Source: Nitrospirota bacterium
Lineage (GTDB): Bacteria > Nitrospirota > Thermodesulfovibrionia > Thermodesulfovibrionales > JdFR-88
Reading direction: 5' to 3'
Assembly: GCA_021789935.1 (NCBI GenBank)
Contig: JAJYIR010000016.1
Location: 1-56,555, forward strand
DNA length: 56,555 bases
The translations under genes and the position numbers were made by a program. The number at the start of each line of letters is the position of its first letter. Position 1 is the stretch's first letter. The notes under the pieces were generated by a model. The model was not told the DNA's origin. It saw only the letters and a program-made list of their open reading frames with translations, and searched no databases. Positions 1-56,555 of this stretch are shown in pieces.

Positions 1-567
1 GGCCGCTTCCTACTTCAACAACTCAAAGGGACATGCTCTACACGCCTTACAACACCTGCTATTGATGCTTCTGACATATTAAGAGCTCAGATAGTTATGG
101 CCGTAAGTGCCCTCGATCTGTATATCCACGAAATTACGCTGGTTGGAATGCTCGAAGTTTATGATGGCAAGAGAGCTCAAACGCCGGCTTTTAAAAAGTT
201 TGGTGTGACAATTGACACAGTTCTGCAAAATGCACAAAATGTACGAAATAATTCTTGGTTTGAGAGTATAATCCGTGAAAAGCTTGGCTATCAAGCCTTT
301 CAACAACCTGACAAAATAGCAGATACCATTCGTTTTTTTTCAAATATTAGGCTTTGGCGAAGAATTTCGGTAAATTTAGGAATTGCCGAAAGTGATTTGA
401 AAAACCGGTTGCATTTGATAATTGATCGAAGAAATAAAATTGTTCATGAAGCTGATTTGGATCCAAGTTATCCCGGGGTGCGATGGCCTATTTCCGATGC
501 CGATGTTAATACCTCTATTGATTTTATAGGGCAAGTATGCGGAGCCATTAGCCAGATAATTACTTAA
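1..567 (+). CDS. HEPN-domain protein, 5' end cut by window edge
   Basis: The frame is open from base 1, so the gene starts outside the window; the first internal ATG is at 97. The visible 188 residues are mostly helical. Near the end is RRNKIVHEAD, which fits the R-x4-6-H motif of HEPN RNases and their relatives. The segment RAQIVMAVSALDLYIHEI resembles the first helix of RiboL-PSP-type HEPN domains. HEPN proteins are often toxins or defence RNases, but some are inactive or housekeeping. The missing N-terminus prevents a finer assignment. Base composition is AT-richer than in the smc/gyrA genes, which suggests accessory DNA. HEPN membership is a motif-based inference. Confidence 0.6.
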   Translation, partial: GRFLLQQLKGTCSTRLTTPAIDASDILRAQIVMAVSALDLYIHEITLVGMLEVYDGKRAQTPAFKKFGVTIDTVLQNAQNVRNNSWFESIIREKLGYQAFQQPDKIADTIRFFSNIRLWRRISVNLGIAESDLKNRLHLIIDRRNKIVHEADLDPSYPGVRWPISDADVNTSIDFIGQVCGAISQIIT

Positions 568-605
568 TGGTAGTTCCGGGGATAATCCGGATAATCCGGG
601 ACACA

Positions 606-725
606 GAGCCTGTCTAAAAACTCTTTAAACAGCTTTGATGGCCACAAGATATTGGGAGGTCGATTATTTTTGTATGCCATATGTCGTATACACCATTTGC
701 AAATCGCTAGTTTTTAGACAGGCTC
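606..725. mobile_element. MITE-like element, 120 bp with 17-bp terminal inverted repeats
   Basis: GAGCCTGTCTAAAAACT at 606-622 is repeated as its exact reverse complement at 709-725. The tetranucleotide CACA directly abuts both outer ends (602-605 and 726-729), as expected for a 4-bp target duplication. The interior of about 86 bp has no coding capacity. This is the structure of a non-autonomous insertion element mobilised by a transposase encoded elsewhere. I cannot name the parent IS family from sequence alone. Confidence 0.7.
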
Positions 726-1366
726 CACATCCCAGATTCTTTTGGAACCCTTCATAAGACTGGCGCGGCCAATGGGGCGGACTTGAGGGCAAACTCCGCA
801 CCCAAAACACATCCTATGTTCCTTTGGTGTACTGGACGTAGTCCTGCCAGGACGCGGACATGGGGAAATGCCATGTTTCCAGCGGAATCCAGCACAAAAA
901 AACGATAATCCGGGACCATCCCCCATCCTTTTGAAAATCCGCATAATGGCTGCACTATTGCCGCATTCCGCACGAAATGGAGTTCATGAAACAAATTTAA
1001 TAAACAGTTTACATGGACAATCCCTTGGCCCTACGGGTTATGATGGGGAGGTCGGCAGGCCGCTTTTAGCCTGCAACTTTCTATAGCTTGCTCTTTGAAA
1101 ACGGGATGTCTTGCATCAGTTTACGAAGCGCGAAACTGCGGCTTGCGGGACGCCCTCCAAGCCGCATAAACGGTTAACGGATGCGTGCGTCTGATCTTGT
1201 CCCATCGCCTGAAAAAAACCAGGACGCTCACTTGAACACGTTTGAACGCTCTGGCCCGGAAAATGATTTAAAAACGGCAGGTTACTAATTTTGATTTGAA
1301 CAGAAAAGCGCAAAAAGGAATAAATGAAGCCATCCACACTCTTTGGCGAATGCCGCCTGATCCTGT
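726..1366. other. Gene-poor stretch between MITE and fabF
   Basis: About 640 bp without a convincing gene. Open frames here are short, lack good ribosome-binding sites and match no family I recognise. The string GATAATCCGGGAC at 589-601, just left of the MITE, recurs at 903-915, so the area is patchily repeated. It may be eroded accessory DNA linked to the HEPN gene, but I see no identifiable remnant. Confidence 0.5.
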
Positions 1367-2596
1367 TTATCCGTATCTTTTTATCACAAGGGATGCGTTA
1401 AACCCGCCAAGGCCGAACGAATTGGCCATTGCTGCGTCAACCGCCGCCGTCCGCGTACGTTCGGGCAGATTGAGGGTGCAATCCTTGTTCTTTATATTCG
1501 GGTTGCCGGGTAAGACCCCTTCTTTAACGCACATAAGCGCAAGGGCGGCCTCAAAAGGCCCCGAGGCTGCAAGCATATGCCCGGTGAGGGCCTTTGCGGC
1601 AAAAACAGGCAGGTCAGCAGCCCTTTCCCCAAAAGCCGTCCTTATGGCCTCTTCCTCCGCCTTGTCGCCAATCCTGGTGCCCGTCGCATGGGCAAGCAGA
1701 AGGGCTATGTCCAAAAAACCCTCCGGCCCAGCTGTTTCCATCGCCCCCGCCTCTTTCATTGCCATTTTCATCGCCCGCGCCTGGCCGGAGGGGTCCGGCC
1801 TGGTGTCGTGGAAGGCGTCCATGCCGTACCCATAGCCGCATATCTCCCCGTAGATATTCGCCCCGCGTTCAAGCGCATGCCCCAGCTCCTCCAAAACAAG
1901 CACGCAGGCCCCTTCGGCCAGCACGAACCCGTCACGGTCCCTGTCAAACGGGCGGCTCGCCTCCGATGTTTTTGATGTTGACTTTGAAAGCGCGCCGCAT
2001 CTGGAATAGGCCTCTATGCAAAATCTCGTAAGCGGGGCCTCCGCCCCGCCGCAAAGGCATACCGTCTCCAGCCCGTTTTTAATGTATGTAAAACCCTCTC
2101 CCACGGCCTGCATCCCGGAGGCGCAGGCGCTCGATATCCCCATGGCCCGCCCGTTTATGCCAAGTTTCCGCGCTATGTTGGAGGCGGCCGCGCCGGACTG
2201 GCTCCCTGGCATCAGATATGCCGAATACCTTCCCTTCAAGGCGGCCTCTTCAAGCCTGGTGACCCCTCCACGGCTTGTCCCGATTATCACCGCAGAACCC
2301 TCCATTTCCCGCCGCCCTCCGGCAAAGGCGTCCTGGGCCGCCATGCTTGCCGCGGACACGGCATACCAGACGAACGGATCGGTCCTGCCGGTCTCCTTGG
2401 GGGAGAGATGCCGGAGCGGGTCATAGGATTTATCCACCTGGCCTGCGGCAAAGAAAAAAACCTGCCTGCCCAAAAAATCCCCGGTGCATGCCTTTATGCC
2501 TGAGCGGCCCTGCCGGACCGCCTCCCAGGAGCTCCGGAAATCTGCGCCCAGGGGCGTGACCGCACCTATCCCGGTAACAACCACCCTCTTATTCAT
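1367..2596 (-). CDS. Beta-ketoacyl-ACP synthase II-like (FabF family)
   Basis: This 409-residue thiolase-fold condensing enzyme would catalyse decarboxylative Claisen condensation of malonyl-ACP with an acyl-ACP. The family's Cys-His-His triad is present: Cys158 in SSACASGMQ, a His in AHATGTRIGD and a His in AKALTGHMLAASGPF. The N-terminus RVVVTGIGAVTPLG is typical of FabF. No acpP, fabG or fabD lies next to it. It may therefore be a second synthase dedicated to a special lipid or polyketide rather than the housekeeping FabF, so I give no symbol. It is divergent from smc. Confidence 0.9.
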   Translation of the reverse strand: MNKRVVVTGIGAVTPLGADFRSSWEAVRQGRSGIKACTGDFLGRQVFFFAAGQVDKSYDPLRHLSPKETGRTDPFVWYAVSAASMAAQDAFAGGRREMEGSAVIIGTSRGGVTRLEEAALKGRYSAYLMPGSQSGAAASNIARKLGINGRAMGISSACASGMQAVGEGFTYIKNGLETVCLCGGAEAPLTRFCIEAYSRCGALSKSTSKTSEASRPFDRDRDGFVLAEGACVLVLEELGHALERGANIYGEICGYGYGMDAFHDTRPDPSGQARAMKMAMKEAGAMETAGPEGFLDIALLLAHATGTRIGDKAEEEAIRTAFGERAADLPVFAAKALTGHMLAASGPFEAALALMCVKEGVLPGNPNIKNKDCTLNLPERTRTAAVDAAMANSFGLGGFNASLVIKRYG

Positions 2597-2826
2597 ATCC
2601 CGTAAACTATATTAGCAAAAAAGGTTTACGAGCAGACGGTAAACCCGGGGCTCCAGGCAATAGCGCCTTTCTTCTGCCGCTCATGCCCGCTATTACCTGG
2701 AGGCATTTGCCACCTGATAGGGAGAAAGGATGCGGGGACTGCTGCTGGACGGCAGTGCTATCCCTGCATCCTTCCGTGCGCACAATATTTGACCCGATTT
2801 TGTCAATATCCGGCCCCCTGCTTTGC

Positions 2827-2856
2827 TTGTTTTTGCCGCTGGCAAATAGGTATACT
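2827..2856 (+). promoter_or_regulatory. Candidate sigma-70 promoter for smc
   Basis: TTGTTT (2827-2832) is followed after 18 bp by TATACT (2851-2856), about 36 bp before the smc start codon. The hexamers match the consensus moderately well and the position fits. The rest of the fabF-smc intergenic region (2597-2826) shows no other feature. Confidence 0.4.
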
Positions 2857-2892
2857 ACTGCTACCTTTCCGGGGGATAAAAAAACAAAACCA

Positions 2893-5800
2893 ATGCGCAT
2901 TGAGAAGATAGAGCTTACGGGATTCAAGTCATTCGCAGAAAAAACCGTCATCGAACTCCATCCCGGCATCACCTGCATTGTAGGGCCAAACGGATGCGGT
3001 AAAAGCAACGTTGTGGACTCCTTCAAGTGGGTCCTTGGGGAGCAGAGCGCAAAGAGCCTCAGGGGCGACAAGATGATGGAGGTGGTCTTCGACGGATCGC
3101 AGAGCAAAAAGCCGAAGGGCATGGCCGAGGTCAGCCTCCAGGTAAACGGAATCAACGGCGGCAGCCCCACAACCGTGACCAGAAGGCTGTACCGCTCCGG
3201 CGAAAGCGATTACCTGATAAACAGGGCCTCCTGCCGCCTGAAGGACGTAAAAGACATATTCCTGGATACAGGCCTCGAACTTAAAAGCTATGCCATATTC
3301 GAACAGGGCAACATATCCAGGATCATTAATTCCAAGCCGGAAGACAGGCGCTTCCTCATAGAAGAGGTGGCGGGGGTTGTCAAATACAAGATAAGACGCG
3401 GCGAGGCGGAAGGCAAGCTGGAGACTTCCCGCCAAAACCTTCAGAGGATAGCCGATATCATCGGGGAGGTCAAAAGACAGATCAACTCCCTGGACAGGCA
3501 GGCCAAGAAGGCCGAACGTTACAAGCGCCTGGCCGAAGAGCTGAAGGGCATAGAGCTGAGACAGGCAAGAAAAGATTACCTGGGGCTGTCGGCGGCCCTT
3601 GAGGAGCTTACCGCCTCACTTGCCGCGTTGAGGGAAAAAGACGCGGCGCTCAGGGCCAGGCTTTCCGAGTTGGAGGATACGCACGCGCAAAGGCGCATAG
3701 CCCTTGCGGACAAGGAAAAAACCGCGGGCAGCCTGAATGATGCCCTGCAGGCGCTCCAGCGGGAGATCGCCGCAAAGGAGCGGGAGGCCGCCGTCCTGGA
3801 TACCGAAAAAGAGGCCCTCAGGCAAAATCTGGAGCGCCTTGAAAAAACCGAAGTCGAATTGAACCGGAAGATACTGGACTCCGGGCAGAAGATCTCCGGA
3901 CTGAACGCGGAATCGGGCGCGCTTTCCACCACGATATCGTCCTTTGAGGACACCTTAAAACAAAACAGCAGCGGGCTTGATATCTCAAGAGAGACAATCG
4001 ACCAGATCGAGTCGGAGCTTGAACAGGAAAGGCGTGAGCTTTTCCGGGCCTCCGAGGCGCTAAGCTCGCATGCCGGAGAGATAGGGAAGGCTGAACTGGC
4101 CGCATCGGCGCATAAGAGGCGTGAGCTTTCTATTGCCGGGGAGGAGGAAGCCCTGAAGGAGACTCTTGCCCAAACCGGAAAATCGCTGACGGGGCTTGAG
4201 GCCAGGGCGGTTGAATGCGGCAGGGGCAACATGCTGGCCAGGGAGGAAAAAGAGGCCCTCATCGAGGAGCTCTCGGCCCTGCGGCAGCGCTCGCAGGACC
4301 TTCAGGCGCAGATATCCGGGAAAAGAGAGGACCTGGCAAGAGTATTGTCCAGGATCGATTCGCTCAAGGAGATTCTTCTGGACCCGGCGTCCAGGGAATT
4401 TTTAAATACAGCCGTTTCAGACCGGGTCAATATAGAAAAAAGCCTGTCGGATGTCATAGAGGCTGTGCCTGAATACGAAAGAGCGGTCGAGGCGGCCCTG
4501 AAGGAGCTCCTGGCCGGGGGCTTTATAGTGCCGGACAGAAAAAGCGCCATTGCCGCTTTGAAAACTCTCAGAGACAAAGACATAGAGAGGACGTCCTTTA
4601 TTCCGATTGCAATTAACGGAAACGGCGGCGAGGACCGCCCTTTGCCCACAGGCGTTCTGGGCCGGGCCACCGATTTCGTAAAGGCCATGCCCGGATATGA
4701 GGCGCTCACAAAAACCCTGTTAAATGATGTCCTGATAGTCCGCGAGCTGGAGGATGCCCCGGAAGCCACGGGGGGCTTCATGTACATCAGCCTTTCAGGC
4801 GAGGCGCTTGAGCCCAGAGGCACGCTTGCGGGCGGGAAGACGCGCGGCCTTCTGGCCAGGAAAAGGGAGTTGAGGGGGCTTCAAAACGAGGCAGGCAGCC
4901 TCAGGGCTGCTGTTTCCGCCCTGGAGGAGGACGCCTCTGAAACCAGCGCCCTGACAGAGGAGAAGGAGCGGCTTTTAGCCGGGGCACAGGCGCGCCTGCA
5001 TGAGTTTGAAAAGGAGATATCCCTCCTTAACCACTCCCTTGAAAGCGGCAGGCTCGAACTGGAGCGGCTTCAGAAAAAATCCTCATATCTCAGGATAGAA
5101 GGCGAAACCCTTAAGAACGAACTGAAGGGCATGGAAAACGCTCTGGAGGAACTGGCCGGCAAAAAGACCGTGCTGGAACAAAAAAAGACCCTTAAAGAGC
5201 AGGAAATAAGCGCGCTTCAGGAGAAGCTTGGCGCCGCCCGGCAGTCCTATGAAGAGGAACGGGCCGGGTTGGTGGAGCAGAAAATGGAGCTTAACAATCT
5301 CAGGCAGGCCCTTGAAAACCTTAAGAAAGAGATATCCTCCCTGGAGGCACAGGGCCGGGAGGCGGGCCAAAACCTTGAGAAGGCTGCGGCCGAAAAACTT
5401 GCGGCGGCGCAAATTCTTGAACAAAAAACGGCCCACTCGGAAGAGCTTTCGTCCGCCTTGAGAGAGGTTGTCAAAAAGGCCCAGGAGAAGGAAGCCGAGG
5501 CGCTGGAGGAACGGCGCGGGCTTGAAGAGCTTGCGGCGGAAATAAACGGGTACGAGCTCCCCTTGAAATCCCTGAGGCAGGAGATAGACGCACTGGGGCG
5601 CCAGATAGCCGACGCGGAGGTAAAATCCTCCCAGACCGGAATGAGGCTGGAGAATCTGAAGGAAAACATCAGGAACACTTACCAGGTGGAGATAGAGACC
5701 CACGAAGCGGGCCCTGTGGAAGAAGGAGACGAAGAGAAATACGGGGAGCTTAAAAAGAAACTCGCTGAGCTTGGCCCCGTAAGTCTTGCCACCATAGAGG

Positions 5801-6369
5801 AATACGAGGAGCTTACAAAGAGATTCGAGTTCCTGAACACCCAGAAGGATGACCTTGAGAAATCCATTGCCGAGTTGGAGGAGGCCATTAAAAAATTGAA
5901 CTCCTCCACCAGGCGGATGCTGCGGGAGGCCTTCGACGCGCTCAAGGTAAAGTTCTCGGAGATATTTGTAGATTTTTTTGGCGGGGGACGCGCCGAGCTG
6001 GTCTTGACGGACGAAAACAATATACTGGAAACCGGCATAGACATAATCGCCCAGCCCCCGGGTAAAAAGCTCCAGAACATAAACCTGCTTTCGGGCGGAG
6101 AAAAATCCCTTACGGCGCTTTCTCTTCTTTTTGCCAGCTTCCTTGTAAAACCCACTCCCCTTTGCATCCTTGACGAGGCGGATGCCGCTCTTGACGAGTC
6201 TAACACCTTCAAATTCGCACAGATGGTCAAGACACTTTCAGTCGCCACCCAGTTCATAGTGATAACGCACAACAGGGTAACGATGGAAGCGGCGGACTAC
6301 CTATACGGCATCACCATGCAGGAGCCCGGCGTCTCCAGGGCCATCTCAATGCGCTTGTCCGAAGCGTGA
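2893..6369 (+). CDS. smc: Chromosome segregation protein SMC
   Basis: This 1158-residue ATPase forms the core of the bacterial condensin that organises and segregates the chromosome. The order is N-terminal ATPase half with Walker A GPNGCGKSN, a long coiled coil, a hinge near residues 500-610 (around ALKELLAGGFIVPD and EPRGTLAGGKTRG), a second coiled coil, then the C-terminal half with signature LLSGGEKSLTALSLLFA and Walker B LCILDEADAALDE. The frame is open upstream to 2683, but the ATG at 2893 (MRIEKIELTGFKSF) is the family's standard beginning and gives normal length. dgt follows after 31 bp. Confidence 0.97.
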   Translation: MRIEKIELTGFKSFAEKTVIELHPGITCIVGPNGCGKSNVVDSFKWVLGEQSAKSLRGDKMMEVVFDGSQSKKPKGMAEVSLQVNGINGGSPTTVTRRLYRSGESDYLINRASCRLKDVKDIFLDTGLELKSYAIFEQGNISRIINSKPEDRRFLIEEVAGVVKYKIRRGEAEGKLETSRQNLQRIADIIGEVKRQINSLDRQAKKAERYKRLAEELKGIELRQARKDYLGLSAALEELTASLAALREKDAALRARLSELEDTHAQRRIALADKEKTAGSLNDALQALQREIAAKEREAAVLDTEKEALRQNLERLEKTEVELNRKILDSGQKISGLNAESGALSTTISSFEDTLKQNSSGLDISRETIDQIESELEQERRELFRASEALSSHAGEIGKAELAASAHKRRELSIAGEEEALKETLAQTGKSLTGLEARAVECGRGNMLAREEKEALIEELSALRQRSQDLQAQISGKREDLARVLSRIDSLKEILLDPASREFLNTAVSDRVNIEKSLSDVIEAVPEYERAVEAALKELLAGGFIVPDRKSAIAALKTLRDKDIERTSFIPIAINGNGGEDRPLPTGVLGRATDFVKAMPGYEALTKTLLNDVLIVRELEDAPEATGGFMYISLSGEALEPRGTLAGGKTRGLLARKRELRGLQNEAGSLRAAVSALEEDASETSALTEEKERLLAGAQARLHEFEKEISLLNHSLESGRLELERLQKKSSYLRIEGETLKNELKGMENALEELAGKKTVLEQKKTLKEQEISALQEKLGAARQSYEEERAGLVEQKMELNNLRQALENLKKEISSLEAQGREAGQNLEKAAAEKLAAAQILEQKTAHSEELSSALREVVKKAQEKEAEALEERRGLEELAAEINGYELPLKSLRQEIDALGRQIADAEVKSSQTGMRLENLKENIRNTYQVEIETHEAGPVEEGDEEKYGELKKKLAELGPVSLATIEEYEELTKRFEFLNTQKDDLEKSIAELEEAIKKLNSSTRRMLREAFDALKVKFSEIFVDFFGGGRAELVLTDENNILETGIDIIAQPPGKKLQNINLLSGGEKSLTALSLLFASFLVKPTPLCILDEADAALDESNTFKFAQMVKTLSVATQFIVITHNRVTMEAADYLYGITMQEPGVSRAISMRLSEA

Positions 6370-6400
6370 GGCCATTTATTTCCATTAAAAAGAAAAAGCC

Positions 6401-7447
6401 ATGGATTCGGGAATAAGGGCGCAGACCGAGGCGATAGAAAACCAGATACTTCATCCCCGGGCGGCCAGGAGCTCCCTGAGCCTTGGCAGGTCCCGGCCCG
6501 AAAAGGAAGGCGAGATACGGACCTGCTTCCAGCGGGACAGGGACCGGGTGATACACTCGAAGGCCTTCCGCAGGCTGAAATACAAGACCCAGGTTTTTCT
6601 TGCCCCGAAAGGGGACCACTACCGCACGCGTCTTACCCATGTGCTTGAAGTAAGCCAGATAGCACGCACCATCGCGCGCGCCCTCAGGCTGAACGAAGAC
6701 CTGACAGAGGCCATAGCCCTGGCGCATGACCTTGGGCACACGCCGTTTGGCCATGCGGGCGAGGCCGTCTTGCGCCATATACACCCCGGAGGGTTTGAGC
6801 ATTTCGAGCAGAGCCTGCGCGTGGTGGATGTGCTTGAAAGAGACGGAAAGGGCCTTAATCTCACTTTCGAGGTAAGGGACGGCATCATAAAACACTCCAA
6901 AGGCAAGGGGAACATAATCCCCCATACGCCGGCGGAGGCCGCAAGCACCCTCGAGGGGCAGGTGGTCCGTGTGTCTGACAGCATCGCCTATTTGAACCAC
7001 GACCTGGACGACGCCCTGAGGGCGCAAGTGATCAGGAAATCCGAGATACCATCCGGCGCCACCCGTGTGCTTGGCGACAATTACTCCGCAAGGATAGACA
7101 CCATGGTAAAGGACGTTATCCATGAGACGGCAAAAGACGCGGGCCTGCCCGGCCTCAGGATGAGCGAAAAGCTTGCGGACCCCATCGAGGTGCTGCGGCG
7201 TTTTCTTTATGAGCGGGTGTACGAAAATGAAGGAACGAAGGCGGAGTTCAGGAAGGCAAAAAAAGTGCTGGAAGACCTTTATGCCTATTTTTTTGAGCAC
7301 CCGGATGAGGCCTTTCATGACCACCCGATATTGAACAGGGAAGACCCCCACCGGGTGGTCTGTGATTTCATAGCCGGGATGACGGACCGCTTCGCGCTTG
7401 CCACCTACGAACGGCTGTTCATGCCCAGGCAGTGGACCGTGTATTAA
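6401..7447 (+). CDS. dgt: dGTP triphosphohydrolase (HD superfamily)
   Basis: The enzyme hydrolyses dGTP or other dNTPs to the nucleoside and triphosphate, which influences dNTP pools. The 348-residue protein has the HD metal site: His80 in [10 protein letters not shown], the His109-Asp110 pair in [16 protein letters not shown], and a later Asp in [14 protein letters not shown]. The N-terminal motif [19 protein letters not shown] is typical of short Dgt-type enzymes. It probably follows smc in one transcript. A broken partial copy of its 3' half lies about 500 bp downstream. Confidence 0.93.
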
Positions 7448-7581
7448 TGTTTTTGTTTTTATTTTTTATCTGACCGTAAATTCCTGAAAAGACAGCGGGT
7501 TAGATCGGGCCTTAAAGTCCCGGGATTTTTATTCCGATAATAGAACCAAGAAGTCAGATTTTTATTATACGGAGGTCCAAA

Positions 7582-7830
7582 ATGATCAACAGCGTATCGA
7601 ATTCGGTCCAAGCCCTGTCTGCAGCCCAAACGAAGCCACTGGATGTAACATTGGCGAAATCGAAGCTTCAGGTTCCCAAAGACACCGTGCAGGTCAGCAG
7701 CGCTGCGCAGACCGCGTTGCAGGAAGCGACTGAGACGCACGAGCAAACCGTCAAGGAAGCGATGTCCGGCGACCTTCAGGCCAAGAGCCTGCTGGCCAGA
7801 GAGGCCGCTGCCAAAGCGGCTGGCCAGTAA
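7582..7830 (+). CDS. Small hypothetical protein, Ala/Gln-rich
   Basis: This 82-residue protein starts at an ATG preceded by GGAGG at good spacing (about 7571-7575). It has no membrane segment and no cysteine. It is rich in Ala, Gln, Thr and Ser, and the C-terminal half is predicted helical. The beginning (VQALSAAQTK and later DTVQVSSAAQTAL) vaguely recalls small proteins annotated as putative motility proteins, but I do not trust that. It lies between dgt and the broken dgt copy, which may mark a duplication or insertion site. Function unknown. Confidence 0.6.
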   Translation: MINSVSNSVQALSAAQTKPLDVTLAKSKLQVPKDTVQVSSAAQTALQEATETHEQTVKEAMSGDLQAKSLLAREAAAKAAGQ

Positions 7831-7961
7831 TCGGGTAGTCGTTGCCTTTACGGTGGCATTACCCCCCCTAACATTCCCCTCCGCATGAGCAGCATTAATG
7901 CGGGGGGGATGTAAAACAAAGGCCAGGCAACAAAGAGAGCCCCACATCCCATTTGCTTGGT

Positions 7962-8150
7962 GATGGACGTTATCCATGAGACGGCAAAAGATGTGGGCCT
8001 GCCCGGCGCAGGGATGAGCGGAAAGCTTGAAGGCTCCATCGGGGCGTAGCCGCGCTGGGCTGCCCGCGATTTCATCTCCGGGATAAATGACAGCTTCGCA
8101 CTTGCCGCATACAAACGATTATTCATGCCGAGGCGGTGGACGAGGTATTG
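7962..8150 (+). pseudogene. Broken partial copy of dgt
   Basis: The stretch beginning ATGGACGTTATCCATGAGAC closely matches dgt from about position 7110. After about 80 bp it jumps to a match with the last 100 bp of dgt (compare ATTTCATCTCCGGGATAAAT with the dgt text around 7367). Roughly 170 bp are lost in between. An in-frame TAG and point changes destroy the reading frame. The similarity reaches the former stop codon and the T-rich tail after it. This is a relic of a duplicated dgt 3' end. Confidence 0.85.
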
Positions 8151-8680
8151 GAATTTTTTTGTTTTTTTAATCGATATTCCGGCACGGCCCTTTGCGCCCA
8201 TGGATCTTCCGCAAGTTTTTTCACCGTACCGCGACATCTTCATGGAAACAAACACCCCCCTGTCTGAGGCTAGGTGGGAAATCCCCCTCGGGATGAGGCT
8301 AGTCCGCCTTGCCCCCGGATGGTAAACGGCCCCCTCTAAATAGCCTTCCTTTATGAGCGCAGCATGGCGTCTTTCAATGCCGGGTGCGTAAACGGGCGCT
8401 TAGAAAGATGCGTGTCCCTCGCCGTCCCGCATCCGGACAATAAAGGCCATCCAAAATAGCCATCCTTTATGAGTCCACGCGCGATGCCGTATCATCCTGA
8501 AGTTTCGGTTCCCCTTGAGGCGGCGAAAATCCTTTGGCAGAGATGAACCTTTCGCGGCGGCCTTAAATTGAAGCAAAAAAGGAACTCCCTTCCCCCAATA
8601 GCATATAACCCAGGTTAAAGCTGGTAAATTTATCCTAAGTGGGGGAATTAAAACCGCTCGTCCGCAAGGGTGCCGGCATC
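8151..8680. other. Non-coding stretch before the arsR operon
   Basis: About 530 bp with no gene I can support. It follows the dgt relic and ends at the first arsR promoter. CCTTTATGAG occurs twice (about 8349 and 8467) and may be further eroded dgt sequence (compare dgt near 7207), but the matches are too short to be sure. I recognise no structured RNA here. Confidence 0.4.
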
Positions 8681-8717
8681 TTGACAAATACATTTAAACA
8701 TCTATATATTTACAGAT
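8681..8717 (+). promoter_or_regulatory. Promoter and palindromic operator of the first arsR gene
   Basis: A perfect -35 TTGACA (8681-8686) is followed after 18 bp by TATATT (8705-8710). Overlapping the -10 and touching the start codon is an 18-bp imperfect palindrome, ATCTATATATTTACAGAT (8700-8717), with 7 of 9 pairs matching. A dyad over the -10 is where ArsR/SmtB repressors usually bind. The start point would lie at or next to the ATG at 8718, so the messenger may be leaderless or nearly so. The binding protein is inferred. Confidence 0.6.
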
Positions 8718-9227
8718 ATGGATGTGAATAACGGTTCAATTAATTTTTCTTCGAAAAAGATCGAGATACTTAAAGCCATCGCCCATCCGGGTAGGCTGAA
8801 AATTCTGGCAGAGCTTATGCAGGGGGTAAAATGCGTTAGCGATTTCGAGGACGCATTCGATATGCGCCAGCCTGTTGTCTCCCATCACCTTTCAATCTTA
8901 AGGCGGTTCGACCTCGTTGACTATTTTGTGGACGGGAGGCTCAAATGCTACTTCCTGAGGAACCCTATGGTCCCCGAAGTCATCGAGGCATTAAGAAAGG
9001 AACACACTGAGGAACTGCCAGCCCCCGCATGCTGCCCTATAACGAAAAAAGGGAAATATCCCGGGGTGCGCGAGAAAAAAATGAAAACCTCTTCTGGAAA
9101 TGGACCGGGGAAAAGACAAGAAATATTGCAATCGAGTGTAGGAGGAAAAAATGGCCGAAAGCAAAAAAATCAAGATCGTCTTCTATCTCAACGAACCAAA
9201 CGGGGGGACGTGAAAGCATTTCATTGA
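8718..9227 (+). CDS. ArsR/SmtB-family metalloregulator, first copy
   Basis: A winged-helix repressor expected to leave its operator when it binds a metal or metalloid. Residues 14-95 form the wHTH domain (LKAIAHPGRLKIL, recognition region MRQPVVSHHLSILRRF, wing VDGRLKCYF). Candidate ligands are Cys39 (VKCVSDF), Cys77 and the Cys105-Cys106 pair, so a soft ion such as As(III) is plausible. It resembles the regulator at 11550 throughout, but its frame runs about 55 residues past where that paralogue stops. The extension is Lys/Ser-rich and overlaps the selenoprotein start by 77 bp in another frame. It is probably autoregulated through the adjacent dyad. Confidence 0.88.
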   Translation: MDVNNGSINFSSKKIEILKAIAHPGRLKILAELMQGVKCVSDFEDAFDMRQPVVSHHLSILRRFDLVDYFVDGRLKCYFLRNPMVPEVIEALRKEHTEELPAPACCPITKKGKYPGVREKKMKTSSGNGPGKRQEILQSSVGGKNGRKQKNQDRLLSQRTKRGDVKAFH

Positions 9228-9477
9228 GATGATGCCCGGTCTGGGCGAAAAATACAGTATCGAAATTGAGGCCATATCCAAACCTCGCAACGACTACCAA
9301 ACGGAAGAATATCGTGCGTCCGGCCTTCCAACAGCCCCGTCAATTGAAGTGAACGGGGAACTGGCGGTAAAGGGAGATATTTCTCAGGATAAACTTGAGG
9401 CGCTTATCTGCCGCCATCTAGGCATCGAACCTCCGGATGTAAAAAAAGGGTTTCTGGGGAATATCTTCGGCGGTTAA
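9151..9477 (+). CDS. Thioredoxin-fold selenoprotein, copy 1 (Sec at UGA 9211-9213)
   Basis: Read with UGA as selenocysteine, the gene encodes 108 residues. It starts at an ATG 7 bp after AGGAGG and ends at TAA 9475-9477. Sec21 follows the first beta strand (KIVFYLN) in the motif GGT-Sec-KHF, where thioredoxin-fold proteins carry their catalytic Cys. A cis-Pro-type segment GLPTAPSIEVNG follows. There is no resolving Cys next to Sec; the only Cys is in LICRHLG. Reading beyond UGA is supported by the intact paralogue with the same UGA, conservation on both sides and the downstream hairpin. It likely acts in selenol redox chemistry or metalloid binding. It matches what I remember of 'SaoT' proteins, unverified. 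A conventional annotation would start late and lose the active site. Confidence 0.9.
9211..9246 (+). promoter_or_regulatory. UGA-Sec codon plus bacterial SECIS-like hairpin, copy 1
   Basis: Twenty bases after the UGA is the stem-loop GCCC-GGTCT-GGGC (9234-9246), a perfect 4-bp stem with a five-base loop. GGUCU is also the apical loop of the well-studied E. coli fdhF SECIS that SelB binds. Distance and loop fit SelB-dependent recoding. The paralogue preserves the hairpin with one G-U pair. Confidence 0.82.
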
Positions 9478-9489
9478 GTAAGCGTTGAA

Positions 9490-9522
9490 ATGGAAAACGC
9501 ACTCTACACGAGAAAAAAATAA
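9490..9522 (+). pseudogene. Ten-codon stump of the following membrane-protein gene
   Basis: ATGGAAAACGCACTCTA here matches the first 17 bases of the gene at 9892 exactly. The frame reads MENALYTRKK and then TAA. It marks the junction of the tandem selenoprotein duplication. I see no upstream ribosome-binding site, and there is no reason to think the peptide is functional. Confidence 0.7.
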
Positions 9523-9551
9523 AGACTCTTATCGAGTGTAAGGAGGCAAAA

Positions 9552-9884
9552 ATGGTCAAAAGCAAAAAACTGAAAGTAGTCTTTTATCTCAACGAGCCCC
9601 TTGGCGGGACGTGAAAACATTTCGTTGCGATGATGCCCGGTCTGGGTAAAAAATATGATATCGAAATTGAGACCATATCCAAACCTCTTGATGACTACCA
9701 TACGGATGAATATTACGCTTCCGGCCTTCCAATAGCTCCATGCATTTTTGTGAACGGGGAAAAAGCGGTAGAAGGCGATATTGCCGAGGACAAACTTGAA
9801 GCGCTTATTTGCAAGCATATGGGCATAGCTCCTGCAGAGGTGAAAAAAAGTTTCCTTGGAAAAATCCTAGGCGGCGGTAAGTAG
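9552..9884 (+). CDS. Thioredoxin-fold selenoprotein, copy 2 (Sec at UGA 9612-9614)
   Basis: This paralogue of the gene at 9151 has 110 residues with UGA read as Sec21. It starts at an ATG after AAGGAGG and ends at TAG 9882-9884. It shares the strand KVVFYLN, the motif GGT-Sec-KHF, the PGLG turn encoded by the SECIS hairpin and the C-terminal LICKHMG. It has one extra Cys, in IAPCIFVNG beside the cis-Pro position, where copy 1 has Ser. The copies may therefore differ in how the selenol is resolved. Conservation through and after UGA in two diverged copies is the best evidence for recoding. SelA/SelB/SelC must be encoded elsewhere. Confidence 0.9.
9612..9647 (+). promoter_or_regulatory. UGA-Sec codon plus bacterial SECIS-like hairpin, copy 2
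   Basis: The stem-loop GCCC-GGTCT-GGGT (9635-9647) lies 20 bases after the UGA, exactly as in copy 1. The last pair is G-U instead of G-C, so the stem is kept while the sequence drifts. The loop GGUCU is identical. Confidence 0.8.
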
Positions 9885-9891
9885 GGCCAAA

Positions 9892-10416
9892 ATGGAAAAC
9901 GCACTCTATTCAGCTAATCTGGCAATTCACATGATTGCGGCAGTATTGTGTGTGGCAGCTCCATTTTATCAGCTCAGATGGGTCAAATTAAGGGGAAAGC
10001 TCGGCTTGCCCTTGATTTATCCATTTGACGGTGTGATGGAAAAGGTCCTGCACTTGCAGGTAAGGCTGTGCTTTTTCTTTATATCCGTTCTGATTGTCAC
10101 GGGTTTTTGTTTCCCTCTCATTCATTATGCATTTCACGGGCAGTTTATGAAGATATCTCCGCTGGCCACCTACGTATTCGGTGCCAAAGTGGTCCTCGCA
10201 TTTATCGGGCTGCTGATCAATGCTCATGGCATCTGGATATTGGACCCTCAGATACAGTCTACTTTCGAGTCTTTTTCTCCTCCGGAACAGCCATCAGACG
10301 AGATTTTGAACCGCTTCTGGAAAGTGCGGACTGCCCGGAAAAATCTCTGCCGGTTCTGTTTTGGATTGGCGCTTATTATTGTCGCCATAACACCAATTTT
10401 GAGGTTTTACAAGTGA
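9892..10416 (+). CDS. Small integral membrane protein, possible heme-binding quinone anchor
   Basis: The 174 residues form about four membrane helices (near 9-27, 56-80, 92-116 and 150-170). Histidines lie in or at the ends of helices: His13, His54, His78, His82 and His112. This would suit a b-type cytochrome, but also a CopD-like metal permease. The stop overlaps the GTG start of the next, HdrD-like gene (GTGA), implying translational coupling. Fe-S proteins of that type often have a small membrane cytochrome partner of the HdrE/NarI kind. I infer an anchor that exchanges electrons with the quinone pool. I do not recognise the family. Confidence 0.75.
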   Translation: MENALYSANLAIHMIAAVLCVAAPFYQLRWVKLRGKLGLPLIYPFDGVMEKVLHLQVRLCFFFISVLIVTGFCFPLIHYAFHGQFMKISPLATYVFGAKVVLAFIGLLINAHGIWILDPQIQSTFESFSPPEQPSDEILNRFWKVRTARKNLCRFCFGLALIIVAITPILRFYK

Positions 10417-11549
10417 CTGAAAATGTTTTAGAAATGAGCGAAACGGAAAAATTGCTGGAATCATGTGACGACTGCGGGGCATGCGTGCGCACCTGCGCGT
10501 TCTTGAAACATTATTGCGACTCTCCAAAGGAATTGGCAAAGCGCTATATGCGTAATTCTCTGGAAAACATGGAAATCCCTTTTTCATGTTTTCTTTGCGG
10601 CCTATGCAAACGCGTTTGCCATCTGAATCTCAGCCCTGGAGACATGTTCCTTGAGATCAGGCGAAGGTCTTTCAGAAACAAGGAAGGCCATCTTCTGCCG
10701 GAAAATTTCGTTTACGACTATGTAAACCCGCGGCTACAAGGCTTGAGAAACAGCCAGGCATTCAGCACTTCCGGCTTCTTGACCTTTGGTAAAAAACCCT
10801 CTGATAACGGCTCTTCCGTCCGGAGAGTTTTTTTCCCAGGATGCTCTCTGCCTTCTTATTCCCCACGGCTGGTCAAAAAAACTTATGAATACCTCGTGCA
10901 GCAGATGCCCGGGACGGGAATAGTCCTTAATTGCTGCGGAAAACCAAGCCATGACGCCGGTGACGAAGTGCGCTTTAACCGGATATTTAACAATACCGTC
11001 CAGCAGTTAAAGGACTTGGGAGTTCAGGAGGTAGTCCTTGCGTGCATCAACTGCCACAAGGTATTCCGTGAGCACAGCGATATCAAATTGACAACGGTCT
11101 ATGAGATATTTGCCAAAGAAGGTCTCCCGTCAACACATCCGGCTGGCAATGGGCTTGTTTCCATCCACGACTCTTGCCCTGCGCGTTATCAGACTGAGAT
11201 CCGGCAGGCTGTAAGAGAGGTTGTCTCGCGCATGGGTTACGATATCCAAGAAATGAGATTCCGCAACGAAATGACACAATGCTGCGGAGCCGGCGGATGT
11301 GGAACATTAGGCAACCCCTCTCTTGCCTCCAGGCATACACAGGCGCGTGCGGCCCAGTCAAAAGGCAAGCTCATTTCATATTGCGCGCACTGCCGCGAGC
11401 GGTTCTCCTCGTTTACCCCTTCGCTGCACCTGCTGGACCTAGTCTTCGGCGCGTTACGCGGCAGCCATCTTAAGGAGCAGCACGATAGCTGGCGGAACTG
11501 GTTTGACAGGTGGTATTTAAAAAAACAGCTCCAGTTCGTTTCGAAATAG
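10413..11549 (+). CDS. HdrD-like Fe-S oxidoreductase (two 4Fe-4S motifs, two CCG domains)
   Basis: From GTG 10413 (GAGG 8 bp upstream, overlapping the previous stop) the protein has 378 residues; ATG 10434 is the alternative. The N-terminus has two ferredoxin-type motifs, Cys18/21/24/28 and Cys59/62/65/69. Two CCG domains follow: PGC with NCCGKP and ACINC, then HDSCPARY with QCCGAGGCG and YCAHC. This is the heterodisulfide reductase B/D and GlpC architecture, where CCG cysteines hold the cluster that cleaves disulfides. With its membrane neighbour it could move electrons between quinones and the disulfide or selenenyl-sulfide state of the selenoproteins. The family is clear; the substrate is inferred from context. 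Confidence 0.88.
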   Translation: MTENVLEMSETEKLLESCDDCGACVRTCAFLKHYCDSPKELAKRYMRNSLENMEIPFSCFLCGLCKRVCHLNLSPGDMFLEIRRRSFRNKEGHLLPENFVYDYVNPRLQGLRNSQAFSTSGFLTFGKKPSDNGSSVRRVFFPGCSLPSYSPRLVKKTYEYLVQQMPGTGIVLNCCGKPSHDAGDEVRFNRIFNNTVQQLKDLGVQEVVLACINCHKVFREHSDIKLTTVYEIFAKEGLPSTHPAGNGLVSIHDSCPARYQTEIRQAVREVVSRMGYDIQEMRFRNEMTQCCGAGGCGTLGNPSLASRHTQARAAQSKGKLISYCAHCRERFSSFTPSLHLLDLVFGALRGSHLKEQHDSWRNWFDRWYLKKQLQFVSK

Positions 11550-11891
11550 ATGGATTCTCTATTTAAAAAAATAGAGGTTTTGAGGGCCATAGCTCATCCT
11601 GTAAGGATAAGGATTCTGGAAGAGCTGACCAAGGAAATGAAGTGCGTCAGCGACTTTGAAAGTTTTTCCGGCATTAACCAGCCTAACTTTTCCCAGCACC
11701 TCTCAGTATTAAGAAAACACGGTGTCGTCGATTGCTACATTGACGGCAGACTCAGATGCTACTTTCTTGTAAACCCGATGTTACCCGAACTCATCGAGGC
11801 CCTCAAAAAAGAACGGACCACATTACCAGCGCCGGCAAGCTGTCAGGTGCACAGGAAGGGCAAATATACAGGGAAAAGTAATAAAAAGTAG
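11550..11891 (+). CDS. ArsR/SmtB-family metalloregulator, second copy
   Basis: The ATG directly follows the TAG of the Fe-S gene. This 113-residue wHTH repressor has AIAHPVRIRIL, a recognition helix near INQPNFSQHLSVLRKH and a wing at IDGRLRCYF. It is paralogous to the regulator at 8718, sharing KCVSDFE and the tail motif KGKYTG. Possible soft-metal ligands are Cys32, Cys62, Cys70 and a Cys near residue 98. Two related sensors in one cluster could respond to different species, such as inorganic versus methylated arsenic. No separate promoter is obvious, so it is probably made from the upstream operon. Confidence 0.88.
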   Translation: MDSLFKKIEVLRAIAHPVRIRILEELTKEMKCVSDFESFSGINQPNFSQHLSVLRKHGVVDCYIDGRLRCYFLVNPMLPELIEALKKERTTLPAPASCQVHRKGKYTGKSNKK

Positions 11892-11906
11892 AAAAACCGG
11901 CATCTG

Positions 11907-12320
11907 ATGGCAAAAAACGTGTCGGTAATGTGCTTTCATGATGAGCTTTGCCAGGTCTACAACTCACTTATGACTGCATTGAGCCTGCTCAGGGAAGGCT
12001 CCAAAGTCACTCTTTTCTTCGGCTCGCGTGGGGTGAACGCCATCCATAAGGATAAGGTAAATCAGTTGAAGTGCCTGCCTGACCGGCCCAAAGAGATTGG
12101 AGATGCGGTAATGAAAAAAATGGAGAAGATGGAGCTGCCTACCGCCGAGGAATTGCTCTTCATGCTTTACAAAGAGGGCGCTCAAATGCTGGCCTGCCCG
12201 CTGAATGTCCCGCTTTTTGGCATGAAAAAGGAAGACTTTGTGGACGGCGTGGAGCTTGCAAATCCGGCAACCTGTTATAAGGATGTCGTGGTTCAGGCGG
12301 ACATGAACCTTACTTTCTAG
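11907..12320 (+). CDS. DsrE/DsrF-like small sulfur-relay protein
   Basis: The 137 residues form an alpha/beta DsrE-type fold: strand VSVMCF, a helix, then KVTLFFGSRGV, and a later strand containing MLACPLNVPLFGM. Cys97 sits where sulfur carriers of this superfamily hold a persulfide; Cys9, Cys15, Cys56 and a late Cys are extra. Such proteins bind or transfer sulfane sulfur (or selenium) and interact with thioredoxin-like partners. It lies 15 bp after the second arsR and 46 bp before the exporter gene. A DsrE-related protein next to a Trx-like selenoprotein recalls 'SaoD', again from memory. The substrate is unknown. Confidence 0.78.
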   Translation: MAKNVSVMCFHDELCQVYNSLMTALSLLREGSKVTLFFGSRGVNAIHKDKVNQLKCLPDRPKEIGDAVMKKMEKMELPTAEELLFMLYKEGAQMLACPLNVPLFGMKKEDFVDGVELANPATCYKDVVVQADMNLTF

Positions 12321-12366
12321 GTGCATCCATTTATTGAAAATAAAAAATGCCGGAAAGGGACCTTGG

Positions 12367-14700
12367 ATGCGTAAATTTTCATTAGTTGAGTTCTCCGTCA
12401 ATCATCCGAAACTGGTTGTGTTTTTGTCTGTGCTTATAACCGCGCTGTTTATGACACAGTTCCCCAAGGTCAGGATCGACACAAACCCAAAGCACATGCT
12501 TCCGGCTACATCCGATGTGCGCGTGTGGAACAACAAGGTGGAAAAGACGTTCGGCCTTTACAAGGACGTGATAGTCGTAGGCGTCCGGAATGAAAAGGGC
12601 GTCCTGAATACGGCCACTCTGGCCTCCATGCAGAGGATAACGGACCGGATACTCGGTCTGAAAGGGGTTGCCGCGAGGGATGTTTCCAGTTTCGAGACCA
12701 TAGACAATGTCACGTCGGAGGGCGGTACGCTAAAAGTGGGGCCGCTCATGCCGCAGGCGCCAAAGACCGCTGGCGGCATTAACGACTTAAAGGAGCAGCT
12801 TTTTGGAAACCCGCTTTATATCGGGCGCATTATCTCAAAAGACGGCAAGACTGCCGCTATATACGTGCCGCTCGAAGAGGGCGCAAACGGCAAACAGATA
12901 GCCGATGCCATAAGAAAGATAATAAAAGAGGTGGACGGGCAAAAAGGGGGCGATGAATACTATATCGCCGGCGACCCCGTGGCCAGGGACACTTTCGGTG
13001 CGGAGATGTTCAAGCTGATGGCAGTCTTTGCGCCCATTGCCATGATGGTGATGTTCCTCATCAGGTATCTGATGTTCAGGGACCTCTTCCTCAGTATCAC
13101 GCTCATGATGGACGCCATGATGAGCATAATCTGGAGCATGGGGCTCCTTATAGGGCTTGGGTTCCCCGTCCATATTATGAGTTCCATGGCCCCGGTGTTC
13201 CTGATGGCGATTGCGACCGACAGCATGCACATCTTCAATGAATTCTATTTCCGCTACCGGGAGAAAAAGGACAAGAAAACCGCGATAATAGAAACCATGA
13301 ACGCCGTAAGCCGGCCGGTGCGGAATACGGCGCTGGCGACGGCGGCGGGTTTTGCCGTTCTCATGTTCATGCACATAGTCCCGGTCAGGATTTTTGGCGG
13401 CCTGATTGCCTTCGGCACGATTTCATTACGGGTACTTAGTTTCAGTTTCATTCCCGCGATGTTCACATTTGTTAAGGACAAGAACTTGGAAAAAATAGCG
13501 CGCTCCGAAGATATCGATACAGGCAGGACCGCGAGATTTTTGAAAAAACTTGCCGGGATCGGCATCCATAAACCGGCGGCAACTGTCATCATCGGCCTCC
13601 TGCTCTTTGCTACAGCGGTTGCCGGGATATCAAAGACCGTTGTCAACAACAACCTGGTCGAATGGTTCAAGAAAGGAAGCCCCATCCGCGTGGCGGATAC
13701 GGTAATCAACGGCTCCCTTGGGGGCACGTCTCTTGGCTACATAGTCGCGATTTCCAATAAGGACGGTTATATGAAAAGCCCTGAAGCAGTTCGTTATTTA
13801 GAGGGGCTTCAAAGAGATTTGGAGAAATTGCCGGTTGTCGGGAAGACCACTTCGGTTGCGGATTACGTGAAGCGGATAAATTATGTGCTTCACGGGGACG
13901 ACCCCAAATATTATGCGGTGCCGCCCACAGAGCGGATGATAGGGCAATATCTCTTTCTTTTTTCCATGTCAGCGAAGCCCTCGGACCTCGACAACGTGGT
14001 CGATTATCCTTTCAAGAAGGCCAACATCTGGGTGCAGCTGAAGACGTGGAACGCGCGGGCGATGAGGGAGGTGATAAATGAGGTGGGCCGGTACAAGGCT
14101 GCCCATCCCACCCCGATGGATTTCAAACCCGCCGGGATCGCCTACTTCAACCTGGTCTGGAACAACGAGGTGCTCTGGGACATGGTGAAGGGGTTTTGCC
14201 TTGCCCTGATCGTGGTATTCGCCATCCTGGCCTACGATTTCCACTCCGTGAAATGGGCTCTTATAGGATACATGCCGCTTCTTTTTACGATAGTCCTCAT
14301 TTACGGGGTTATCGGGTTTAGCGGGAAAGACTTCGATATGCCTATATCGGTGCTCTCCACGCTCTCTCTGGGCATGGCGGTGGATTTCGCCATTCACTTT
14401 GTAAGCAGGTTCAGGCGGCGCCTGGCCGAGAAAAACGCGGGGGGCGGAAGGCCGGGGAAGGAACTGATAACAGACTCGCTCCTATGGACGGCAGCAAGAC
14501 CGGGTAAGGGCATCATGCGTAACGCCGTGCTCTTTGCCTCCGCCTTTTCTGTGATGCTCTTCGCCCCGCTCACGCCCTATGTCACCGTGGGCGCGTTTAT
14601 CGTAAGCATGATGCTGCTTAGCTCTCTTTTAACAATGATATATCTTCCAGCGCTGGTAACACTGTTCAGCGGCTGGCTTTTCGATGGAGGTCGACAATGA
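12367..14700 (+). CDS. RND exporter, MMPL/HAE3-like
   Basis: The 777-residue proton-driven exporter has the two-fold RND layout: a first membrane helix (about 10-30), a periplasmic loop, a block of six helices with the SSD-like segment ALATAAGFAVLMFMHIVP, a second helix and loop, and a final helix block with SLGMAVDFAIHFVSRFRRR. It is shorter than AcrB-type pumps, as in the HAE3 branch, whose cargoes are often lipids or hydrophobic compounds. The frame opens earlier at TTG 12334, but ATG 12367 gives the usual short cytoplasmic start. It overlaps the next gene by ATGA. The cargo may be an organometalloid or lipid (inference). Confidence 0.9.
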   Translation: MRKFSLVEFSVNHPKLVVFLSVLITALFMTQFPKVRIDTNPKHMLPATSDVRVWNNKVEKTFGLYKDVIVVGVRNEKGVLNTATLASMQRITDRILGLKGVAARDVSSFETIDNVTSEGGTLKVGPLMPQAPKTAGGINDLKEQLFGNPLYIGRIISKDGKTAAIYVPLEEGANGKQIADAIRKIIKEVDGQKGGDEYYIAGDPVARDTFGAEMFKLMAVFAPIAMMVMFLIRYLMFRDLFLSITLMMDAMMSIIWSMGLLIGLGFPVHIMSSMAPVFLMAIATDSMHIFNEFYFRYREKKDKKTAIIETMNAVSRPVRNTALATAAGFAVLMFMHIVPVRIFGGLIAFGTISLRVLSFSFIPAMFTFVKDKNLEKIARSEDIDTGRTARFLKKLAGIGIHKPAATVIIGLLLFATAVAGISKTVVNNNLVEWFKKGSPIRVADTVINGSLGGTSLGYIVAISNKDGYMKSPEAVRYLEGLQRDLEKLPVVGKTTSVADYVKRINYVLHGDDPKYYAVPPTERMIGQYLFLFSMSAKPSDLDNVVDYPFKKANIWVQLKTWNARAMREVINEVGRYKAAHPTPMDFKPAGIAYFNLVWNNEVLWDMVKGFCLALIVVFAILAYDFHSVKWALIGYMPLLFTIVLIYGVIGFSGKDFDMPISVLSTLSLGMAVDFAIHFVSRFRRRLAEKNAGGGRPGKELITDSLLWTAARPGKGIMRNAVLFASAFSVMLFAPLTPYVTVGAFIVSMMLLSSLLTMIYLPALVTLFSGWLFDGGRQ

Positions 14701-15479
14701 AGAGATTGATTTTGGCCCTGGTCATAGCCCTGCTCCCCTGCAGCGCTTTCGCGATGACGGCAGAGCAGATAATGACAAGATCTTATGAAGCCTTCTACTA
14801 TCCCGGCAAGGATTTCAAGGCCAGGATGATTATGACGCTTGTGAGCGCGGGCGGGCAGCAGAGGATAAGGGAGCTTACAATGTTACGGAAAAACTATCCG
14901 GGCGGCAGTCAGAAATATTTCATATATTTTTTCCAGCCGGCCGACGTAAAGGACATGACTTATATGGTTTACAAGTACCCGGACAAAGACAGCGACAGAT
15001 GGCTCTACATCCCGTCCCTGAACATGGTAAGAAGGATAGCGGCACAGGACAAGAGATCGAGCTTCGTCGGTTCGGACTTCTCGTATGAGGACGTCTCCGG
15101 CAGAAACGTAAATGAGGACGTCCATACCCTGGTGAGGGAAGAAAAGCTCGGGGCCAGGGACTGCTATGTTGTCAAAAGCATTCCCAAAGCGGCGGACGTC
15201 GAATTCAGCTACAAACTCTCCTGGGTTGATAAGGCCAGCTATCTGCCGCTGAAGGAGCAATATTACGATAGAAGAGGTGAACTCCTTAAAGTCTTTACCG
15301 CGGATGAAGTGAAGACTGTAAAAGGTTTCCCAACCATCACGAAAAGGACAATGAAAAACGTGCAGAGCGGCCACTCTACGGTGATCACGTTTGAAAAAAC
15401 CGACTACAATCTTGGCCTGAGCGATAGTCTTTTTTCAGAGCGGTTCATGAAGCAGCCGCCTCAGAAGTGGATAGAGTGA
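14697..15479 (+). CDS. LolA-like outer-membrane lipoprotein-sorting protein
   Basis: The 260-residue protein starts with a clear signal peptide (KRLILALVIALLPCSAFA). The mature part has the LolA/LppX-like half-barrel pattern, e.g. RWLYIPSLNMVRRI, SYEDVSGRNV and YKLSWVDKASYLPL. Proteins of this type are regularly paired with HAE3/MMPL exporters and act as periplasmic carriers of hydrophobic cargo. The start overlaps the exporter stop (ATGA), and the next gene overlaps this stop, so the three are translated as a unit. Assignment is by family pattern and context. Confidence 0.85.
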   Translation: MKRLILALVIALLPCSAFAMTAEQIMTRSYEAFYYPGKDFKARMIMTLVSAGGQQRIRELTMLRKNYPGGSQKYFIYFFQPADVKDMTYMVYKYPDKDSDRWLYIPSLNMVRRIAAQDKRSSFVGSDFSYEDVSGRNVNEDVHTLVREEKLGARDCYVVKSIPKAADVEFSYKLSWVDKASYLPLKEQYYDRRGELLKVFTADEVKTVKGFPTITKRTMKNVQSGHSTVITFEKTDYNLGLSDSLFSERFMKQPPQKWIE

Positions 15480-16735
15480 GATTTTTTTTGTTTCTGCCAG
15501 CTCTGGCGATGCTTTTTGTCTTTGCCGGAAGCGCCCTGGCAATAAATATAGCGAAAGATATCACACTGGATGGTTTTTTGCAGGGGAATTATTCCGTCGA
15601 CACCGCCAGGGCAAACCCGGACGGCGATTATTTCAAACTCGCGGAAGAGCGTCTTCAACTTAGGCTTGAGGCGAACAAGGACCCTTTCCGCATATTCATA
15701 AAAAGCGATTTCTTCCACGACTGGATCGGCGGCAGGGATTTCGATTCGGAGCTACGCGAGGGATTTGTAGAATACACATCGGATAAATGGGATGCCAGAA
15801 TCGGCAGGCAGATAATAACGTGGGGCGTTGGAGATCTCGTATTCATAAACGACGTGTTCCCCAAGGATTATGACGCATTTTTTTCGGGCAGACCGCTTGA
15901 ATATTTGAAAAAGGGTGTGGACGGCGCGAAGTTTGGCGTTTATCCGGGCTTTGCCAGTTTCGATGTCGTAGTTATCCCCTTTTTCACGCCGGATAAATTC
16001 CCATCCCCTGACAGGTTCTGGCTGTTTGATCCGATGCCTCAGATAACGGATAGGCCAGAGGAAGAGCCGCAAACGACTTTTAAAAACACGGAGGTAGCCC
16101 TTCGCGCTTACCGGCAATTGGCGGGCTTTGATACATCCGTCTATTTCTACCGGGGGTTTTTCAGGCAGCCCTCCGCTATACCTGATAACCCGCTTGCTCC
16201 CACAAAGCTCACTCTGACCTTTCCTGAGCTGTCGGTCTATGGCGCAAGCGCGCAGGGCAACGCATTTGGCGGGGTCTTATCCCTGGAGGCTGGCTATTAT
16301 GATTCAAGACAGAACGAAAGCGGGACAAACCCATTTCTGACAAACTCACAGATACGCTTTTTAGCGGGCTATCAGAGGCAGCCCTGGACGGATTTCACTG
16401 CCGGTATCCAGTATTATGTTGAATACATGCAAAACTATTCGGAGTATCTGGCGAACCTGCCGCCTGGCTTCCCAATCGTCCCAAAATGGAACGACCTATT
16501 TAGCCTGCGGCTTACTCAAATGCTCCGGCACCAGACGCTTAAACTCTCCTGGTTTATGTTCTACAGCCCGGCGGTTGGGGATTTCCTGCTGAATCCCGAG
16601 ATCAAATATAATTTTACAGACAGTATATGGGCCGCCATTGGCAGCAATATCTTTGGCGGCGGCAACAAGGCAAGCCAGTTCGGACAGCTTGCCAGGGATA
16701 ATAATACCTATATCCAGGTCAGATATGAGTTCTGA
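15476..16735 (+). CDS. Outer-membrane beta-barrel, DUF1302-like
   Basis: I chose GTG 15476, which overlaps the previous stop as GTGA and gives the signal peptide RFFLFLPALAMLFVFAGSALA; GTG 15467 is possible. The roughly 419-residue mature protein shows alternating hydrophobic strands, aromatic girdle residues and the C-terminal YEF typical of outer-membrane barrels. The motif DARIGRQIITWGVGDLVFINDVF resembles DUF1302-type proteins, which often accompany RND/LolA-like pairs. It probably provides the outer-membrane exit for the export system. The specific cargo is unknown. Confidence 0.83.
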   Translation: MRFFLFLPALAMLFVFAGSALAINIAKDITLDGFLQGNYSVDTARANPDGDYFKLAEERLQLRLEANKDPFRIFIKSDFFHDWIGGRDFDSELREGFVEYTSDKWDARIGRQIITWGVGDLVFINDVFPKDYDAFFSGRPLEYLKKGVDGAKFGVYPGFASFDVVVIPFFTPDKFPSPDRFWLFDPMPQITDRPEEEPQTTFKNTEVALRAYRQLAGFDTSVYFYRGFFRQPSAIPDNPLAPTKLTLTFPELSVYGASAQGNAFGGVLSLEAGYYDSRQNESGTNPFLTNSQIRFLAGYQRQPWTDFTAGIQYYVEYMQNYSEYLANLPPGFPIVPKWNDLFSLRLTQMLRHQTLKLSWFMFYSPAVGDFLLNPEIKYNFTDSIWAAIGSNIFGGGNKASQFGQLARDNNTYIQVRYEF

Positions 16736-16784
16736 ACGGGAAACCTGATAAACCTGAGCGCTGCGAGAGAGAGGTAAAGACCCG

Positions 16785-17375
16785 ATGATTATTGAAGTGA
16801 TTTCCAGGTGGATAGAACTCATCTCACTGATTTTTCTGACAGGAAAAGTTCTCTGCCGCCTCTGGGTTATCGCGCCTGTCCGGAGCGGAACTCTGAATGA
16901 AACGGCCTTTCCCAACATGTGGCGGCTGTTCGGCCCTGCTATAGGCGTAATGGCGGCAGCGGCCACTCTGTGCCTGCTGGCACGAGTCGCGGAAACTAGA
17001 TTCATATCTATTATGGCCGCCGTGAATTTGCTTCCTGTGGCCGTCCAAACTCACATCGGGCGTGTCTGGCTGATCCGCATTTCACTTCTGGCGCTGCTGG
17101 CCGTTATATTCCTGGGCTTAAGAGGGAAGCGCCGTGAAGGGCGCACGGCGCTTCTTACAATGCTCCTTATTATACTGCTTGTCTCAATGACCGAAAGCGC
17201 ATATGGGCGCGCGGCGTACAAGGGTGATTTCAGCGCCCGCGAGATAATGGACTGGCTTCATCTCCTGGGGGCTATGGTGTGGGGGGGCGGTCTTTTCGTG
17301 CTTTCCCTATTCATTCTTCCCCAGATCATAAAGGCTGATCGCTTATTGCCGGAATTGCCCGGAGATTTTCATTGA
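16785..17375 (+). CDS. CopD-like membrane protein, N-terminal part (frameshifted)
   Basis: These 196 residues give about five membrane helices and end at a TGA. The helix with WLHLLGAMVWGGGLFVLSLF is the His/Trp-rich helix of CopD-family proteins, which act in copper uptake or related membrane redox. The usual next section, SIAVGVMAITAAYNFSVY, is encoded immediately downstream in another frame. One added T in the TTTT run near 17367 would join them (DFSLMAS). I read this as one gene of about 335 codons broken by a one-base loss, or by a sequencing error. The TGA is unlikely to be Sec because the same frame soon hits TAG. Confidence 0.7.
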   Translation: MIIEVISRWIELISLIFLTGKVLCRLWVIAPVRSGTLNETAFPNMWRLFGPAIGVMAAAATLCLLARVAETRFISIMAAVNLLPVAVQTHIGRVWLIRISLLALLAVIFLGLRGKRREGRTALLTMLLIILLVSMTESAYGRAAYKGDFSAREIMDWLHLLGAMVWGGGLFVLSLFILPQIIKADRLLPELPGDFH

Positions 17376-17791
17376 TGGCAAGCATCGCGGTAGGAGTTAT
17401 GGCGATTACTGCGGCCTACAACTTTTCAGTATATGTGGGCGGCTATTCCGAGCTCATCGGAACGGCTTACGGGCTGACGGTCTTGGCAAAAATCATCCCC
17501 TTTCTTGCCATTTTTGCCCTGGGCGCGTTCAACAGATACATTTGCGCCCTGCTTTTAGATGAGTGGGCAGGTTTACCCCCGCTGAGCCGTAGTTTGATAG
17601 ACCGCTTTGCTGCTCGTTTTTTCCCGCTATTCATTAAAAACCAGAACGGCATCAACGGGAGCGGCTATTGCATTGCGCTCAGGTTCAAGCGCCTGGTAAG
17701 AATAGAGGCATTTCTTGTTATAACTCTATTGTTATGCACGAGCCTTCTGGGTTATGAAGTGCCGTTGCCTGTCATGCATACATGGAATTGA
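17372..17791 (+). CDS. CopD-like membrane protein, C-terminal part (frameshifted)
   Basis: This open frame carries the last helices of the CopD-like protein begun at 16785: the TAAYNFSVYVGGYSELIGTAYGLTVLAK segment and the FALGAFNRYI helix are recognisable CopD C-terminal features. Its TTG/ATG start overlaps the TGA of the first part, so it could be made by re-initiation or ribosomal frameshifting. A point deletion is simpler. It ends with VPLPVMHTWN. Whether the halves assemble is unknown. Confidence 0.68.
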   Translation: MMASIAVGVMAITAAYNFSVYVGGYSELIGTAYGLTVLAKIIPFLAIFALGAFNRYICALLLDEWAGLPPLSRSLIDRFAARFFPLFIKNQNGINGSGYCIALRFKRLVRIEAFLVITLLLCTSLLGYEVPLPVMHTWN

Positions 17792-17899
17792 AATCTCCCG
17801 GTACCGAAAATGCTTATTGCTTCCGCGGGACATGCAAAGAGTTCTCTTTCAAATGGAAGGCCGGACCTGAATCTATTCAAAAAAACAGGAGATTTTTAA

Positions 17900-18253
17900 A
17901 TGAGAAAAGTACCCATCCTAAGTCTTTTGTTTCTGCTCATTGTTTCGGTCCTTTTGCCAGGCTGCGCCAGCAACCGTTTCATAGTCTACAAGGACGGCAA
18001 GGCCTACTATTTCGCAAGCAAGGGGGAAGGGCTTTACAAGATGCTCTGCGAGAGCGGCGATTTTAAAAGGGTGCTTGCCAGTTCTTCCATGCCGGATGGC
18101 ACGAAAAAAGAGCTTTACCAATACAACTGCGTGGAGCCTTCGGCCAACAAGGTGCAAGCTTTATATGTAGAGCTTACCCCGGACCAGAGGAAGAGTTTAA
18201 GGGAGGCCTTTGAAAAAGAGGGATACGGCATAAACCACTCGCTCTGCAGCTGA
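17900..18253 (+). CDS. Small lipoprotein, possible C-terminal Sec extension
   Basis: The ATG follows AGGAG. A signal peptide ends in the lipobox LLPGC, so the protein should be acylated and held in the envelope. The mature part of about 97 residues is hydrophilic, with Cys in KMLCESG and YNCVEPS and a last Cys in HSLCS just before the TGA. I know no family for it. After the TGA come GAC and TAA in frame, and 16 nt after the TGA is the hairpin GCGCC-CGTGT-GGCGC. If that TGA were Sec, the protein would end Cys-Ser-Sec-Asp, a plausible redox tail. This is speculative, and the stop reading is the default. Confidence 0.75.
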   Translation: MRKVPILSLLFLLIVSVLLPGCASNRFIVYKDGKAYYFASKGEGLYKMLCESGDFKRVLASSSMPDGTKKELYQYNCVEPSANKVQALYVELTPDQRKSLREAFEKEGYGINHSLCS

Positions 18254-18335
18254 GACTAAAAAAACTTTCGCGCCCGTGTGGCGCAAAAAAAGAGAAATCC
18301 GGTTCCAATAATTAATATTTGCAGGAAGGAGATAG

Positions 18336-20330
18336 ATGGCAGCTCAGGATATAGCCTGGAAAGACAGGCAGATCAGGAAAATAAAAACTGGCACTATCCA
18401 GATAAATTTAGGCAACAGGTGCAACCAGAAATGCGCGCATTGCCATATAGGCGCATCCCCTCAGGGGACCAAAAACATGGACCATCACACTGCGGCCAGA
18501 ATTCTGGAGAAACTCTCCACTTTAGGAGTGGAGAACATCGAGTTTACCGGCGGCACTCCCGAACTCAACCCTAACCTTGCTATGCTTATAGAAGGTCTTT
18601 CCAGGCAGAGCAAGAAAATAGCCGTAAGGACCAGTCTTACAGTGCTCGACCTCCCCGAATACTCCTTTTTTATCGGTTTATATGAAAAAAACAAGGTCAA
18701 GCTGATTGCGTCCCTCCCCTCCGCCTTTGAAGACCTTACAGATGCGCAAAGGGGAAAAGGGGTCTTTAAAAAAAGTTTGAACGTGCTTAGGAAACTGAAC
18801 TCAATCGGTTATGGAACGGGCAGGCTTGCCCTGGACCTGGTCTATAACCCGGTTGGCGGTTATCTTCCTCCCGCACAGCCGCAAGTGGAAAAGGAATACC
18901 GGCAGATGCTCAGGGAAATGCATGATATTTCTTTCGACAACCTGATTACCATCGTCAACTCTCCGATTACAAGGTTCAAAAATTATCTTTTAAGCGAAGA
19001 CAAGCTCGACGACTACATGCGGCTTTTGGTGGACAATTTCAATCCTGAGACCTTGGAGAAGATCATGTGCAGATACCAGGTCTCGGTCGATTACCGGGGT
19101 CATATTTATGACTGCGATTTCAACCTTGCCCTGGGCATACGGACAAAGGGTTACGATGACAAGAAATTCTGGGAGATCGCTTTTAATGATTTCAGCCCGG
19201 AGATAACCTGTGATGTCCACTGTTATGCGTGTACGGTGAATGCCGGAAGCAGTTGCCGGGGTGTTCTTATAAAGGAAGAGACAAAAACCGGTTTTGACGC
19301 CATGGAGAATGCAAAAAAATATTATGGGGAAACTCTTCATGGTACGTCCGATCTAAAGACGTCCGCTTGCTGTACGCCGGATTCACTTCCAGCCCATGTG
19401 AAAAAAGTGCTTCCTTATATAGCGGAAGAGATAAAAATAAAATACTACGGTTGTGGCTCGCCGATACCCGTTGTCCTTGATGGCTTAAGGGTACTTGATC
19501 TGGGATGTGGGACCGGCAGGGACACTTATGTGATGTCCAAACTTGTTGGGCAGAATGGGTTTGTGTACGGGCTGGACATGACGGAAAAACAACTGGAAGT
19601 GGCCCGCAGATACATTCCGGAGCAGACCGCAAGGTTCGGATACGAGAGGCCAAACGTGCGGTTCATTCAGGACTACATCGAGAATGCGGGTGAGCATTTC
19701 AAGGACGGGACGCTAGATCTGATAATCTCCAACTGCGTGATAAACCTGGTTGAAGACAAAGAAAGCATTATCAAACAGGTACGGAGGATGCTCAAGCCGG
19801 GAGGCGAATTTTACTTTTCTGACGTATATTCGGACAGGCGGATTCCGGCAGGTCTGAAGTCGGACCCCGTCCTTCACGGGGAATGCCTTGGAGGGGCGCT
19901 TTATTACAAGGATTTCGAGAGAATGGCCAGGAGGGCCGGCTTTGCCGATCCGAGGATAGTATCCAAAAGAATCATCGACATAACGAACGAGGAGATTAAA
20001 AATCTCACGGGCAATATTACCTTTTATTCCATCACCTATCGTCTTTGGAAACTGGAGAGGCTTGAAGACGCCTGCGAAGAATACGGGCACGTAGCTGTTT
20101 ACAAAGGCGGGATTGCCGAATCTCCTTTCGGGTTCGAGCTTGACTCTTCTCACGTATTCGAGAAAAACCTGTCAGTGAAGGTCTGTGGCAATACGGCCCT
20201 GATGCTGTCAAAAACCAGGTTTCGTGATTACTTCCGGATCACTGGCGGTTTCGACGAGCATTTTGGCGAGTTCAAGGACTGCGGAAGCCCGGCAAAGGAA
20301 AAGGAAGATACTGGGAGTTGTGGCTGCTGA
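18336..20330 (+). CDS. Radical-SAM ArsS / arsenite methyltransferase ArsM fusion
   Basis: One 664-residue protein joins two arsenosugar enzymes that are usually separate. Residues 1-320 are ArsS-like: radical-SAM cluster motif Cys29/33/36 (CNQKCAHCHIGASP) and the C-terminal ArsS signature HCYACTVNAGSSCRG. ArsS attaches a 5'-deoxyadenosyl group to dimethylarsenite. Residues 323-664 are ArsM-like: GTSDLKTSACCTP with As(III)-binding Cys345-Cys346, SAM motif VLDLGCGTGRDTY, further Cys in ISNCVINL and HGECLGG, and the ArsM tail VCGNTALML. ArsM methylates As(III) using AdoMet. The fusion would couple methylation and adenosylation. GGAAGGAG precedes the ATG. It leads a tightly packed gene string. 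Confidence 0.93.
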   Translation: MAAQDIAWKDRQIRKIKTGTIQINLGNRCNQKCAHCHIGASPQGTKNMDHHTAARILEKLSTLGVENIEFTGGTPELNPNLAMLIEGLSRQSKKIAVRTSLTVLDLPEYSFFIGLYEKNKVKLIASLPSAFEDLTDAQRGKGVFKKSLNVLRKLNSIGYGTGRLALDLVYNPVGGYLPPAQPQVEKEYRQMLREMHDISFDNLITIVNSPITRFKNYLLSEDKLDDYMRLLVDNFNPETLEKIMCRYQVSVDYRGHIYDCDFNLALGIRTKGYDDKKFWEIAFNDFSPEITCDVHCYACTVNAGSSCRGVLIKEETKTGFDAMENAKKYYGETLHGTSDLKTSACCTPDSLPAHVKKVLPYIAEEIKIKYYGCGSPIPVVLDGLRVLDLGCGTGRDTYVMSKLVGQNGFVYGLDMTEKQLEVARRYIPEQTARFGYERPNVRFIQDYIENAGEHFKDGTLDLIISNCVINLVEDKESIIKQVRRMLKPGGEFYFSDVYSDRRIPAGLKSDPVLHGECLGGALYYKDFERMARRAGFADPRIVSKRIIDITNEEIKNLTGNITFYSITYRLWKLERLEDACEEYGHVAVYKGGIAESPFGFELDSSHVFEKNLSVKVCGNTALMLSKTRFRDYFRITGGFDEHFGEFKDCGSPAKEKEDTGSCGC

Positions 20331-20346
20331 CCATATCAGATAGGCA

Positions 20347-21066
20347 ATGAGGCTTCCGGCTTTCTTAAGAAACAGGAGAACAAGAAAGAAGATCATAATT
20401 GCGCTCATAATCATTGTCATTATCATTGGGATAAGGGTCTTTGGGGCCGGGCGGTACATCAACTTTGAGGAAATAAGGAGAAACAGGGAAAGTCTTAGGG
20501 CGCTGGTGAGCAAAAGATATTTCCTTTTCGTGACCGGATATATGCTTACCTATTTACTGACGGCTGCTTTTGCCGTGCCGCTTGTCTCCGAGCCCCTCAC
20601 CCTGGCAGGCGGGCTAATGTTCGGGGCCCTGCCGGGTGCCATCTATACAAACATAGGGGCGACCGCAGGGGCAAGCATGGCCTTTCTTTTTTCAAGGTAT
20701 CTTCTGGGCGGCTGGATCCAGCAAAGGTTCCAGTTCCGTCTGGTCAGCCTGAACAGGGAAATTGAAAGGAACGGATATCGCTATCTGCTTTCCTTGAGGC
20801 TGACGCCGCTGGTCTCTTTTACTCTTGTGGACTTGCTTGCCGGGATCACGAAGATCCCGCTAAAGACGTTCATCTGGACTACATCGGTGGGTATTTTGCC
20901 CGCTTCATTGATCTATTCTTATGCGGGAAGCCGCCTGCGCTATATCGACTCGGCCATGGACATATTCTCACAAAGGATGTTGATCGCCCTTGCCCTGCTC
21001 GCGCTATTGCCTGTCCTGCCCGTAATCTACAGGAAGGTAACGGGACGCACAAAGCCCATAACATGA
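20347..21066 (+). CDS. TVP38/TMEM64 (DedA-like, VTT domain) membrane protein
   Basis: The 239-residue protein has an N-terminal helix after a basic start, then the VTT-domain pattern: FAVPLVSEPLTLAGGLMFG, GATAGASMAFLFSRYLLG and LRLTPLVSFTLVDLLAGIT, with re-entrant loops and several helices. The family includes proton-coupled lipid or small-molecule transporters. Members recur in arsenosugar clusters, where they may move a biosynthetic intermediate or product. It starts 16 bp after the fusion gene, and its stop overlaps the next ATG (ATGA). Confidence 0.88.
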   Translation: MRLPAFLRNRRTRKKIIIALIIIVIIIGIRVFGAGRYINFEEIRRNRESLRALVSKRYFLFVTGYMLTYLLTAAFAVPLVSEPLTLAGGLMFGALPGAIYTNIGATAGASMAFLFSRYLLGGWIQQRFQFRLVSLNREIERNGYRYLLSLRLTPLVSFTLVDLLAGITKIPLKTFIWTTSVGILPASLIYSYAGSRLRYIDSAMDIFSQRMLIALALLALLPVLPVIYRKVTGRTKPIT

Positions 21067-21722
21067 TGAAAATGACCTCCGTAAATCAGCTTCTTGTATT
21101 CATGAAATACCCTGAAGAAGGCAAAGTAAAAACGCGCCTTGCCAGCGTGCTTGACGTAAAATCCGCACTGGTCCTATACAAGCGTATGGTCACCTGCCTA
21201 ATGAAGAAACTGGACGAACCGGGACAACCCTTCTTCACAAGGATTTTTTATTACCCGGCTGAACGGGGAGCGGACATGAAAAACTGGCTTGGAAGCACGC
21301 GGGCATATATGCCACAAAGAGGCGATGACTTGGGACTAAGAATGGAAAACGCGTTTCTGGATGCGTTTGCCGGAAGTTGTGAAAAGGCCATCATAATCGG
21401 ATGCGATGTCCCCGATTTAAGCGCAGAGTTGATCATTGAGGCTTTCGACCGGCTGGAAGGTCGTGATGCCGTGATTGGCCCCTCCATGGATGGCGGATAT
21501 TACCTCGTGGGGTTCAGACGTGAGAAATTCGCCCCACAAATATTCTGTGGAATCAAGTGGGGAGAAAGCGATGTATTCCAAAAGACAATGGAAAAATTCC
21601 CGCCGGGCTTCAAAATACACATCCTGCCGCGACTGCGTGATTTGGACACATTTGAAGACCTGATGGCCTTTTCCAAAAAACCGTCTGGGAGAGGGCTTCA
21701 AATCGGAGAGTTATTACGGTGA
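21063..21722 (+). CDS. TIGR04282-type arsenosugar glycosyltransferase (DUF2064)
   Basis: This 219-residue nucleotide-diphospho-sugar transferase-like protein shows FMKYPEEGKVKTRLA, GCDVPDLSAELI and GPSMDGGYYLVGF, the marks of the DUF2064/TIGR04282 family found with arsenosugar biosynthesis genes. It probably helps turn the deoxyadenosyl-arsenical into a glycosylated arsenosugar. It overlaps both neighbours by 4 bp, indicating coupled translation. The exact donor and acceptor cannot be read from sequence. Confidence 0.9.
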   Translation: MMKMTSVNQLLVFMKYPEEGKVKTRLASVLDVKSALVLYKRMVTCLMKKLDEPGQPFFTRIFYYPAERGADMKNWLGSTRAYMPQRGDDLGLRMENAFLDAFAGSCEKAIIIGCDVPDLSAELIIEAFDRLEGRDAVIGPSMDGGYYLVGFRREKFAPQIFCGIKWGESDVFQKTMEKFPPGFKIHILPRLRDLDTFEDLMAFSKKPSGRGLQIGELLR

Positions 21723-22459
21723 GAGAGTCTATTTCCTTCATAGTGCCGGTCCTGCGGGAGTCCGAAAGAATAAACGGGCTCATTGAGCATGTCATGTCGC
21801 TGTCTGGCGGGGAAGACTTCGAAATAGTAGTTGTTGACGGAAACGAGGAGAGGGACACCTTGAAAAGCATTGCTTACGATGGCATCTTGAAAATCTCCTC
21901 TCCTCAAGGGCGCGGGATACAGATGAACGCCGGCGCCCAGGCAGCAAAAGGCCGGATACTTGTCTTTCTGCATGCTGACACCCTGCTTCCAAATGGCGCT
22001 CTTGACAAGATACTGGAGACCCTGGAAACGCACGATGCCGGGGCCTTCAGCATGGGATATGACACCAGGGGCCCCATTTTAGATATGCTTGCACTTGCTT
22101 CCCGCGTAAGAGCCCGTTTTACAGGTATTCCCTATGGGGATCAGGCCATCTTCATGAAAAGGGAATACTTCTTTGCAATTGGCGGATACAGGGAAATTCC
22201 CCTTATGGAAGACGTTGAGCTTATGGACCGCATAAAAAGGGCCGGCGGGAATATCTGCATTCTGAAAGACCGGGCCATGACCTCCCCAAGGAAGATGCTG
22301 GCCGATGGCATTCTATTTTCAGTAATAAGGAACCAGGCCATAAAGACGTTTTATCTCCTCGGTGCAGACCCTAAGTGGCTGGCTAGGCTGTATTATGGCA
22401 CCCGCCTGTACTACGAATCAGATAACGGCGAAAAACGAAAAGGAGAAACGAATGAGTAA
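21719..22459 (+). CDS. TIGR04283-type arsenosugar glycosyltransferase (GT2)
   Basis: The gene starts at a GTG overlapping the previous stop (GTGA). The 246-residue GT-A-fold protein has the N-terminal strand SISFIVPVLRESERI, VVDGNEE, FLHADTLLPNG (DxD-like HAD) and the acceptor region GIPYGDQAIFMKREYF with LMEDVELMDRIKR. This is the pattern of TIGR04283 GT2 enzymes that accompany TIGR04282 in arsenosugar loci. It is the last intact gene of the module. A dead AIPR gene begins immediately after its TAA. Confidence 0.92.
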   Translation: MRESISFIVPVLRESERINGLIEHVMSLSGGEDFEIVVVDGNEERDTLKSIAYDGILKISSPQGRGIQMNAGAQAAKGRILVFLHADTLLPNGALDKILETLETHDAGAFSMGYDTRGPILDMLALASRVRARFTGIPYGDQAIFMKREYFFAIGGYREIPLMEDVELMDRIKRAGGNICILKDRAMTSPRKMLADGILFSVIRNQAIKTFYLLGADPKWLARLYYGTRLYYESDNGEKRKGETNE

Positions 22460-22952
22460 CGTGGTAATAGAACAGTTATCAGTATTTCACAAATGGCTCA
22501 AGCTGTTATGGCTATCGTTTTGAAGCATCCCGATACGGCACGTGCCCGGCCTTCTTCGCTAATAAAGCGCGATGAAGAATATCAGCGGCTTTTCAGTTTC
22601 CGATTATCCAATCGAAATTTACCAGGCGTGCAGCCAGATACTCAAACAGACAGATGCTTTTTTGGCGGAACACGCAGATGCATTGTCAGCGACGGATAAA
22701 AATAACATGAAATTCTATATTGCTATGGCCGTTTGTCCTGAGGCTCTGAAGAAATCTGACCCATCTGTAGCAGAGATCGCCTCGCTAGCACAATCTGCGC
22801 TAAGCCCGGCTGCGCTTGAGGCTGCTTATCAGCTTGTAAAAACTGAATACCAAACCTTAGGTGCGACAGACCAGGTTGCAAAAGGTGCCGAACTGGTAGA
22901 GGCCGTAAAGAAGCGTATAATCGAGAAATTTTCACCCCTATTTCACGAATAA
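22460..22952 (+). pseudogene. AIPR (abortive phage infection) gene, C-terminal remnant with frameshift
   Basis: Right after the glycosyltransferase stop the frame reads ISQMAQAVMAIVL and then HPDTARARPSSL, the conserved C-terminal block of AIPR proteins. After KRDEEYQRLF the similarity shifts by one base into the frame that continues SDYPIEIYQACSQIL and runs to TAA at 22952. The N-terminal several hundred residues are missing. This is a decayed defence gene whose left end was lost at the boundary with the arsenosugar module. Confidence 0.75.
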
Positions 22953-23213
22953 AAAGGAATCCCTTAATCTTTTCTTTAGCTTTTGAATTTTCCCCTCCTT
23001 AATTTCATGCTCCCAGATTCTGACGACCTGCCAACCGCTCATTTTCAGAGCCTTCGTTATTTTCTTGTCCCTAATTTTATTCCTTTCGATTTTGGCATTC
23101 CAGTAATCTATATTTGATGAAGGCATACGGTAATGTCGTGGGCATCCATGCCAAAAGCAGCCATCAATGAATACCGCTATTTTCAGTCGTGTGAATATCG
23201 GGGAGGGACGGTT
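22938..23213 (-). pseudogene. Very-short-patch-repair endonuclease (Vsr), N-terminally truncated
   Basis: The minus strand reads LKIAVFIDGCFWHGCPRHYR, then NIDYW, KIERNKIRDKKI, and GWQVVRIWEHEI. These are the central and C-terminal motifs of Vsr, the nickase that initiates T:G mismatch repair beside Dcm-type methyltransferases. An in-frame TAG at 23214-23216 lies just upstream, and about the first 45-50 residues are missing. Its 3' end overlaps the AIPR remnant by 15 bp. AIPR and vsr often sit beside DNA cytosine methyltransferase and restriction genes; that part is gone. Confidence 0.85.
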
Positions 23214-23289
23214 CTATTTGTGAAATCGCGGTTTCCGGTGGAAAAATGAAAAATAGAGCCCGCCCCTTTTAGGGTTTACTCAAAAGTCC

Positions 23290-23595
23290 CTATTTCTTAA
23301 GCTGCCTCCCGATGCGTCTTTCAATGGATTGCACTTTCTCGTCAAGCCTGTTCGGCTTGCCTTTTCGGTCATCAATCGATATGGTTGTCACCGCCCGCTC
23401 TCCGGTCTTCATGACTGCCAGGTGGCATTTCCTGACAAGCCCCATCACATCATCCCATTCTCCCTCGATGACAGTGCCCATCGGATTAATCTTGTACGGC
23501 AACCCGCTTGCGTCTACGATCCTGAGCACTTCAGCAAGCTGATCACCTACGCTGCTGCCCACCCCCACCGGCACAATGCTGAATTCTGCCAACAT
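23290..23595 (-). CDS. MTH1187-type thiamine-binding protein (YkoF/UPF0045-like)
   Basis: The 101-residue ferredoxin-like-fold protein begins LAEFSIVPVGVGSSVGDQLA, with INPMGTVIEGEWDDV and ERAVTTISIDDRKG, as in the MTH1187/YqgV family. Members bind thiamine or related small molecules; the physiological role is uncertain. I use the ATG at 23595 because AAAGGAGG lies 7 bp upstream, although the frame opens eight codons earlier. It is read away from the crcB unit. Confidence 0.88.
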   Translation of the reverse strand: MLAEFSIVPVGVGSSVGDQLAEVLRIVDASGLPYKINPMGTVIEGEWDDVMGLVRKCHLAVMKTGERAVTTISIDDRKGKPNRLDEKVQSIERRIGRQLKK

Positions 23596-23758
23596 AACGT
23601 ATCCTCCTTTCGCCTTCATTAACGGCAGCTTTTGCCTGGCTACAACCTAAGAATATCAAAAAAAGATGACTTTGAGGCCGCGCCGTAACCGGGCAAGCTG
23701 CCACCGCAGTCTTCCGCATGGGCTGTTCAGCCTCACGGAAAATAGAGTTCCAAATATG

Positions 23759-23788
23759 TTGACTTTATTTCCGGCATTTGATTAACTA
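23759..23788 (+). promoter_or_regulatory. Candidate sigma-70 promoter of the crcB unit
   Basis: TTGACT (23759-23764), 18 bp spacer, TAACTA (23783-23788). The expected start near 23795 coincides with the first base of the fluoride riboswitch, which supports the call. The region from 23596 to 23758 shows no other feature. Confidence 0.55.
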
Positions 23789-23794
23789 TCTCAT

Positions 23795-23865
23795 CGGGCG
23801 ATGGAGTTCGCCCCATTAGATGAAACCGCCTTCTTCTGCAAGCGGAAAAGGCTGATGACTCCTAC
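23795..23865 (+). ncRNA. Fluoride riboswitch (crcB motif)
   Basis: The conserved parts are all present: GGGCGATGGAGTTCGCCC (23796-23813), AAACCGCC (23823-23830) and GGCTGATGACTCCTAC (23850-23865). GGAGT in the first loop can pair with ACTCC at the 3' end to form the fluoride-binding pseudoknot. The motif leads directly into a terminator hairpin and then crcB, the fluoride exporter gene it typically controls. Confidence 0.95.
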
Positions 23866-23899
23866 CCTGAAGGTTGTTTAACAAGGGCAGGGGTTTTTT
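23864..23899 (+). terminator. Intrinsic terminator, expression platform of the riboswitch
   Basis: ACCCTG (23864-23869) can pair with CAGGGGT (23888-23894, one bulged G), followed by a run of six T. The hairpin uses the last bases of the riboswitch core. Fluoride binding should therefore compete with terminator formation and switch transcription on. Confidence 0.75.
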
Positions 23900-23954
23900 A
23901 TTTTAGTTTATTTTATCTGCCCGGAAAGGAATTTTTTATTTTCCGACAACAAAA

Positions 23955-24326
23955 ATGAATTTTCTGATCATAGGCGCCGGGGGGTTCCTGGGTGCGATAA
24001 CAAGGTATGTTGTAGGCCTGTGGGTCGGGCAGAAATGGGGGCGCAGCTTCCCCCTGGGGACGTTTTGTATTAACATTAGTGGGAGCTTTCTGATAGGCCT
24101 CATTATGGCCCTGCTAACGGAGCGGTTTCTGGCCGACGCCCGCTGGAGGCTGTTCCTGGTGATAGGCTTTCTGGGCGCCTACACAACGTTTTCCAGCTTC
24201 GAGTACGAGACCGGGGCCCTTGTGAGGGACGGGGAATGGCTGCTGGCGGGAGCAAACGTGACGCTGAGCGTATTTTTTGGTTTTGTGGCCCTGAAGGTGG
24301 GCGAAATAATAGCAAGGAGCATATAA
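23955..24326 (+). CDS. crcB: Fluoride channel CrcB/Fluc
   Basis: The 123-residue, four-helix protein assembles as a dual-topology dimer that lets fluoride leave the cell. Family marks are GGFLGAITRYVVG, GTFCINISGSFLIG and GFLGAYTTFSSFEYET, including the conserved Asn and the Phe-box residues. It lies 90 bp after the fluoride riboswitch and just before a DUF190 gene, the usual arrangement. Confidence 0.96.
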   Translation: MNFLIIGAGGFLGAITRYVVGLWVGQKWGRSFPLGTFCINISGSFLIGLIMALLTERFLADARWRLFLVIGFLGAYTTFSSFEYETGALVRDGEWLLAGANVTLSVFFGFVALKVGEIIARSI

Positions 24327-24336
24327 GAGAAAAAAG

Positions 24337-25074
24337 ATGATCGCCAAGGGACCCGCAAAAAAACTTTCCATCTACGTGGGCGAGACCGACAGGTTCGGTG
24401 ACAAGCCCGTCTATGAAGTGCTGCTGGACATACTCCATAAAAAGAAGATAGCCGGAGTGAGCGTCTTTAAGGGAGTGGCAGGCTACGGGGCGGACGGCGT
24501 GTTCCATACCTCCAAGATACTGCTTCTTTCCTCGGACATGCCCATGAAGATAGAGGCGGTGGACTCCGAAGCGATGATAAACATGGTGCTTCCGGATGTC
24601 TGCCAGGTGGTGGAGAAGGGACTGGTGGAGGTTACGGACGCCAACGTGGTTAAGTGCGGCCCGGGGGTTTTTCCTGGGGGGAGAGAGCAGGGCGCTGAAG
24701 AGAAAAAAGAGGGGGACAGGATGAAGCTTGAAGGCAAGGCCAAGATGCTCCGCATCATAATAAGCGAGGACGACAAATGGGAAGGCAAGCCCCTGTACGA
24801 GGTCCTGGTGAAGAGGTTTGTCATGGAGGACATCGCCGGGGCCACGGTTTACAAGGCGATTGCCGGCTACGGGCCGCATAAGAGATACCACAAGAAAAAA
24901 ACCCTGGCCTCACACGGGGAGCTGCCCATACTGATAACCGTAATGGACAAGGAAGAAAACATAAACAGGATACTTCCGGTGCTTGATGAAATGGTTACAG
25001 AGGGGGTCGTGGTTCTCTCGGACGTAAACGTGATAAAGTACACCCACAGGGACGCGGAAACCGGGATACTCTAA
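24337..25074 (+). CDS. DUF190 protein with two domains in tandem
   Basis: The 245-residue protein contains two DUF190 domains, each of about 105 residues. The first runs from KKLSIYVGETDRF to VTDANVVK and the second from KMLRIIISEDDKW to LSDVNVIKYT, joined by a linker rich in Gly, Glu and Lys. Each repeats the motif P-x-YEVLL/V and KxxAGYG. DUF190 is a PII-like small fold often encoded next to crcB; its function in fluoride resistance is not settled. Most are single-domain, so this looks like an internal gene duplication. It begins 11 bp after crcB. Confidence 0.92.
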   Translation: MIAKGPAKKLSIYVGETDRFGDKPVYEVLLDILHKKKIAGVSVFKGVAGYGADGVFHTSKILLLSSDMPMKIEAVDSEAMINMVLPDVCQVVEKGLVEVTDANVVKCGPGVFPGGREQGAEEKKEGDRMKLEGKAKMLRIIISEDDKWEGKPLYEVLVKRFVMEDIAGATVYKAIAGYGPHKRYHKKKTLASHGELPILITVMDKEENINRILPVLDEMVTEGVVVLSDVNVIKYTHRDAETGIL

Positions 25075-25113
25075 ACTTTTTAATTTTTTACATCGTCCCG
25101 CTACCCGGAGCGC

Positions 25114-25794
25114 TCACCGGGCGGCAGAACCGTCGAACTCCTCCATGAGCTTCAAAAGCTCCGCCCAGTTCTGCCTGGGCAGATTCATGGCCTGAGTACG
25201 GAGAAAAAACCCTTCCCGCACCGCCTTTTCCTTTTGGGCCTCATCGTGTATGCCGTAGAAAGGCATCATTATAAAAAATGCCCGGTCAGTGTATTCCCGG
25301 ATGGGGGTAAGGACATCGCCCCTCCTCTTGAAATACGCGTCTTCTCCCGGCCCGCATGGTTTGCCGAAAACATTGAACTGCCGGCAGGCAACGGGCCGCA
25401 CCTGGTGTATCGAACAGGATCCGCCCTGCAGAAAAACGCAGTCCTCTTCCTGCTCCGGCACCCTGCGGGCCCCGTATCTGCTCCTGAGTTTTTCCTTCAG
25501 CTCCTCCCTCGGGGCACTGTCCATCTTTTCCATGCAGAACCAGTAAATGCCTGTAAGCTCAAGCGGGTAAAAGGGGATGTCCGTGTGCGTGCGGCAGCAG
25601 TGCCCGCATCCTTTTTTGCAGGCGAGTTTTTTGTTTTGCCTTTTCCCGAAATCACCCGCCGCGTGCAGTACGCCTGCGTCTATTACAGAATAGGCCTCCA
25701 GAAGGATAGGCAGCCAGGGCAGGCGGGCTTCGTCCTCCGGGAACCTTAAGCGCTCCCTTGCGCTTCTTTTAATGGATTTTTTAATGTTCTTCAT
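25114..25794 (-). CDS. YkgJ-type cysteine-cluster protein
   Basis: The 226-residue protein has the motif CKKGCGHCCRTH at about residue 59-70 and CSIHQVRPVACRQFNVFG downstream. These together form the CxxxCxxCC and later Cys pattern of the UPF0153/YkgJ family, thought to bind zinc or an iron-sulfur cluster. No enzymatic activity is established for most members. The rest is helical and charged. It is convergent with the DUF190 gene. Confidence 0.88.
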   Translation of the reverse strand: MKNIKKSIKRSARERLRFPEDEARLPWLPILLEAYSVIDAGVLHAAGDFGKRQNKKLACKKGCGHCCRTHTDIPFYPLELTGIYWFCMEKMDSAPREELKEKLRSRYGARRVPEQEEDCVFLQGGSCSIHQVRPVACRQFNVFGKPCGPGEDAYFKRRGDVLTPIREYTDRAFFIMMPFYGIHDEAQKEKAVREGFFLRTQAMNLPRQNWAELLKLMEEFDGSAAR

Positions 25795-26064
25795 CGCGAG
25801 ATGTTTTTTTTTTTAATTTAAGCGGAAACCCGCCCCTTGTTCCCCTTCAGGAAACTCATGCAGTTTTATTTTTATTTTTTTTACAAACGCGTTTTTTTTG
25901 GGCGGAGCGTACGCACGCAAAACTTTTTCTTTTTTGATCAATATTGAAGATAGCATAGAAAAACAAAAAAATTCAAAATAAAGCTTGCCGGGTACGATGT
26001 GCAGGATAATTTACACTCGGGGCTTCACTACTTCCGGTTTTTTTTATAATATAAAACATATATT
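25795..26064. other. AT-rich intergenic region with a -10 box
   Basis: This divergent region of 270 bp contains several A and T runs. TATAAT at 26045-26050, 15 bp before the DUF3047 start, is a perfect -10 hexamer; I see no convincing -35. The extreme T runs are unlike the flanking genes. No gene is supported here. Confidence 0.5.
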
Positions 26065-26895
26065 ATGAAACTGATGGTTTTTTCCCGCATAACAAGGTCC
26101 GGGCCGCCGCCCCCGGTGCTCACCTTTGCCGCCGTGTTGTTTTTACTTGCGGTATTTTTTTTGCTTTCCATGAGGGGGCCTGCCCTTTGGGCAGACTCCG
26201 CACCGGCCCCCGCGACTTGCGAAAAAGCGAATGTCTTTCTGTCCGCGGATTTCAACAGCCTGGACGGCTGGATGCCCTACCGCCTGTTCAAGAAAAAGAA
26301 AGAGACCCTCTACACCCTGGACGCCAAGGACGGGGAGCCTTGCGTCAGGGCGGAAAGCGACGGCTCCTCTTCGGCGCTCGTGTACAAAAAGGAATTCGAT
26401 GTCTATGAGTTCCCGATAGTAAAATGGAAATGGATGGTCGCGAACCTGTACCCTGGCGGCGATATAAAAAAGAAAAGCAAAAACGACTCCCCGGCGAGGC
26501 TTTATATACTTTTCAAGTACAACCCCAAAAGAGCGGGCTTCTTTACAAGGCTCAAATATTCGATAGCGAAGAAGATATACGGCGTGTACCCGCCCGGAAG
26601 CAACCTGTGCTATCTATGGGCAAACCGGCCGCACAGGGAAAGGATAATTACAAGCCCCGCATGGAAGTATTCAAAGGACATAATCCTCGAAAGCGGCCCC
26701 GAACACCTGAATGAATGGCGGGAAGAGCGGATAAACATACTTGATGATTACAGGGCGGCTTTCGGGAAAGACCCGCCGCACACGGCGGCCATCGCCATAA
26801 TGAACAACTCCGACAACATGGGGGGCAAGGCCACCTCCTGGTTTGGCCATATCGAAATATACGGCCCCATGGAGACATCCTCGCCCGGCAACTGA
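26065..26895 (+). CDS. Exported DUF3047 protein
   Basis: The 276-residue protein has an N-terminal hydrophobic segment (LTFAAVLFLLAVFFLLSM) that should export it or anchor it. The body has the DUF3047 pattern: FNSLDGWMPYRLF, VKWKWMVANLYPGGD, ARLYILFKYNP, LCYLWANRPHRERIITSPAW and HTAAIAIMNNSDNMGG. The domain is a beta-sandwich without a known activity. It appears monocistronic and convergent with gyrA. Confidence 0.87.
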   Translation: MKLMVFSRITRSGPPPPVLTFAAVLFLLAVFFLLSMRGPALWADSAPAPATCEKANVFLSADFNSLDGWMPYRLFKKKKETLYTLDAKDGEPCVRAESDGSSSALVYKKEFDVYEFPIVKWKWMVANLYPGGDIKKKSKNDSPARLYILFKYNPKRAGFFTRLKYSIAKKIYGVYPPGSNLCYLWANRPHRERIITSPAWKYSKDIILESGPEHLNEWREERINILDDYRAAFGKDPPHTAAIAIMNNSDNMGGKATSWFGHIEIYGPMETSSPGN

Positions 26896-27024
26896 GACAT
26901 CTTCAGGAGAGATATCTTGAAGCTGAACGCGGCACAGACAAAAGACAAAAGACAAAAAGCGGGAAGATGAAGGCCATGCCGTTCCCTGAGCCCGGAAGAA
27001 AAAACAAAAAACTGATGTCCCGGT

Positions 27025-29430
27025 TTAGTCCTTCTCCGCCACCTTGCCAAGGCCCACTATCCTGTCGTTTCCCTCCAGGTCCATGAGCTTGACCCCCTGG
27101 GTGTTCCTGCCTATGATGGATATGCCCTCCGCGGGCATCCTTATGGTCTTGCCGGAATGTGTGATAAGCATAAGCTCGTCCTCTTCGCGCACCTTCATCA
27201 GGCCGACCGCCTTGCCCCCTTTTGTGGTTACTTTGATGGAGATGACGCCCTTGCCCCCGCGGCCCTGCACCGGGTAGTCTTCTATATGTGAGCGCTTGCC
27301 AAGACCCTTTTCCGTCACGGTAAGAAGCAGGTTGCGCTCCTCCACCATTTCTGCGGACACCACCTCGTCGCCCTTGGTAAGCCGTATGCCTCTTACGCCT
27401 TTTGCGCTTCTCCCCATCGAGCGGACGTCCTCTTCGTTAAACCTGATGGCAAACCCTTTTTTGGAGCCTATTATCAGGTCGTTCTGGCCCGCGGTGCGCC
27501 TTACGGCAATGAGCTCGTCCTTGTCGTCAAGGCCTATGGCGATAATTCCCTTGCCGCGCGGATTGGAATATTCCGACAGGGCGGTCTTCTTCACGATCCC
27601 GTTCTTCGTGAAAAATACCAGATAACCCTCGGTAAAATTCCTTACCGGCAGGGCTGTGCTCACCCTTTCTCCTTCGGAGAGCGCAAGCAGGTTCACGAGG
27701 GCCTTGCCCTTGGCCGCCCTTCCCGCCTCCGGTATCTGGTAGATCTTAAGCCAGTACAGCCTGCCCAGGTTCGTGAAGAAAAGCATGTAATCGTGAGTGG
27801 AGCCTATGAAGAGCTGCTCCACATAGTCTTCCTCGCGCGTCTCCATGCCTATGAGCCCCTTGCCGCCCCTGTGCTGGCTGCGGTAGGCGGAGATCGGATG
27901 GCGCTTGATATAACCGTTATGCGAGACGGTTATGACCATCTCCTCCTCTGTGATGAGGTCCTCTATGGTTATTTCCTTCTGCGCCTCTATTATGTCCGTG
28001 CGGCGGGGGTCCGAGTATTTTTCCTTTATCTCGCGCAGCTCCCCGGCTATTATTTCCTTCTGCCGGGTCTCGCTCGCAAGAATGTCCTGGAGGTCCGCGA
28101 TCTCCTTGAGTGTCTGCTCGTATTCATCTATTATCTTCTGCCGCTCAAGCCCCGTAAGGCGCTGGAGCCTCATGTCCAGGATGGCCTGGGCCTGGACTTC
28201 CGTCATCCCGTAGCCGCTCATAAGCCCTTCCCTGGCGGCCTCCGGGCTTTGGGCGGCCCGTATCAGTGCAATGACCTCGTCCAGGTGCTCGATGGCTATC
28301 TTCAGGCCCTCAAGTATGTGCGCCCTTTCCTGGGCCTTCTTCAGCTCGAAACGCGTCCTCCGGATGATCACGTCCCGCCTGTGCTGCAGGAAATACCCGA
28401 GCATCCGCTTAAGTGACAGGACCCTTGGCTGCCCGCCGACCAGGGCAAGCATATTAATGCCGAAGGTGGACTCCATCTGGGTGTGTTTGTAGAGGTTGTT
28501 CAGGACCACTTCGGAGGCCTCGCCCCGCTTTATCTCTACGACAACACGGATTCCGTCCCGGTCGGACTCGTCCCTCAGATCGGAGATCCCTTCTATGCGT
28601 TTTTCCCGCACCAGCTCGGCTATCTTCTTAATGAGGGATGCCTTGTTTACCTGGTAGGGGAGCTCCGTCACTATTATGCTTTCCCCACCCTTGTGTTCGC
28701 GTTCTATCCGGGCCTTTGCCCGCACCTTTATAAGGCCCCTTCCATTCTCATAGGCACTCTTTATGCCTTCCATCCCATGAATGACGCCGCCTGTGGGGAA
28801 ATCCGGCCCCTTGACAGCGGTCATAAGCTCCGCGGTGCCGGCCTCCGGCTTTTCAAGGAGCATTACAAGGGCATCCGTGACCTCCGAAAGATTGTGGGGC
28901 GGGATGTTCGTGGCCATACCGACCGCTATGCCCGACGAACCGTTTATAAGAAGGTTGGGCACGCGCGTGGGGAGCACCACCGGCTCTTCAGTCGTTTCAT
29001 CGAAATTTGGGATGAAATCCACGGTGTCTTTATCTATGTCCTTTAAAAGCTCTTCCGCTATCTTTGACAGGCGCGCCTCGGTGTAACGGTAAGCTGCCGC
29101 GGGGTCGCCGTCTATGGAGCCGAAGTTGCCCTGGCCGTCTACCAGGGGCGCACGCATGTTGAAGTCCTGCGCCAGCCGGACAAGGGCGTCATAAACGGCC
29201 GAGTCGCCATGGGGATGGTACTTCTTGAGGACCTCGCCCACAACACCCGCGCATTTGGAGTATTTTTTGGTGGGTAGAAGCCCCTCGCGGAACATAGCGT
29301 ACAGTATCCTGCGCTGCACGGGCTTAAGCCCGTCCCTTACCTCCGGAAGCGCCCTGCCGATGATCACGCTCATGGCGTAATCCAGGTAGGATACCTTCAT
29401 CTCCTGCTCTATATTGATCTGCGTCTTCAT
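27025..29430 (-). CDS. gyrA: DNA gyrase subunit A
   Basis: The 801-residue A subunit of gyrase cuts and rejoins DNA while GyrB hydrolyses ATP. It starts [20 protein letters not shown]. The active-site Tyr is in [12 protein letters not shown]. The quinolone region reads [19 protein letters not shown], with the susceptible-type Ser and Asp. The C-terminal domain contains several pinwheel repeats and the GyrA box RGGKGV. The gene stands alone, without gyrB nearby. Confidence 0.97.
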
Positions 29431-29770
29431 TGAGCTGAAATCCCCCTCAGATATGGAAAAATCTATTTATTTTAACATATTTCCTATCCCGCCCACCGCC
29501 CTTTTTGGTTTGGGTGGGGCCGCGCGGTCTCGCTGCGCTGATGCCCGATGCCGCTCATGCCGATACCCCGGCTCTTTCTTCTTGCTCTGCTATCACCTGA
29601 CGGCATTTATGATCTGTTCAATTACGGAAAGGGAGGTGGAGATGGCATGGCGGCGGATTCTTTGTCTTTCTTAACCGAAGCCAAGACGGCGGAGGAAAGC
29701 AAAGCCCTCTGAGGCGGGTAGGGAAAAAATCCTTACCGCGGTTTTATCGTCAGCGTAATTCTGCCCGTTT
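29431..29770. other. Intergenic region between gyrA and the pilus operon
   Basis: These 340 bp lie upstream of gyrA and downstream of the last pilus-operon gene. An inverted repeat CCCGCCCACC / GGTTTGGGTGGG lies near 29489-29519, and GCGGGTAGG / CCTTACCGC near 29716-29742 can form a hairpin. Neither has a clear T run for the leftward transcript. I see no gene. Confidence 0.4.
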
Positions 29771-30835
29771 CTATTTGGGCTTTATGTTAAGTGCCATTCT
29801 GGAAGTACCGCCGTGTCCGTCGCTTGCTATGGCGGTTACCAGGGCGCCCTTCACGCCCTGCGGCACCTTCCATTCTATCAGCCCGCTTGAAGCGTCTATC
29901 TTCATGCCATCCGGAGCGCCCTCAAGCGAGTATGTGACAGGGTCGCCGTCCGGGTCTGTGGCGCTTAACTGCGCGGTGTAGAGGGTGCCGTCAAATGTGG
30001 CGCTCACCTGCCTGCTGAACATTGGCGGCATGTTCACTATCTGCCTCCGGAGAACAACCGGCTGGCCGCAGCCCTGCGCTCCGCAAGGCGTTACCTTAAC
30101 GGTTATATCGTCTCCCCTTTTCACGGGTGCCCCCAGGCTGTTTGAATCCCCCGCAAACTTCCCGTTTACCGTCCACTCATAAACTATTTTGGTTACTCGG
30201 CCGGCCGCGCGGGCGTCCACATAAAGGTTTTTACCTCCAGGCCCGGAGACCCCCGGGGCGAACCTGACGCTCTCCATCTCAAGCGGGGCGTCCCCGATGG
30301 TCACGCTGCCGGACTTTACTTCCATGCCGTTTATGCCGGCGGCCGCCTGGATGACATCGCCTTTAACCAGGTCTTTCGTATCGAACTCAAAGGGAGAATC
30401 GGGCACGCGGTCCATCCCGTTTACCATCCACTCAATCTGGGCATCCGCAAGGTTAAACCCGGCTGCCGAAAGGCGCAAAACCGTGCCGGCATAAGCCTGT
30501 CCGGGCACGATCTCCAGTGACATATTATTGGATCGTGGGTTATTGGCCTGAGAGGTTGCCTGGCTGAAAGGGCGGCTTGCCGCCTGCCGTACATTTAATG
30601 TAGTTTCGGGTAATGTATTTTTGGGCGATGCGTTCAGGGACAGTGAGGATCCGCCCGTTTGGGTCTGCCGCGGGGTTTCCCAACCGCTGAAAACAAAAAA
30701 AGAAAAAACCAAAGCCAGCGTAACGGCTAAGAGGGTGGCAAAAAGGACCGGCTTTTTTTTGAGCTCGCCCTTTTTTGTTTTGAAAACAGATGAAAGGGAG
30801 TCCTTGATCCTCTCTATAAGAAACCTGGTTTTCAT
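29771..30835 (-). CDS. Membrane-anchored Ig/cadherin-like repeat protein, end of pilus operon
   Basis: I start at ATG 30835, 6 bp after the pilX-like stop; the frame opens earlier but only inside that gene. The 354-residue protein has a basic cytoplasmic start, one membrane helix (PVLFATLLAVTLALVFSFFVF, about residues 29-49), a Ser/Asn/Gln-rich spacer and extracytoplasmic Ig-like modules. The last resembles He_PIG/cadherin-like domains (LSATDPDGDPVTYSLEGAP then ASDGHGGTSRMAL). It could support pilus or adhesin assembly at the membrane. Context is strong; the function is inferred. Confidence 0.8.
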   Translation of the reverse strand: MKTRFLIERIKDSLSSVFKTKKGELKKKPVLFATLLAVTLALVFSFFVFSGWETPRQTQTGGSSLSLNASPKNTLPETTLNVRQAASRPFSQATSQANNPRSNNMSLEIVPGQAYAGTVLRLSAAGFNLADAQIEWMVNGMDRVPDSPFEFDTKDLVKGDVIQAAAGINGMEVKSGSVTIGDAPLEMESVRFAPGVSGPGGKNLYVDARAAGRVTKIVYEWTVNGKFAGDSNSLGAPVKRGDDITVKVTPCGAQGCGQPVVLRRQIVNMPPMFSRQVSATFDGTLYTAQLSATDPDGDPVTYSLEGAPDGMKIDASSGLIEWKVPQGVKGALVTAIASDGHGGTSRMALNIKPK

Positions 30836-30840
30836 TTTCC

Positions 30841-31488
30841 CTAGTATTGGTAGACCGCCGAAAGCTTGGAGCGCTCCGGCAGGGTGGCGCCCTGCGCGTT
30901 TTTCCCTTGTGAAAGTATTTCCAGGGTATAGAGATAAGGCACCGCAGGGACTGACACCTGGCCCGAATCGGAAGCCACAACCCCGGTTTTGCACAGCCCT
31001 GATACCGCCGCCGTGTTGCCGGGGACTGTGCCCACTATCTTAGCGTAAACGGTGTAATTCCCAAGGTTGGCCGTCATATCGTAACTGGCATTGCCAGAAT
31101 TTGGATTGTCAGAGGGATTAAGTGTGAACGATGAGCTGCAGTTCGCGGGCCAACTCGCGGTGGCGTTTATCAGCTTTACTGTGGAGCAGACCAGCCCTTC
31201 CGTTGTGAGCTGAAAATTTACGTTTGCGAAGCCGGGCATTCCCCCGGGCACTCCCCTTGTATCTATGAACTCTTTGGCCACGCCCACCCCTCCCATGCCG
31301 GCATCCAGCGCGGTGGCATATCTTTTTTGCATGCCTGATATCTCCGTGCCGGACTGCACCATGTAAATGAGGGCAGACGTTATTATAAGGGCCACCAGGG
31401 ACAAAAGCATGACCACTACCAGGGTCATACCGCTCTCATTGCCTGCGGGCTTTATGAATTTTCTGAATTTCTTCATTTTCCGCTTCAT
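30841..31488 (-). CDS. PilX-like minor pilin assembly protein
   Basis: The ATG at 31488 overlaps the pilW-like stop by 4 bp; the 15 codons upstream in the same frame are inside pilW. The 215-residue protein has the N-terminal motif GNESGMTLVVVMLLSLVALI, a class III-like signal followed by a hydrophobic helix, as in PilX N-terminal domains. The remainder is beta-rich with several Cys. PilX proteins prime type IV pilus assembly with PilV, PilW and PilY1, all encoded here. Confidence 0.82.
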   Translation of the reverse strand: MKRKMKKFRKFIKPAGNESGMTLVVVMLLSLVALIITSALIYMVQSGTEISGMQKRYATALDAGMGGVGVAKEFIDTRGVPGGMPGFANVNFQLTTEGLVCSTVKLINATASWPANCSSSFTLNPSDNPNSGNASYDMTANLGNYTVYAKIVGTVPGNTAAVSGLCKTGVVASDSGQVSVPAVPYLYTLEILSQGKNAQGATLPERSKLSAVYQY

Positions 31489-32627
31489 TGCCCCAGGTTC
31501 ATCGGTTTTTCGATTATAGTGTATATTTTCCACCTGTAATGCAACTGGCCGTTTGAAATAGTGAAGTTGCCGCTGTAATAGGGGTCGTACATGGGTATCT
31601 GGGCCGGAGAGGTGTAGGAAGGGTCCTTCTGTCCCTCCTGGGCCAGTATGTATACCAGCACCTCCCGGAGCTGCTGGCGTATCCGGAAGGCAGGATAGGT
31701 GCCTTTAGCCGAGATATCATTGCTGTATGAATACGTATCCGTGGCGCTGTCGTAAAGATAGAACTCCACCTTCATGTTGCCAACACAGTCCAGGATCGGG
31801 TAATAGACGTAGGTCCCGTCCTTCTGGCTCATCACCGCCTTCACCAGCTCACCCGTGCCCGGCGCGCATCTGGACGGAACGGGCGCGTCCGTTTGGGTCA
31901 CAAAATAGTCCGCCCTGTTATAGGGCATCCTCAGGCCGCCCGGCGCGTCAGCGGCATTGGCCACCCCGTATATCATGTACGTGTCCGTGCCGTTGGTTGG
32001 CGCCAAAGAGGCCACGTCTTTGTACTGCGCGGAGAAGGCCCCGCCGACATTCACAAGTGACACATTGTTGTTGATAGCGGACTCCACGATGACATTGTCA
32101 GAGTTGATCAGGTTCTCGTTCGGGTCTCCCCACGGTATAGGCCCGCTTGAGTTAAGCATAGTGGATTTGCCCTCGGCGCTATCGTTTACGGCGGCCAGCT
32201 CGGATTTTATCACCAGGTAGTCCGGGTCGTTAAAAGTAGCGCCGGGCAGGCTGAAAATGGCCCGCGGCGCATCGGGGGGGATGTCATCCGTCACTGCGTT
32301 GGCCACAGCGGATTCGGGATAGGGATTCACTCCGTTGACGTCCCAAGGCAGAGCGTACCCCGCGCTCTGGATGTCCTTCTGCATATACTCAAGCCCCAGG
32401 GTGTCCCCGATGTCCGTCTGGGATACCCTGCTTTCCTGCTTGAACTGGGCAAAAAGCTGCCCGAACAGAGTCGATGTGGCAGCTATGACGAAAAGCGAGA
32501 TAACGATCGTGACCAGAAGCTCGATAAGCGTGAAACCGTCCTGCCCGTCCGCGGAGACCGCCGACCCTGCGGGCCCCATTGCGGACCACTTCAAAAAATC
32601 GCCTAATCCGGGTTTTCCCATGGCCAT
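31485..32627 (-). CDS. PilW-like type IV pilus minor pilin
   Basis: The 380-residue protein has the prepilin motif DG|FTLIELLVTIVISLFVI with Glu at +5, cut by PilD between Gly and Phe. The leader is unusually long at about 31 residues. ATG 32627 has AGGAA upstream and is preferred, though M17 would give a 15-residue leader. The large C-terminal part is beta-rich and fits PilW. It lies 1 bp after the pilV-like stop. Confidence 0.85.
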   Translation of the reverse strand: MAMGKPGLGDFLKWSAMGPAGSAVSADGQDGFTLIELLVTIVISLFVIAATSTLFGQLFAQFKQESRVSQTDIGDTLGLEYMQKDIQSAGYALPWDVNGVNPYPESAVANAVTDDIPPDAPRAIFSLPGATFNDPDYLVIKSELAAVNDSAEGKSTMLNSSGPIPWGDPNENLINSDNVIVESAINNNVSLVNVGGAFSAQYKDVASLAPTNGTDTYMIYGVANAADAPGGLRMPYNRADYFVTQTDAPVPSRCAPGTGELVKAVMSQKDGTYVYYPILDCVGNMKVEFYLYDSATDTYSYSNDISAKGTYPAFRIRQQLREVLVYILAQEGQKDPSYTSPAQIPMYDPYYSGNFTISNGQLHYRWKIYTIIEKPMNLGQ

Positions 32628-32628
32628 A

Positions 32629-33039
32629 TTATTCCTGAATCACCGATTGTATCGTATGGTGGTACGTCTGCCCTCTCCACTGCCATTGCACGTCCACCGT
32701 GACCTGCTTGCTTGTTACCAGGCCGCCAGTCTGGGAAATGGGTACAACCGTACTGTTTACAGTATAAGTCTCGGGAAACTTCCTGAAATTACTTTGTATC
32801 GTGACGGTAGAATTTGCAAGGTTAAAAAACTGTGCGGCTCTGGCCCCATTCATTGACTGCGCCGCTATCCGTACCGCCTCGTTGCGCAGCATGTTCCTGG
32901 TGTTTGAATCTATGGCCAGGAGCGAGGTCTGAAGCACCGCCATGAATATGAACAGGAAGAGTACCATGGATATCATGACCTCAACCAGGGTGTCGCCTCT
33001 TCTGTTTAATTTTTTATTCAAATGTCTAATTGATGTCAC
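32629..33039 (-). CDS. PilV-like minor pilin with Asp at +1
   Basis: GTG 33039 is chosen (TTG 33021 possible); the frame is open further upstream but only inside fimT. The prepilin motif reads NRRG|DTLVEVMISMVLFLFIF. Cleavage after Gly leaves Asp at position 1, with Glu at +5 as usual. Minor pilins normally have a hydrophobic residue at +1. The start overlaps the fimT-like gene by 14 bp. The protein has about 136 residues. Confidence 0.78.
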   Translation of the reverse strand: MTSIRHLNKKLNRRGDTLVEVMISMVLFLFIFMAVLQTSLLAIDSNTRNMLRNEAVRIAAQSMNGARAAQFFNLANSTVTIQSNFRKFPETYTVNSTVVPISQTGGLVTSKQVTVDVQWQWRGQTYHHTIQSVIQE

Positions 33040-33517
33040 AGTCGTTTTTCGTCCCGTTCCACAGCCCCAGAGACATGCTCGTTTCCGTCCACTCCAGGCA
33101 GTTAAGCTGGGGAGAGGTCCCTGAACTGAAATATATGCTCCCGGTGGGAGACAAAAGCCCATCGGATGAAATGGTTATCAGCGGGGGATTGTTTTTCATA
33201 GTGACCTGCCCGTTGACAGTGGCATTTACCAACATGGTGTCCGCTGTCGTGTTGAGCACCCCGCTTCCGTCGGGGGGAGGGAATGTATCGGCGTATGCCT
33301 TATATCCCTTGTTTGTAAACTGCACGAAGACCATCCTTTTTTGCGTTACTGCGGTTTGCCTCGCGTTCATCAGGTCCGAATACGCCTGCTTCGCCTGCGC
33401 TTCCGCACTGAATTTGTTCCCCCACCCGTTTAAGTTAAACCCTATGGCTGCCAGTATGGCCATCAGGGCCAGCACAACGAGCAACTCTATCAGGGTAAAA
33501 CCGCCCTGCCCCTTCAA
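33026..33517 (-). CDS. FimT/GspH-like pseudopilin
   Basis: The 163-residue protein begins with the short leader MKGQGG followed by FTLIELLVVLALMAILAAIG, a textbook prepilin signal. The C-terminal domain resembles GspH/FimT (DLMNARQTAVTQKRMVFVQF). The start codon is TTG with GGAGG about 11 bp upstream inside the end of pilY1. FimT-type minor pilins can bind DNA in some species, which is not evident here. Confidence 0.86.
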   Translation of the reverse strand: MKGQGGFTLIELLVVLALMAILAAIGFNLNGWGNKFSAEAQAKQAYSDLMNARQTAVTQKRMVFVQFTNKGYKAYADTFPPPDGSGVLNTTADTMLVNATVNGQVTMKNNPPLITISSDGLLSPTGSIYFSSGTSPQLNCLEWTETSMSLGLWNGTKNDCDIN

Positions 33518-33520
33518 GCG

Positions 33521-36500
33521 CTACTTTTCCTCCCTGACATGAAGGAGCCTCTCCACCGGGGGAGGAGATGTAAGCAGCGACAAACCGGCCGCCGTGGGCG
33601 GCATGCCTTCGAAGGCGGATGTCTTCCTGCCGCCGGCCGCTGTTAAAGACGTGGAGAGATTTATCTGCTGGATGCTCCCCGTGGAGACCTGCAGCAGGGC
33701 GTTGCCCAACGGCGCCATGGCCCCCGTCAGAGCGGCCCCGTTGCTGTAATTGACAACCCATAGAAAGCTTTTGCCGCCAACCCCGCACTGCTCGTTATAC
33801 GGTTTATAGGTTGTGAAATAAACCGCGCCTGTGACCGTGGAATCAGGGTCCGTAATTACCCTTTCGGCCCCGTAAGTGTCCGTCATATTGACGGTGTTGT
33901 TGTTCGCCGGGTCCCCGACGGTCTCCGGATAGGTGTAATTGCCGGCAGGGTCCAGGTTTATATACCAGCCGTTCGGGTTGGTTGTGCCGGCGGTGGATGT
34001 TGTGCTGACCTGGCCCAGGCTGCTCGTGCCGATGTACGGGGCGGGGCAGGAAGACGCAAAGAGCGTTACATTGCCCTGATAGCACGGATCCGGTACGCCG
34101 AAGATGCTCCTTTGGCCGCTCAGGTCGTCCACCTGGGGGGTGAGCGAGGCGTCCGAGTAGAAATATCTGCCAGTGCCGAAATAAAGCCAGAGCTTGTTCG
34201 TATTGTTGTCCTGCAGCCTGGCAACACTGGCCGTTACGGGCCCTATGCCGTCTATCACCTGCCCGTACGTCCACTGCGTGGGGTCCGGGTTGCCCTGGGC
34301 GTCGACATATGCCTTGGCATTTGCACCGGCCGTAACTATTCGTTCAACTCCTCCCTGTTCCCATGTCTTGCTGCCGTCGTCCCGGACATAGCCCGCATAA
34401 AGGGAGTCGTCCTGGTAGTTGGGCAGGCCGTTCAGCAGGCCGGAGTCGTTAGTGGCATTGAAGAGGTCCCCGGAAAACGCGTTCTGTATGCCGGTATCGA
34501 TGGTCTTTACAAGCTGGCCGGTCTCCAGGTCCAGGACAAAATACTCCAGGTCCTGGTCCGAGTGGCCCAGCATCTGGTGGTTTGTGGTTTCCATGGGGCC
34601 TGTTGGCCCGGAGCCGAAGACGACGAACCAGCGCCCGTTCTTGGAGATGTCCGGAGAGAAATTGGGGCTGGTCCCTGTGGTGGCGTCTATGCGGACAATC
34701 GCGGGTCCGGACGTGGCGAAACCCAGGTTCGGGTTTGTAAACTCCCACAAAAGCTTGGGGTTGTTCTCATCCGTTACGTCCAGGGCGAAGTAGGAGGAAT
34801 ATCCCACCGGGCTTCCTCCTACGCTGACGGGCGTCGTAACGCAATCGGAGCAGTTCGTGGGGTTGCTGGTGGAGCAGCAGCTTGTGCTGGAGCTGGTTGC
34901 CCCGCCCTGGCGCATCCCGCCTATGAGAATGGTCCTCCAACTGGACTCCTCCCTGGTGCAGTTCCAGTAATTGGAGGCGGTGCAGTCCGAGGGCTCGCCT
35001 ATGCTTGCGTCAAAGACGTATGGGGTTAGGTCCACGCTGTAAATATGGCAGTAGTTGGGGTCTGCAATGTATTTCAGGTACGGAAGAACGTTTTCCGGGA
35101 TGAAGGCCCACCTCTCAACCCCAAGGTTGGAGCCCGTCAACTGGGCCTTTGTGTTCCCGTCATTCAAAAGGGTGAGGGTGCCAAGTTTGAAGGCATGCAG
35201 CATTCCGTCATTGCCGCCTACGTAGACGGTGCCCCTGCTGGTATAAGTGGTTGAATTTATGTATTGCGAATAGGTGGCGTCACCGTAAACAGAATCGTAA
35301 TTGGAAAGCGGCACGGAAGCCACGATCCTGGGGGTGGAATTAAGTATGTCTCCCAGCTTCCAGACATTGGTGTTTTCGTTCGCCCCGCCGTTGACTATAA
35401 TGGAGACCGTCCTGTCCCTGTAATCGTCAATGCCGTCGTTGTCCGGGTCGTATCCGGGCAGGTCGTACCCCTCCGTCCACTGGATCACGCTTGTGGCGCC
35501 GTTTGTGATGCCGGTGGTGCCCAGATATGGGTCCAGCGTGGCGGCGGTGGTGTTGTTGATGCCCGTGCCGAACGCCATCATGTTGTCGGACGCGCTGTTT
35601 TGGCCCGGCACGTTCGTATAAATGGTCCTGGAGGAAGGGTCCTGGCTCCACAACTGCAAGCCGGCCTCCCACAGGTCCATAAGCTGCTCAAAATAAATTG
35701 GCGGGGTGACCTCCGCGCCCTCCGTCCCGTCGCTTTTGGACAGGAACCTGTCGGCCATGGTGCGGCCCTTGGTCTGGTCGAAATAAAGCTGCGCCATATC
35801 GTCGTCGGTGAGGGTGAGGGTCTTGTCCTGGTCCGTGTCTTCCAGTATGGAGCTGTTTTTGAAAAACGGGTCTATGTAATACCACAGGTTCTGCATGGAG
35901 CCGGTCCAGTCTATGACGTCGTTCATGAAGCTGCGCCTGGGGTAGAAAACGGCCTGCACTAAATTCGCGCCGCTTCCCTGCCCGGACGCGAGGACCGAGG
36001 CCGCCGTTCCGGAGGACACCCTTTTGAGCATCGCGGAAAGCGCGTTGGTCAGCGCATTTTCGATGTCCTGGCCATCGGAGGCCTCAAAATAGTTGTCCGG
36101 CTCGCCGGACCCATTCGTGCTCCACTCCTGTTCGTCCCCGGGGGTTGGCTTGTAATCGCCGTTATTGTCGACGAACCCCCCGTTTATTGATGCATATTTC
36201 AGGAGCGTGGAGCTGTAGCCATGCCCGAAGGCAAAAACGGTGTAAAGGCTTATGCTATTGATGCCCCCGGGGTTATTGGGCTGGTCCTGCCGTATATCGT
36301 CAGCCGTGCCTCCTACGCCTGCGGGGTTGCCGTCGTGCATCCAGAGGGCCACGGACTCCAGACCGGCCGCGGTGTTCCCCGCGGAGCAGGACTCGAAAGA
36401 TGGCTCGGCCGGATACAGGATGGTACCTGACGGGCAGATACCGCCTGCCGGAGCGCTGCCGTCCGAGCATACGGCGGGGCAGCTGCCGGTGAGCGTACCA

Positions 36501-37735
36501 TTGCCCAGATCGCCCGTGTTCGTGCAAACAAACGGCGACCGCTGCGCGGCATAGCTCAGTATGGAAGATGGTATCTCTCCGTCCTCGCATGGCTCGCCGT
36601 CCGTGACAAGCAGGACGAAATTCTGCGAGCATTTCGGGTACTGGGTCTGCCCACCGCTCCCGTAGTTGTAAGGATCGTCGTTAGAGTTGACAGAATATTT
36701 GCCGCCCGTGAAATTGGGGCCCGGCCCGGGGCTTGGCAACTGGTTGAAATAGTTGGATACCTGGCCGAAATAGCCCGCCACCTCGAAAAGGGCCTCCGCC
36801 AGCGGCGTGTTTGATGTAGGCTGTGTGTTGTTTATCTGGTTTATGATGGAGGACAGGCTCTGTCCCGAAACGTTAACCACCACCTGCGCCCCGTCTCCGT
36901 TGCCGTTGCCGTTCGGGGGCTCGTTCCACGGCGACCCGAAGGTAGCCAGGCCCACCCTTGCCCTCGCCCCAACAACCTTTTGGAGGACCCCTTCCACCCC
37001 CACGGGGACCCTGACCTTAACGCTGAATGTCTGCACGTTGCCCCAGCCATAACCGTTGTTCTGCTGTACGGTGAACTGGCCGTAGGAAGATGTTACGACC
37101 GACTGAAACCTGGTGTTGGAGCCGCTGTAAGGGGTATAGTCTCCCGGCTCCGATACCTGCTTCCACGCCCCCCTTATAGTGGAATCGAGCCCAAGCCCAA
37201 CCAGCCTGTCATAACCGCTGCCGTCGGTGCCGCCATTTTTACCGCATCCCTTCCCGCCATCGCACAATCCCCCGGTCAGGGCCTTCCGCGATACGTCCAT
37301 CTCCCGCATCGTGAGCCAGTTGAGGAAGTTGCCATCCCAGTCGCTGGATGAGTTCGGGTTGGTAATGCTGCTGCCTATGGTGGGATTGACGGGGCCGGCA
37401 GGATCGGGAATAAACCTGTTGCTTGAGTACTGGTACCAGGCGTTGGAATCGAAATAGCCGTAATAGGACGTCGAGGGATTAAACTGGGTGCACGGGGAAG
37501 CGGAGCTCGAACAGTCGTTACCAGTGTCCCTGTATGCGTAATTGTAAAAGCTGCCGGAGTTGTCCAGAAGTATCATTATGTTGGGCGAAACGTTCTGGAC
37601 AACATAGGAAGGCACGCTGCAATAGTCGTTCATCTGGGGCGCGGCCTGCGCTCCCGAAGCGAAGGCGGCGGCAAGAACTGCCGCCAAAAGCAGACTGCAA
37701 CCGTTTGTTATCAGCTTTTTTTGTTTTTTTCTCAT
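33521..37735 (-). CDS. pilY1: PilY1/PilC-family pilus tip adhesin
   Basis: From ATG 37735, one base after the previous stop, the protein has 1404 residues and a signal peptide. The N-terminal half holds a von Willebrand A-like domain with a MIDAS-like DNSGS (NIMILLDNSGSFYNY). Cys- and Asn-rich sections follow. The C-terminal half (about residues 750-1390) is the PilY1 beta-propeller with GGNDGMLHAFK and VFGSGPTGP. Loops such as DPDNDGIDDYRD and DTDQDKTLTLTDDD look like calcium sites, which in PilY1 control pilus retraction. PilY1 caps the pilus, works with the minor pilins encoded downstream and can sense surfaces. Confidence 0.92.
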   Translation of the reverse strand: MRKKQKKLITNGCSLLLAAVLAAAFASGAQAAPQMNDYCSVPSYVVQNVSPNIMILLDNSGSFYNYAYRDTGNDCSSSASPCTQFNPSTSYYGYFDSNAWYQYSSNRFIPDPAGPVNPTIGSSITNPNSSSDWDGNFLNWLTMREMDVSRKALTGGLCDGGKGCGKNGGTDGSGYDRLVGLGLDSTIRGAWKQVSEPGDYTPYSGSNTRFQSVVTSSYGQFTVQQNNGYGWGNVQTFSVKVRVPVGVEGVLQKVVGARARVGLATFGSPWNEPPNGNGNGDGAQVVVNVSGQSLSSIINQINNTQPTSNTPLAEALFEVAGYFGQVSNYFNQLPSPGPGPNFTGGKYSVNSNDDPYNYGSGGQTQYPKCSQNFVLLVTDGEPCEDGEIPSSILSYAAQRSPFVCTNTGDLGNGTLTGSCPAVCSDGSAPAGGICPSGTILYPAEPSFESCSAGNTAAGLESVALWMHDGNPAGVGGTADDIRQDQPNNPGGINSISLYTVFAFGHGYSSTLLKYASINGGFVDNNGDYKPTPGDEQEWSTNGSGEPDNYFEASDGQDIENALTNALSAMLKRVSSGTAASVLASGQGSGANLVQAVFYPRRSFMNDVIDWTGSMQNLWYYIDPFFKNSSILEDTDQDKTLTLTDDDMAQLYFDQTKGRTMADRFLSKSDGTEGAEVTPPIYFEQLMDLWEAGLQLWSQDPSSRTIYTNVPGQNSASDNMMAFGTGINNTTAATLDPYLGTTGITNGATSVIQWTEGYDLPGYDPDNDGIDDYRDRTVSIIVNGGANENTNVWKLGDILNSTPRIVASVPLSNYDSVYGDATYSQYINSTTYTSRGTVYVGGNDGMLHAFKLGTLTLLNDGNTKAQLTGSNLGVERWAFIPENVLPYLKYIADPNYCHIYSVDLTPYVFDASIGEPSDCTASNYWNCTREESSWRTILIGGMRQGGATSSSTSCCSTSNPTNCSDCVTTPVSVGGSPVGYSSYFALDVTDENNPKLLWEFTNPNLGFATSGPAIVRIDATTGTSPNFSPDISKNGRWFVVFGSGPTGPMETTNHQMLGHSDQDLEYFVLDLETGQLVKTIDTGIQNAFSGDLFNATNDSGLLNGLPNYQDDSLYAGYVRDDGSKTWEQGGVERIVTAGANAKAYVDAQGNPDPTQWTYGQVIDGIGPVTASVARLQDNNTNKLWLYFGTGRYFYSDASLTPQVDDLSGQRSIFGVPDPCYQGNVTLFASSCPAPYIGTSSLGQVSTTSTAGTTNPNGWYINLDPAGNYTYPETVGDPANNNTVNMTDTYGAERVITDPDSTVTGAVYFTTYKPYNEQCGVGGKSFLWVVNYSNGAALTGAMAPLGNALLQVSTGSIQQINLSTSLTAAGGRKTSAFEGMPPTAAGLSLLTSPPPVERLLHVREEK

Positions 37736-37736
37736 T

Positions 37737-38117
37737 TTACTGGACCACCAGATTTTCATAGACAATAATCCGGTTCAAAACCCCGTCACTCAGAAAGAGC
37801 TTTATCTCCCTGCCCCTGATGAACTGGGCCGGAGAGCTGGCCTGCCCTCTTTCGTTCAGGACCGGGACCCCGGAGAAAACATAATATTGCCCGGCAACCT
37901 CGACGGCCCGGGGTGTCACGTTCTCTATGTGTCCTTCTATCAAAACAGTCCTGTCCTGCCGCTGCCATCCCTGCTCATGGGCATTTTTCGCCTTCCTCAC
38001 AGCTGCGGCCGCCGGCCCGCATGAGAGCGCCACAGCAAAAGCAAATAAAAACAAAATAAGGAAGCACACCGTAAGGCCGGGGGGAAACTTAAGAAACCAA
38101 AACCGCTTTTTTGTCAT
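37737..38117 (-). CDS. Small exported protein, first gene of the pilus operon
   Basis: This 126-residue protein has an N-terminal signal or anchor (LTVCFLILFLFAFAVALSCG) and a short beta-rich C-terminal domain (RTVLIEGHIENVTPRAVEVA and REIKLFL). A family name escapes me. It begins 19 bp after the predicted sigma-54 start site with AAAGGAG upstream and ends 1 bp before pilY1. It is probably a periplasmic helper of pilus assembly, by context only. Confidence 0.7.
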   Translation of the reverse strand: MTKKRFWFLKFPPGLTVCFLILFLFAFAVALSCGPAAAAVRKAKNAHEQGWQRQDRTVLIEGHIENVTPRAVEVAGQYYVFSGVPVLNERGQASSPAQFIRGREIKLFLSDGVLNRIIVYENLVVQ

Positions 38118-38146
38118 CAGTCAATAAAACTCCTTTGTAAATAGAA

Positions 38147-38162
38147 AGCAAGAAGCGGGCCC
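38147..38162 (-). promoter_or_regulatory. Candidate sigma-54 promoter of the pilus operon
   Basis: On the minus strand GGGCCCGCTTCTTGCT contains GG, exactly ten bases, then GC, with a perfect TTGCT at -12 (consensus TGGCACG-N4-TTGCW). The start point would lie near 38136, just before the ribosome-binding site of the first pilus-operon gene. A divergent NtrC-family activator gene and an upstream palindrome strengthen the call. The very short leader is a weak point. Confidence 0.55.
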
Positions 38163-38205
38163 TTTTTAAAATCCTTGAAAATCAGCATATTGAGTTTTAT
38201 ATTAC

Positions 38206-38252
38206 CCATAAACTATGTAATCCGTTACATAGTTTATGGAATCCGTTACATA
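38206..38252. promoter_or_regulatory. Perfect 15-bp palindrome plus direct repeat, candidate enhancer
   Basis: CCATAAACTATGTAA (38206-38220), four bases, then TTACATAGTTTATGG (38225-38239) is a perfect inverted repeat. TCCGTTACATA occurs at 38221-38231 and again at 38242-38252, spaced 21 bp (two helical turns). The centre lies about 86 bp upstream of the predicted sigma-54 start, a typical distance for an NtrC-type enhancer. It could instead serve the divergent kinase operon, or both. Confidence 0.65.
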
Positions 38253-38399
38253 CCTGCGCCTTTTTTCCTTTTTCCCCTTCGGCCGTAAATTCCCGCGGGA
38301 TAAACCGCGGAATCCATTTTAACAGTGATCAAAAAATAAATGCACATTACGTCATTACGCCGGGAAACGGCTTCCATCTTTATGATAAAATACGGTGGA

Positions 38400-39635
38400 A
38401 TGATGAAAATCGGCAAATCCCGCCACTCGCTTGCGGGAAAACTGATCCTTTCGGTCAGCTCGGTCATGACTTTCTGCAGTCTAATCTTCGGGCTACTGTT
38501 CATACACTTCGAGCAGCGGCTTCTGTTTAAAGCGGGCGTCCACTCGGCCGAGGTGGTACGCATAATGCACTCCGACATGGTTTCGATAATACTTGCATGC
38601 GTGCTTTTTGTCCTGGGCATATCAGTCTTCCTCTGCGTCATCCTTTATGTGCTTGTCTCAAAACCCGTTGCGAAACTGGAGGCCGGCATGATGAGAATTG
38701 CCAAAGGAGACCTGGACGAGCCCATAAACATAAACACCAGGGACGAGATGGGGCTTCTGGCAAACATATTCAACTCAATGGCGAAAGACATGAAGCGCTA
38801 CAGGCAGGATATGGAGAACTGGACCCATACCCTGGAGGACGAGGTAAAGAAAAAGGCGCAGGAGATAATAAAAACGCAGGATGAGCTCATTAACACCGAA
38901 AAGCTGGCCTCCCTTGGAAGGATGGCGGCAGGCATAGCGCACGAGCTGAACAGCCCGCTGACGGGCGTGGTGACTTTCGCCCACCTGCTTAAGGAGCGCA
39001 CCCCGGAGGCGGACGCCCAGGCCCATGAGGACCTCCAGGTGATCATAGAGCAGGCCGAAAGGTGCTCGAAAATAATAAAAGGGCTGCTGGGCTTCTCCCG
39101 GAGGACCGGTTTTGAGATGGCGGAGATAAACCTGAACGCCCTGCTTGAAACCACCGTGGCGATGATAAGGCACCAGGCACGTTTTTACAATATCAACTTC
39201 ACACTTGAGTTTGCCCACGGGCTGCCCTCGGTCCTCGCAGACCCAAACCAGATACAGCAGGTTTTTTTAAACATGCTTCTGAACGCCTCCGACGCCATGA
39301 ACGAAAAAGGCGCCATCAGCATTATCACAAGACCTCTTAATGTTGAGGGGAAGGAAATCATAGAGACCGAGTTCAGCGATTCGGGACCGGGCATTCCGGA
39401 GACCAATATCGGGAAGATATTCGAGCCTTTCTTCACCACCAAACCCGTGGGAAAGGGGACCGGGCTTGGGCTTTCCGTCAGCTACGGCATCATTAAAAAG
39501 CACGGAGGGGACATCCTGGTAAAAAGCGGGGCCGGCAATGGCGCCAGCTTCTTCATAAGGCTTCCGGTACAGAGAAAAGGAGAGTGGAGAAATGCACAAA
39601 TCGGCGAGTCAAAAACAAAAAATCCTGGCAATTGA
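38400..39635 (+). CDS. Membrane sensor histidine kinase (PilS-like context)
   Basis: Two membrane helices (about 11-35 and 58-80) enclose a very short external loop. A HAMP domain (VSKPVAKLEAGMMRIAKGDL), a HisKA domain with phospho-acceptor His181 (MAAGIAHELNSPLTG) and an HATPase domain (NQIQQVFLNMLLNASDAM, GPGIPE, GTGLGLSVSYGII) follow. The frame opens at 38340; I use the ATG at 38400, preceded by GGTGGA. The small sensor loop suggests it senses the membrane or a pilin-like partner. It probably phosphorylates the two receivers encoded next. Confidence 0.9.
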   Translation: MMKIGKSRHSLAGKLILSVSSVMTFCSLIFGLLFIHFEQRLLFKAGVHSAEVVRIMHSDMVSIILACVLFVLGISVFLCVILYVLVSKPVAKLEAGMMRIAKGDLDEPININTRDEMGLLANIFNSMAKDMKRYRQDMENWTHTLEDEVKKKAQEIIKTQDELINTEKLASLGRMAAGIAHELNSPLTGVVTFAHLLKERTPEADAQAHEDLQVIIEQAERCSKIIKGLLGFSRRTGFEMAEINLNALLETTVAMIRHQARFYNINFTLEFAHGLPSVLADPNQIQQVFLNMLLNASDAMNEKGAISIITRPLNVEGKEIIETEFSDSGPGIPETNIGKIFEPFFTTKPVGKGTGLGLSVSYGIIKKHGGDILVKSGAGNGASFFIRLPVQRKGEWRNAQIGESKTKNPGN

Positions 39636-40002
39636 TGACGAGGAGATCGTCAGGAAGAGCTGCGAGAGGATCCTCCGGCCCGCCGGCTACGATATTGACA
39701 CATCCGCGGACGGAATGAGCGCCCTCAGGATGATAGGGGCCAAGAAATATGATCTGGTGCTGACGGACTTGAAGATGCCCAACATGGACGGCCTGGAGGT
39801 GATGGCGGCGATAAAAAAAAGTCTCCCAAGCGCCAAGGTAATCATAGTAACCGGATACAGTACGCTTGACAATGCCGTAAAGGCCACATTGACGGGCGCT
39901 TACAACTACATAGAGAAGCCCTTCAGCCCGGAATCCCTTCTGTCCGTCGTGAGGGAAGCGCTCAAGGAAAAGGTTGTAAATGGCGAAAATCCTTGTCCTT
40001 GA
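39592..40002 (+). CDS. Stand-alone response-regulator receiver
   Basis: The 136-residue CheY-like protein has the acidic pair at residues 15-16, phospho-acceptor Asp59 (LVLTDLKMPNMDG), conserved Thr in VTGYST and Lys in YIEKPFSP. No output domain is present. Its start overlaps the kinase by 44 bp and has GGAG upstream. It may act as a phosphate sink or relay between the kinase and the NtrC-family protein that follows with a 23-bp overlap. Confidence 0.92.
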   Translation: MHKSASQKQKILAIDDEEIVRKSCERILRPAGYDIDTSADGMSALRMIGAKKYDLVLTDLKMPNMDGLEVMAAIKKSLPSAKVIIVTGYSTLDNAVKATLTGAYNYIEKPFSPESLLSVVREALKEKVVNGENPCP

Positions 40003-41611
40003 CGACGAGGAGATAATAAGAAAAAGCGTCCGGCGCGTCCTGGAGCCTGCCGGTTATTGGGTGAAGACCTCGGCAAGCCCCAAAGAGGCCCTTTCATTCG
40101 CCGGCACTTTCTCGGTTGACGTTGTCCTTTCAGACCTGAAGATGCCGGAGATGGATGGGATCGAATTCCTGAAACGTGTAAAGGAAATATCTCCCCAAAC
40201 CGAGGTCATAATAATCACGGGCTACGGCACGGTGCCCGGCGCCGTGGCCGCCCTTCGCTACGGGGCCTACGATTACATAGAAAAACCCATAAACCCCGAA
40301 GATCTGCTGCTGACCGTAAAGCGGTGCCTGGAGCGGAAAAAGCTGCTCTCTGAAAACCTGAGGCTAAAGCGGGAGGTCAGGGAGCTCTACAGCCTTGAAA
40401 ATATGGTTGGAAGCTCGGCGCCGATGCAAAGGGTGTTCGAGCTCGTCTCCACTGTGGCCGGGGTGGACAGCACCGTTTTGATAACCGGGGAGTCCGGCAC
40501 GGGGAAGGAGCTGGTGGCCAGGGCCATACACTTCAACAGCCCCCGCAGAGAAGGACCGTTCATGGTCATAGACTGCATGACCATACCGGAGTCCATCATG
40601 GAAAGCGAGCTTTTCGGCCATATGAAGGGCTCGTTCACCGGGGCCGACGCCACCCAAAAAGGGCTGATAGAGCTCGCCGGAGGGGGCACGCTTTTTTTCG
40701 ATGAGATCGGCAACCTGCCGCTTCAGCTGCAGGCGAAACTGCTGCGCGTGCTCCAGGAAAAAGAGTACAGGCCGGTCGGGGGAAGACAAACCATGGCCGC
40801 CGACGTGAGGTTCATCGCCGCCACGAACCGCGACCTGTTTGAGCTGGTCAGAAACGGGGAATTCAGGGAGGATTTCTATTACCGCCTGAACGTCTTCCCG
40901 TTGAGGGTCCCTCCCCTGCGCGACCGCCGGGACGACATCCCCGCGCTTGCCCATCATTTTCTGAAAAAATATTCGGACCGGACAGGAAAGGACGTGGAGT
41001 TCATATCGGCCCAGGCCATGAGGCTGCTCATGGGCCACAATTGGCCGGGTAACGTACGTGAGCTTGAAAACGCCGTCCACCGGGCGGTCGTGCTTGCCCG
41101 CTCCAAGACCATCGGAGAAAGGGAGATATTGATGGAGGGAGGCGAACCCTCCGCAGCCGGAGTCGCCTCTACCCCTGAGCCTCTTTTCCCTCACCCCAGC
41201 CCCTCTCCCAAAGGTAGAGGGGAGAAAGCCGGGGAGCCACTGAAATCCGGAGAGCAAGGGGCGAAGCGGAGGGGGGGGGAGGGAAGCGGCGATGAAACAG
41301 TTGACGAGCCAGAGGGAACGCGGGCAAGGAAAACGATCCGGGAAGAGCCGGGATTATGCGCACCTGAAACGGCTGAAGCCGCTTTAGTTGGACCGGAAAA
41401 AACAAAAACCCCGAAGACGCTCACGGAGTTTTTGGCGGAAAAAAAGAGGTTAAGACGCGAGGCCGCCAGCAGCTTGGAACGCGCTTTCGTCCTTGAGGCC
41501 CTGGAGAGAAACGGCTGGAATGTAACTCGCGCTGCCGGCGAGGTGGGGATGGAGAGGACCAGCATGCATGCGCTTATAAGGAAACACGGGTTAAAGGAAG
41601 AGAAGGAGTAA
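39980..41611 (+). CDS. NtrC-family sigma-54 activator with an inserted low-complexity linker
   Basis: The 543-residue protein has a receiver (Asp52 in VVLSDLKMP), an AAA+ domain with Walker A GESGTGKELVA, the sigma-54 contact loop KGSFTGADA, Walker B TLFFDEIGN and the arginine-finger region, and a C-terminal Fis-type HTH (VTRAAGEVGMERTSMHALIRKHGL). Between AAA+ and HTH is a linker of about 100 residues rich in Pro, Gly, Glu and Lys. Part of it is a translated intergenic-type repeat (41186-41240). It is the obvious candidate to activate the divergent pilus operon (PilR-like), by context. Confidence 0.92.
   Translation: MAKILVLDDEEIIRKSVRRVLEPAGYWVKTSASPKEALSFAGTFSVDVVLSDLKMPEMDGIEFLKRVKEISPQTEVIIITGYGTVPGAVAALRYGAYDYIEKPINPEDLLLTVKRCLERKKLLSENLRLKREVRELYSLENMVGSSAPMQRVFELVSTVAGVDSTVLITGESGTGKELVARAIHFNSPRREGPFMVIDCMTIPESIMESELFGHMKGSFTGADATQKGLIELAGGGTLFFDEIGNLPLQLQAKLLRVLQEKEYRPVGGRQTMAADVRFIAATNRDLFELVRNGEFREDFYYRLNVFPLRVPPLRDRRDDIPALAHHFLKKYSDRTGKDVEFISAQAMRLLMGHNWPGNVRELENAVHRAVVLARSKTIGEREILMEGGEPSAAGVASTPEPLFPHPSPSPKGRGEKAGEPLKSGEQGAKRRGGEGSGDETVDEPEGTRARKTIREEPGLCAPETAEAALVGPEKTKTPKTLTEFLAEKKRLRREAASSLERAFVLEALERNGWNVTRAAGEVGMERTSMHALIRKHGLKEEKE
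41186..41240 (+). repeat. Palindromic repeat inserted in the activator gene
   Basis: CCCTCACCCCAGCCCCTCTC and the following AAAGGTAGAGGGG form an imperfect hairpin (CCCCTCT / AGAGGGG). The text is of the kind that occurs as scattered intergenic repeats in many bacteria. Here it is in frame, encodes FPHPSPSPKGRGEK and lies in the interdomain linker, where an insertion would be tolerated. Confidence 0.7.
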
Positions 41612-41645
41612 TTGTGATGTTATTCCCGCTTGCCTCATATTCGCT

Positions 41646-41790
41646 ATTCCCGCGCAGGCGGGAATCCATTCTAAACAAAGATTCTAAAGTGGATGCCCGA
41701 CTAATACCTCGGGCATGACGCCTCCTCTTTGACACGCTTTAATTTTTGTCCGTCATTCCCGCATGTCTTTAGCGGGAATCCATTTACGCC
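41646..41790. repeat. Cluster of palindromic repeats after the activator gene
   Basis: Three elements sit in a row: ATTCCCGC-GCAG-GCGGGAAT (41646-41665); ATGCCCGA, 9 bases, TCGGGCAT (about 41692-41718); and CATTCCCGC, 8 bases, GCGGGAATCCATTTA (about 41755-41786). All fit one loose consensus, CAT-T/G-CCCG, short loop, CGGG-A/C-ATCCA. The last abuts the 3' end of the GIY-YIG gene. Confidence 0.8.
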
Positions 41791-42077
41791 GTTATGGTTT
41801 CATATAGATCCGCCCATTCGGGATTATGCTCCTCAATGAGCCTGAGCTTCCATGCCCTGCTCCATTTCTTCATCTGTTTTTCTCTCAATATCGCTGTTTC
41901 GGCATCCCTTGCAACCTCATAATAAACAAGCCGGTGTACTTCGTATTTTTTCGTGAAGCCCTCGACCATGCCGTTTTTATGCTCATAAATCCTTTTAGGA
42001 AGATTCGAGGTTACACCGATGTACAAGGTCCCCCTTTTTTGGCTCGACAGAATGTAAATGTAAAAGTTCTCTTTCAT
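41784..42077 (-). CDS. GIY-YIG nuclease family protein (UPF0213-like)
   Basis: This 97-residue single-domain protein starts at ATG 42077. The open frame continues upstream only through repeat DNA. It has FYIYILSSQKRGTLYIGVTS (the GIY-YIG-like YIY...YIG pair), the catalytic-type Arg in LPKRIYEHKNG, and Glu in ILREKQMKKWSRAWKLRLIE. The family contains DNA strand-breaking nucleases; the role of the small stand-alone type is unknown. The gene is bracketed by inverted copies of the palindromic repeat, the nearer lying 25 bp upstream of the ATG, so the two may move together. Confidence 0.88.
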   Translation of the reverse strand: MKENFYIYILSSQKRGTLYIGVTSNLPKRIYEHKNGMVEGFTKKYEVHRLVYYEVARDAETAILREKQMKKWSRAWKLRLIEEHNPEWADLYETITA

Positions 42078-42101
42078 ATGTGCAGATATTATAAGGTAAT
42101 T

Positions 42102-42700
42102 GGTTTCCCGCCTGCGCGGGAATGACGAACAAGGAAAGACGCGGCAATGACGAAAAAGGAAAGACGCGGGAATGACGGACAAGAAAGACGGCAATGACAG
42201 ACAAAGAAAAGACGGGAATGACAAACATAAGGCGAATAAAAGACGTCATGCCCGAGCGCTTTAATCGGGCATCCACTTTGACGTTGCCCTTAAAGACGTC
42301 GCTCTTAACTTGGATTCCCGCCTGCGCGGGAATGACGAACAAGGAAAGACGCGGCAATGACGGACAAGGAAAGACGCGGCAATGACGGATAAAGAAAAGA
42401 CGGCAATGACGAAAAAGAAAAGACGGCAATGACGGACAAGGAAAAGACGGGAATGACAAAAAAGAAAAGACGGCAATGACGGACAAGAAAGACGGGAATG
42501 ACGAACATACGGCGAATAAAAGACGTCATGCCCGAACGCTTTAATCGGGCATCCACTTTGACGTTGCCCTTAACTTGGATTCCCGCCTGCGCGGGAATGA
42601 CGACAAAGGAAAGACGCGGCAATTACCGCCCAAAAAAGAGACGCCGGAATAACAACACAAAGAAAAGACAAGAATGACGGACATAAGGACCGAATAATCA
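42102..42700. repeat. Mosaic repeat array: tandem 22-25 bp units broken by palindromes
   Basis: About sixteen degenerate units starting GGSAATGACGRAC and ending AAAGAC or AAAGACGC run head to tail. They are interrupted by palindromes TTCCCGCCTGCGCGGGAA (about 42104, 42316 and 42580) and by two copies of CATGCCCG, short loop, CGGGCATCCACTTTGACG (about 42247-42285 and 42528-42564). A higher-order unit of about 280 bp is thus itself repeated. Open frames here are translations of the repeats and not genes. Confidence 0.88.
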
Positions 42701-42703
42701 GAT

Positions 42704-42738
42704 AAAAAAAGGGATCCGGAAAACCGGACCCCTTTTTT
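42704..42738 (-). terminator. Intrinsic terminator of the porin gene (bidirectional)
   Basis: On the minus strand GGGGTCCGG-TTTT-CCGGATCCC followed by seven T forms a strong hairpin 22 bp after the porin stop. The plus strand also ends in six T, so it could stop transcripts from either side. Confidence 0.9.
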
Positions 42739-42759
42739 GTGATTCAGTTGCTGCTTTTG

Positions 42760-44115
42760 TTAAAACGCCATCTCCAGGCCGTGCATGATGACCGTGGGGG
42801 TGGTGTCAGACGTTGCGTTCTGATCTTTGTAGAAGTCGCCTTCGGAAAGGACGCCGGCGTTGAAGAAGTAAGTCAGGTTCTTCGTAAGCTGATAGGTTGC
42901 ATTGAAGTCAACCTCGGTGCCAAGATTCTTGCTCGTACCAGCCGCAACCGAGTTCGCCCTGAGGTAATAACCATCAAGGGCGAGCTTGAGGGCTGCCAGC
43001 GGGTTGTAGTCAATACCCACGTTGTACACCTGGGTATTGGCTATGCCGGTGTGCTCCGAGCCTGTCGCGGTAGCCAGGGTGTACTCATACACCAGGGTGT
43101 AGCGCCTGTCGCTGGAGAGAAAGTTGATGAAGTTGTGGTTGTTCGCCCCCGGATTGGAGTCGCCGCTGCCGTCAGCAAACAGCGCCCTTATGTTAACGGG
43201 TGCAAGCTTGTAGTTAAGGTGCAGCCAGAGGCCGTAGCCGGAGGCATCCAGATTGTCGGCCAATTTGCCGAACTGGAAGTCTGCCTCAGCAGTGTAGCCT
43301 ATGCCGGAGATGTTGCCGGCGCCAAAGAGACCAAGATCCTGCAGGGACAAGGACTGGTCACCGGCAAAATCATTAGCAGCGCTGCTTTTTGCGACATTGA
43401 GGTATGTTCCGCCCGGATCGTTCACATAAGTGTAGTCCACTCCAAGCTCCTGGCCCGCAAACTCGCCGTTGGCCACGGCAACGTATGCATCGATGTCATG
43501 GTTGTCATTGCTGACGAGCTGAGACTGGTCGCTTGCCTTGACGGTAAGCACGGTTATATGCGTGCTGGGCGTCGGGTTGGTATATGCAACAACCGCGTCA
43601 TCGCCAAACTTTCTGTGGTCAAAGAAAAGCGGGGCCGGGCCCAGAGCCAAAGGCATATGGCCCACTTTGATGCCCGTAGGAACGCCGAGAAGACCGCTGC
43701 CGGCATAGTTTATCCATGCCTCCAGGATTCCCAGGCCGTTGGACTGTTTTCCATCGAAAGACGAGTACGGATTGGCTGCAGTACCCGGGTTGCCCCATTC
43801 GGAGACGTCATTTGAGCCGAGATTGGACTCCAGGTGTATCCTGCCCGAAACGGGGCCGGAAGCAGCGTCAACCGCAAGCCTTACTCTCTCGTCATAGTAG
43901 GCATCGTTCGCGTTCTTTACGGCGGCGCCTGCCTGAGTCAGATTGTCCTTGAACCATCCCCTCACCCTCAAGTCACCGCTGAGGGTAATGCTGGTGGTGC
44001 CCGCCGCCACTATCGCAGTAGTATCAGACGGGATCTCTGCGTGAATGGCGAAGGCCGTAGCCGCAAAACCTAAAACAAAAAGCAAGCCTATTATTAATGC
44101 TATGGACTTCTTCAA
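42760..44115 (-). CDS. Outer-membrane porin-like beta-barrel
   Basis: The start codon is TTG at 44115, supported by AGGAGG 7 bp upstream and by a clean signal peptide (KKSIALIIGLLFVLGFAATAFA). The 451-residue protein has alternating amphipathic strands (SGDLRVRGWFKDN, ERVRLAVDAASGPVSGRIHL) and ends MHGLEMAF, with the C-terminal Phe of outer-membrane barrels. It is probably a general or anion porin; no family name can be given with confidence. It is monocistronic with its own terminator. Confidence 0.82.
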   Translation of the reverse strand: MKKSIALIIGLLFVLGFAATAFAIHAEIPSDTTAIVAAGTTSITLSGDLRVRGWFKDNLTQAGAAVKNANDAYYDERVRLAVDAASGPVSGRIHLESNLGSNDVSEWGNPGTAANPYSSFDGKQSNGLGILEAWINYAGSGLLGVPTGIKVGHMPLALGPAPLFFDHRKFGDDAVVAYTNPTPSTHITVLTVKASDQSQLVSNDNHDIDAYVAVANGEFAGQELGVDYTYVNDPGGTYLNVAKSSAANDFAGDQSLSLQDLGLFGAGNISGIGYTAEADFQFGKLADNLDASGYGLWLHLNYKLAPVNIRALFADGSGDSNPGANNHNFINFLSSDRRYTLVYEYTLATATGSEHTGIANTQVYNVGIDYNPLAALKLALDGYYLRANSVAAGTSKNLGTEVDFNATYQLTKNLTYFFNAGVLSEGDFYKDQNATSDTTPTVIMHGLEMAF

Positions 44116-44749
44116 TTCCTAACCTCCTGTGTATTTACCGGGCTTATCGTTGCCCCCTCCGTCCGCCAAAGGCGGATTTTTTGTTTTTGTCCCCGTATCC
44201 GGGGTTCCTCCCCTAGTTCTCTGCCTGCCAGCATCACCTCCCCCGGGTCTCAATACTCTAAAAAATAAGTGTTAATTAAAACTCAGTTTCCTTCCCCCGG
44301 TCCTGAAATCGTGCATTTTTATATCAATTCCCAGCCTTTTTTGTCAAGATTTTTTTGGCCCGCCCCCCCCTTTGGACCGCTCTTCTTCAGGGAAGCTGAT
44401 GCAAAAAATTCCATCCCTTGCACCCGATGCCGCCAACCTCGGGCCCGTTCCCGTGTGCGCCCGGCGGCCTTCCTTGCTTCATCCGAATTTTACCTCCCGC
44501 GCCCGCATCAGTCACGATATACAGTAAACAAGCAAAAAAAAGGCCATAGGTCTAAAAAACGTGTTTTCCCTTTTTTTATAAGGACTTTTAACGGACAGCC
44601 AACTTATATGGCTGCCAGGCGGTGTGTGTTTTTCGCCTCGGCCTGTTGTAAAAACAGGTCATGGGCGCGGAGAAAGGCCCTCCTTCCTTTGACGTCATTC
44701 CCGAGGTCTTAATCGGAAATCCATTTTAAGAGTAATTTGAAGCCGGTCC
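44116..44749. other. Intergenic region upstream of the porin gene
   Basis: These 634 bp hold no gene I can support. A hairpin TCCGCC-AAA-GGCGGA followed by six T lies at about 44162-44182 on the plus strand; in the porin transcript it would be a 5' leader hairpin. At about 44694-44730, CATTCCCGAGG, TTAATCGGAAATCCATTTT, is a degraded copy of the palindromic repeat seen near 41.7 kb, just after the efflux pump gene. Confidence 0.5.
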
Positions 44750-47700
44750 CTAGCGCCGCTTCCCGAAAAGCCCTCTTTCCTTCCACAGCATATAGATGGA
44801 GGGATAGATTATAAGCTCGAGCAAAGTGGAAGTGAGGACGCCGCCCACCATGGGGGCGGCAATCCTCTTCATAACATCGGAGCCCGCGCCATGGGAAAAC
44901 ATCACCGGGATGAGCCCAGCCAGAATGACGCTCACGGTCATTATCTTGGGGCGTATCCTCTTGACGGCGCCTTCCATGACCGCGTTTTTAAGGCCGGCTT
45001 TCCCGTGCAGCCGGCCCTCCCTTTTCCATTTCTCGAAGGCCAGGTCCAGATAAAGCAGCATCACCACCCCGGTTTCGGCGTCAAGCCCGGCCAGGGCGAT
45101 CAGGCCCACCCATACGGCGGTGCTCATGTTGTAGTGCAGAATGTACAGAAACCAGAATGAGCCCACAAGGGAAAAGGGCACGGCCAGAAGGACGATGAGC
45201 GATTTGGTGACTGATTTTGTGTTCATATATATAAGGAAAAAGATTATAAGGATTGTAAAGGGGATGACCAGTTTCAGCCTTTTTGCCGTCTGCTCCATGT
45301 ACTGGTACTCTCCGCTCCACTCTATGTGGTAGCCGGGAGGTATGCTGAGCGTCTTAAGCCTGCCCTGAAGATCCTTTACGAACCCGCCGATGTTGCCGCC
45401 CGAATAGTCTATGTAAACATAGGAGGCCGGGAAGCCTTCCTCGCTTTTTATCATCGTGGGGCCTTTTACGAACTTTATGTCCGCAAGCTGCCCAAGGGGC
45501 ACCTGCGCGATTGCCGGACGGGCGGAGTACCCATAAATGGGGGCCTGGCCGGGGACCTGGTAATCAGGGCCCGCCCCGGGAGTTGAGGCGCCCCCGTCTC
45601 CCGGAAACGCCGTTCCGGGAGCAGAGGCCCCTTCGGGCCCAAGCGGCATGGCAACGGGCACAAGCGTCTGCCTTATCTTGCCGACGCTGTCCCTCAGCTC
45701 GCGCTTATATCTTACGTCTACCGGGTAACGTTCCCGCCCCTCCACGGCCGTAGTCAGATCCACCCCGCCTATGGCGGACTGTATGATGTTCTGCACGTCC
45801 TCAACAGAAAGCCCGTACCTTGCGGCCTCCGCCCTGTTCACGGTTATGTCTAAAAAATAGCCCGTTGCCGCCCTCTCCGCATACACGCTTCTCAGACCGG
45901 GGGCGCCCTTCAGCCGGTCCTGTATCTGCTGCCCTATGGAGTCTATGACGTTTAAGTCCGGGCCCAGTATCTTTATTCCCAGGGGCGTCCTTATGCCGGT
46001 GGCCAGCATGTCTATACGGGCCTTTATGGGCATGGTGAAGTCATTCGATACCCCCGGTATCTGTAGCCGCGCGTTCATCTGGTCCTCGAGCTTCCGTACC
46101 GTCATGCCCTTTGGCCACTGGGCTTCCGGTTTCAGGTTTACCACGGTCTCGAACATCTCCAGCGGGGCCGGGTCTGTCGCCGTGTCTGCCCTGCCTGCCT
46201 TGCCAAAGACGCTGGCCACCTCCGGGAACCGCTTCAGCATCCTGTCTTGCAGCTGGAGCAGCCTGGAGGAGGTGCCAACCGACGCCCCGGGAAGAGTGAC
46301 CGGCATATAAAGGATGGTCCCCTCGTAAAGCGGCGGCATGAACTCCGAGCCCAGTTTTTCATAGGGGATGACCGTAAGCGCAAGGACGAACACCGCGGCC
46401 AGGATGACCAGTTTTTTGTGCCCCAATGCGACGTTTGCCACCGGCTCATAGACCCTGTGCAGAAAGCGGCTCACCGGGTTTTTGTACTCCGGCCTTACCT
46501 TCCCCCTTATGAAAAGGCCCATAAGCACGGGGGTAAGCGTTATGGCTATGAAGGAAGAAAAAAGCATCGCGAATGTCTTTGTATAGGCCAGGGGCTTAAA
46601 CAGCCTGCCCGCCTGCTGCTGCAGGGCAAAGACCGGCAGAAAGCCCGCGGTTATGACCAGCAGGGAGAAAAAAAGCGAAGGGCCAACCTCCTTGGCGGCC
46701 TCTATTATGACCTCCGCCCGGCCCTCTGCATGCTCGTTGCCCAGGCGTGCGGCCTCCCACTCCTCGATCTTCTTGTGCGCGTTCTCCACCATTATGATGG
46801 AGGCGTCCACCATCGCCCCTATCGCTATGGCTATGCCGCTAAGGCTCATGATATTCGACGTGACGCCAAGGTAATACATGCAAATGAACGCCATCAGTAT
46901 GGCTATGGGAAGCGTAAGGATCACAACCAGGGCGCTTGGCAGATGAAAAAGGAAAACAAGGCAGACCAGGCCCACCGCAATCGACAGCTTTATTATCTCG
47001 TTTCTGAGAGTGCCCACCGAGCGCTTGATGAGGTCCGACCTGTCATAAGTGGTCACTATCCTTACGCCTTTGGGCAGGCTTGGGGCGATATCGGTTTTTA
47101 TCTTCTGCTTTACCCGGCTTATTACTTTGGCCACGTTTTCCCCGAACCTGACCACAACGATGCCGCCGGCCACCTCGCCCTTGCCGTTCAGGTCCGCAAG
47201 GCCGCGCCTTATCTCCGGGCCAAGCTCCACCCTTGCCACATCCTTCAGGTAAACGGGGGTGCCGTCCCCGCTGGCGCCCACCGGGATGTAGCGGAGGTCA
47301 TCAAGGTCTTTTATATACCCCCGGCCCCGCACCATGTATTCGCGCCCCGAGAGGTCAAGCACTCTGCCCTCCACGTCCAGGTTGCTCTTCCTTACGGCCG
47401 AAAGCACACTTGTCATCGGGATGTTGTAGGCCAGGAGCTTGACGGGGTCCACATTTATCTGGTACTGCTTCACGAACCCGCCGACACTCGCCACTTCGGC
47501 CACGCCGGGGACGCTCTCCAGGGCAAGCTTCACGTTCCAGTCCTGCATGGAGCGCAGCTGGGAGAGGTCGTGGCGTCCGGTGTCGTCCACCAGTGCGTAT
47601 TCGAACCCCCAGCCCACGCCGGTTGCGTCGGGGCCGAGCTCCGGGCTCACTCCGGCGGGGAGTTTTGATTTCACGGACTGCAGGTATTCGAGCACCCGGC

Positions 47701-48022
47701 TCCTCGCCCAGTAGATGTCCGTGCCCCCCTTGAAGATAACGTAGACGAAAGAGGTGCCCAGGAAGGAAAACCCCCGCACCGCCTGCACGCGGGGGGCCGC
47801 AAGGAGAGTGGAGGTTATGGGATAGGTGACCTGGTCCTCCACCAGGTCCGGACTCCTGCCCGTCCATTTCGTATAGACGATCACCTGGGTGTCGCTTAAA
47901 TCCGGAAGGGCATCCAGAGGGGTGTTCCTGAGAGAAAGTATCCCCCAGGCGATGAGGAAGGTAAACAGAATAAAGACGATCAGCCTGTTTCTGGCGCTAA
48001 ACTCTATTATCCTGCGGATCAC
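44750..48022 (-). CDS. cusA: Heavy-metal RND efflux pump, CusA-like (Cu(I)/Ag(I))
   Basis: The 1090-residue inner-membrane pump has 12 helices and two large periplasmic loops. All three methionines of the CusA copper/silver site appear in their usual settings: ILYMPVTLPG, PLEMFETVV and RIDMLATG, which favours Cu(I)/Ag(I) over Zn/Co/Ni. The proton relay segment GAMVDASIIMVENAHKKIEEW is present. Odd is a Pro/Gly/Ala-rich insertion of about 40 residues between LVPVAMPL and QVPLGQLADI in the second loop. It is the last gene of fixH-like, cusC, cusB, cusA. Confidence 0.93.
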   Translation of the reverse strand: MIRRIIEFSARNRLIVFILFTFLIAWGILSLRNTPLDALPDLSDTQVIVYTKWTGRSPDLVEDQVTYPITSTLLAAPRVQAVRGFSFLGTSFVYVIFKGGTDIYWARSRVLEYLQSVKSKLPAGVSPELGPDATGVGWGFEYALVDDTGRHDLSQLRSMQDWNVKLALESVPGVAEVASVGGFVKQYQINVDPVKLLAYNIPMTSVLSAVRKSNLDVEGRVLDLSGREYMVRGRGYIKDLDDLRYIPVGASGDGTPVYLKDVARVELGPEIRRGLADLNGKGEVAGGIVVVRFGENVAKVISRVKQKIKTDIAPSLPKGVRIVTTYDRSDLIKRSVGTLRNEIIKLSIAVGLVCLVFLFHLPSALVVILTLPIAILMAFICMYYLGVTSNIMSLSGIAIAIGAMVDASIIMVENAHKKIEEWEAARLGNEHAEGRAEVIIEAAKEVGPSLFFSLLVITAGFLPVFALQQQAGRLFKPLAYTKTFAMLFSSFIAITLTPVLMGLFIRGKVRPEYKNPVSRFLHRVYEPVANVALGHKKLVILAAVFVLALTVIPYEKLGSEFMPPLYEGTILYMPVTLPGASVGTSSRLLQLQDRMLKRFPEVASVFGKAGRADTATDPAPLEMFETVVNLKPEAQWPKGMTVRKLEDQMNARLQIPGVSNDFTMPIKARIDMLATGIRTPLGIKILGPDLNVIDSIGQQIQDRLKGAPGLRSVYAERAATGYFLDITVNRAEAARYGLSVEDVQNIIQSAIGGVDLTTAVEGRERYPVDVRYKRELRDSVGKIRQTLVPVAMPLGPEGASAPGTAFPGDGGASTPGAGPDYQVPGQAPIYGYSARPAIAQVPLGQLADIKFVKGPTMIKSEEGFPASYVYIDYSGGNIGGFVKDLQGRLKTLSIPPGYHIEWSGEYQYMEQTAKRLKLVIPFTILIIFFLIYMNTKSVTKSLIVLLAVPFSLVGSFWFLYILHYNMSTAVWVGLIALAGLDAETGVVMLLYLDLAFEKWKREGRLHGKAGLKNAVMEGAVKRIRPKIMTVSVILAGLIPVMFSHGAGSDVMKRIAAPMVGGVLTSTLLELIIYPSIYMLWKERGLFGKRR

Positions 48023-48098
48023 TGAGCCCTAACCGCCTCGTTAAAAACTCCGTGAAAGAGCGCGAGGCTTAGTGTTTTTGTTTTCGCATCATTCCCGC

Positions 48099-49334
48099 TC
48101 ATTTCGTCACTCCCTCCAGCCTGGACTCCGAGTCTATAAGGAAGGTGCCCTCAGACGCCACCCTGTCGCCGGGCTTCAGCCCCTTAAGCACCTCCACCAG
48201 GGTATCGGTACTTACCCCCGTGGTTATCTCCCTTGGCTCAAAGTTGCCGTTACCCGTGTCCACGTAAACCAGCCGCCTCATCCCGGTGTCTATAACGGCG
48301 CTTGCGGGAATGACGAGCCTTCTGCCCAGGCTGCAGTTAATGAGCACGTCCGAATACATCTGGGGCTTAAGTTTCATCCCTGGGTTGGGAATGGAAAACC
48401 TTACCTTCTCCGTCCTGGTCTGCCCGGACATGGCCGGATAAACATAATCTATCCTGGCCCTGAAGACCTTTCCGGGGAACGCCACAAGCGTTATGTCCGC
48501 CCACTGCCCGGTGCCTACCAGGGAAATGTCGTCCTCATAGATGTCGGCCAGTATCCATACCCTTGAAAGATCGGCCACATCAAACAGGGGCTGCCCCGGC
48601 GCGGCCTCCATTCCGGCAACCGCGTCTTTCTCCACTACGTAGCCGCTTACCGGGCTGTATATGGTCAGGTCCTTAATGGGCCTGCCCGTGGCTTCTATCC
48701 GCTTTATCTCGCCCTCCGGGATGTCATAGAGTTTCAACCTCTGCCTGGCGGCCGCCACCATTGAGCCCGCGTCCCCGGCCAGCATATGGCCGATGCCCCC
48801 GGCGCCGCCCGCCGTGCCGGCTTCGCTGCCCGCTTTGTCCCATTTGAGCACGTTCAGATATTCCTGCTGCGTGGCGTACAGCTCCGGACTGTAAATTTCC
48901 GCCAGGGGCTGCCCCTTCCTTACGTACATGCCCGTGTAGTCCACATATAGTTTTTCTATCCAGCCCGCAACCTTCGTGTTCACGGTGGCCAGGCGGGTCT
49001 CGTCATAGGCGACCACGCCCACCGTGCGGACCGTCTTTTGCATGGATTCTATCTTCGCCGCGGTTGTCTTTACATTGATAAGCTGCCGCTTTGCGCGGGA
49101 TATATGCACCGACGGGGCCTCGCCGCCCCCCCAGCCTGAATCATCCCCCCAGCCGCCGGAATTTGAGTTTGATTTTGCCGAAGCGGAGGTATTTTGCACG
49201 GCTGGTGCGGCTTTCCGAGGACCGGCAGATTTGAAAAATCCAAGTGCGTAGGCGGCTGCCGCCAGCGCCGCCAGAAATAAAACAAAAGCCGCCATAAAAA
49301 TAAAATTTATCCTGTTCCTGTCCTTGTTTCCCAT
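48099..49334 (-). CDS. cusB: Periplasmic adaptor of the metal efflux pump, CusB-like
   Basis: The 411-residue membrane-fusion protein has an N-terminal helix (FIFMAAFVLFLAALAAAAYALG), a Gly/Ser/Asn-rich spacer, then beta-barrel and lipoyl halves (VAGWIEKLYVDYTGMYVRKGQPL and TIYSPVSGYVVEKDAVAGM). Many CusB-type adaptors carry an N-terminal metal-binding module; here the spacer is short and has no Cys/Met cluster. It starts 24 bp after the outer-membrane factor gene and ends 76 bp before cusA. Confidence 0.92.
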   Translation of the reverse strand: MGNKDRNRINFIFMAAFVLFLAALAAAAYALGFFKSAGPRKAAPAVQNTSASAKSNSNSGGWGDDSGWGGGEAPSVHISRAKRQLINVKTTAAKIESMQKTVRTVGVVAYDETRLATVNTKVAGWIEKLYVDYTGMYVRKGQPLAEIYSPELYATQQEYLNVLKWDKAGSEAGTAGGAGGIGHMLAGDAGSMVAAARQRLKLYDIPEGEIKRIEATGRPIKDLTIYSPVSGYVVEKDAVAGMEAAPGQPLFDVADLSRVWILADIYEDDISLVGTGQWADITLVAFPGKVFRARIDYVYPAMSGQTRTEKVRFSIPNPGMKLKPQMYSDVLINCSLGRRLVIPASAVIDTGMRRLVYVDTGNGNFEPREITTGVSTDTLVEVLKGLKPGDRVASEGTFLIDSESRLEGVTK

Positions 49335-49358
49335 ATCATGTCCCCTTTACTGCCGCCT

Positions 49359-50714
49359 TTAATGGTCCTCCGTTATGTAAGGGGTCCTCCCCGTTATGGC
49401 CTCAATCCCGGCTATGGCCTTTTGCCTTTTCGTAAACTGCTGCCAGTAGTCAAATTCGTAATTAAGAAGGGACTTCAGCCTGTCTATGGCGGTCAGCGCG
49501 GGGACATTGCCCGCAACATAGCCCGCAAGGGCCGCCTCGAAATCCTGATACGTCTTTGGGATGAGCCCCTTTCTGTATAAATCCATCAGATTGCCGGCCG
49601 ACTGCGCGACAGAGTAAAAACCCTCCACATCGGAAGAAAGCGAAAGCTTCCTGGCCTCAAGGTCCGCCTGCGCCTTTTCAAGAAGCGCCTTTGCCTCCAT
49701 CACGCCCTGCCTCTGCTTTGTTTTGTAGTAAAGGGGCACGTTTACCGCGGTCACAAGGCTCCAGTCATCCATGTATGCCCCGGCCTTCTTGTCCACCGCG
49801 CCAGTGACTGTGAAATCCGGATAATACTGCTTTTTGGCAAGCCTTACCCCGGCCCCGGCTTCCTCTATAAGCCTCTGCCCGGCTCTTATTTGCGGGCTGT
49901 TGCTTATGGCCGCCCCCACAAGAGGGGCCGCAGCGGAGGCATTAAGCAGATAACCGGTCTCAACCGGCCTGCCAAGCCTGCTTCCGGACGGCCTTCCAAG
50001 AACGGATATCAGCTCCGCATCGGCGGCGGTTATCTTCTGCCTTATCTCTTCCTTCTTCTCAAGAAGGGTGTATTTCTCCGTCTGGGCAAGTATCACTTCC
50101 TCCTGCGGGGCCAGCCCGGAGGAGTAGCGGGCCAGGGCCGCTTTCTCCATCTGGGTAAAAAGATCAAACCTCTGCCCTATGATATCCAGGTCCTTGTAAT
50201 AAAGCAGAAGGTCATAGTACAGGTCCTTCACCTGCCTGGCCACCCTGAGCCTCAAATCTTCGTATGATTCCCCCATGGACCGCGCGTCATCCTCCGCGAT
50301 CTCGCCCTTCAGCCGCAGTTTCCCCGGATAAGGGAACTTCTGCGAGGCCGCAAACATCCACTGGGCCATCTGCCTTTCCCCCCAGGAATACCTGTCCCAG
50401 CCCTCGTTCTGGTAGCCAAAAGAAAACACGGGGTCCGGAAGGCTCCTTGCCTGCGGCACCTTGTGCTCACGCGCTGAAACCAGAAAACCGTAAGCCGCAA
50501 GCTGCGGGTTCCTGGCAAGGGCCTCATTTATAAGCCCATCAAGAACAAGTGGAGGGGAAGCGGCCCGCTTTTGAAAGGTAACAATCGTCTTCACGGGCGT
50601 CTTCACGGGCGTGGCATTAGCGGCCGTGGCAGTCCCGGGCGCCGTGGAAAAAACCACGGCGGACAAGACCAGCAGAGGCCCGAAAATTTTTATGCACGCA
50701 CCCTTATTGGGCAT
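49359..50714 (-). CDS. cusC: TolC-family outer-membrane factor, CusC-like
   Basis: The 451-residue protein has an N-terminal signal and two long helical repeats typical of TolC factors (LVLDGLINEALARNPQLAAYGF and the later PLVGAAISNSPQIRAGQRLI). It should form the trimeric channel through the outer membrane that meets CusB/CusA. The 16-bp gap to the preceding fixH-like gene and the 24-bp gap to cusB indicate one transcript. Confidence 0.9.
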   Translation of the reverse strand: MPNKGACIKIFGPLLVLSAVVFSTAPGTATAANATPVKTPVKTIVTFQKRAASPPLVLDGLINEALARNPQLAAYGFLVSAREHKVPQARSLPDPVFSFGYQNEGWDRYSWGERQMAQWMFAASQKFPYPGKLRLKGEIAEDDARSMGESYEDLRLRVARQVKDLYYDLLLYYKDLDIIGQRFDLFTQMEKAALARYSSGLAPQEEVILAQTEKYTLLEKKEEIRQKITAADAELISVLGRPSGSRLGRPVETGYLLNASAAAPLVGAAISNSPQIRAGQRLIEEAGAGVRLAKKQYYPDFTVTGAVDKKAGAYMDDWSLVTAVNVPLYYKTKQRQGVMEAKALLEKAQADLEARKLSLSSDVEGFYSVAQSAGNLMDLYRKGLIPKTYQDFEAALAGYVAGNVPALTAIDRLKSLLNYEFDYWQQFTKRQKAIAGIEAITGRTPYITEDH

Positions 50715-50730
50715 AGATTAATGTCAAACT

Positions 50731-51132
50731 TTACTCGGCATTAATGCCAAATTTCCAGGGGGGCAGGAGCTTGCCTGCGCGCTTCACTTTCACCATAACG
50801 TGCCATCCGCCGGAGGCCTCCAGGTTCATGACCGCGCGGTACTCGCTGCCCGAACGCACCGCGTCGGCAAACCCCTTCATAAGCGGCATGGTCCCCATCG
50901 CGGGCATCATCCAGTATACCCGCACCAGGGCATTGGTGACAGGTTTGCCGGTCCGGTCAAATAAACGGACCCTGACCGTGTTGTTCCCCGCAGCCGGGGT
51001 TTTGTCCATAATCACGCTCACTTTAAGGTCTCCAGCCTTACCATTCACATGAAGGCCGCTCGCGTAAGCCATCCCGGCCATCAGCAATATGGCAGAAATA
51101 ACAAGCGCTGCTCTTGAAAGGTTCCTCTTCAT
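50731..51132 (-). CDS. FixH-like exported protein, first gene of the efflux operon
   Basis: The 133-residue protein has a signal peptide (LVISAILLMAGMAYA) and one Ig-like beta domain with VTNALVRVYWMMPAMGTMPLM and GGWHVMVKV. This is the FixH/YtkA-like fold, which in several metal-resistance loci binds copper. The Met-rich loop MMPAMGTMPLM suits Cu(I) binding. It probably delivers metal to the pump or buffers it in the periplasm (inference). Confidence 0.8.
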   Translation of the reverse strand: MKRNLSRAALVISAILLMAGMAYASGLHVNGKAGDLKVSVIMDKTPAAGNNTVRVRLFDRTGKPVTNALVRVYWMMPAMGTMPLMKGFADAVRSGSEYRAVMNLEASGGWHVMVKVKRAGKLLPPWKFGINAE

Positions 51133-51401
51133 GTTTCAAGCCTCCTTTATCTCTTGATAATAAGGTTTCAGGCCTGCAAAAAACCGCACGCTGCCAAAGA
51201 CCAGAAATTTTATCATGTTGCCTCCCATAAAAGCTTTCTTGGAATTAGGATACATCCCTAATATTAAGAAGTTATGAAAATCACAGTACGGCGGATGGCG
51301 GATAATCACTATCTTTTCTTGCCTGCTCATATTCTTGGTCTGTTTTTCTCTTATGATTGCGCCAAAACCGGCCTCCGGGGAAATGTTAAAATCAAGGATT
51401 G

Positions 51402-52472
51402 ATGAAAACAATCCATAAAAGCACGCTAAAAGAACTTGCCCTGGCAATGTTTATAAGCCTTCCCCTCCTTAATTTCATATTAATGATGGAGAAAGTCCTC
51501 AGGCTCTCCAGGCTTTTGTCCAGCGTGGGGGCAAGCCCCGGGGAATTGCTGCTCATTATCCTGTATATACAGCCCGAGCTGATGCTGCTGACCTTGCCCA
51601 TGGCCTTCCTTCTTTCCGTGCTCTATGTATACGGCAGGATGAACGCGGACAATGAGCTGGTGGTCCTTAAATCCAGCGGGATGCCCTTCAGGCAGGCGGC
51701 CGTACCGGTATTTATCGCGGGTCTGGCGGCGGTGGCCCTTGGCTTTTTTGTGAGCTTTTACCTGGGCCCGGCCGGCAGAAAAGACGTTAGGCTTTCCATC
51801 TCTGACACGCTTAGAAAAAGGGCCCCTTACGCCATAGAGCCCGGGGTTTTCAACACTTTTATAAAAGACACCGTGATATACGCCGCCGGCGCCAGGGACG
51901 GGAACCTCTCCGATGTCTTTATTTATGATGGCAGGAACCATGAAAGGCCGATTGTCATATACGCCAAAAGCGCCAGCATGCAATTGGCCGATGGCGGGAG
52001 CAATTCCATCTTTTTCAACCTGAAGGACGGCTCGGCCAGCCTTGAAAAAGGGCCCAGGCTAACGGAGATTTTCTTTGGCGGGTACCGGCTTGTCCTGCCG
52101 CTTGGCCTGGAAGGGCCGGGCGCGATGCGCGAGGAATTGACGCCCAAAGAGCTCCTGGCGGAGGCTGCCTCTGAAAGCGGCGTGCAAAAAACCATCACCA
52201 TGCTTCAGTTCTACCGCAGGTTTACCTTCCCCCTGTTTTCGCTTGCGATAATGTTTCTGGCCCCGGCGCTCTCCCTGTATGCCGGCAGAAGGGCAAGGCT
52301 GGGCGGGCTGGCCCTGGGCACCGCCGTATTCTCCATCTATTACGCCCTCCTCATCTATTTTGAAAAGCTGGCCCAATCCGGAAAAATTCCGCCTGCGGCA
52401 GGCAGCTGGGCACCTTTTGCGATCCTGTTTTCCATTTCGGTCCTGGTGTTCAGGAAGGTCGATGCCCGATGA
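51402..52472 (+). CDS. lptF: LptF/LptG-family permease, first gene
   Basis: The 356-residue protein has three N-terminal and three C-terminal helices around a periplasmic beta-jellyroll domain, as in LptF/LptG. Family marks are LPMAFLLSVLYVYGRMNADNEL, then VLKSSGMPF, and RRARLGGLALGTAVFSIYYALL near the end. With LptG and LptB it extracts LPS from the inner membrane. Its stop overlaps the next ATG (ATGA). The preceding 51133-51401 region shows no gene. Confidence 0.88.
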   Translation: MKTIHKSTLKELALAMFISLPLLNFILMMEKVLRLSRLLSSVGASPGELLLIILYIQPELMLLTLPMAFLLSVLYVYGRMNADNELVVLKSSGMPFRQAAVPVFIAGLAAVALGFFVSFYLGPAGRKDVRLSISDTLRKRAPYAIEPGVFNTFIKDTVIYAAGARDGNLSDVFIYDGRNHERPIVIYAKSASMQLADGGSNSIFFNLKDGSASLEKGPRLTEIFFGGYRLVLPLGLEGPGAMREELTPKELLAEAASESGVQKTITMLQFYRRFTFPLFSLAIMFLAPALSLYAGRRARLGGLALGTAVFSIYYALLIYFEKLAQSGKIPPAAGSWAPFAILFSISVLVFRKVDAR

Positions 52473-53512
52473 AACTTTTAAAACGCCTTTACCTTAAGGA
52501 ATTTCTGACGGCATTTGCGGTGGTGGTCCTGGGGCTTTCAGTGATGCTGTCGTGCTTCGACCTGATAAACGCGATGGACAAGCTCAAAGGGAAAGGGGCC
52601 GGGAGTCTTGTTTTGTACGCCGTGCTTGTTATGCCTCAGTATATTGTCTACACGATGCCGATGGCGGTGCTTTTTGCCGCCCTCTTCACTGTGGGCCATG
52701 CGGGGAAAAACAAGGAAACCGTCGCTGTCATGGCAGCCGGCGGCAGAATGCGCGCTCTCTTCATGCCTCTTGCCTTCACCGGTGCGCTCCTTACGCTGGC
52801 AAGCTTCGGGTTGAGCCAGTTTACGGCCCCTGCCGCCATGCGTAAGGCAAAGGCCATGACCGGAAACTCGGGGGTAATGGTCTTTCAGGAAGGGACCATC
52901 TGGGTAAGGGCGGATGACGGCTCTCTGGTCCGTTTCAGCCTCTACTCCAGGGAACTGGGCTCGGCCAAAAAGGTAGACATATTCCAGTTCAAAAACGGGA
53001 TGCTTTCAGGAAGGATCGAGGCGGAGGGGGCAAAGTACGAGGGGGATCATTGGGTGCTTAAAAACGTCATGCTCTATGACTTTCTGCACTCAAAGACCGT
53101 CAGGTCGGCCCGGATGGAGGTGCCCGGCCTGATAAAGCCGCAGTTCCTGGACAGGCAGATGCTCACCGCCGATGAGATGGGGATAACTGAACTTTACCGG
53201 TACTCAAAACGGCTCAGGGAGGCTGGCATCCGGAGCATCAAGCTGGATGTGGACATGAATTCCAGGCTCGCCTACCCGATAGTGAATTTCTTTATGGTGC
53301 TCTTCGCGATAGCCATTTCCCTGCGCAGGGGCATGGGCGGCCTTGCGGCCGCATCTTTAGGAATGGCAGTAAGCCTCTTTTACTGGCTGATCTATACTTT
53401 CAGCCTCTCGCTGGGGTATTCGGGGCTCCTGCCGCCCTTTGCCGCAGCCTGGACCATTCCATTGTCCTTTGCCGTATTTTCCCTGAGGCTGTTCATGAAG
53501 ATAAAGGACTAA
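52469..53512 (+). CDS. lptG: LptF/LptG-family permease, second gene
   Basis: The 347-residue partner has the same 3 + 3 helix layout (FLTAFAVVVLGLSVMLSCF; MPMAVLFAALFTVGHAGKNKE; ISLRRGMGGLAAASLGMAVS). The two subunits form the LptFG channel that feeds LPS onto the periplasmic bridge. It is translationally coupled to lptF. Its TAA overlaps the stop of the convergent deoC by 4 bp. Which gene is F and which G is assigned by order only. Confidence 0.88.
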   Translation: MKLLKRLYLKEFLTAFAVVVLGLSVMLSCFDLINAMDKLKGKGAGSLVLYAVLVMPQYIVYTMPMAVLFAALFTVGHAGKNKETVAVMAAGGRMRALFMPLAFTGALLTLASFGLSQFTAPAAMRKAKAMTGNSGVMVFQEGTIWVRADDGSLVRFSLYSRELGSAKKVDIFQFKNGMLSGRIEAEGAKYEGDHWVLKNVMLYDFLHSKTVRSARMEVPGLIKPQFLDRQMLTADEMGITELYRYSKRLREAGIRSIKLDVDMNSRLAYPIVNFFMVLFAIAISLRRGMGGLAAASLGMAVSLFYWLIYTFSLSLGYSGLLPPFAAAWTIPLSFAVFSLRLFMKIKD

Positions 53513-54186
53513 CGGGGGGAAAGGCCCTCGATTATCTGCACGCCGGCCGAGGTGCCAAGCCTGTCTGCCCCGGCCCGCAAAAGCCCGATTGCCGCCTCCG
53601 CGGTGCGTATCCCGCCGGCGGCCTTGATGCCCGCCCTGCCCCCTATTATTTTTTTGATGGCGGCGACGTCCTGCACAGTCGCTCCTTTTGGCGAATAGCC
53701 GGTGGATGTCTTTATGAAGGAGGCCCCGGCACGGAGGGCGGCAAGAACGGCCTGTTCCATATCTGCCGGATTTTTGAGATAGGCCGTCTCTATTATCACC
53801 TTGTGGACCAGCCCCCGGGTGGCCGCGATAACATCCGATATGTCCTTCTCCACGCCCCGCCAGTCCCCCTCCATAGCAAGCGGTATCGCCATTACGACAT
53901 CCAGCTCATCCGCGCCGTCCTGCGCCGCCCTCATCGCCTCGTACACCTTTGCGGCGGAAGAGGCGCTGCCCAGGGGGAAGGCTATTACCGTGATGATCTT
54001 TATTTTTTCCCCCGTCTTAAGGGAATCGGCCGCAACCCTGGCCCTGGCCGTATGTATGGGGTTTACGCAGACACCGTGGAAACCATTGGCCGCGGCCTCC
54101 CGGCATGCCCGGAGGACATCCTCCGCCGTGACCGTAGGGTTCAATACCGAATGCTCTATTGCCGATGCGACCGCCTTTTTTTCCAT
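53509..54186 (-). CDS. deoC: Deoxyribose-phosphate aldolase
   Basis: The 225-residue TIM-barrel enzyme cleaves 2-deoxyribose-5-phosphate to glyceraldehyde-3-phosphate and acetaldehyde. The Schiff-base Lys is in SFIKTSTGYSPKGAT, and the second Lys is in AGIKAAGGIRTAE. Helper residues lie in ADELDVVMAIPLA and HKVIIETAYL. It lies 23 bp downstream of the aminotransferase gene and may share its transcript. Confidence 0.95.
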   Translation of the reverse strand: MEKKAVASAIEHSVLNPTVTAEDVLRACREAAANGFHGVCVNPIHTARARVAADSLKTGEKIKIITVIAFPLGSASSAAKVYEAMRAAQDGADELDVVMAIPLAMEGDWRGVEKDISDVIAATRGLVHKVIIETAYLKNPADMEQAVLAALRAGASFIKTSTGYSPKGATVQDVAAIKKIIGGRAGIKAAGGIRTAEAAIGLLRAGADRLGTSAGVQIIEGLSPR

Positions 54187-54209
54187 ACCGGAAAAATATC
54201 CCCCTCCGC

Positions 54210-55127
54210 TTACTCCGTAAACCCCCAGATCGAAGGCCCGGCTGCCTTTGTATTTTCAACATACGAGGAGACCTCTTTCCTGTATTCCGCCATCAGCGCC
54301 CTGGTTACCTCGCCGGCCCCGGGGAAATCCTTTGTCCTGCCGCCGGTGAAGCGGCTGACGGGGACCACTTCCATGATCGTGCTTGTAATGTAGACCTCCG
54401 ATGCGCCAAGGATGTCTTCCTCGCCGAACTCACCTTCCACCACCTTCATATCCAGCCTCCGGGCGATGCCCAGGACCACATCTCTCGTGATGCCTCTCAA
54501 TATCCCGCAGCCCGGTCCCGGCGTGCAGAGCGCGCCCTTCGCCACGAAAAAAATATTGCTTGTGGTGCCCTCGGCCAGCTGGCCCCTGTGGTTTAACATA
54601 AGGGCCTCATGGGCGCCCGCCTTTTTTGCCTCTGCCTTTGCCATGATGTTGTTCAGGAAATTGAGGGATTTTATCTGCGGGTCCAGGGCCTCCATGAGGT
54701 TTCTCCTTGTATGCACCATAGCCAGAGTTATGCCCTTTTCGTAGTAATCGCGGGGCGGCGGCTTCAGCCTGCCGGCATAAACAAAAAAAGTGGGCCGGGG
54801 GCAAAGCTCCGGATCAAGCCCTATGGGGCCTTCCCCCCTGGAGACGGTGACCCGGAGATAGGCATCCTTGTGCCCGCAGACCTCCAGGGTCTCGTAGATC
54901 GCAAGTTTTATCTGCCTCGGGCTTTTGGGCAGACGGAGCTCTATGAGTGAAGCGGACTTCTCAAGCCTGGCAAGGTGCTCCTCCATCATGAAGACGACTC
55001 CGCCATAAACGCGCATGGTCTCGTAAACGCCGTCTCCATAAAGGAAACCATGGTCCAGGACGGACACCCTGGCCTCTGCAAGAGAGACGAGCCTGTCATT
55101 CAGATATATCCCGGCGCTCTCATCCAT
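54210..55127 (-). CDS. Class IV aminotransferase
   Basis: The 305-residue PLP enzyme of fold type IV begins IYLNDRLVSLAEARVSVLDHGFLYGDGVYETMR. The PLP Lys is in LDPQIKSLNFLNNIMAKAEAK, and the phosphate-binding part is in ASEVYITSTIMEVVPV. Members include branched-chain aminotransferase (IlvE), D-amino-acid transaminase and aminodeoxychorismate lyase, which are hard to separate by eye. The sequence looks closest to IlvE/DAAT types. I leave the symbol empty. Confidence 0.9.
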   Translation of the reverse strand: MDESAGIYLNDRLVSLAEARVSVLDHGFLYGDGVYETMRVYGGVVFMMEEHLARLEKSASLIELRLPKSPRQIKLAIYETLEVCGHKDAYLRVTVSRGEGPIGLDPELCPRPTFFVYAGRLKPPPRDYYEKGITLAMVHTRRNLMEALDPQIKSLNFLNNIMAKAEAKKAGAHEALMLNHRGQLAEGTTSNIFFVAKGALCTPGPGCGILRGITRDVVLGIARRLDMKVVEGEFGEEDILGASEVYITSTIMEVVPVSRFTGGRTKDFPGAGEVTRALMAEYRKEVSSYVENTKAAGPSIWGFTE

Positions 55128-55276
55128 CCAATAAAAACCTCCGTATGGGGATTTTTTAGAAAATTATATCATCAAACCCGTTAATGGATGGGAAATGAAG
55201 GGGGCGGAACCGGCAAACAGGGGGAGTTGGATCCAGGAATTTACTGAAAATGCGGCCTGGTTATTAAAAGAGTGTC

Positions 55277-56200
55277 TTAAAGCGCGTTTTCCAGGAGTTT
55301 ATGCAGGGGGAAACCCTTCAGGTAGTTATAGAAGGTATCGACGGAGTAAGTGCTTACCGCGTTTCTGTTAAACAGGAGTGAGAACTCCCTGAGCATTTCG
55401 CATTCCTTGAACTTGAGTGCCTTGAGAGTGTTATGGGTAAGCTCCTTGCGGACCGCCCACCGGGAGACGATGGCCACGCCAATGCCGTTTTCCACGGCGT
55501 CCTTTATGGCTTCAGTGCTGCCCAGGATAGCGGAACATGTCATGTCCTGGGGATAGATGCCGTGCTCCGACAGATAGTGCTCTATTACCTGCCTGGTGCC
55601 GGAGCCCTCTTCCCGGAACACAAACGGCACTTTAAGAAGCTCAAGTATGGAGACCTCGCCCAGCTTCAGCCAGTGGTGATTGGCAGGGACAATCAATGCA
55701 AGCTCGTCCGCTATCAGCTTTTCCGTCGTGAGCTTGTATTTTGTGACTGACCCCTCGACAAGCCCCAGGTCTATGACGCCCCCTTTGAGCAGTTCCGTGA
55801 TCCGTTTGGTGTTGCCCACAAGCAGGTGTATCTTTATCTTCGGATGGACCTTCCTGAACTCGGCAATCACCCGGGGCAAAAGATAATTGCCTATGGTGGT
55901 GCTGGCCCCGATCGTCATCGAACCCTTCACCAGCCCGGTTATGCCGCTTACCGCCCGCTCCGCCGCGTCATACTGGGAGAGGATGTCCTTGGCATACTTG
56001 TAGAGTATCTCGCCAGCCGGCGTAAGGACTACTGTATTGGAAGAGCGGTCAAACAGCTTTGTCTCAAAGGTCTCTTCGAGGGTCTGTATCTGAAGGCTCA
56101 CTGCCGGCTGCGTAAGATGGATTATCTCCGAGGCTTTCGAAAAACTCTTCATCTCCGCAACAGTGCAGAATACTTTGAGCTTATGATCTTCCATGCCCAT
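55277..56200 (-). CDS. LysR-family transcriptional regulator
   Basis: The 307-residue regulator has an N-terminal wHTH (KSFSKASEIIHLTQPAVSLQIQTLEETF) and a periplasmic-binding-like effector domain (GSMTIGASTTIGNYLLPRVIAEF, DLGLVEGS, FVFREEGSGTRQVIEHYL). It resembles the CysL/CbbR-like branch. Similar LysR proteins are linked to sulfur or selenium metabolism in anaerobes, but nothing here proves that. No divergent target gene lies within the window. Confidence 0.9.
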   Translation of the reverse strand: MGMEDHKLKVFCTVAEMKSFSKASEIIHLTQPAVSLQIQTLEETFETKLFDRSSNTVVLTPAGEILYKYAKDILSQYDAAERAVSGITGLVKGSMTIGASTTIGNYLLPRVIAEFRKVHPKIKIHLLVGNTKRITELLKGGVIDLGLVEGSVTKYKLTTEKLIADELALIVPANHHWLKLGEVSILELLKVPFVFREEGSGTRQVIEHYLSEHGIYPQDMTCSAILGSTEAIKDAVENGIGVAIVSRWAVRKELTHNTLKALKFKECEMLREFSLLFNRNAVSTYSVDTFYNYLKGFPLHKLLENAL

Positions 56201-56555
56201 AAGTTAAATTTATTATAAAATAAGCATTCCGTATAATTCAACTTTCCCGAATGATGGGAAAGAAGGACACCCGGACAAACTGGAAAAAAATCCCTGTAAA
56301 AACGTGATCAGGCCTCCGTTTTCCTGGGAAGGCTTTGAAGCTTTGGCTCTCCATCCACCTCTCAGGGCACCTCATCGGAAGAAAGAAGAGGGAATTCGTA
56401 TTTAACCGGATTTCACCTTCAGATGTCAAGCCGATGTTTTTCGAAAAAAACAGGGTTTCCCCGGCGGCTTGCCGGTTTTTACCGGTTAAAAGGCGGATAG
56501 AGCCTTTTAGGCTTTTCGATATCGATCAGGGTCTGGGGACCCGTCTGAAAGTGTT
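56201..56555. other. Upstream region of the LysR gene, to window end
   Basis: These 355 bp contain an AT-rich start (TTATTATAAAATAAG near 56210) that includes a possible -10 for the leftward LysR gene. An inverted repeat CTTTCCC-GAATGAT-GGGAAAG lies at about 56243-56264. I see no credible gene before the window ends. Confidence 0.4.

Follow-up and report, generated by a model that had tools for sequence, protein, structure and literature searches.

A conserved ArsR, TsoC, DsrE and RND gene neighborhood in Nitrospirota that may handle reactive sulfur or selenium

Results

The 56,555-nt stretch of a Nitrospirota genome contig analyzed here (the window) carries, at 8681–22459, a run of genes that all lie on the same (+) strand. 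Every gene named in the initial annotation was found within this one run and, as proposed there, the genes from tsoC1 to the CopD-like gene overlap or are closely spaced, with gaps of −13 to +74 bp. The annotated block ended at 17791; the named genes are indeed present up to that position, but the end itself did not hold, since the run extends to ~22459 and adds genes at 17900–22459 for a lipoprotein, an ArsS-ArsM fusion, a VTT protein and two glycosyltransferases (TIGR04282 and TIGR04283). The sole Rfam match in the window is a fluoride riboswitch.

The run opens with the promoter/operator of the leading ArsR, recognized by motif match (8681–8717, + strand): a −35 element, TTGACA, at 8681–8686 and an AT-rich imperfect dyad, ATCTATATATTTACAGAT, at 8700–8717, which abuts the ArsR1 ATG. 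This pattern has a single full match in the window (0.05 expected). The element is conserved: upstream regions of the relatives' ArsR genes have TTGACAA and then a TTTGCAT-type dyad, and the octamer CTTGACAA is found in 21 of 42 such regions, compared to 5 or fewer in shuffles. ArsR is predicted to bind the 8700–8717 dyad. ArsR1 (8718–9227) bears the motifs of the type A subfamily (CVSDF, KCYFL and CCPxTKKGxYPG), to which ArsR2 (11550–11891) was also assigned, and a vicinal CC occurs near the C-terminus of most type A ArsRs. The ArsR1 ORF extends beyond the stop of its homologues and into tsoC1 in a different frame, with an overlap of 77 bp.

Two tandem UGA-containing genes follow, encoding TsoC1 (9151–9477; Sec21 at the UGA at 9211–9213) and TsoC2 (9552–9884; Sec21 at the UGA at 9612–9614). 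Both belong to the TsoC family, which is defined by a score above 45 bits against NF045708 together with an NEPxGxxU motif: TsoC1 scored 123.8 bits (2e-36) with NEPNGGTU, and TsoC2 115.8 bits (6.4e-34) with NEPLGGTU. The predicted fold is thioredoxin-like (AF2 model), and relatives of TsoC match the MTH895/ArsE thioredoxin-like family, below its cut-off. Genomes differ in having Sec or Cys at the same TsoC site; SelB is encoded by 31 of the 33 with the Sec type and by 5 of the 11 with the Cys type, and the window genome itself encodes SelB. The in-frame UGA, the Cys homologues and the Sec machinery, which together define a selenoprotein, are all present, consistent with reading of the UGA as Sec in both tsoC genes. 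Both also have a small stem with a GGUCU loop ~22 nt past the UGA, a potential bSECIS, with energies not significantly better than those of shuffles.

The next two genes encode a small membrane protein and an HdrD-like Fe-S protein. The membrane protein (MP174; 9892–10416; 174 aa with four predicted helices) had been described as His-rich, which was generous, as H13 and H82 alone are invariant in three homologues. MP174 matches no cytochrome b model, and its AF2 model (pLDDT 68), with no informative fold match, was too weak for a cytochrome character to be assigned. Its homologues occur in 6 of 396 genomes, including the DsrE clusters of L101, L138, L142 and L179. The HdrD-like gene (10413–11549) begins with a GTG in a 4-bp overlap with the membrane-protein stop, and its product has two 4Fe-4S motifs and two CCG domains (CCG/Fer4 Pfam). 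This protein scored 259.5 bits against NF045663 ("diclust_near_Sec"), below the cut-off of 530, and has no N-terminal flavin domain.

DsrE (11907–12320) matches Pfam DrsE_2 (5.5e-16), and alignment revealed an invariant Cys97, within LACPLN, which is a candidate persulfide carrier. The orthologue is found in ~48 of 396 genomes at ~62–90% identity, while other full DsrE homologues have at most 39%; relatives of DsrE also occur in Thiobacillus/Sulfuricella MAGs. Three genes of a likely transport arm come next, encoding an RND transporter (12367–14700; PF03176, TIGR00921), a LolA-like periplasmic protein (14697–15479; PF17131, 5e-64; PDB relatives 9tp6 and 3bk5) and a predicted outer-membrane barrel (15467–16735) with a weak DUF1302 match (E = 0.095) and a conserved position. 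We rejected a CusA-type metal pump, since the RND protein is of the MMPL/HAE3 rather than the CusA/CzcA type. The CopD-like membrane protein (16785–17791) lies in two frames, which match pieces of NF033808/PF05425; it is frameshifted or mis-sequenced here, since its homologue in the congener L089 is a single 408-aa ORF.

Directly 3′ of the block are a small lipoprotein gene (17900–18253), which also adjoins ArsS-ArsM in L089; a gene for an ArsS radical SAM-ArsM methyltransferase fusion (18336–20330); and genes for a VTT-domain protein (VTT Pfam) and two "arsenosugar" glycosyltransferases, TIGR04282 and TIGR04283, both above curated cut-offs (20347–22459). The ArsS part scored 350.4 bits against TIGR04167 (cut-off 300), which identifies it as ArsS, and it is joined to an arsenite methyltransferase domain. 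The fusion occurs in 2 of 48 DsrE runs and also lies downstream in L089/L129. The window resembles known arsenosugar biosynthesis (ArsS/ArsM, TIGR04282/04283) in its fusion and both glycosyltransferases, but among the loci examined these genes are joined to the cluster only in the window's genus. We consider this attachment a genuine arsenic link, and one that was absent from the initial annotation.

Since conservation of the neighborhood had been suggested as a check on the system, we examined its recurrence. ArsR, TsoC, DsrE, RND, LolA-like and barrel genes do recur together, and the conserved set combines ArsR sensors and a Sec protein of thioredoxin fold with a DsrE of the sulfur-carrier type and the RND/LolA/barrel genes. 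In contrast, close HdrD homologues do not extend beyond the window's genus, and the CopD gene is frameshifted. TsoC and the DsrE orthologue are found together in 20 of 396 Nitrospirota genomes, compared to ~5.5 expected (Fisher P = 3.5e-9, uncorrected for phylogeny), and their association persists within dsrA+ genomes (P = 1.8e-4, likewise uncorrected). Of 48 distinct DsrE runs, 36 include RND and 25 have it immediately after DsrE, across several families; TsoC is in 15. We therefore rejected chance adjacency of TsoC, DsrE and RND. Cluster partners in relatives include DsrEFH, SQR-like, rhodanese, YedE, TauE and SelD genes, and dsrA is present in 45 of 48 DsrE genomes. Genome-level co-occurrence does not separate sulfur from selenium, since SelB and dsrA are both near-universal in these lineages.

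A quinone-linked electron route through the membrane protein and HdrD had been proposed, and the redox idea is strengthened by the SQR-like flavoprotein, or DsrM/DsrK-like pair, that such clusters contain elsewhere. The membrane protein is found without HdrD elsewhere, and most other clusters have DsrEFH and a sulfide:quinone-reductase-like flavoprotein (SQR) in the position that the membrane protein and HdrD occupy in the window, whose own genome yielded neither DsrF nor SQR orthologues. L102 has a DsrM-like and DsrK/HdrD-like pair, scoring to DsrM and DsrK/TfrB models, in which the DsrK/HdrD-like gene has an in-frame UGA where L185 has Cys; the L102 protein apparently carries Sec at a CCG-domain site. 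The window pair is similar to DsrMK and HdrDE modules in that a membrane protein has an HdrD-type CCG protein as its neighbor, but differs in that its HdrD is nearest to NF045663 without the flavin half and its membrane protein matches no cytochrome b model.

We compared the block to three known systems. Tso is reportedly a "three selenoprotein operon" (Haft and Tolstoy, 2025). The block shares with it a TsoC above cut-off and an ArsR-type regulator, with rhodanese/CcdA-type partners in some relatives, while HdrD, DsrE and the RND arm are additional to the components named in a review (PMC13188914). We rejected a canonical Tso system: TsoA had no match (with the positive control likewise silent), the best TsoB match scored 59.4 bits (cut-off 805), the sub-cut-off TsoB match in the window's own genome (L189) reads as an ordinary CcdA-type gene, and the two ArsRs scored 40.2 and 26.4 bits against the TsoR model (cut-off 115). 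By these profile scores, the block is related to the Tso operon yet outside its definition. The selenocysteine-assisted organometal (SAO) system likewise includes small Sec proteins, for which action on soft elements has been proposed, but no block protein exceeded the cut-off of an SAO family in NCBIfam and SaoL, the MerB-like lyase, had no match in the own genome (positive control likewise silent), such that SAO membership is not shown. Finally, DsrEFH type II/YTD has been proposed (PMC13293266 and PMC12998232) in dissimilatory sulfur bacteria, including Nitrospirota. Relatives of the window carry DsrE/F/H-like proteins as well as YedE; in contrast, the window has no DsrEFH, and its genome, having no DsrF orthologue, falls outside a system defined by syntenic dsrEFH, tusA and yedE. 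Moreover, the clusters add an SQR-like protein, ArsR, TsoC and RND, and a term search of PMC13293266 yielded none of RND, selen- and ArsR. The cluster as a unit has no description in the literature searched, in which Tso is represented by a review rather than by its primary paper.

Discussion

We propose that the block is an operon, autoregulated by ArsR, with which dissimilatory sulfur bacteria deal with reactive forms of sulfur or selenium (persulfide, polysulfide or selenide), a reading to which we give an even chance. In the mechanism that we infer, from the sensing chemistry and substrate to the electron direction, quinone link and RND cargo, the type A ArsR would leave its own promoter once its cysteines react with a chalcogen or soft metalloid; TsoC, as a thioredoxin-fold selenol protein, would accept or reduce the bound chalcogen; and electrons would be exchanged by a quinone-linked module (membrane protein and HdrD here, SQR-like protein and DsrEFH elsewhere). 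DsrE would carry sulfur or selenium on Cys97, and the RND/LolA/barrel set would move a hydrophobic product or lipid towards the outer membrane. Against this chalcogen reading, RND, LolA and barrel have no recognized link to sulfur chemistry, TsoC is present in a minority of the DsrE runs, and sulfur oxidation for energy would predict much the same gene content.

The initial annotation had favored metalloids, and the same genes might serve detoxification in which As(III) or methylarsenicals bind the TsoC selenol, ArsR senses them, ArsS-ArsM converts them and the RND set exports the product. Several features favor this idea: the ArsS-ArsM fusion and the arsenosugar-type glycosyltransferases come immediately after the block and share its strand, the fusion recurs in a congener, most type A ArsRs have the vicinal CC, and TsoC relatives match MTH895/ArsE below cut-off. 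We nevertheless consider it unlikely: the fusion is rare among DsrE runs, the RND protein is not of the CusA/CzcA type, and no efflux, reductase or lyase gene for As or Hg was recognized among the proteins read in clusters elsewhere, where the partners are sulfur and selenium genes. Metalloid specificity is therefore not supported as a general theme. The cluster is probably not a dedicated arsenic system, and probably senses and handles reactive sulfur or selenium; in the window, arsenic may be the actual stress, because the ArsS-ArsM and arsenosugar genes are directly downstream.

Sulfur chemistry might also serve energy metabolism, as an oxidation or disproportionation branch of the DsrEFH/YTD kind into a reversed Dsr pathway, with HdrD and the membrane protein, or the SQR-like protein, as quinone link. 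The DsrEFH-like, SQR-like, YedE and rhodanese genes in the clusters, the prevalence of dsrA, the Thiobacillus/Sulfuricella relatives of DsrE and the DsrEFH type II proposal (PMC13293266) all point this way. However, ArsR control and the RND/LolA/barrel arm fit stress better, by-eye reading (without a profile) noticed no TusA in the clusters, and the window genome is missing DsrF and SQR orthologues; we judge this explanation decidedly unlikely. HAE3/MMPL and LolA-like families are generally associated with hydrophobic cargo, and the RND/LolA/barrel genes could be a separate lipid or hydrophobe transport operon merely travelling with sulfur genes, but the frequency with which RND shares a run with DsrE, or directly follows it, across several families makes this very improbable.

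A stronger form of the chalcogen proposal, which we consider less likely than not, is a dedicated ArsR-regulated selenol system for reactive selenium or sulfur stress, not described before as a unit, with swappable quinone modules (SQR-like with DsrEFH, MP174/HdrD, or DsrM-like with an apparent Sec HdrD) and an RND export arm of its own that spans the envelope. The uncharacterized TsoC family gains a conserved genetic context of sulfur-carrier, quinone-redox and transport partners, in which its role becomes testable, and attention is drawn to an HdrD/DsrK-like protein in which a CCG-domain site apparently carries Sec. Our results also suggest that the SQR-like and DsrEFH-like genes of dsrA-bearing Nitrospirota, which look like sulfur-oxidation genes, may in part have a role in handling stress under ArsR control.

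A conserved gene set surrounds DsrE

Annotation of the block at 8681-17791 anew, from sequence and profile libraries, confirmed the observed gene set of the initial annotation. The redox-plus-transport set is real and conserved. In the neighbourhoods examined (60 regions and 60 loci from a named-genome scan), the usual gene order was ArsR-(TsoC)-DsrE/F/H-like-SQR-like-(ArsR)-DsrE-RND-LolA-barrel. Removal of duplicates by DsrE sequence left 48 distinct runs, for which all counts are lower bounds because many loci are contig-limited: RND and SQR-like genes were each found in at least 36, ArsR in at least 34, DsrF with DsrH in at least 29, RND with LolA and barrel in at least 25, TsoC and TauE each in at least 15, a methyltransferase in at least 12, rhodanese and YedE each in at least 11, SelD in at least 3 and ArsS-ArsM in at least 2. 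Profile matches back DsrE, TusC/DsrF, TusB/DsrH, SelD, rhodanese, YedE and TauE, and the flavoprotein is SQR-III-like by profile, with a score below cut-off.

TsoC was found in 45 of 396 sampled Nitrospirota genomes (20 over cut-off), and about 48 had the DsrE orthologue; the two occur together in 20 genomes (Fisher P = 3.5e-9, or 1.8e-4 within dsrA+ genomes, both ignoring phylogeny). Cys97 is invariant within the tight group of orthologues to which the window DsrE belongs. The named-genome scan also found DsrE relatives in Hydrogenophilales/Thiobacillus/Sulfuricella, in Actinomycetota and on single Nitrospinota- and Euryarchaeota-labelled MAG contigs; in its proteobacterial neighbourhoods, most other cluster genes are missing.

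The closest published sulfur module is DsrEFH type II/YTD (PMC13293266, PMC12998232). A term search found RND, selen- and ArsR nowhere in the text of PMC13293266, and our literature search found no paper joining at least four of ArsR, selenoprotein, thioredoxin, Nitrospirota and DsrE.

TsoC proteins and selenocysteine

Both UGA-interrupted tsoC genes, named for the 'three selenoprotein operon' (review PMC13188914), match NCBIfam TsoC, a selenoprotein family with the motif NEPxGxxU, well over its cut-off of 45 bits on read-through: tsoC1 (9151-9477; 108 residues; 123.8 bits) and tsoC2 (9552-9884; 110 residues; 115.8 bits). The AlphaFold2 model (pLDDT 83) has a thioredoxin-like fold in which Sec21 opens helix 1 and an invariant proline precedes a strand, and Foldseek returned thioredoxins (probability 1.00) at modest TM-scores of 0.5-0.6. 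UGA or Cys occupies the same position in homologues across Nitrospirota; SelB, by our threshold, is present in 31 of 33 genomes whose TsoC carries UGA compared to 5 of 11 whose TsoC carries Cys, and scores over cut-off in the window genome. Folding for a SECIS element 3' of the UGA gave, in both genes, a small stem whose loop begins with G, not significantly better than shuffles.

After tsoC1 (9477-9552), a short stretch, ATGGAAAACGCACTCTAC..., is a repeat of how the membrane-protein gene begins at 9892, and thus tsoC and the start of the next gene may have been duplicated in tandem. In a Hainich groundwater bacterium (L150:2016-2267), a window-type TsoC (NEPNGKTU) lies immediately 5' of the DsrE orthologue.

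Redox modules differ among loci

While ArsR, TsoC, DsrE, RND, LolA and barrel recur together, the HdrD of the window does not share this conservation, being confined to its genus among the loci searched. In the window, the membrane protein and HdrD sit between ArsR/TsoC and DsrE, a place taken in most other clusters by DsrEFH-like and SQR-like genes. HdrD starts with GTG at 10413, in a 4-bp overlap with the membrane-protein stop, and retains a pair each of 4Fe-4S and CCG motifs; it matches NF045663, a family named for proximity to Sec genes, below cut-off, but lacks that family's flavin half. Membrane-protein homologues occur in 6 of 396 genomes, and in four loci (L101, L138, L142 and L179) the protein adjoins DsrE without HdrD; therefore the pairing is not obligate. 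A DsrF orthologue is missing from the window genome, whose completeness is estimated at 100%, and for SQR this genome has only a 25%-identical relative elsewhere.

At locus L102, a DsrK/TfrB-like CCG protein with a UGA-interrupted frame follows a membrane protein that is DsrM-like (71.5 bits against a cut-off of 300); we infer that such a pair is a second, independent membrane/HdrD module in these clusters. An in-frame UGA (SCPUC) at residue 242 of the HdrD/DsrK-like protein in three loci (L102:14210-15424, L057:2843-4048, L155:16406-17617), where L185 has Cys, points to an apparent selenoprotein form containing Sec. The HdrD proteins of the window and L185 are only 19% identical.

ArsR regulators and the arsenic question

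The cluster ArsRs are of at least two kinds. Leading type A ArsRs, the subfamily of ArsR1, have in common CVSDF, (K/R)CYFL and usually CCPxTKKGxYPG, and a -35 box (TTGACAA) and an AT-rich dyad of the TTTGCAT type recur 5' of their genes. Of 42 such regions, 21 contain the octamer CTTGACAA, compared to at most 5 in mononucleotide shuffles; the sequences are related. The dyad in the window (8700-8717) is degenerate, and the element is unique there. These promoter features suggest that type A ArsRs would regulate their own expression.

CopD (16785-17791, plus strand) is split by an apparent frameshift in the window and is a single 408-aa ORF in a congener (L089). Beyond it, outside the block as first delimited, further genes on the same strand (17900-22459) include an ArsS-ArsM fusion and two glycosyltransferases named by NCBIfam for arsenosugar biosynthesis; the fusion also lies 3' of barrel and CopD in a congener. 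Among the unlabelled cluster proteins of other loci, visual inspection, supplemented for a subset by HMM checks, recognised no efflux, reductase or lyase protein for arsenic or mercury. Thus, arsenic is plausibly a local extension rather than a shared theme of the clusters, and the reading as a general metalloid system is unsupported. Elsewhere in the window are a fluoride riboswitch (23788-23871) 5' of a CrcB-like gene and, by the ORFs read, a separate minus-strand CusA/CzcA-like RND, membrane-fusion and outer-membrane factor set (44750-50714).

Of the functions first proposed, export of a product by the RND set is unproven as regards its cargo, and the proposal that DsrE handles sulfur or selenium is probably right.
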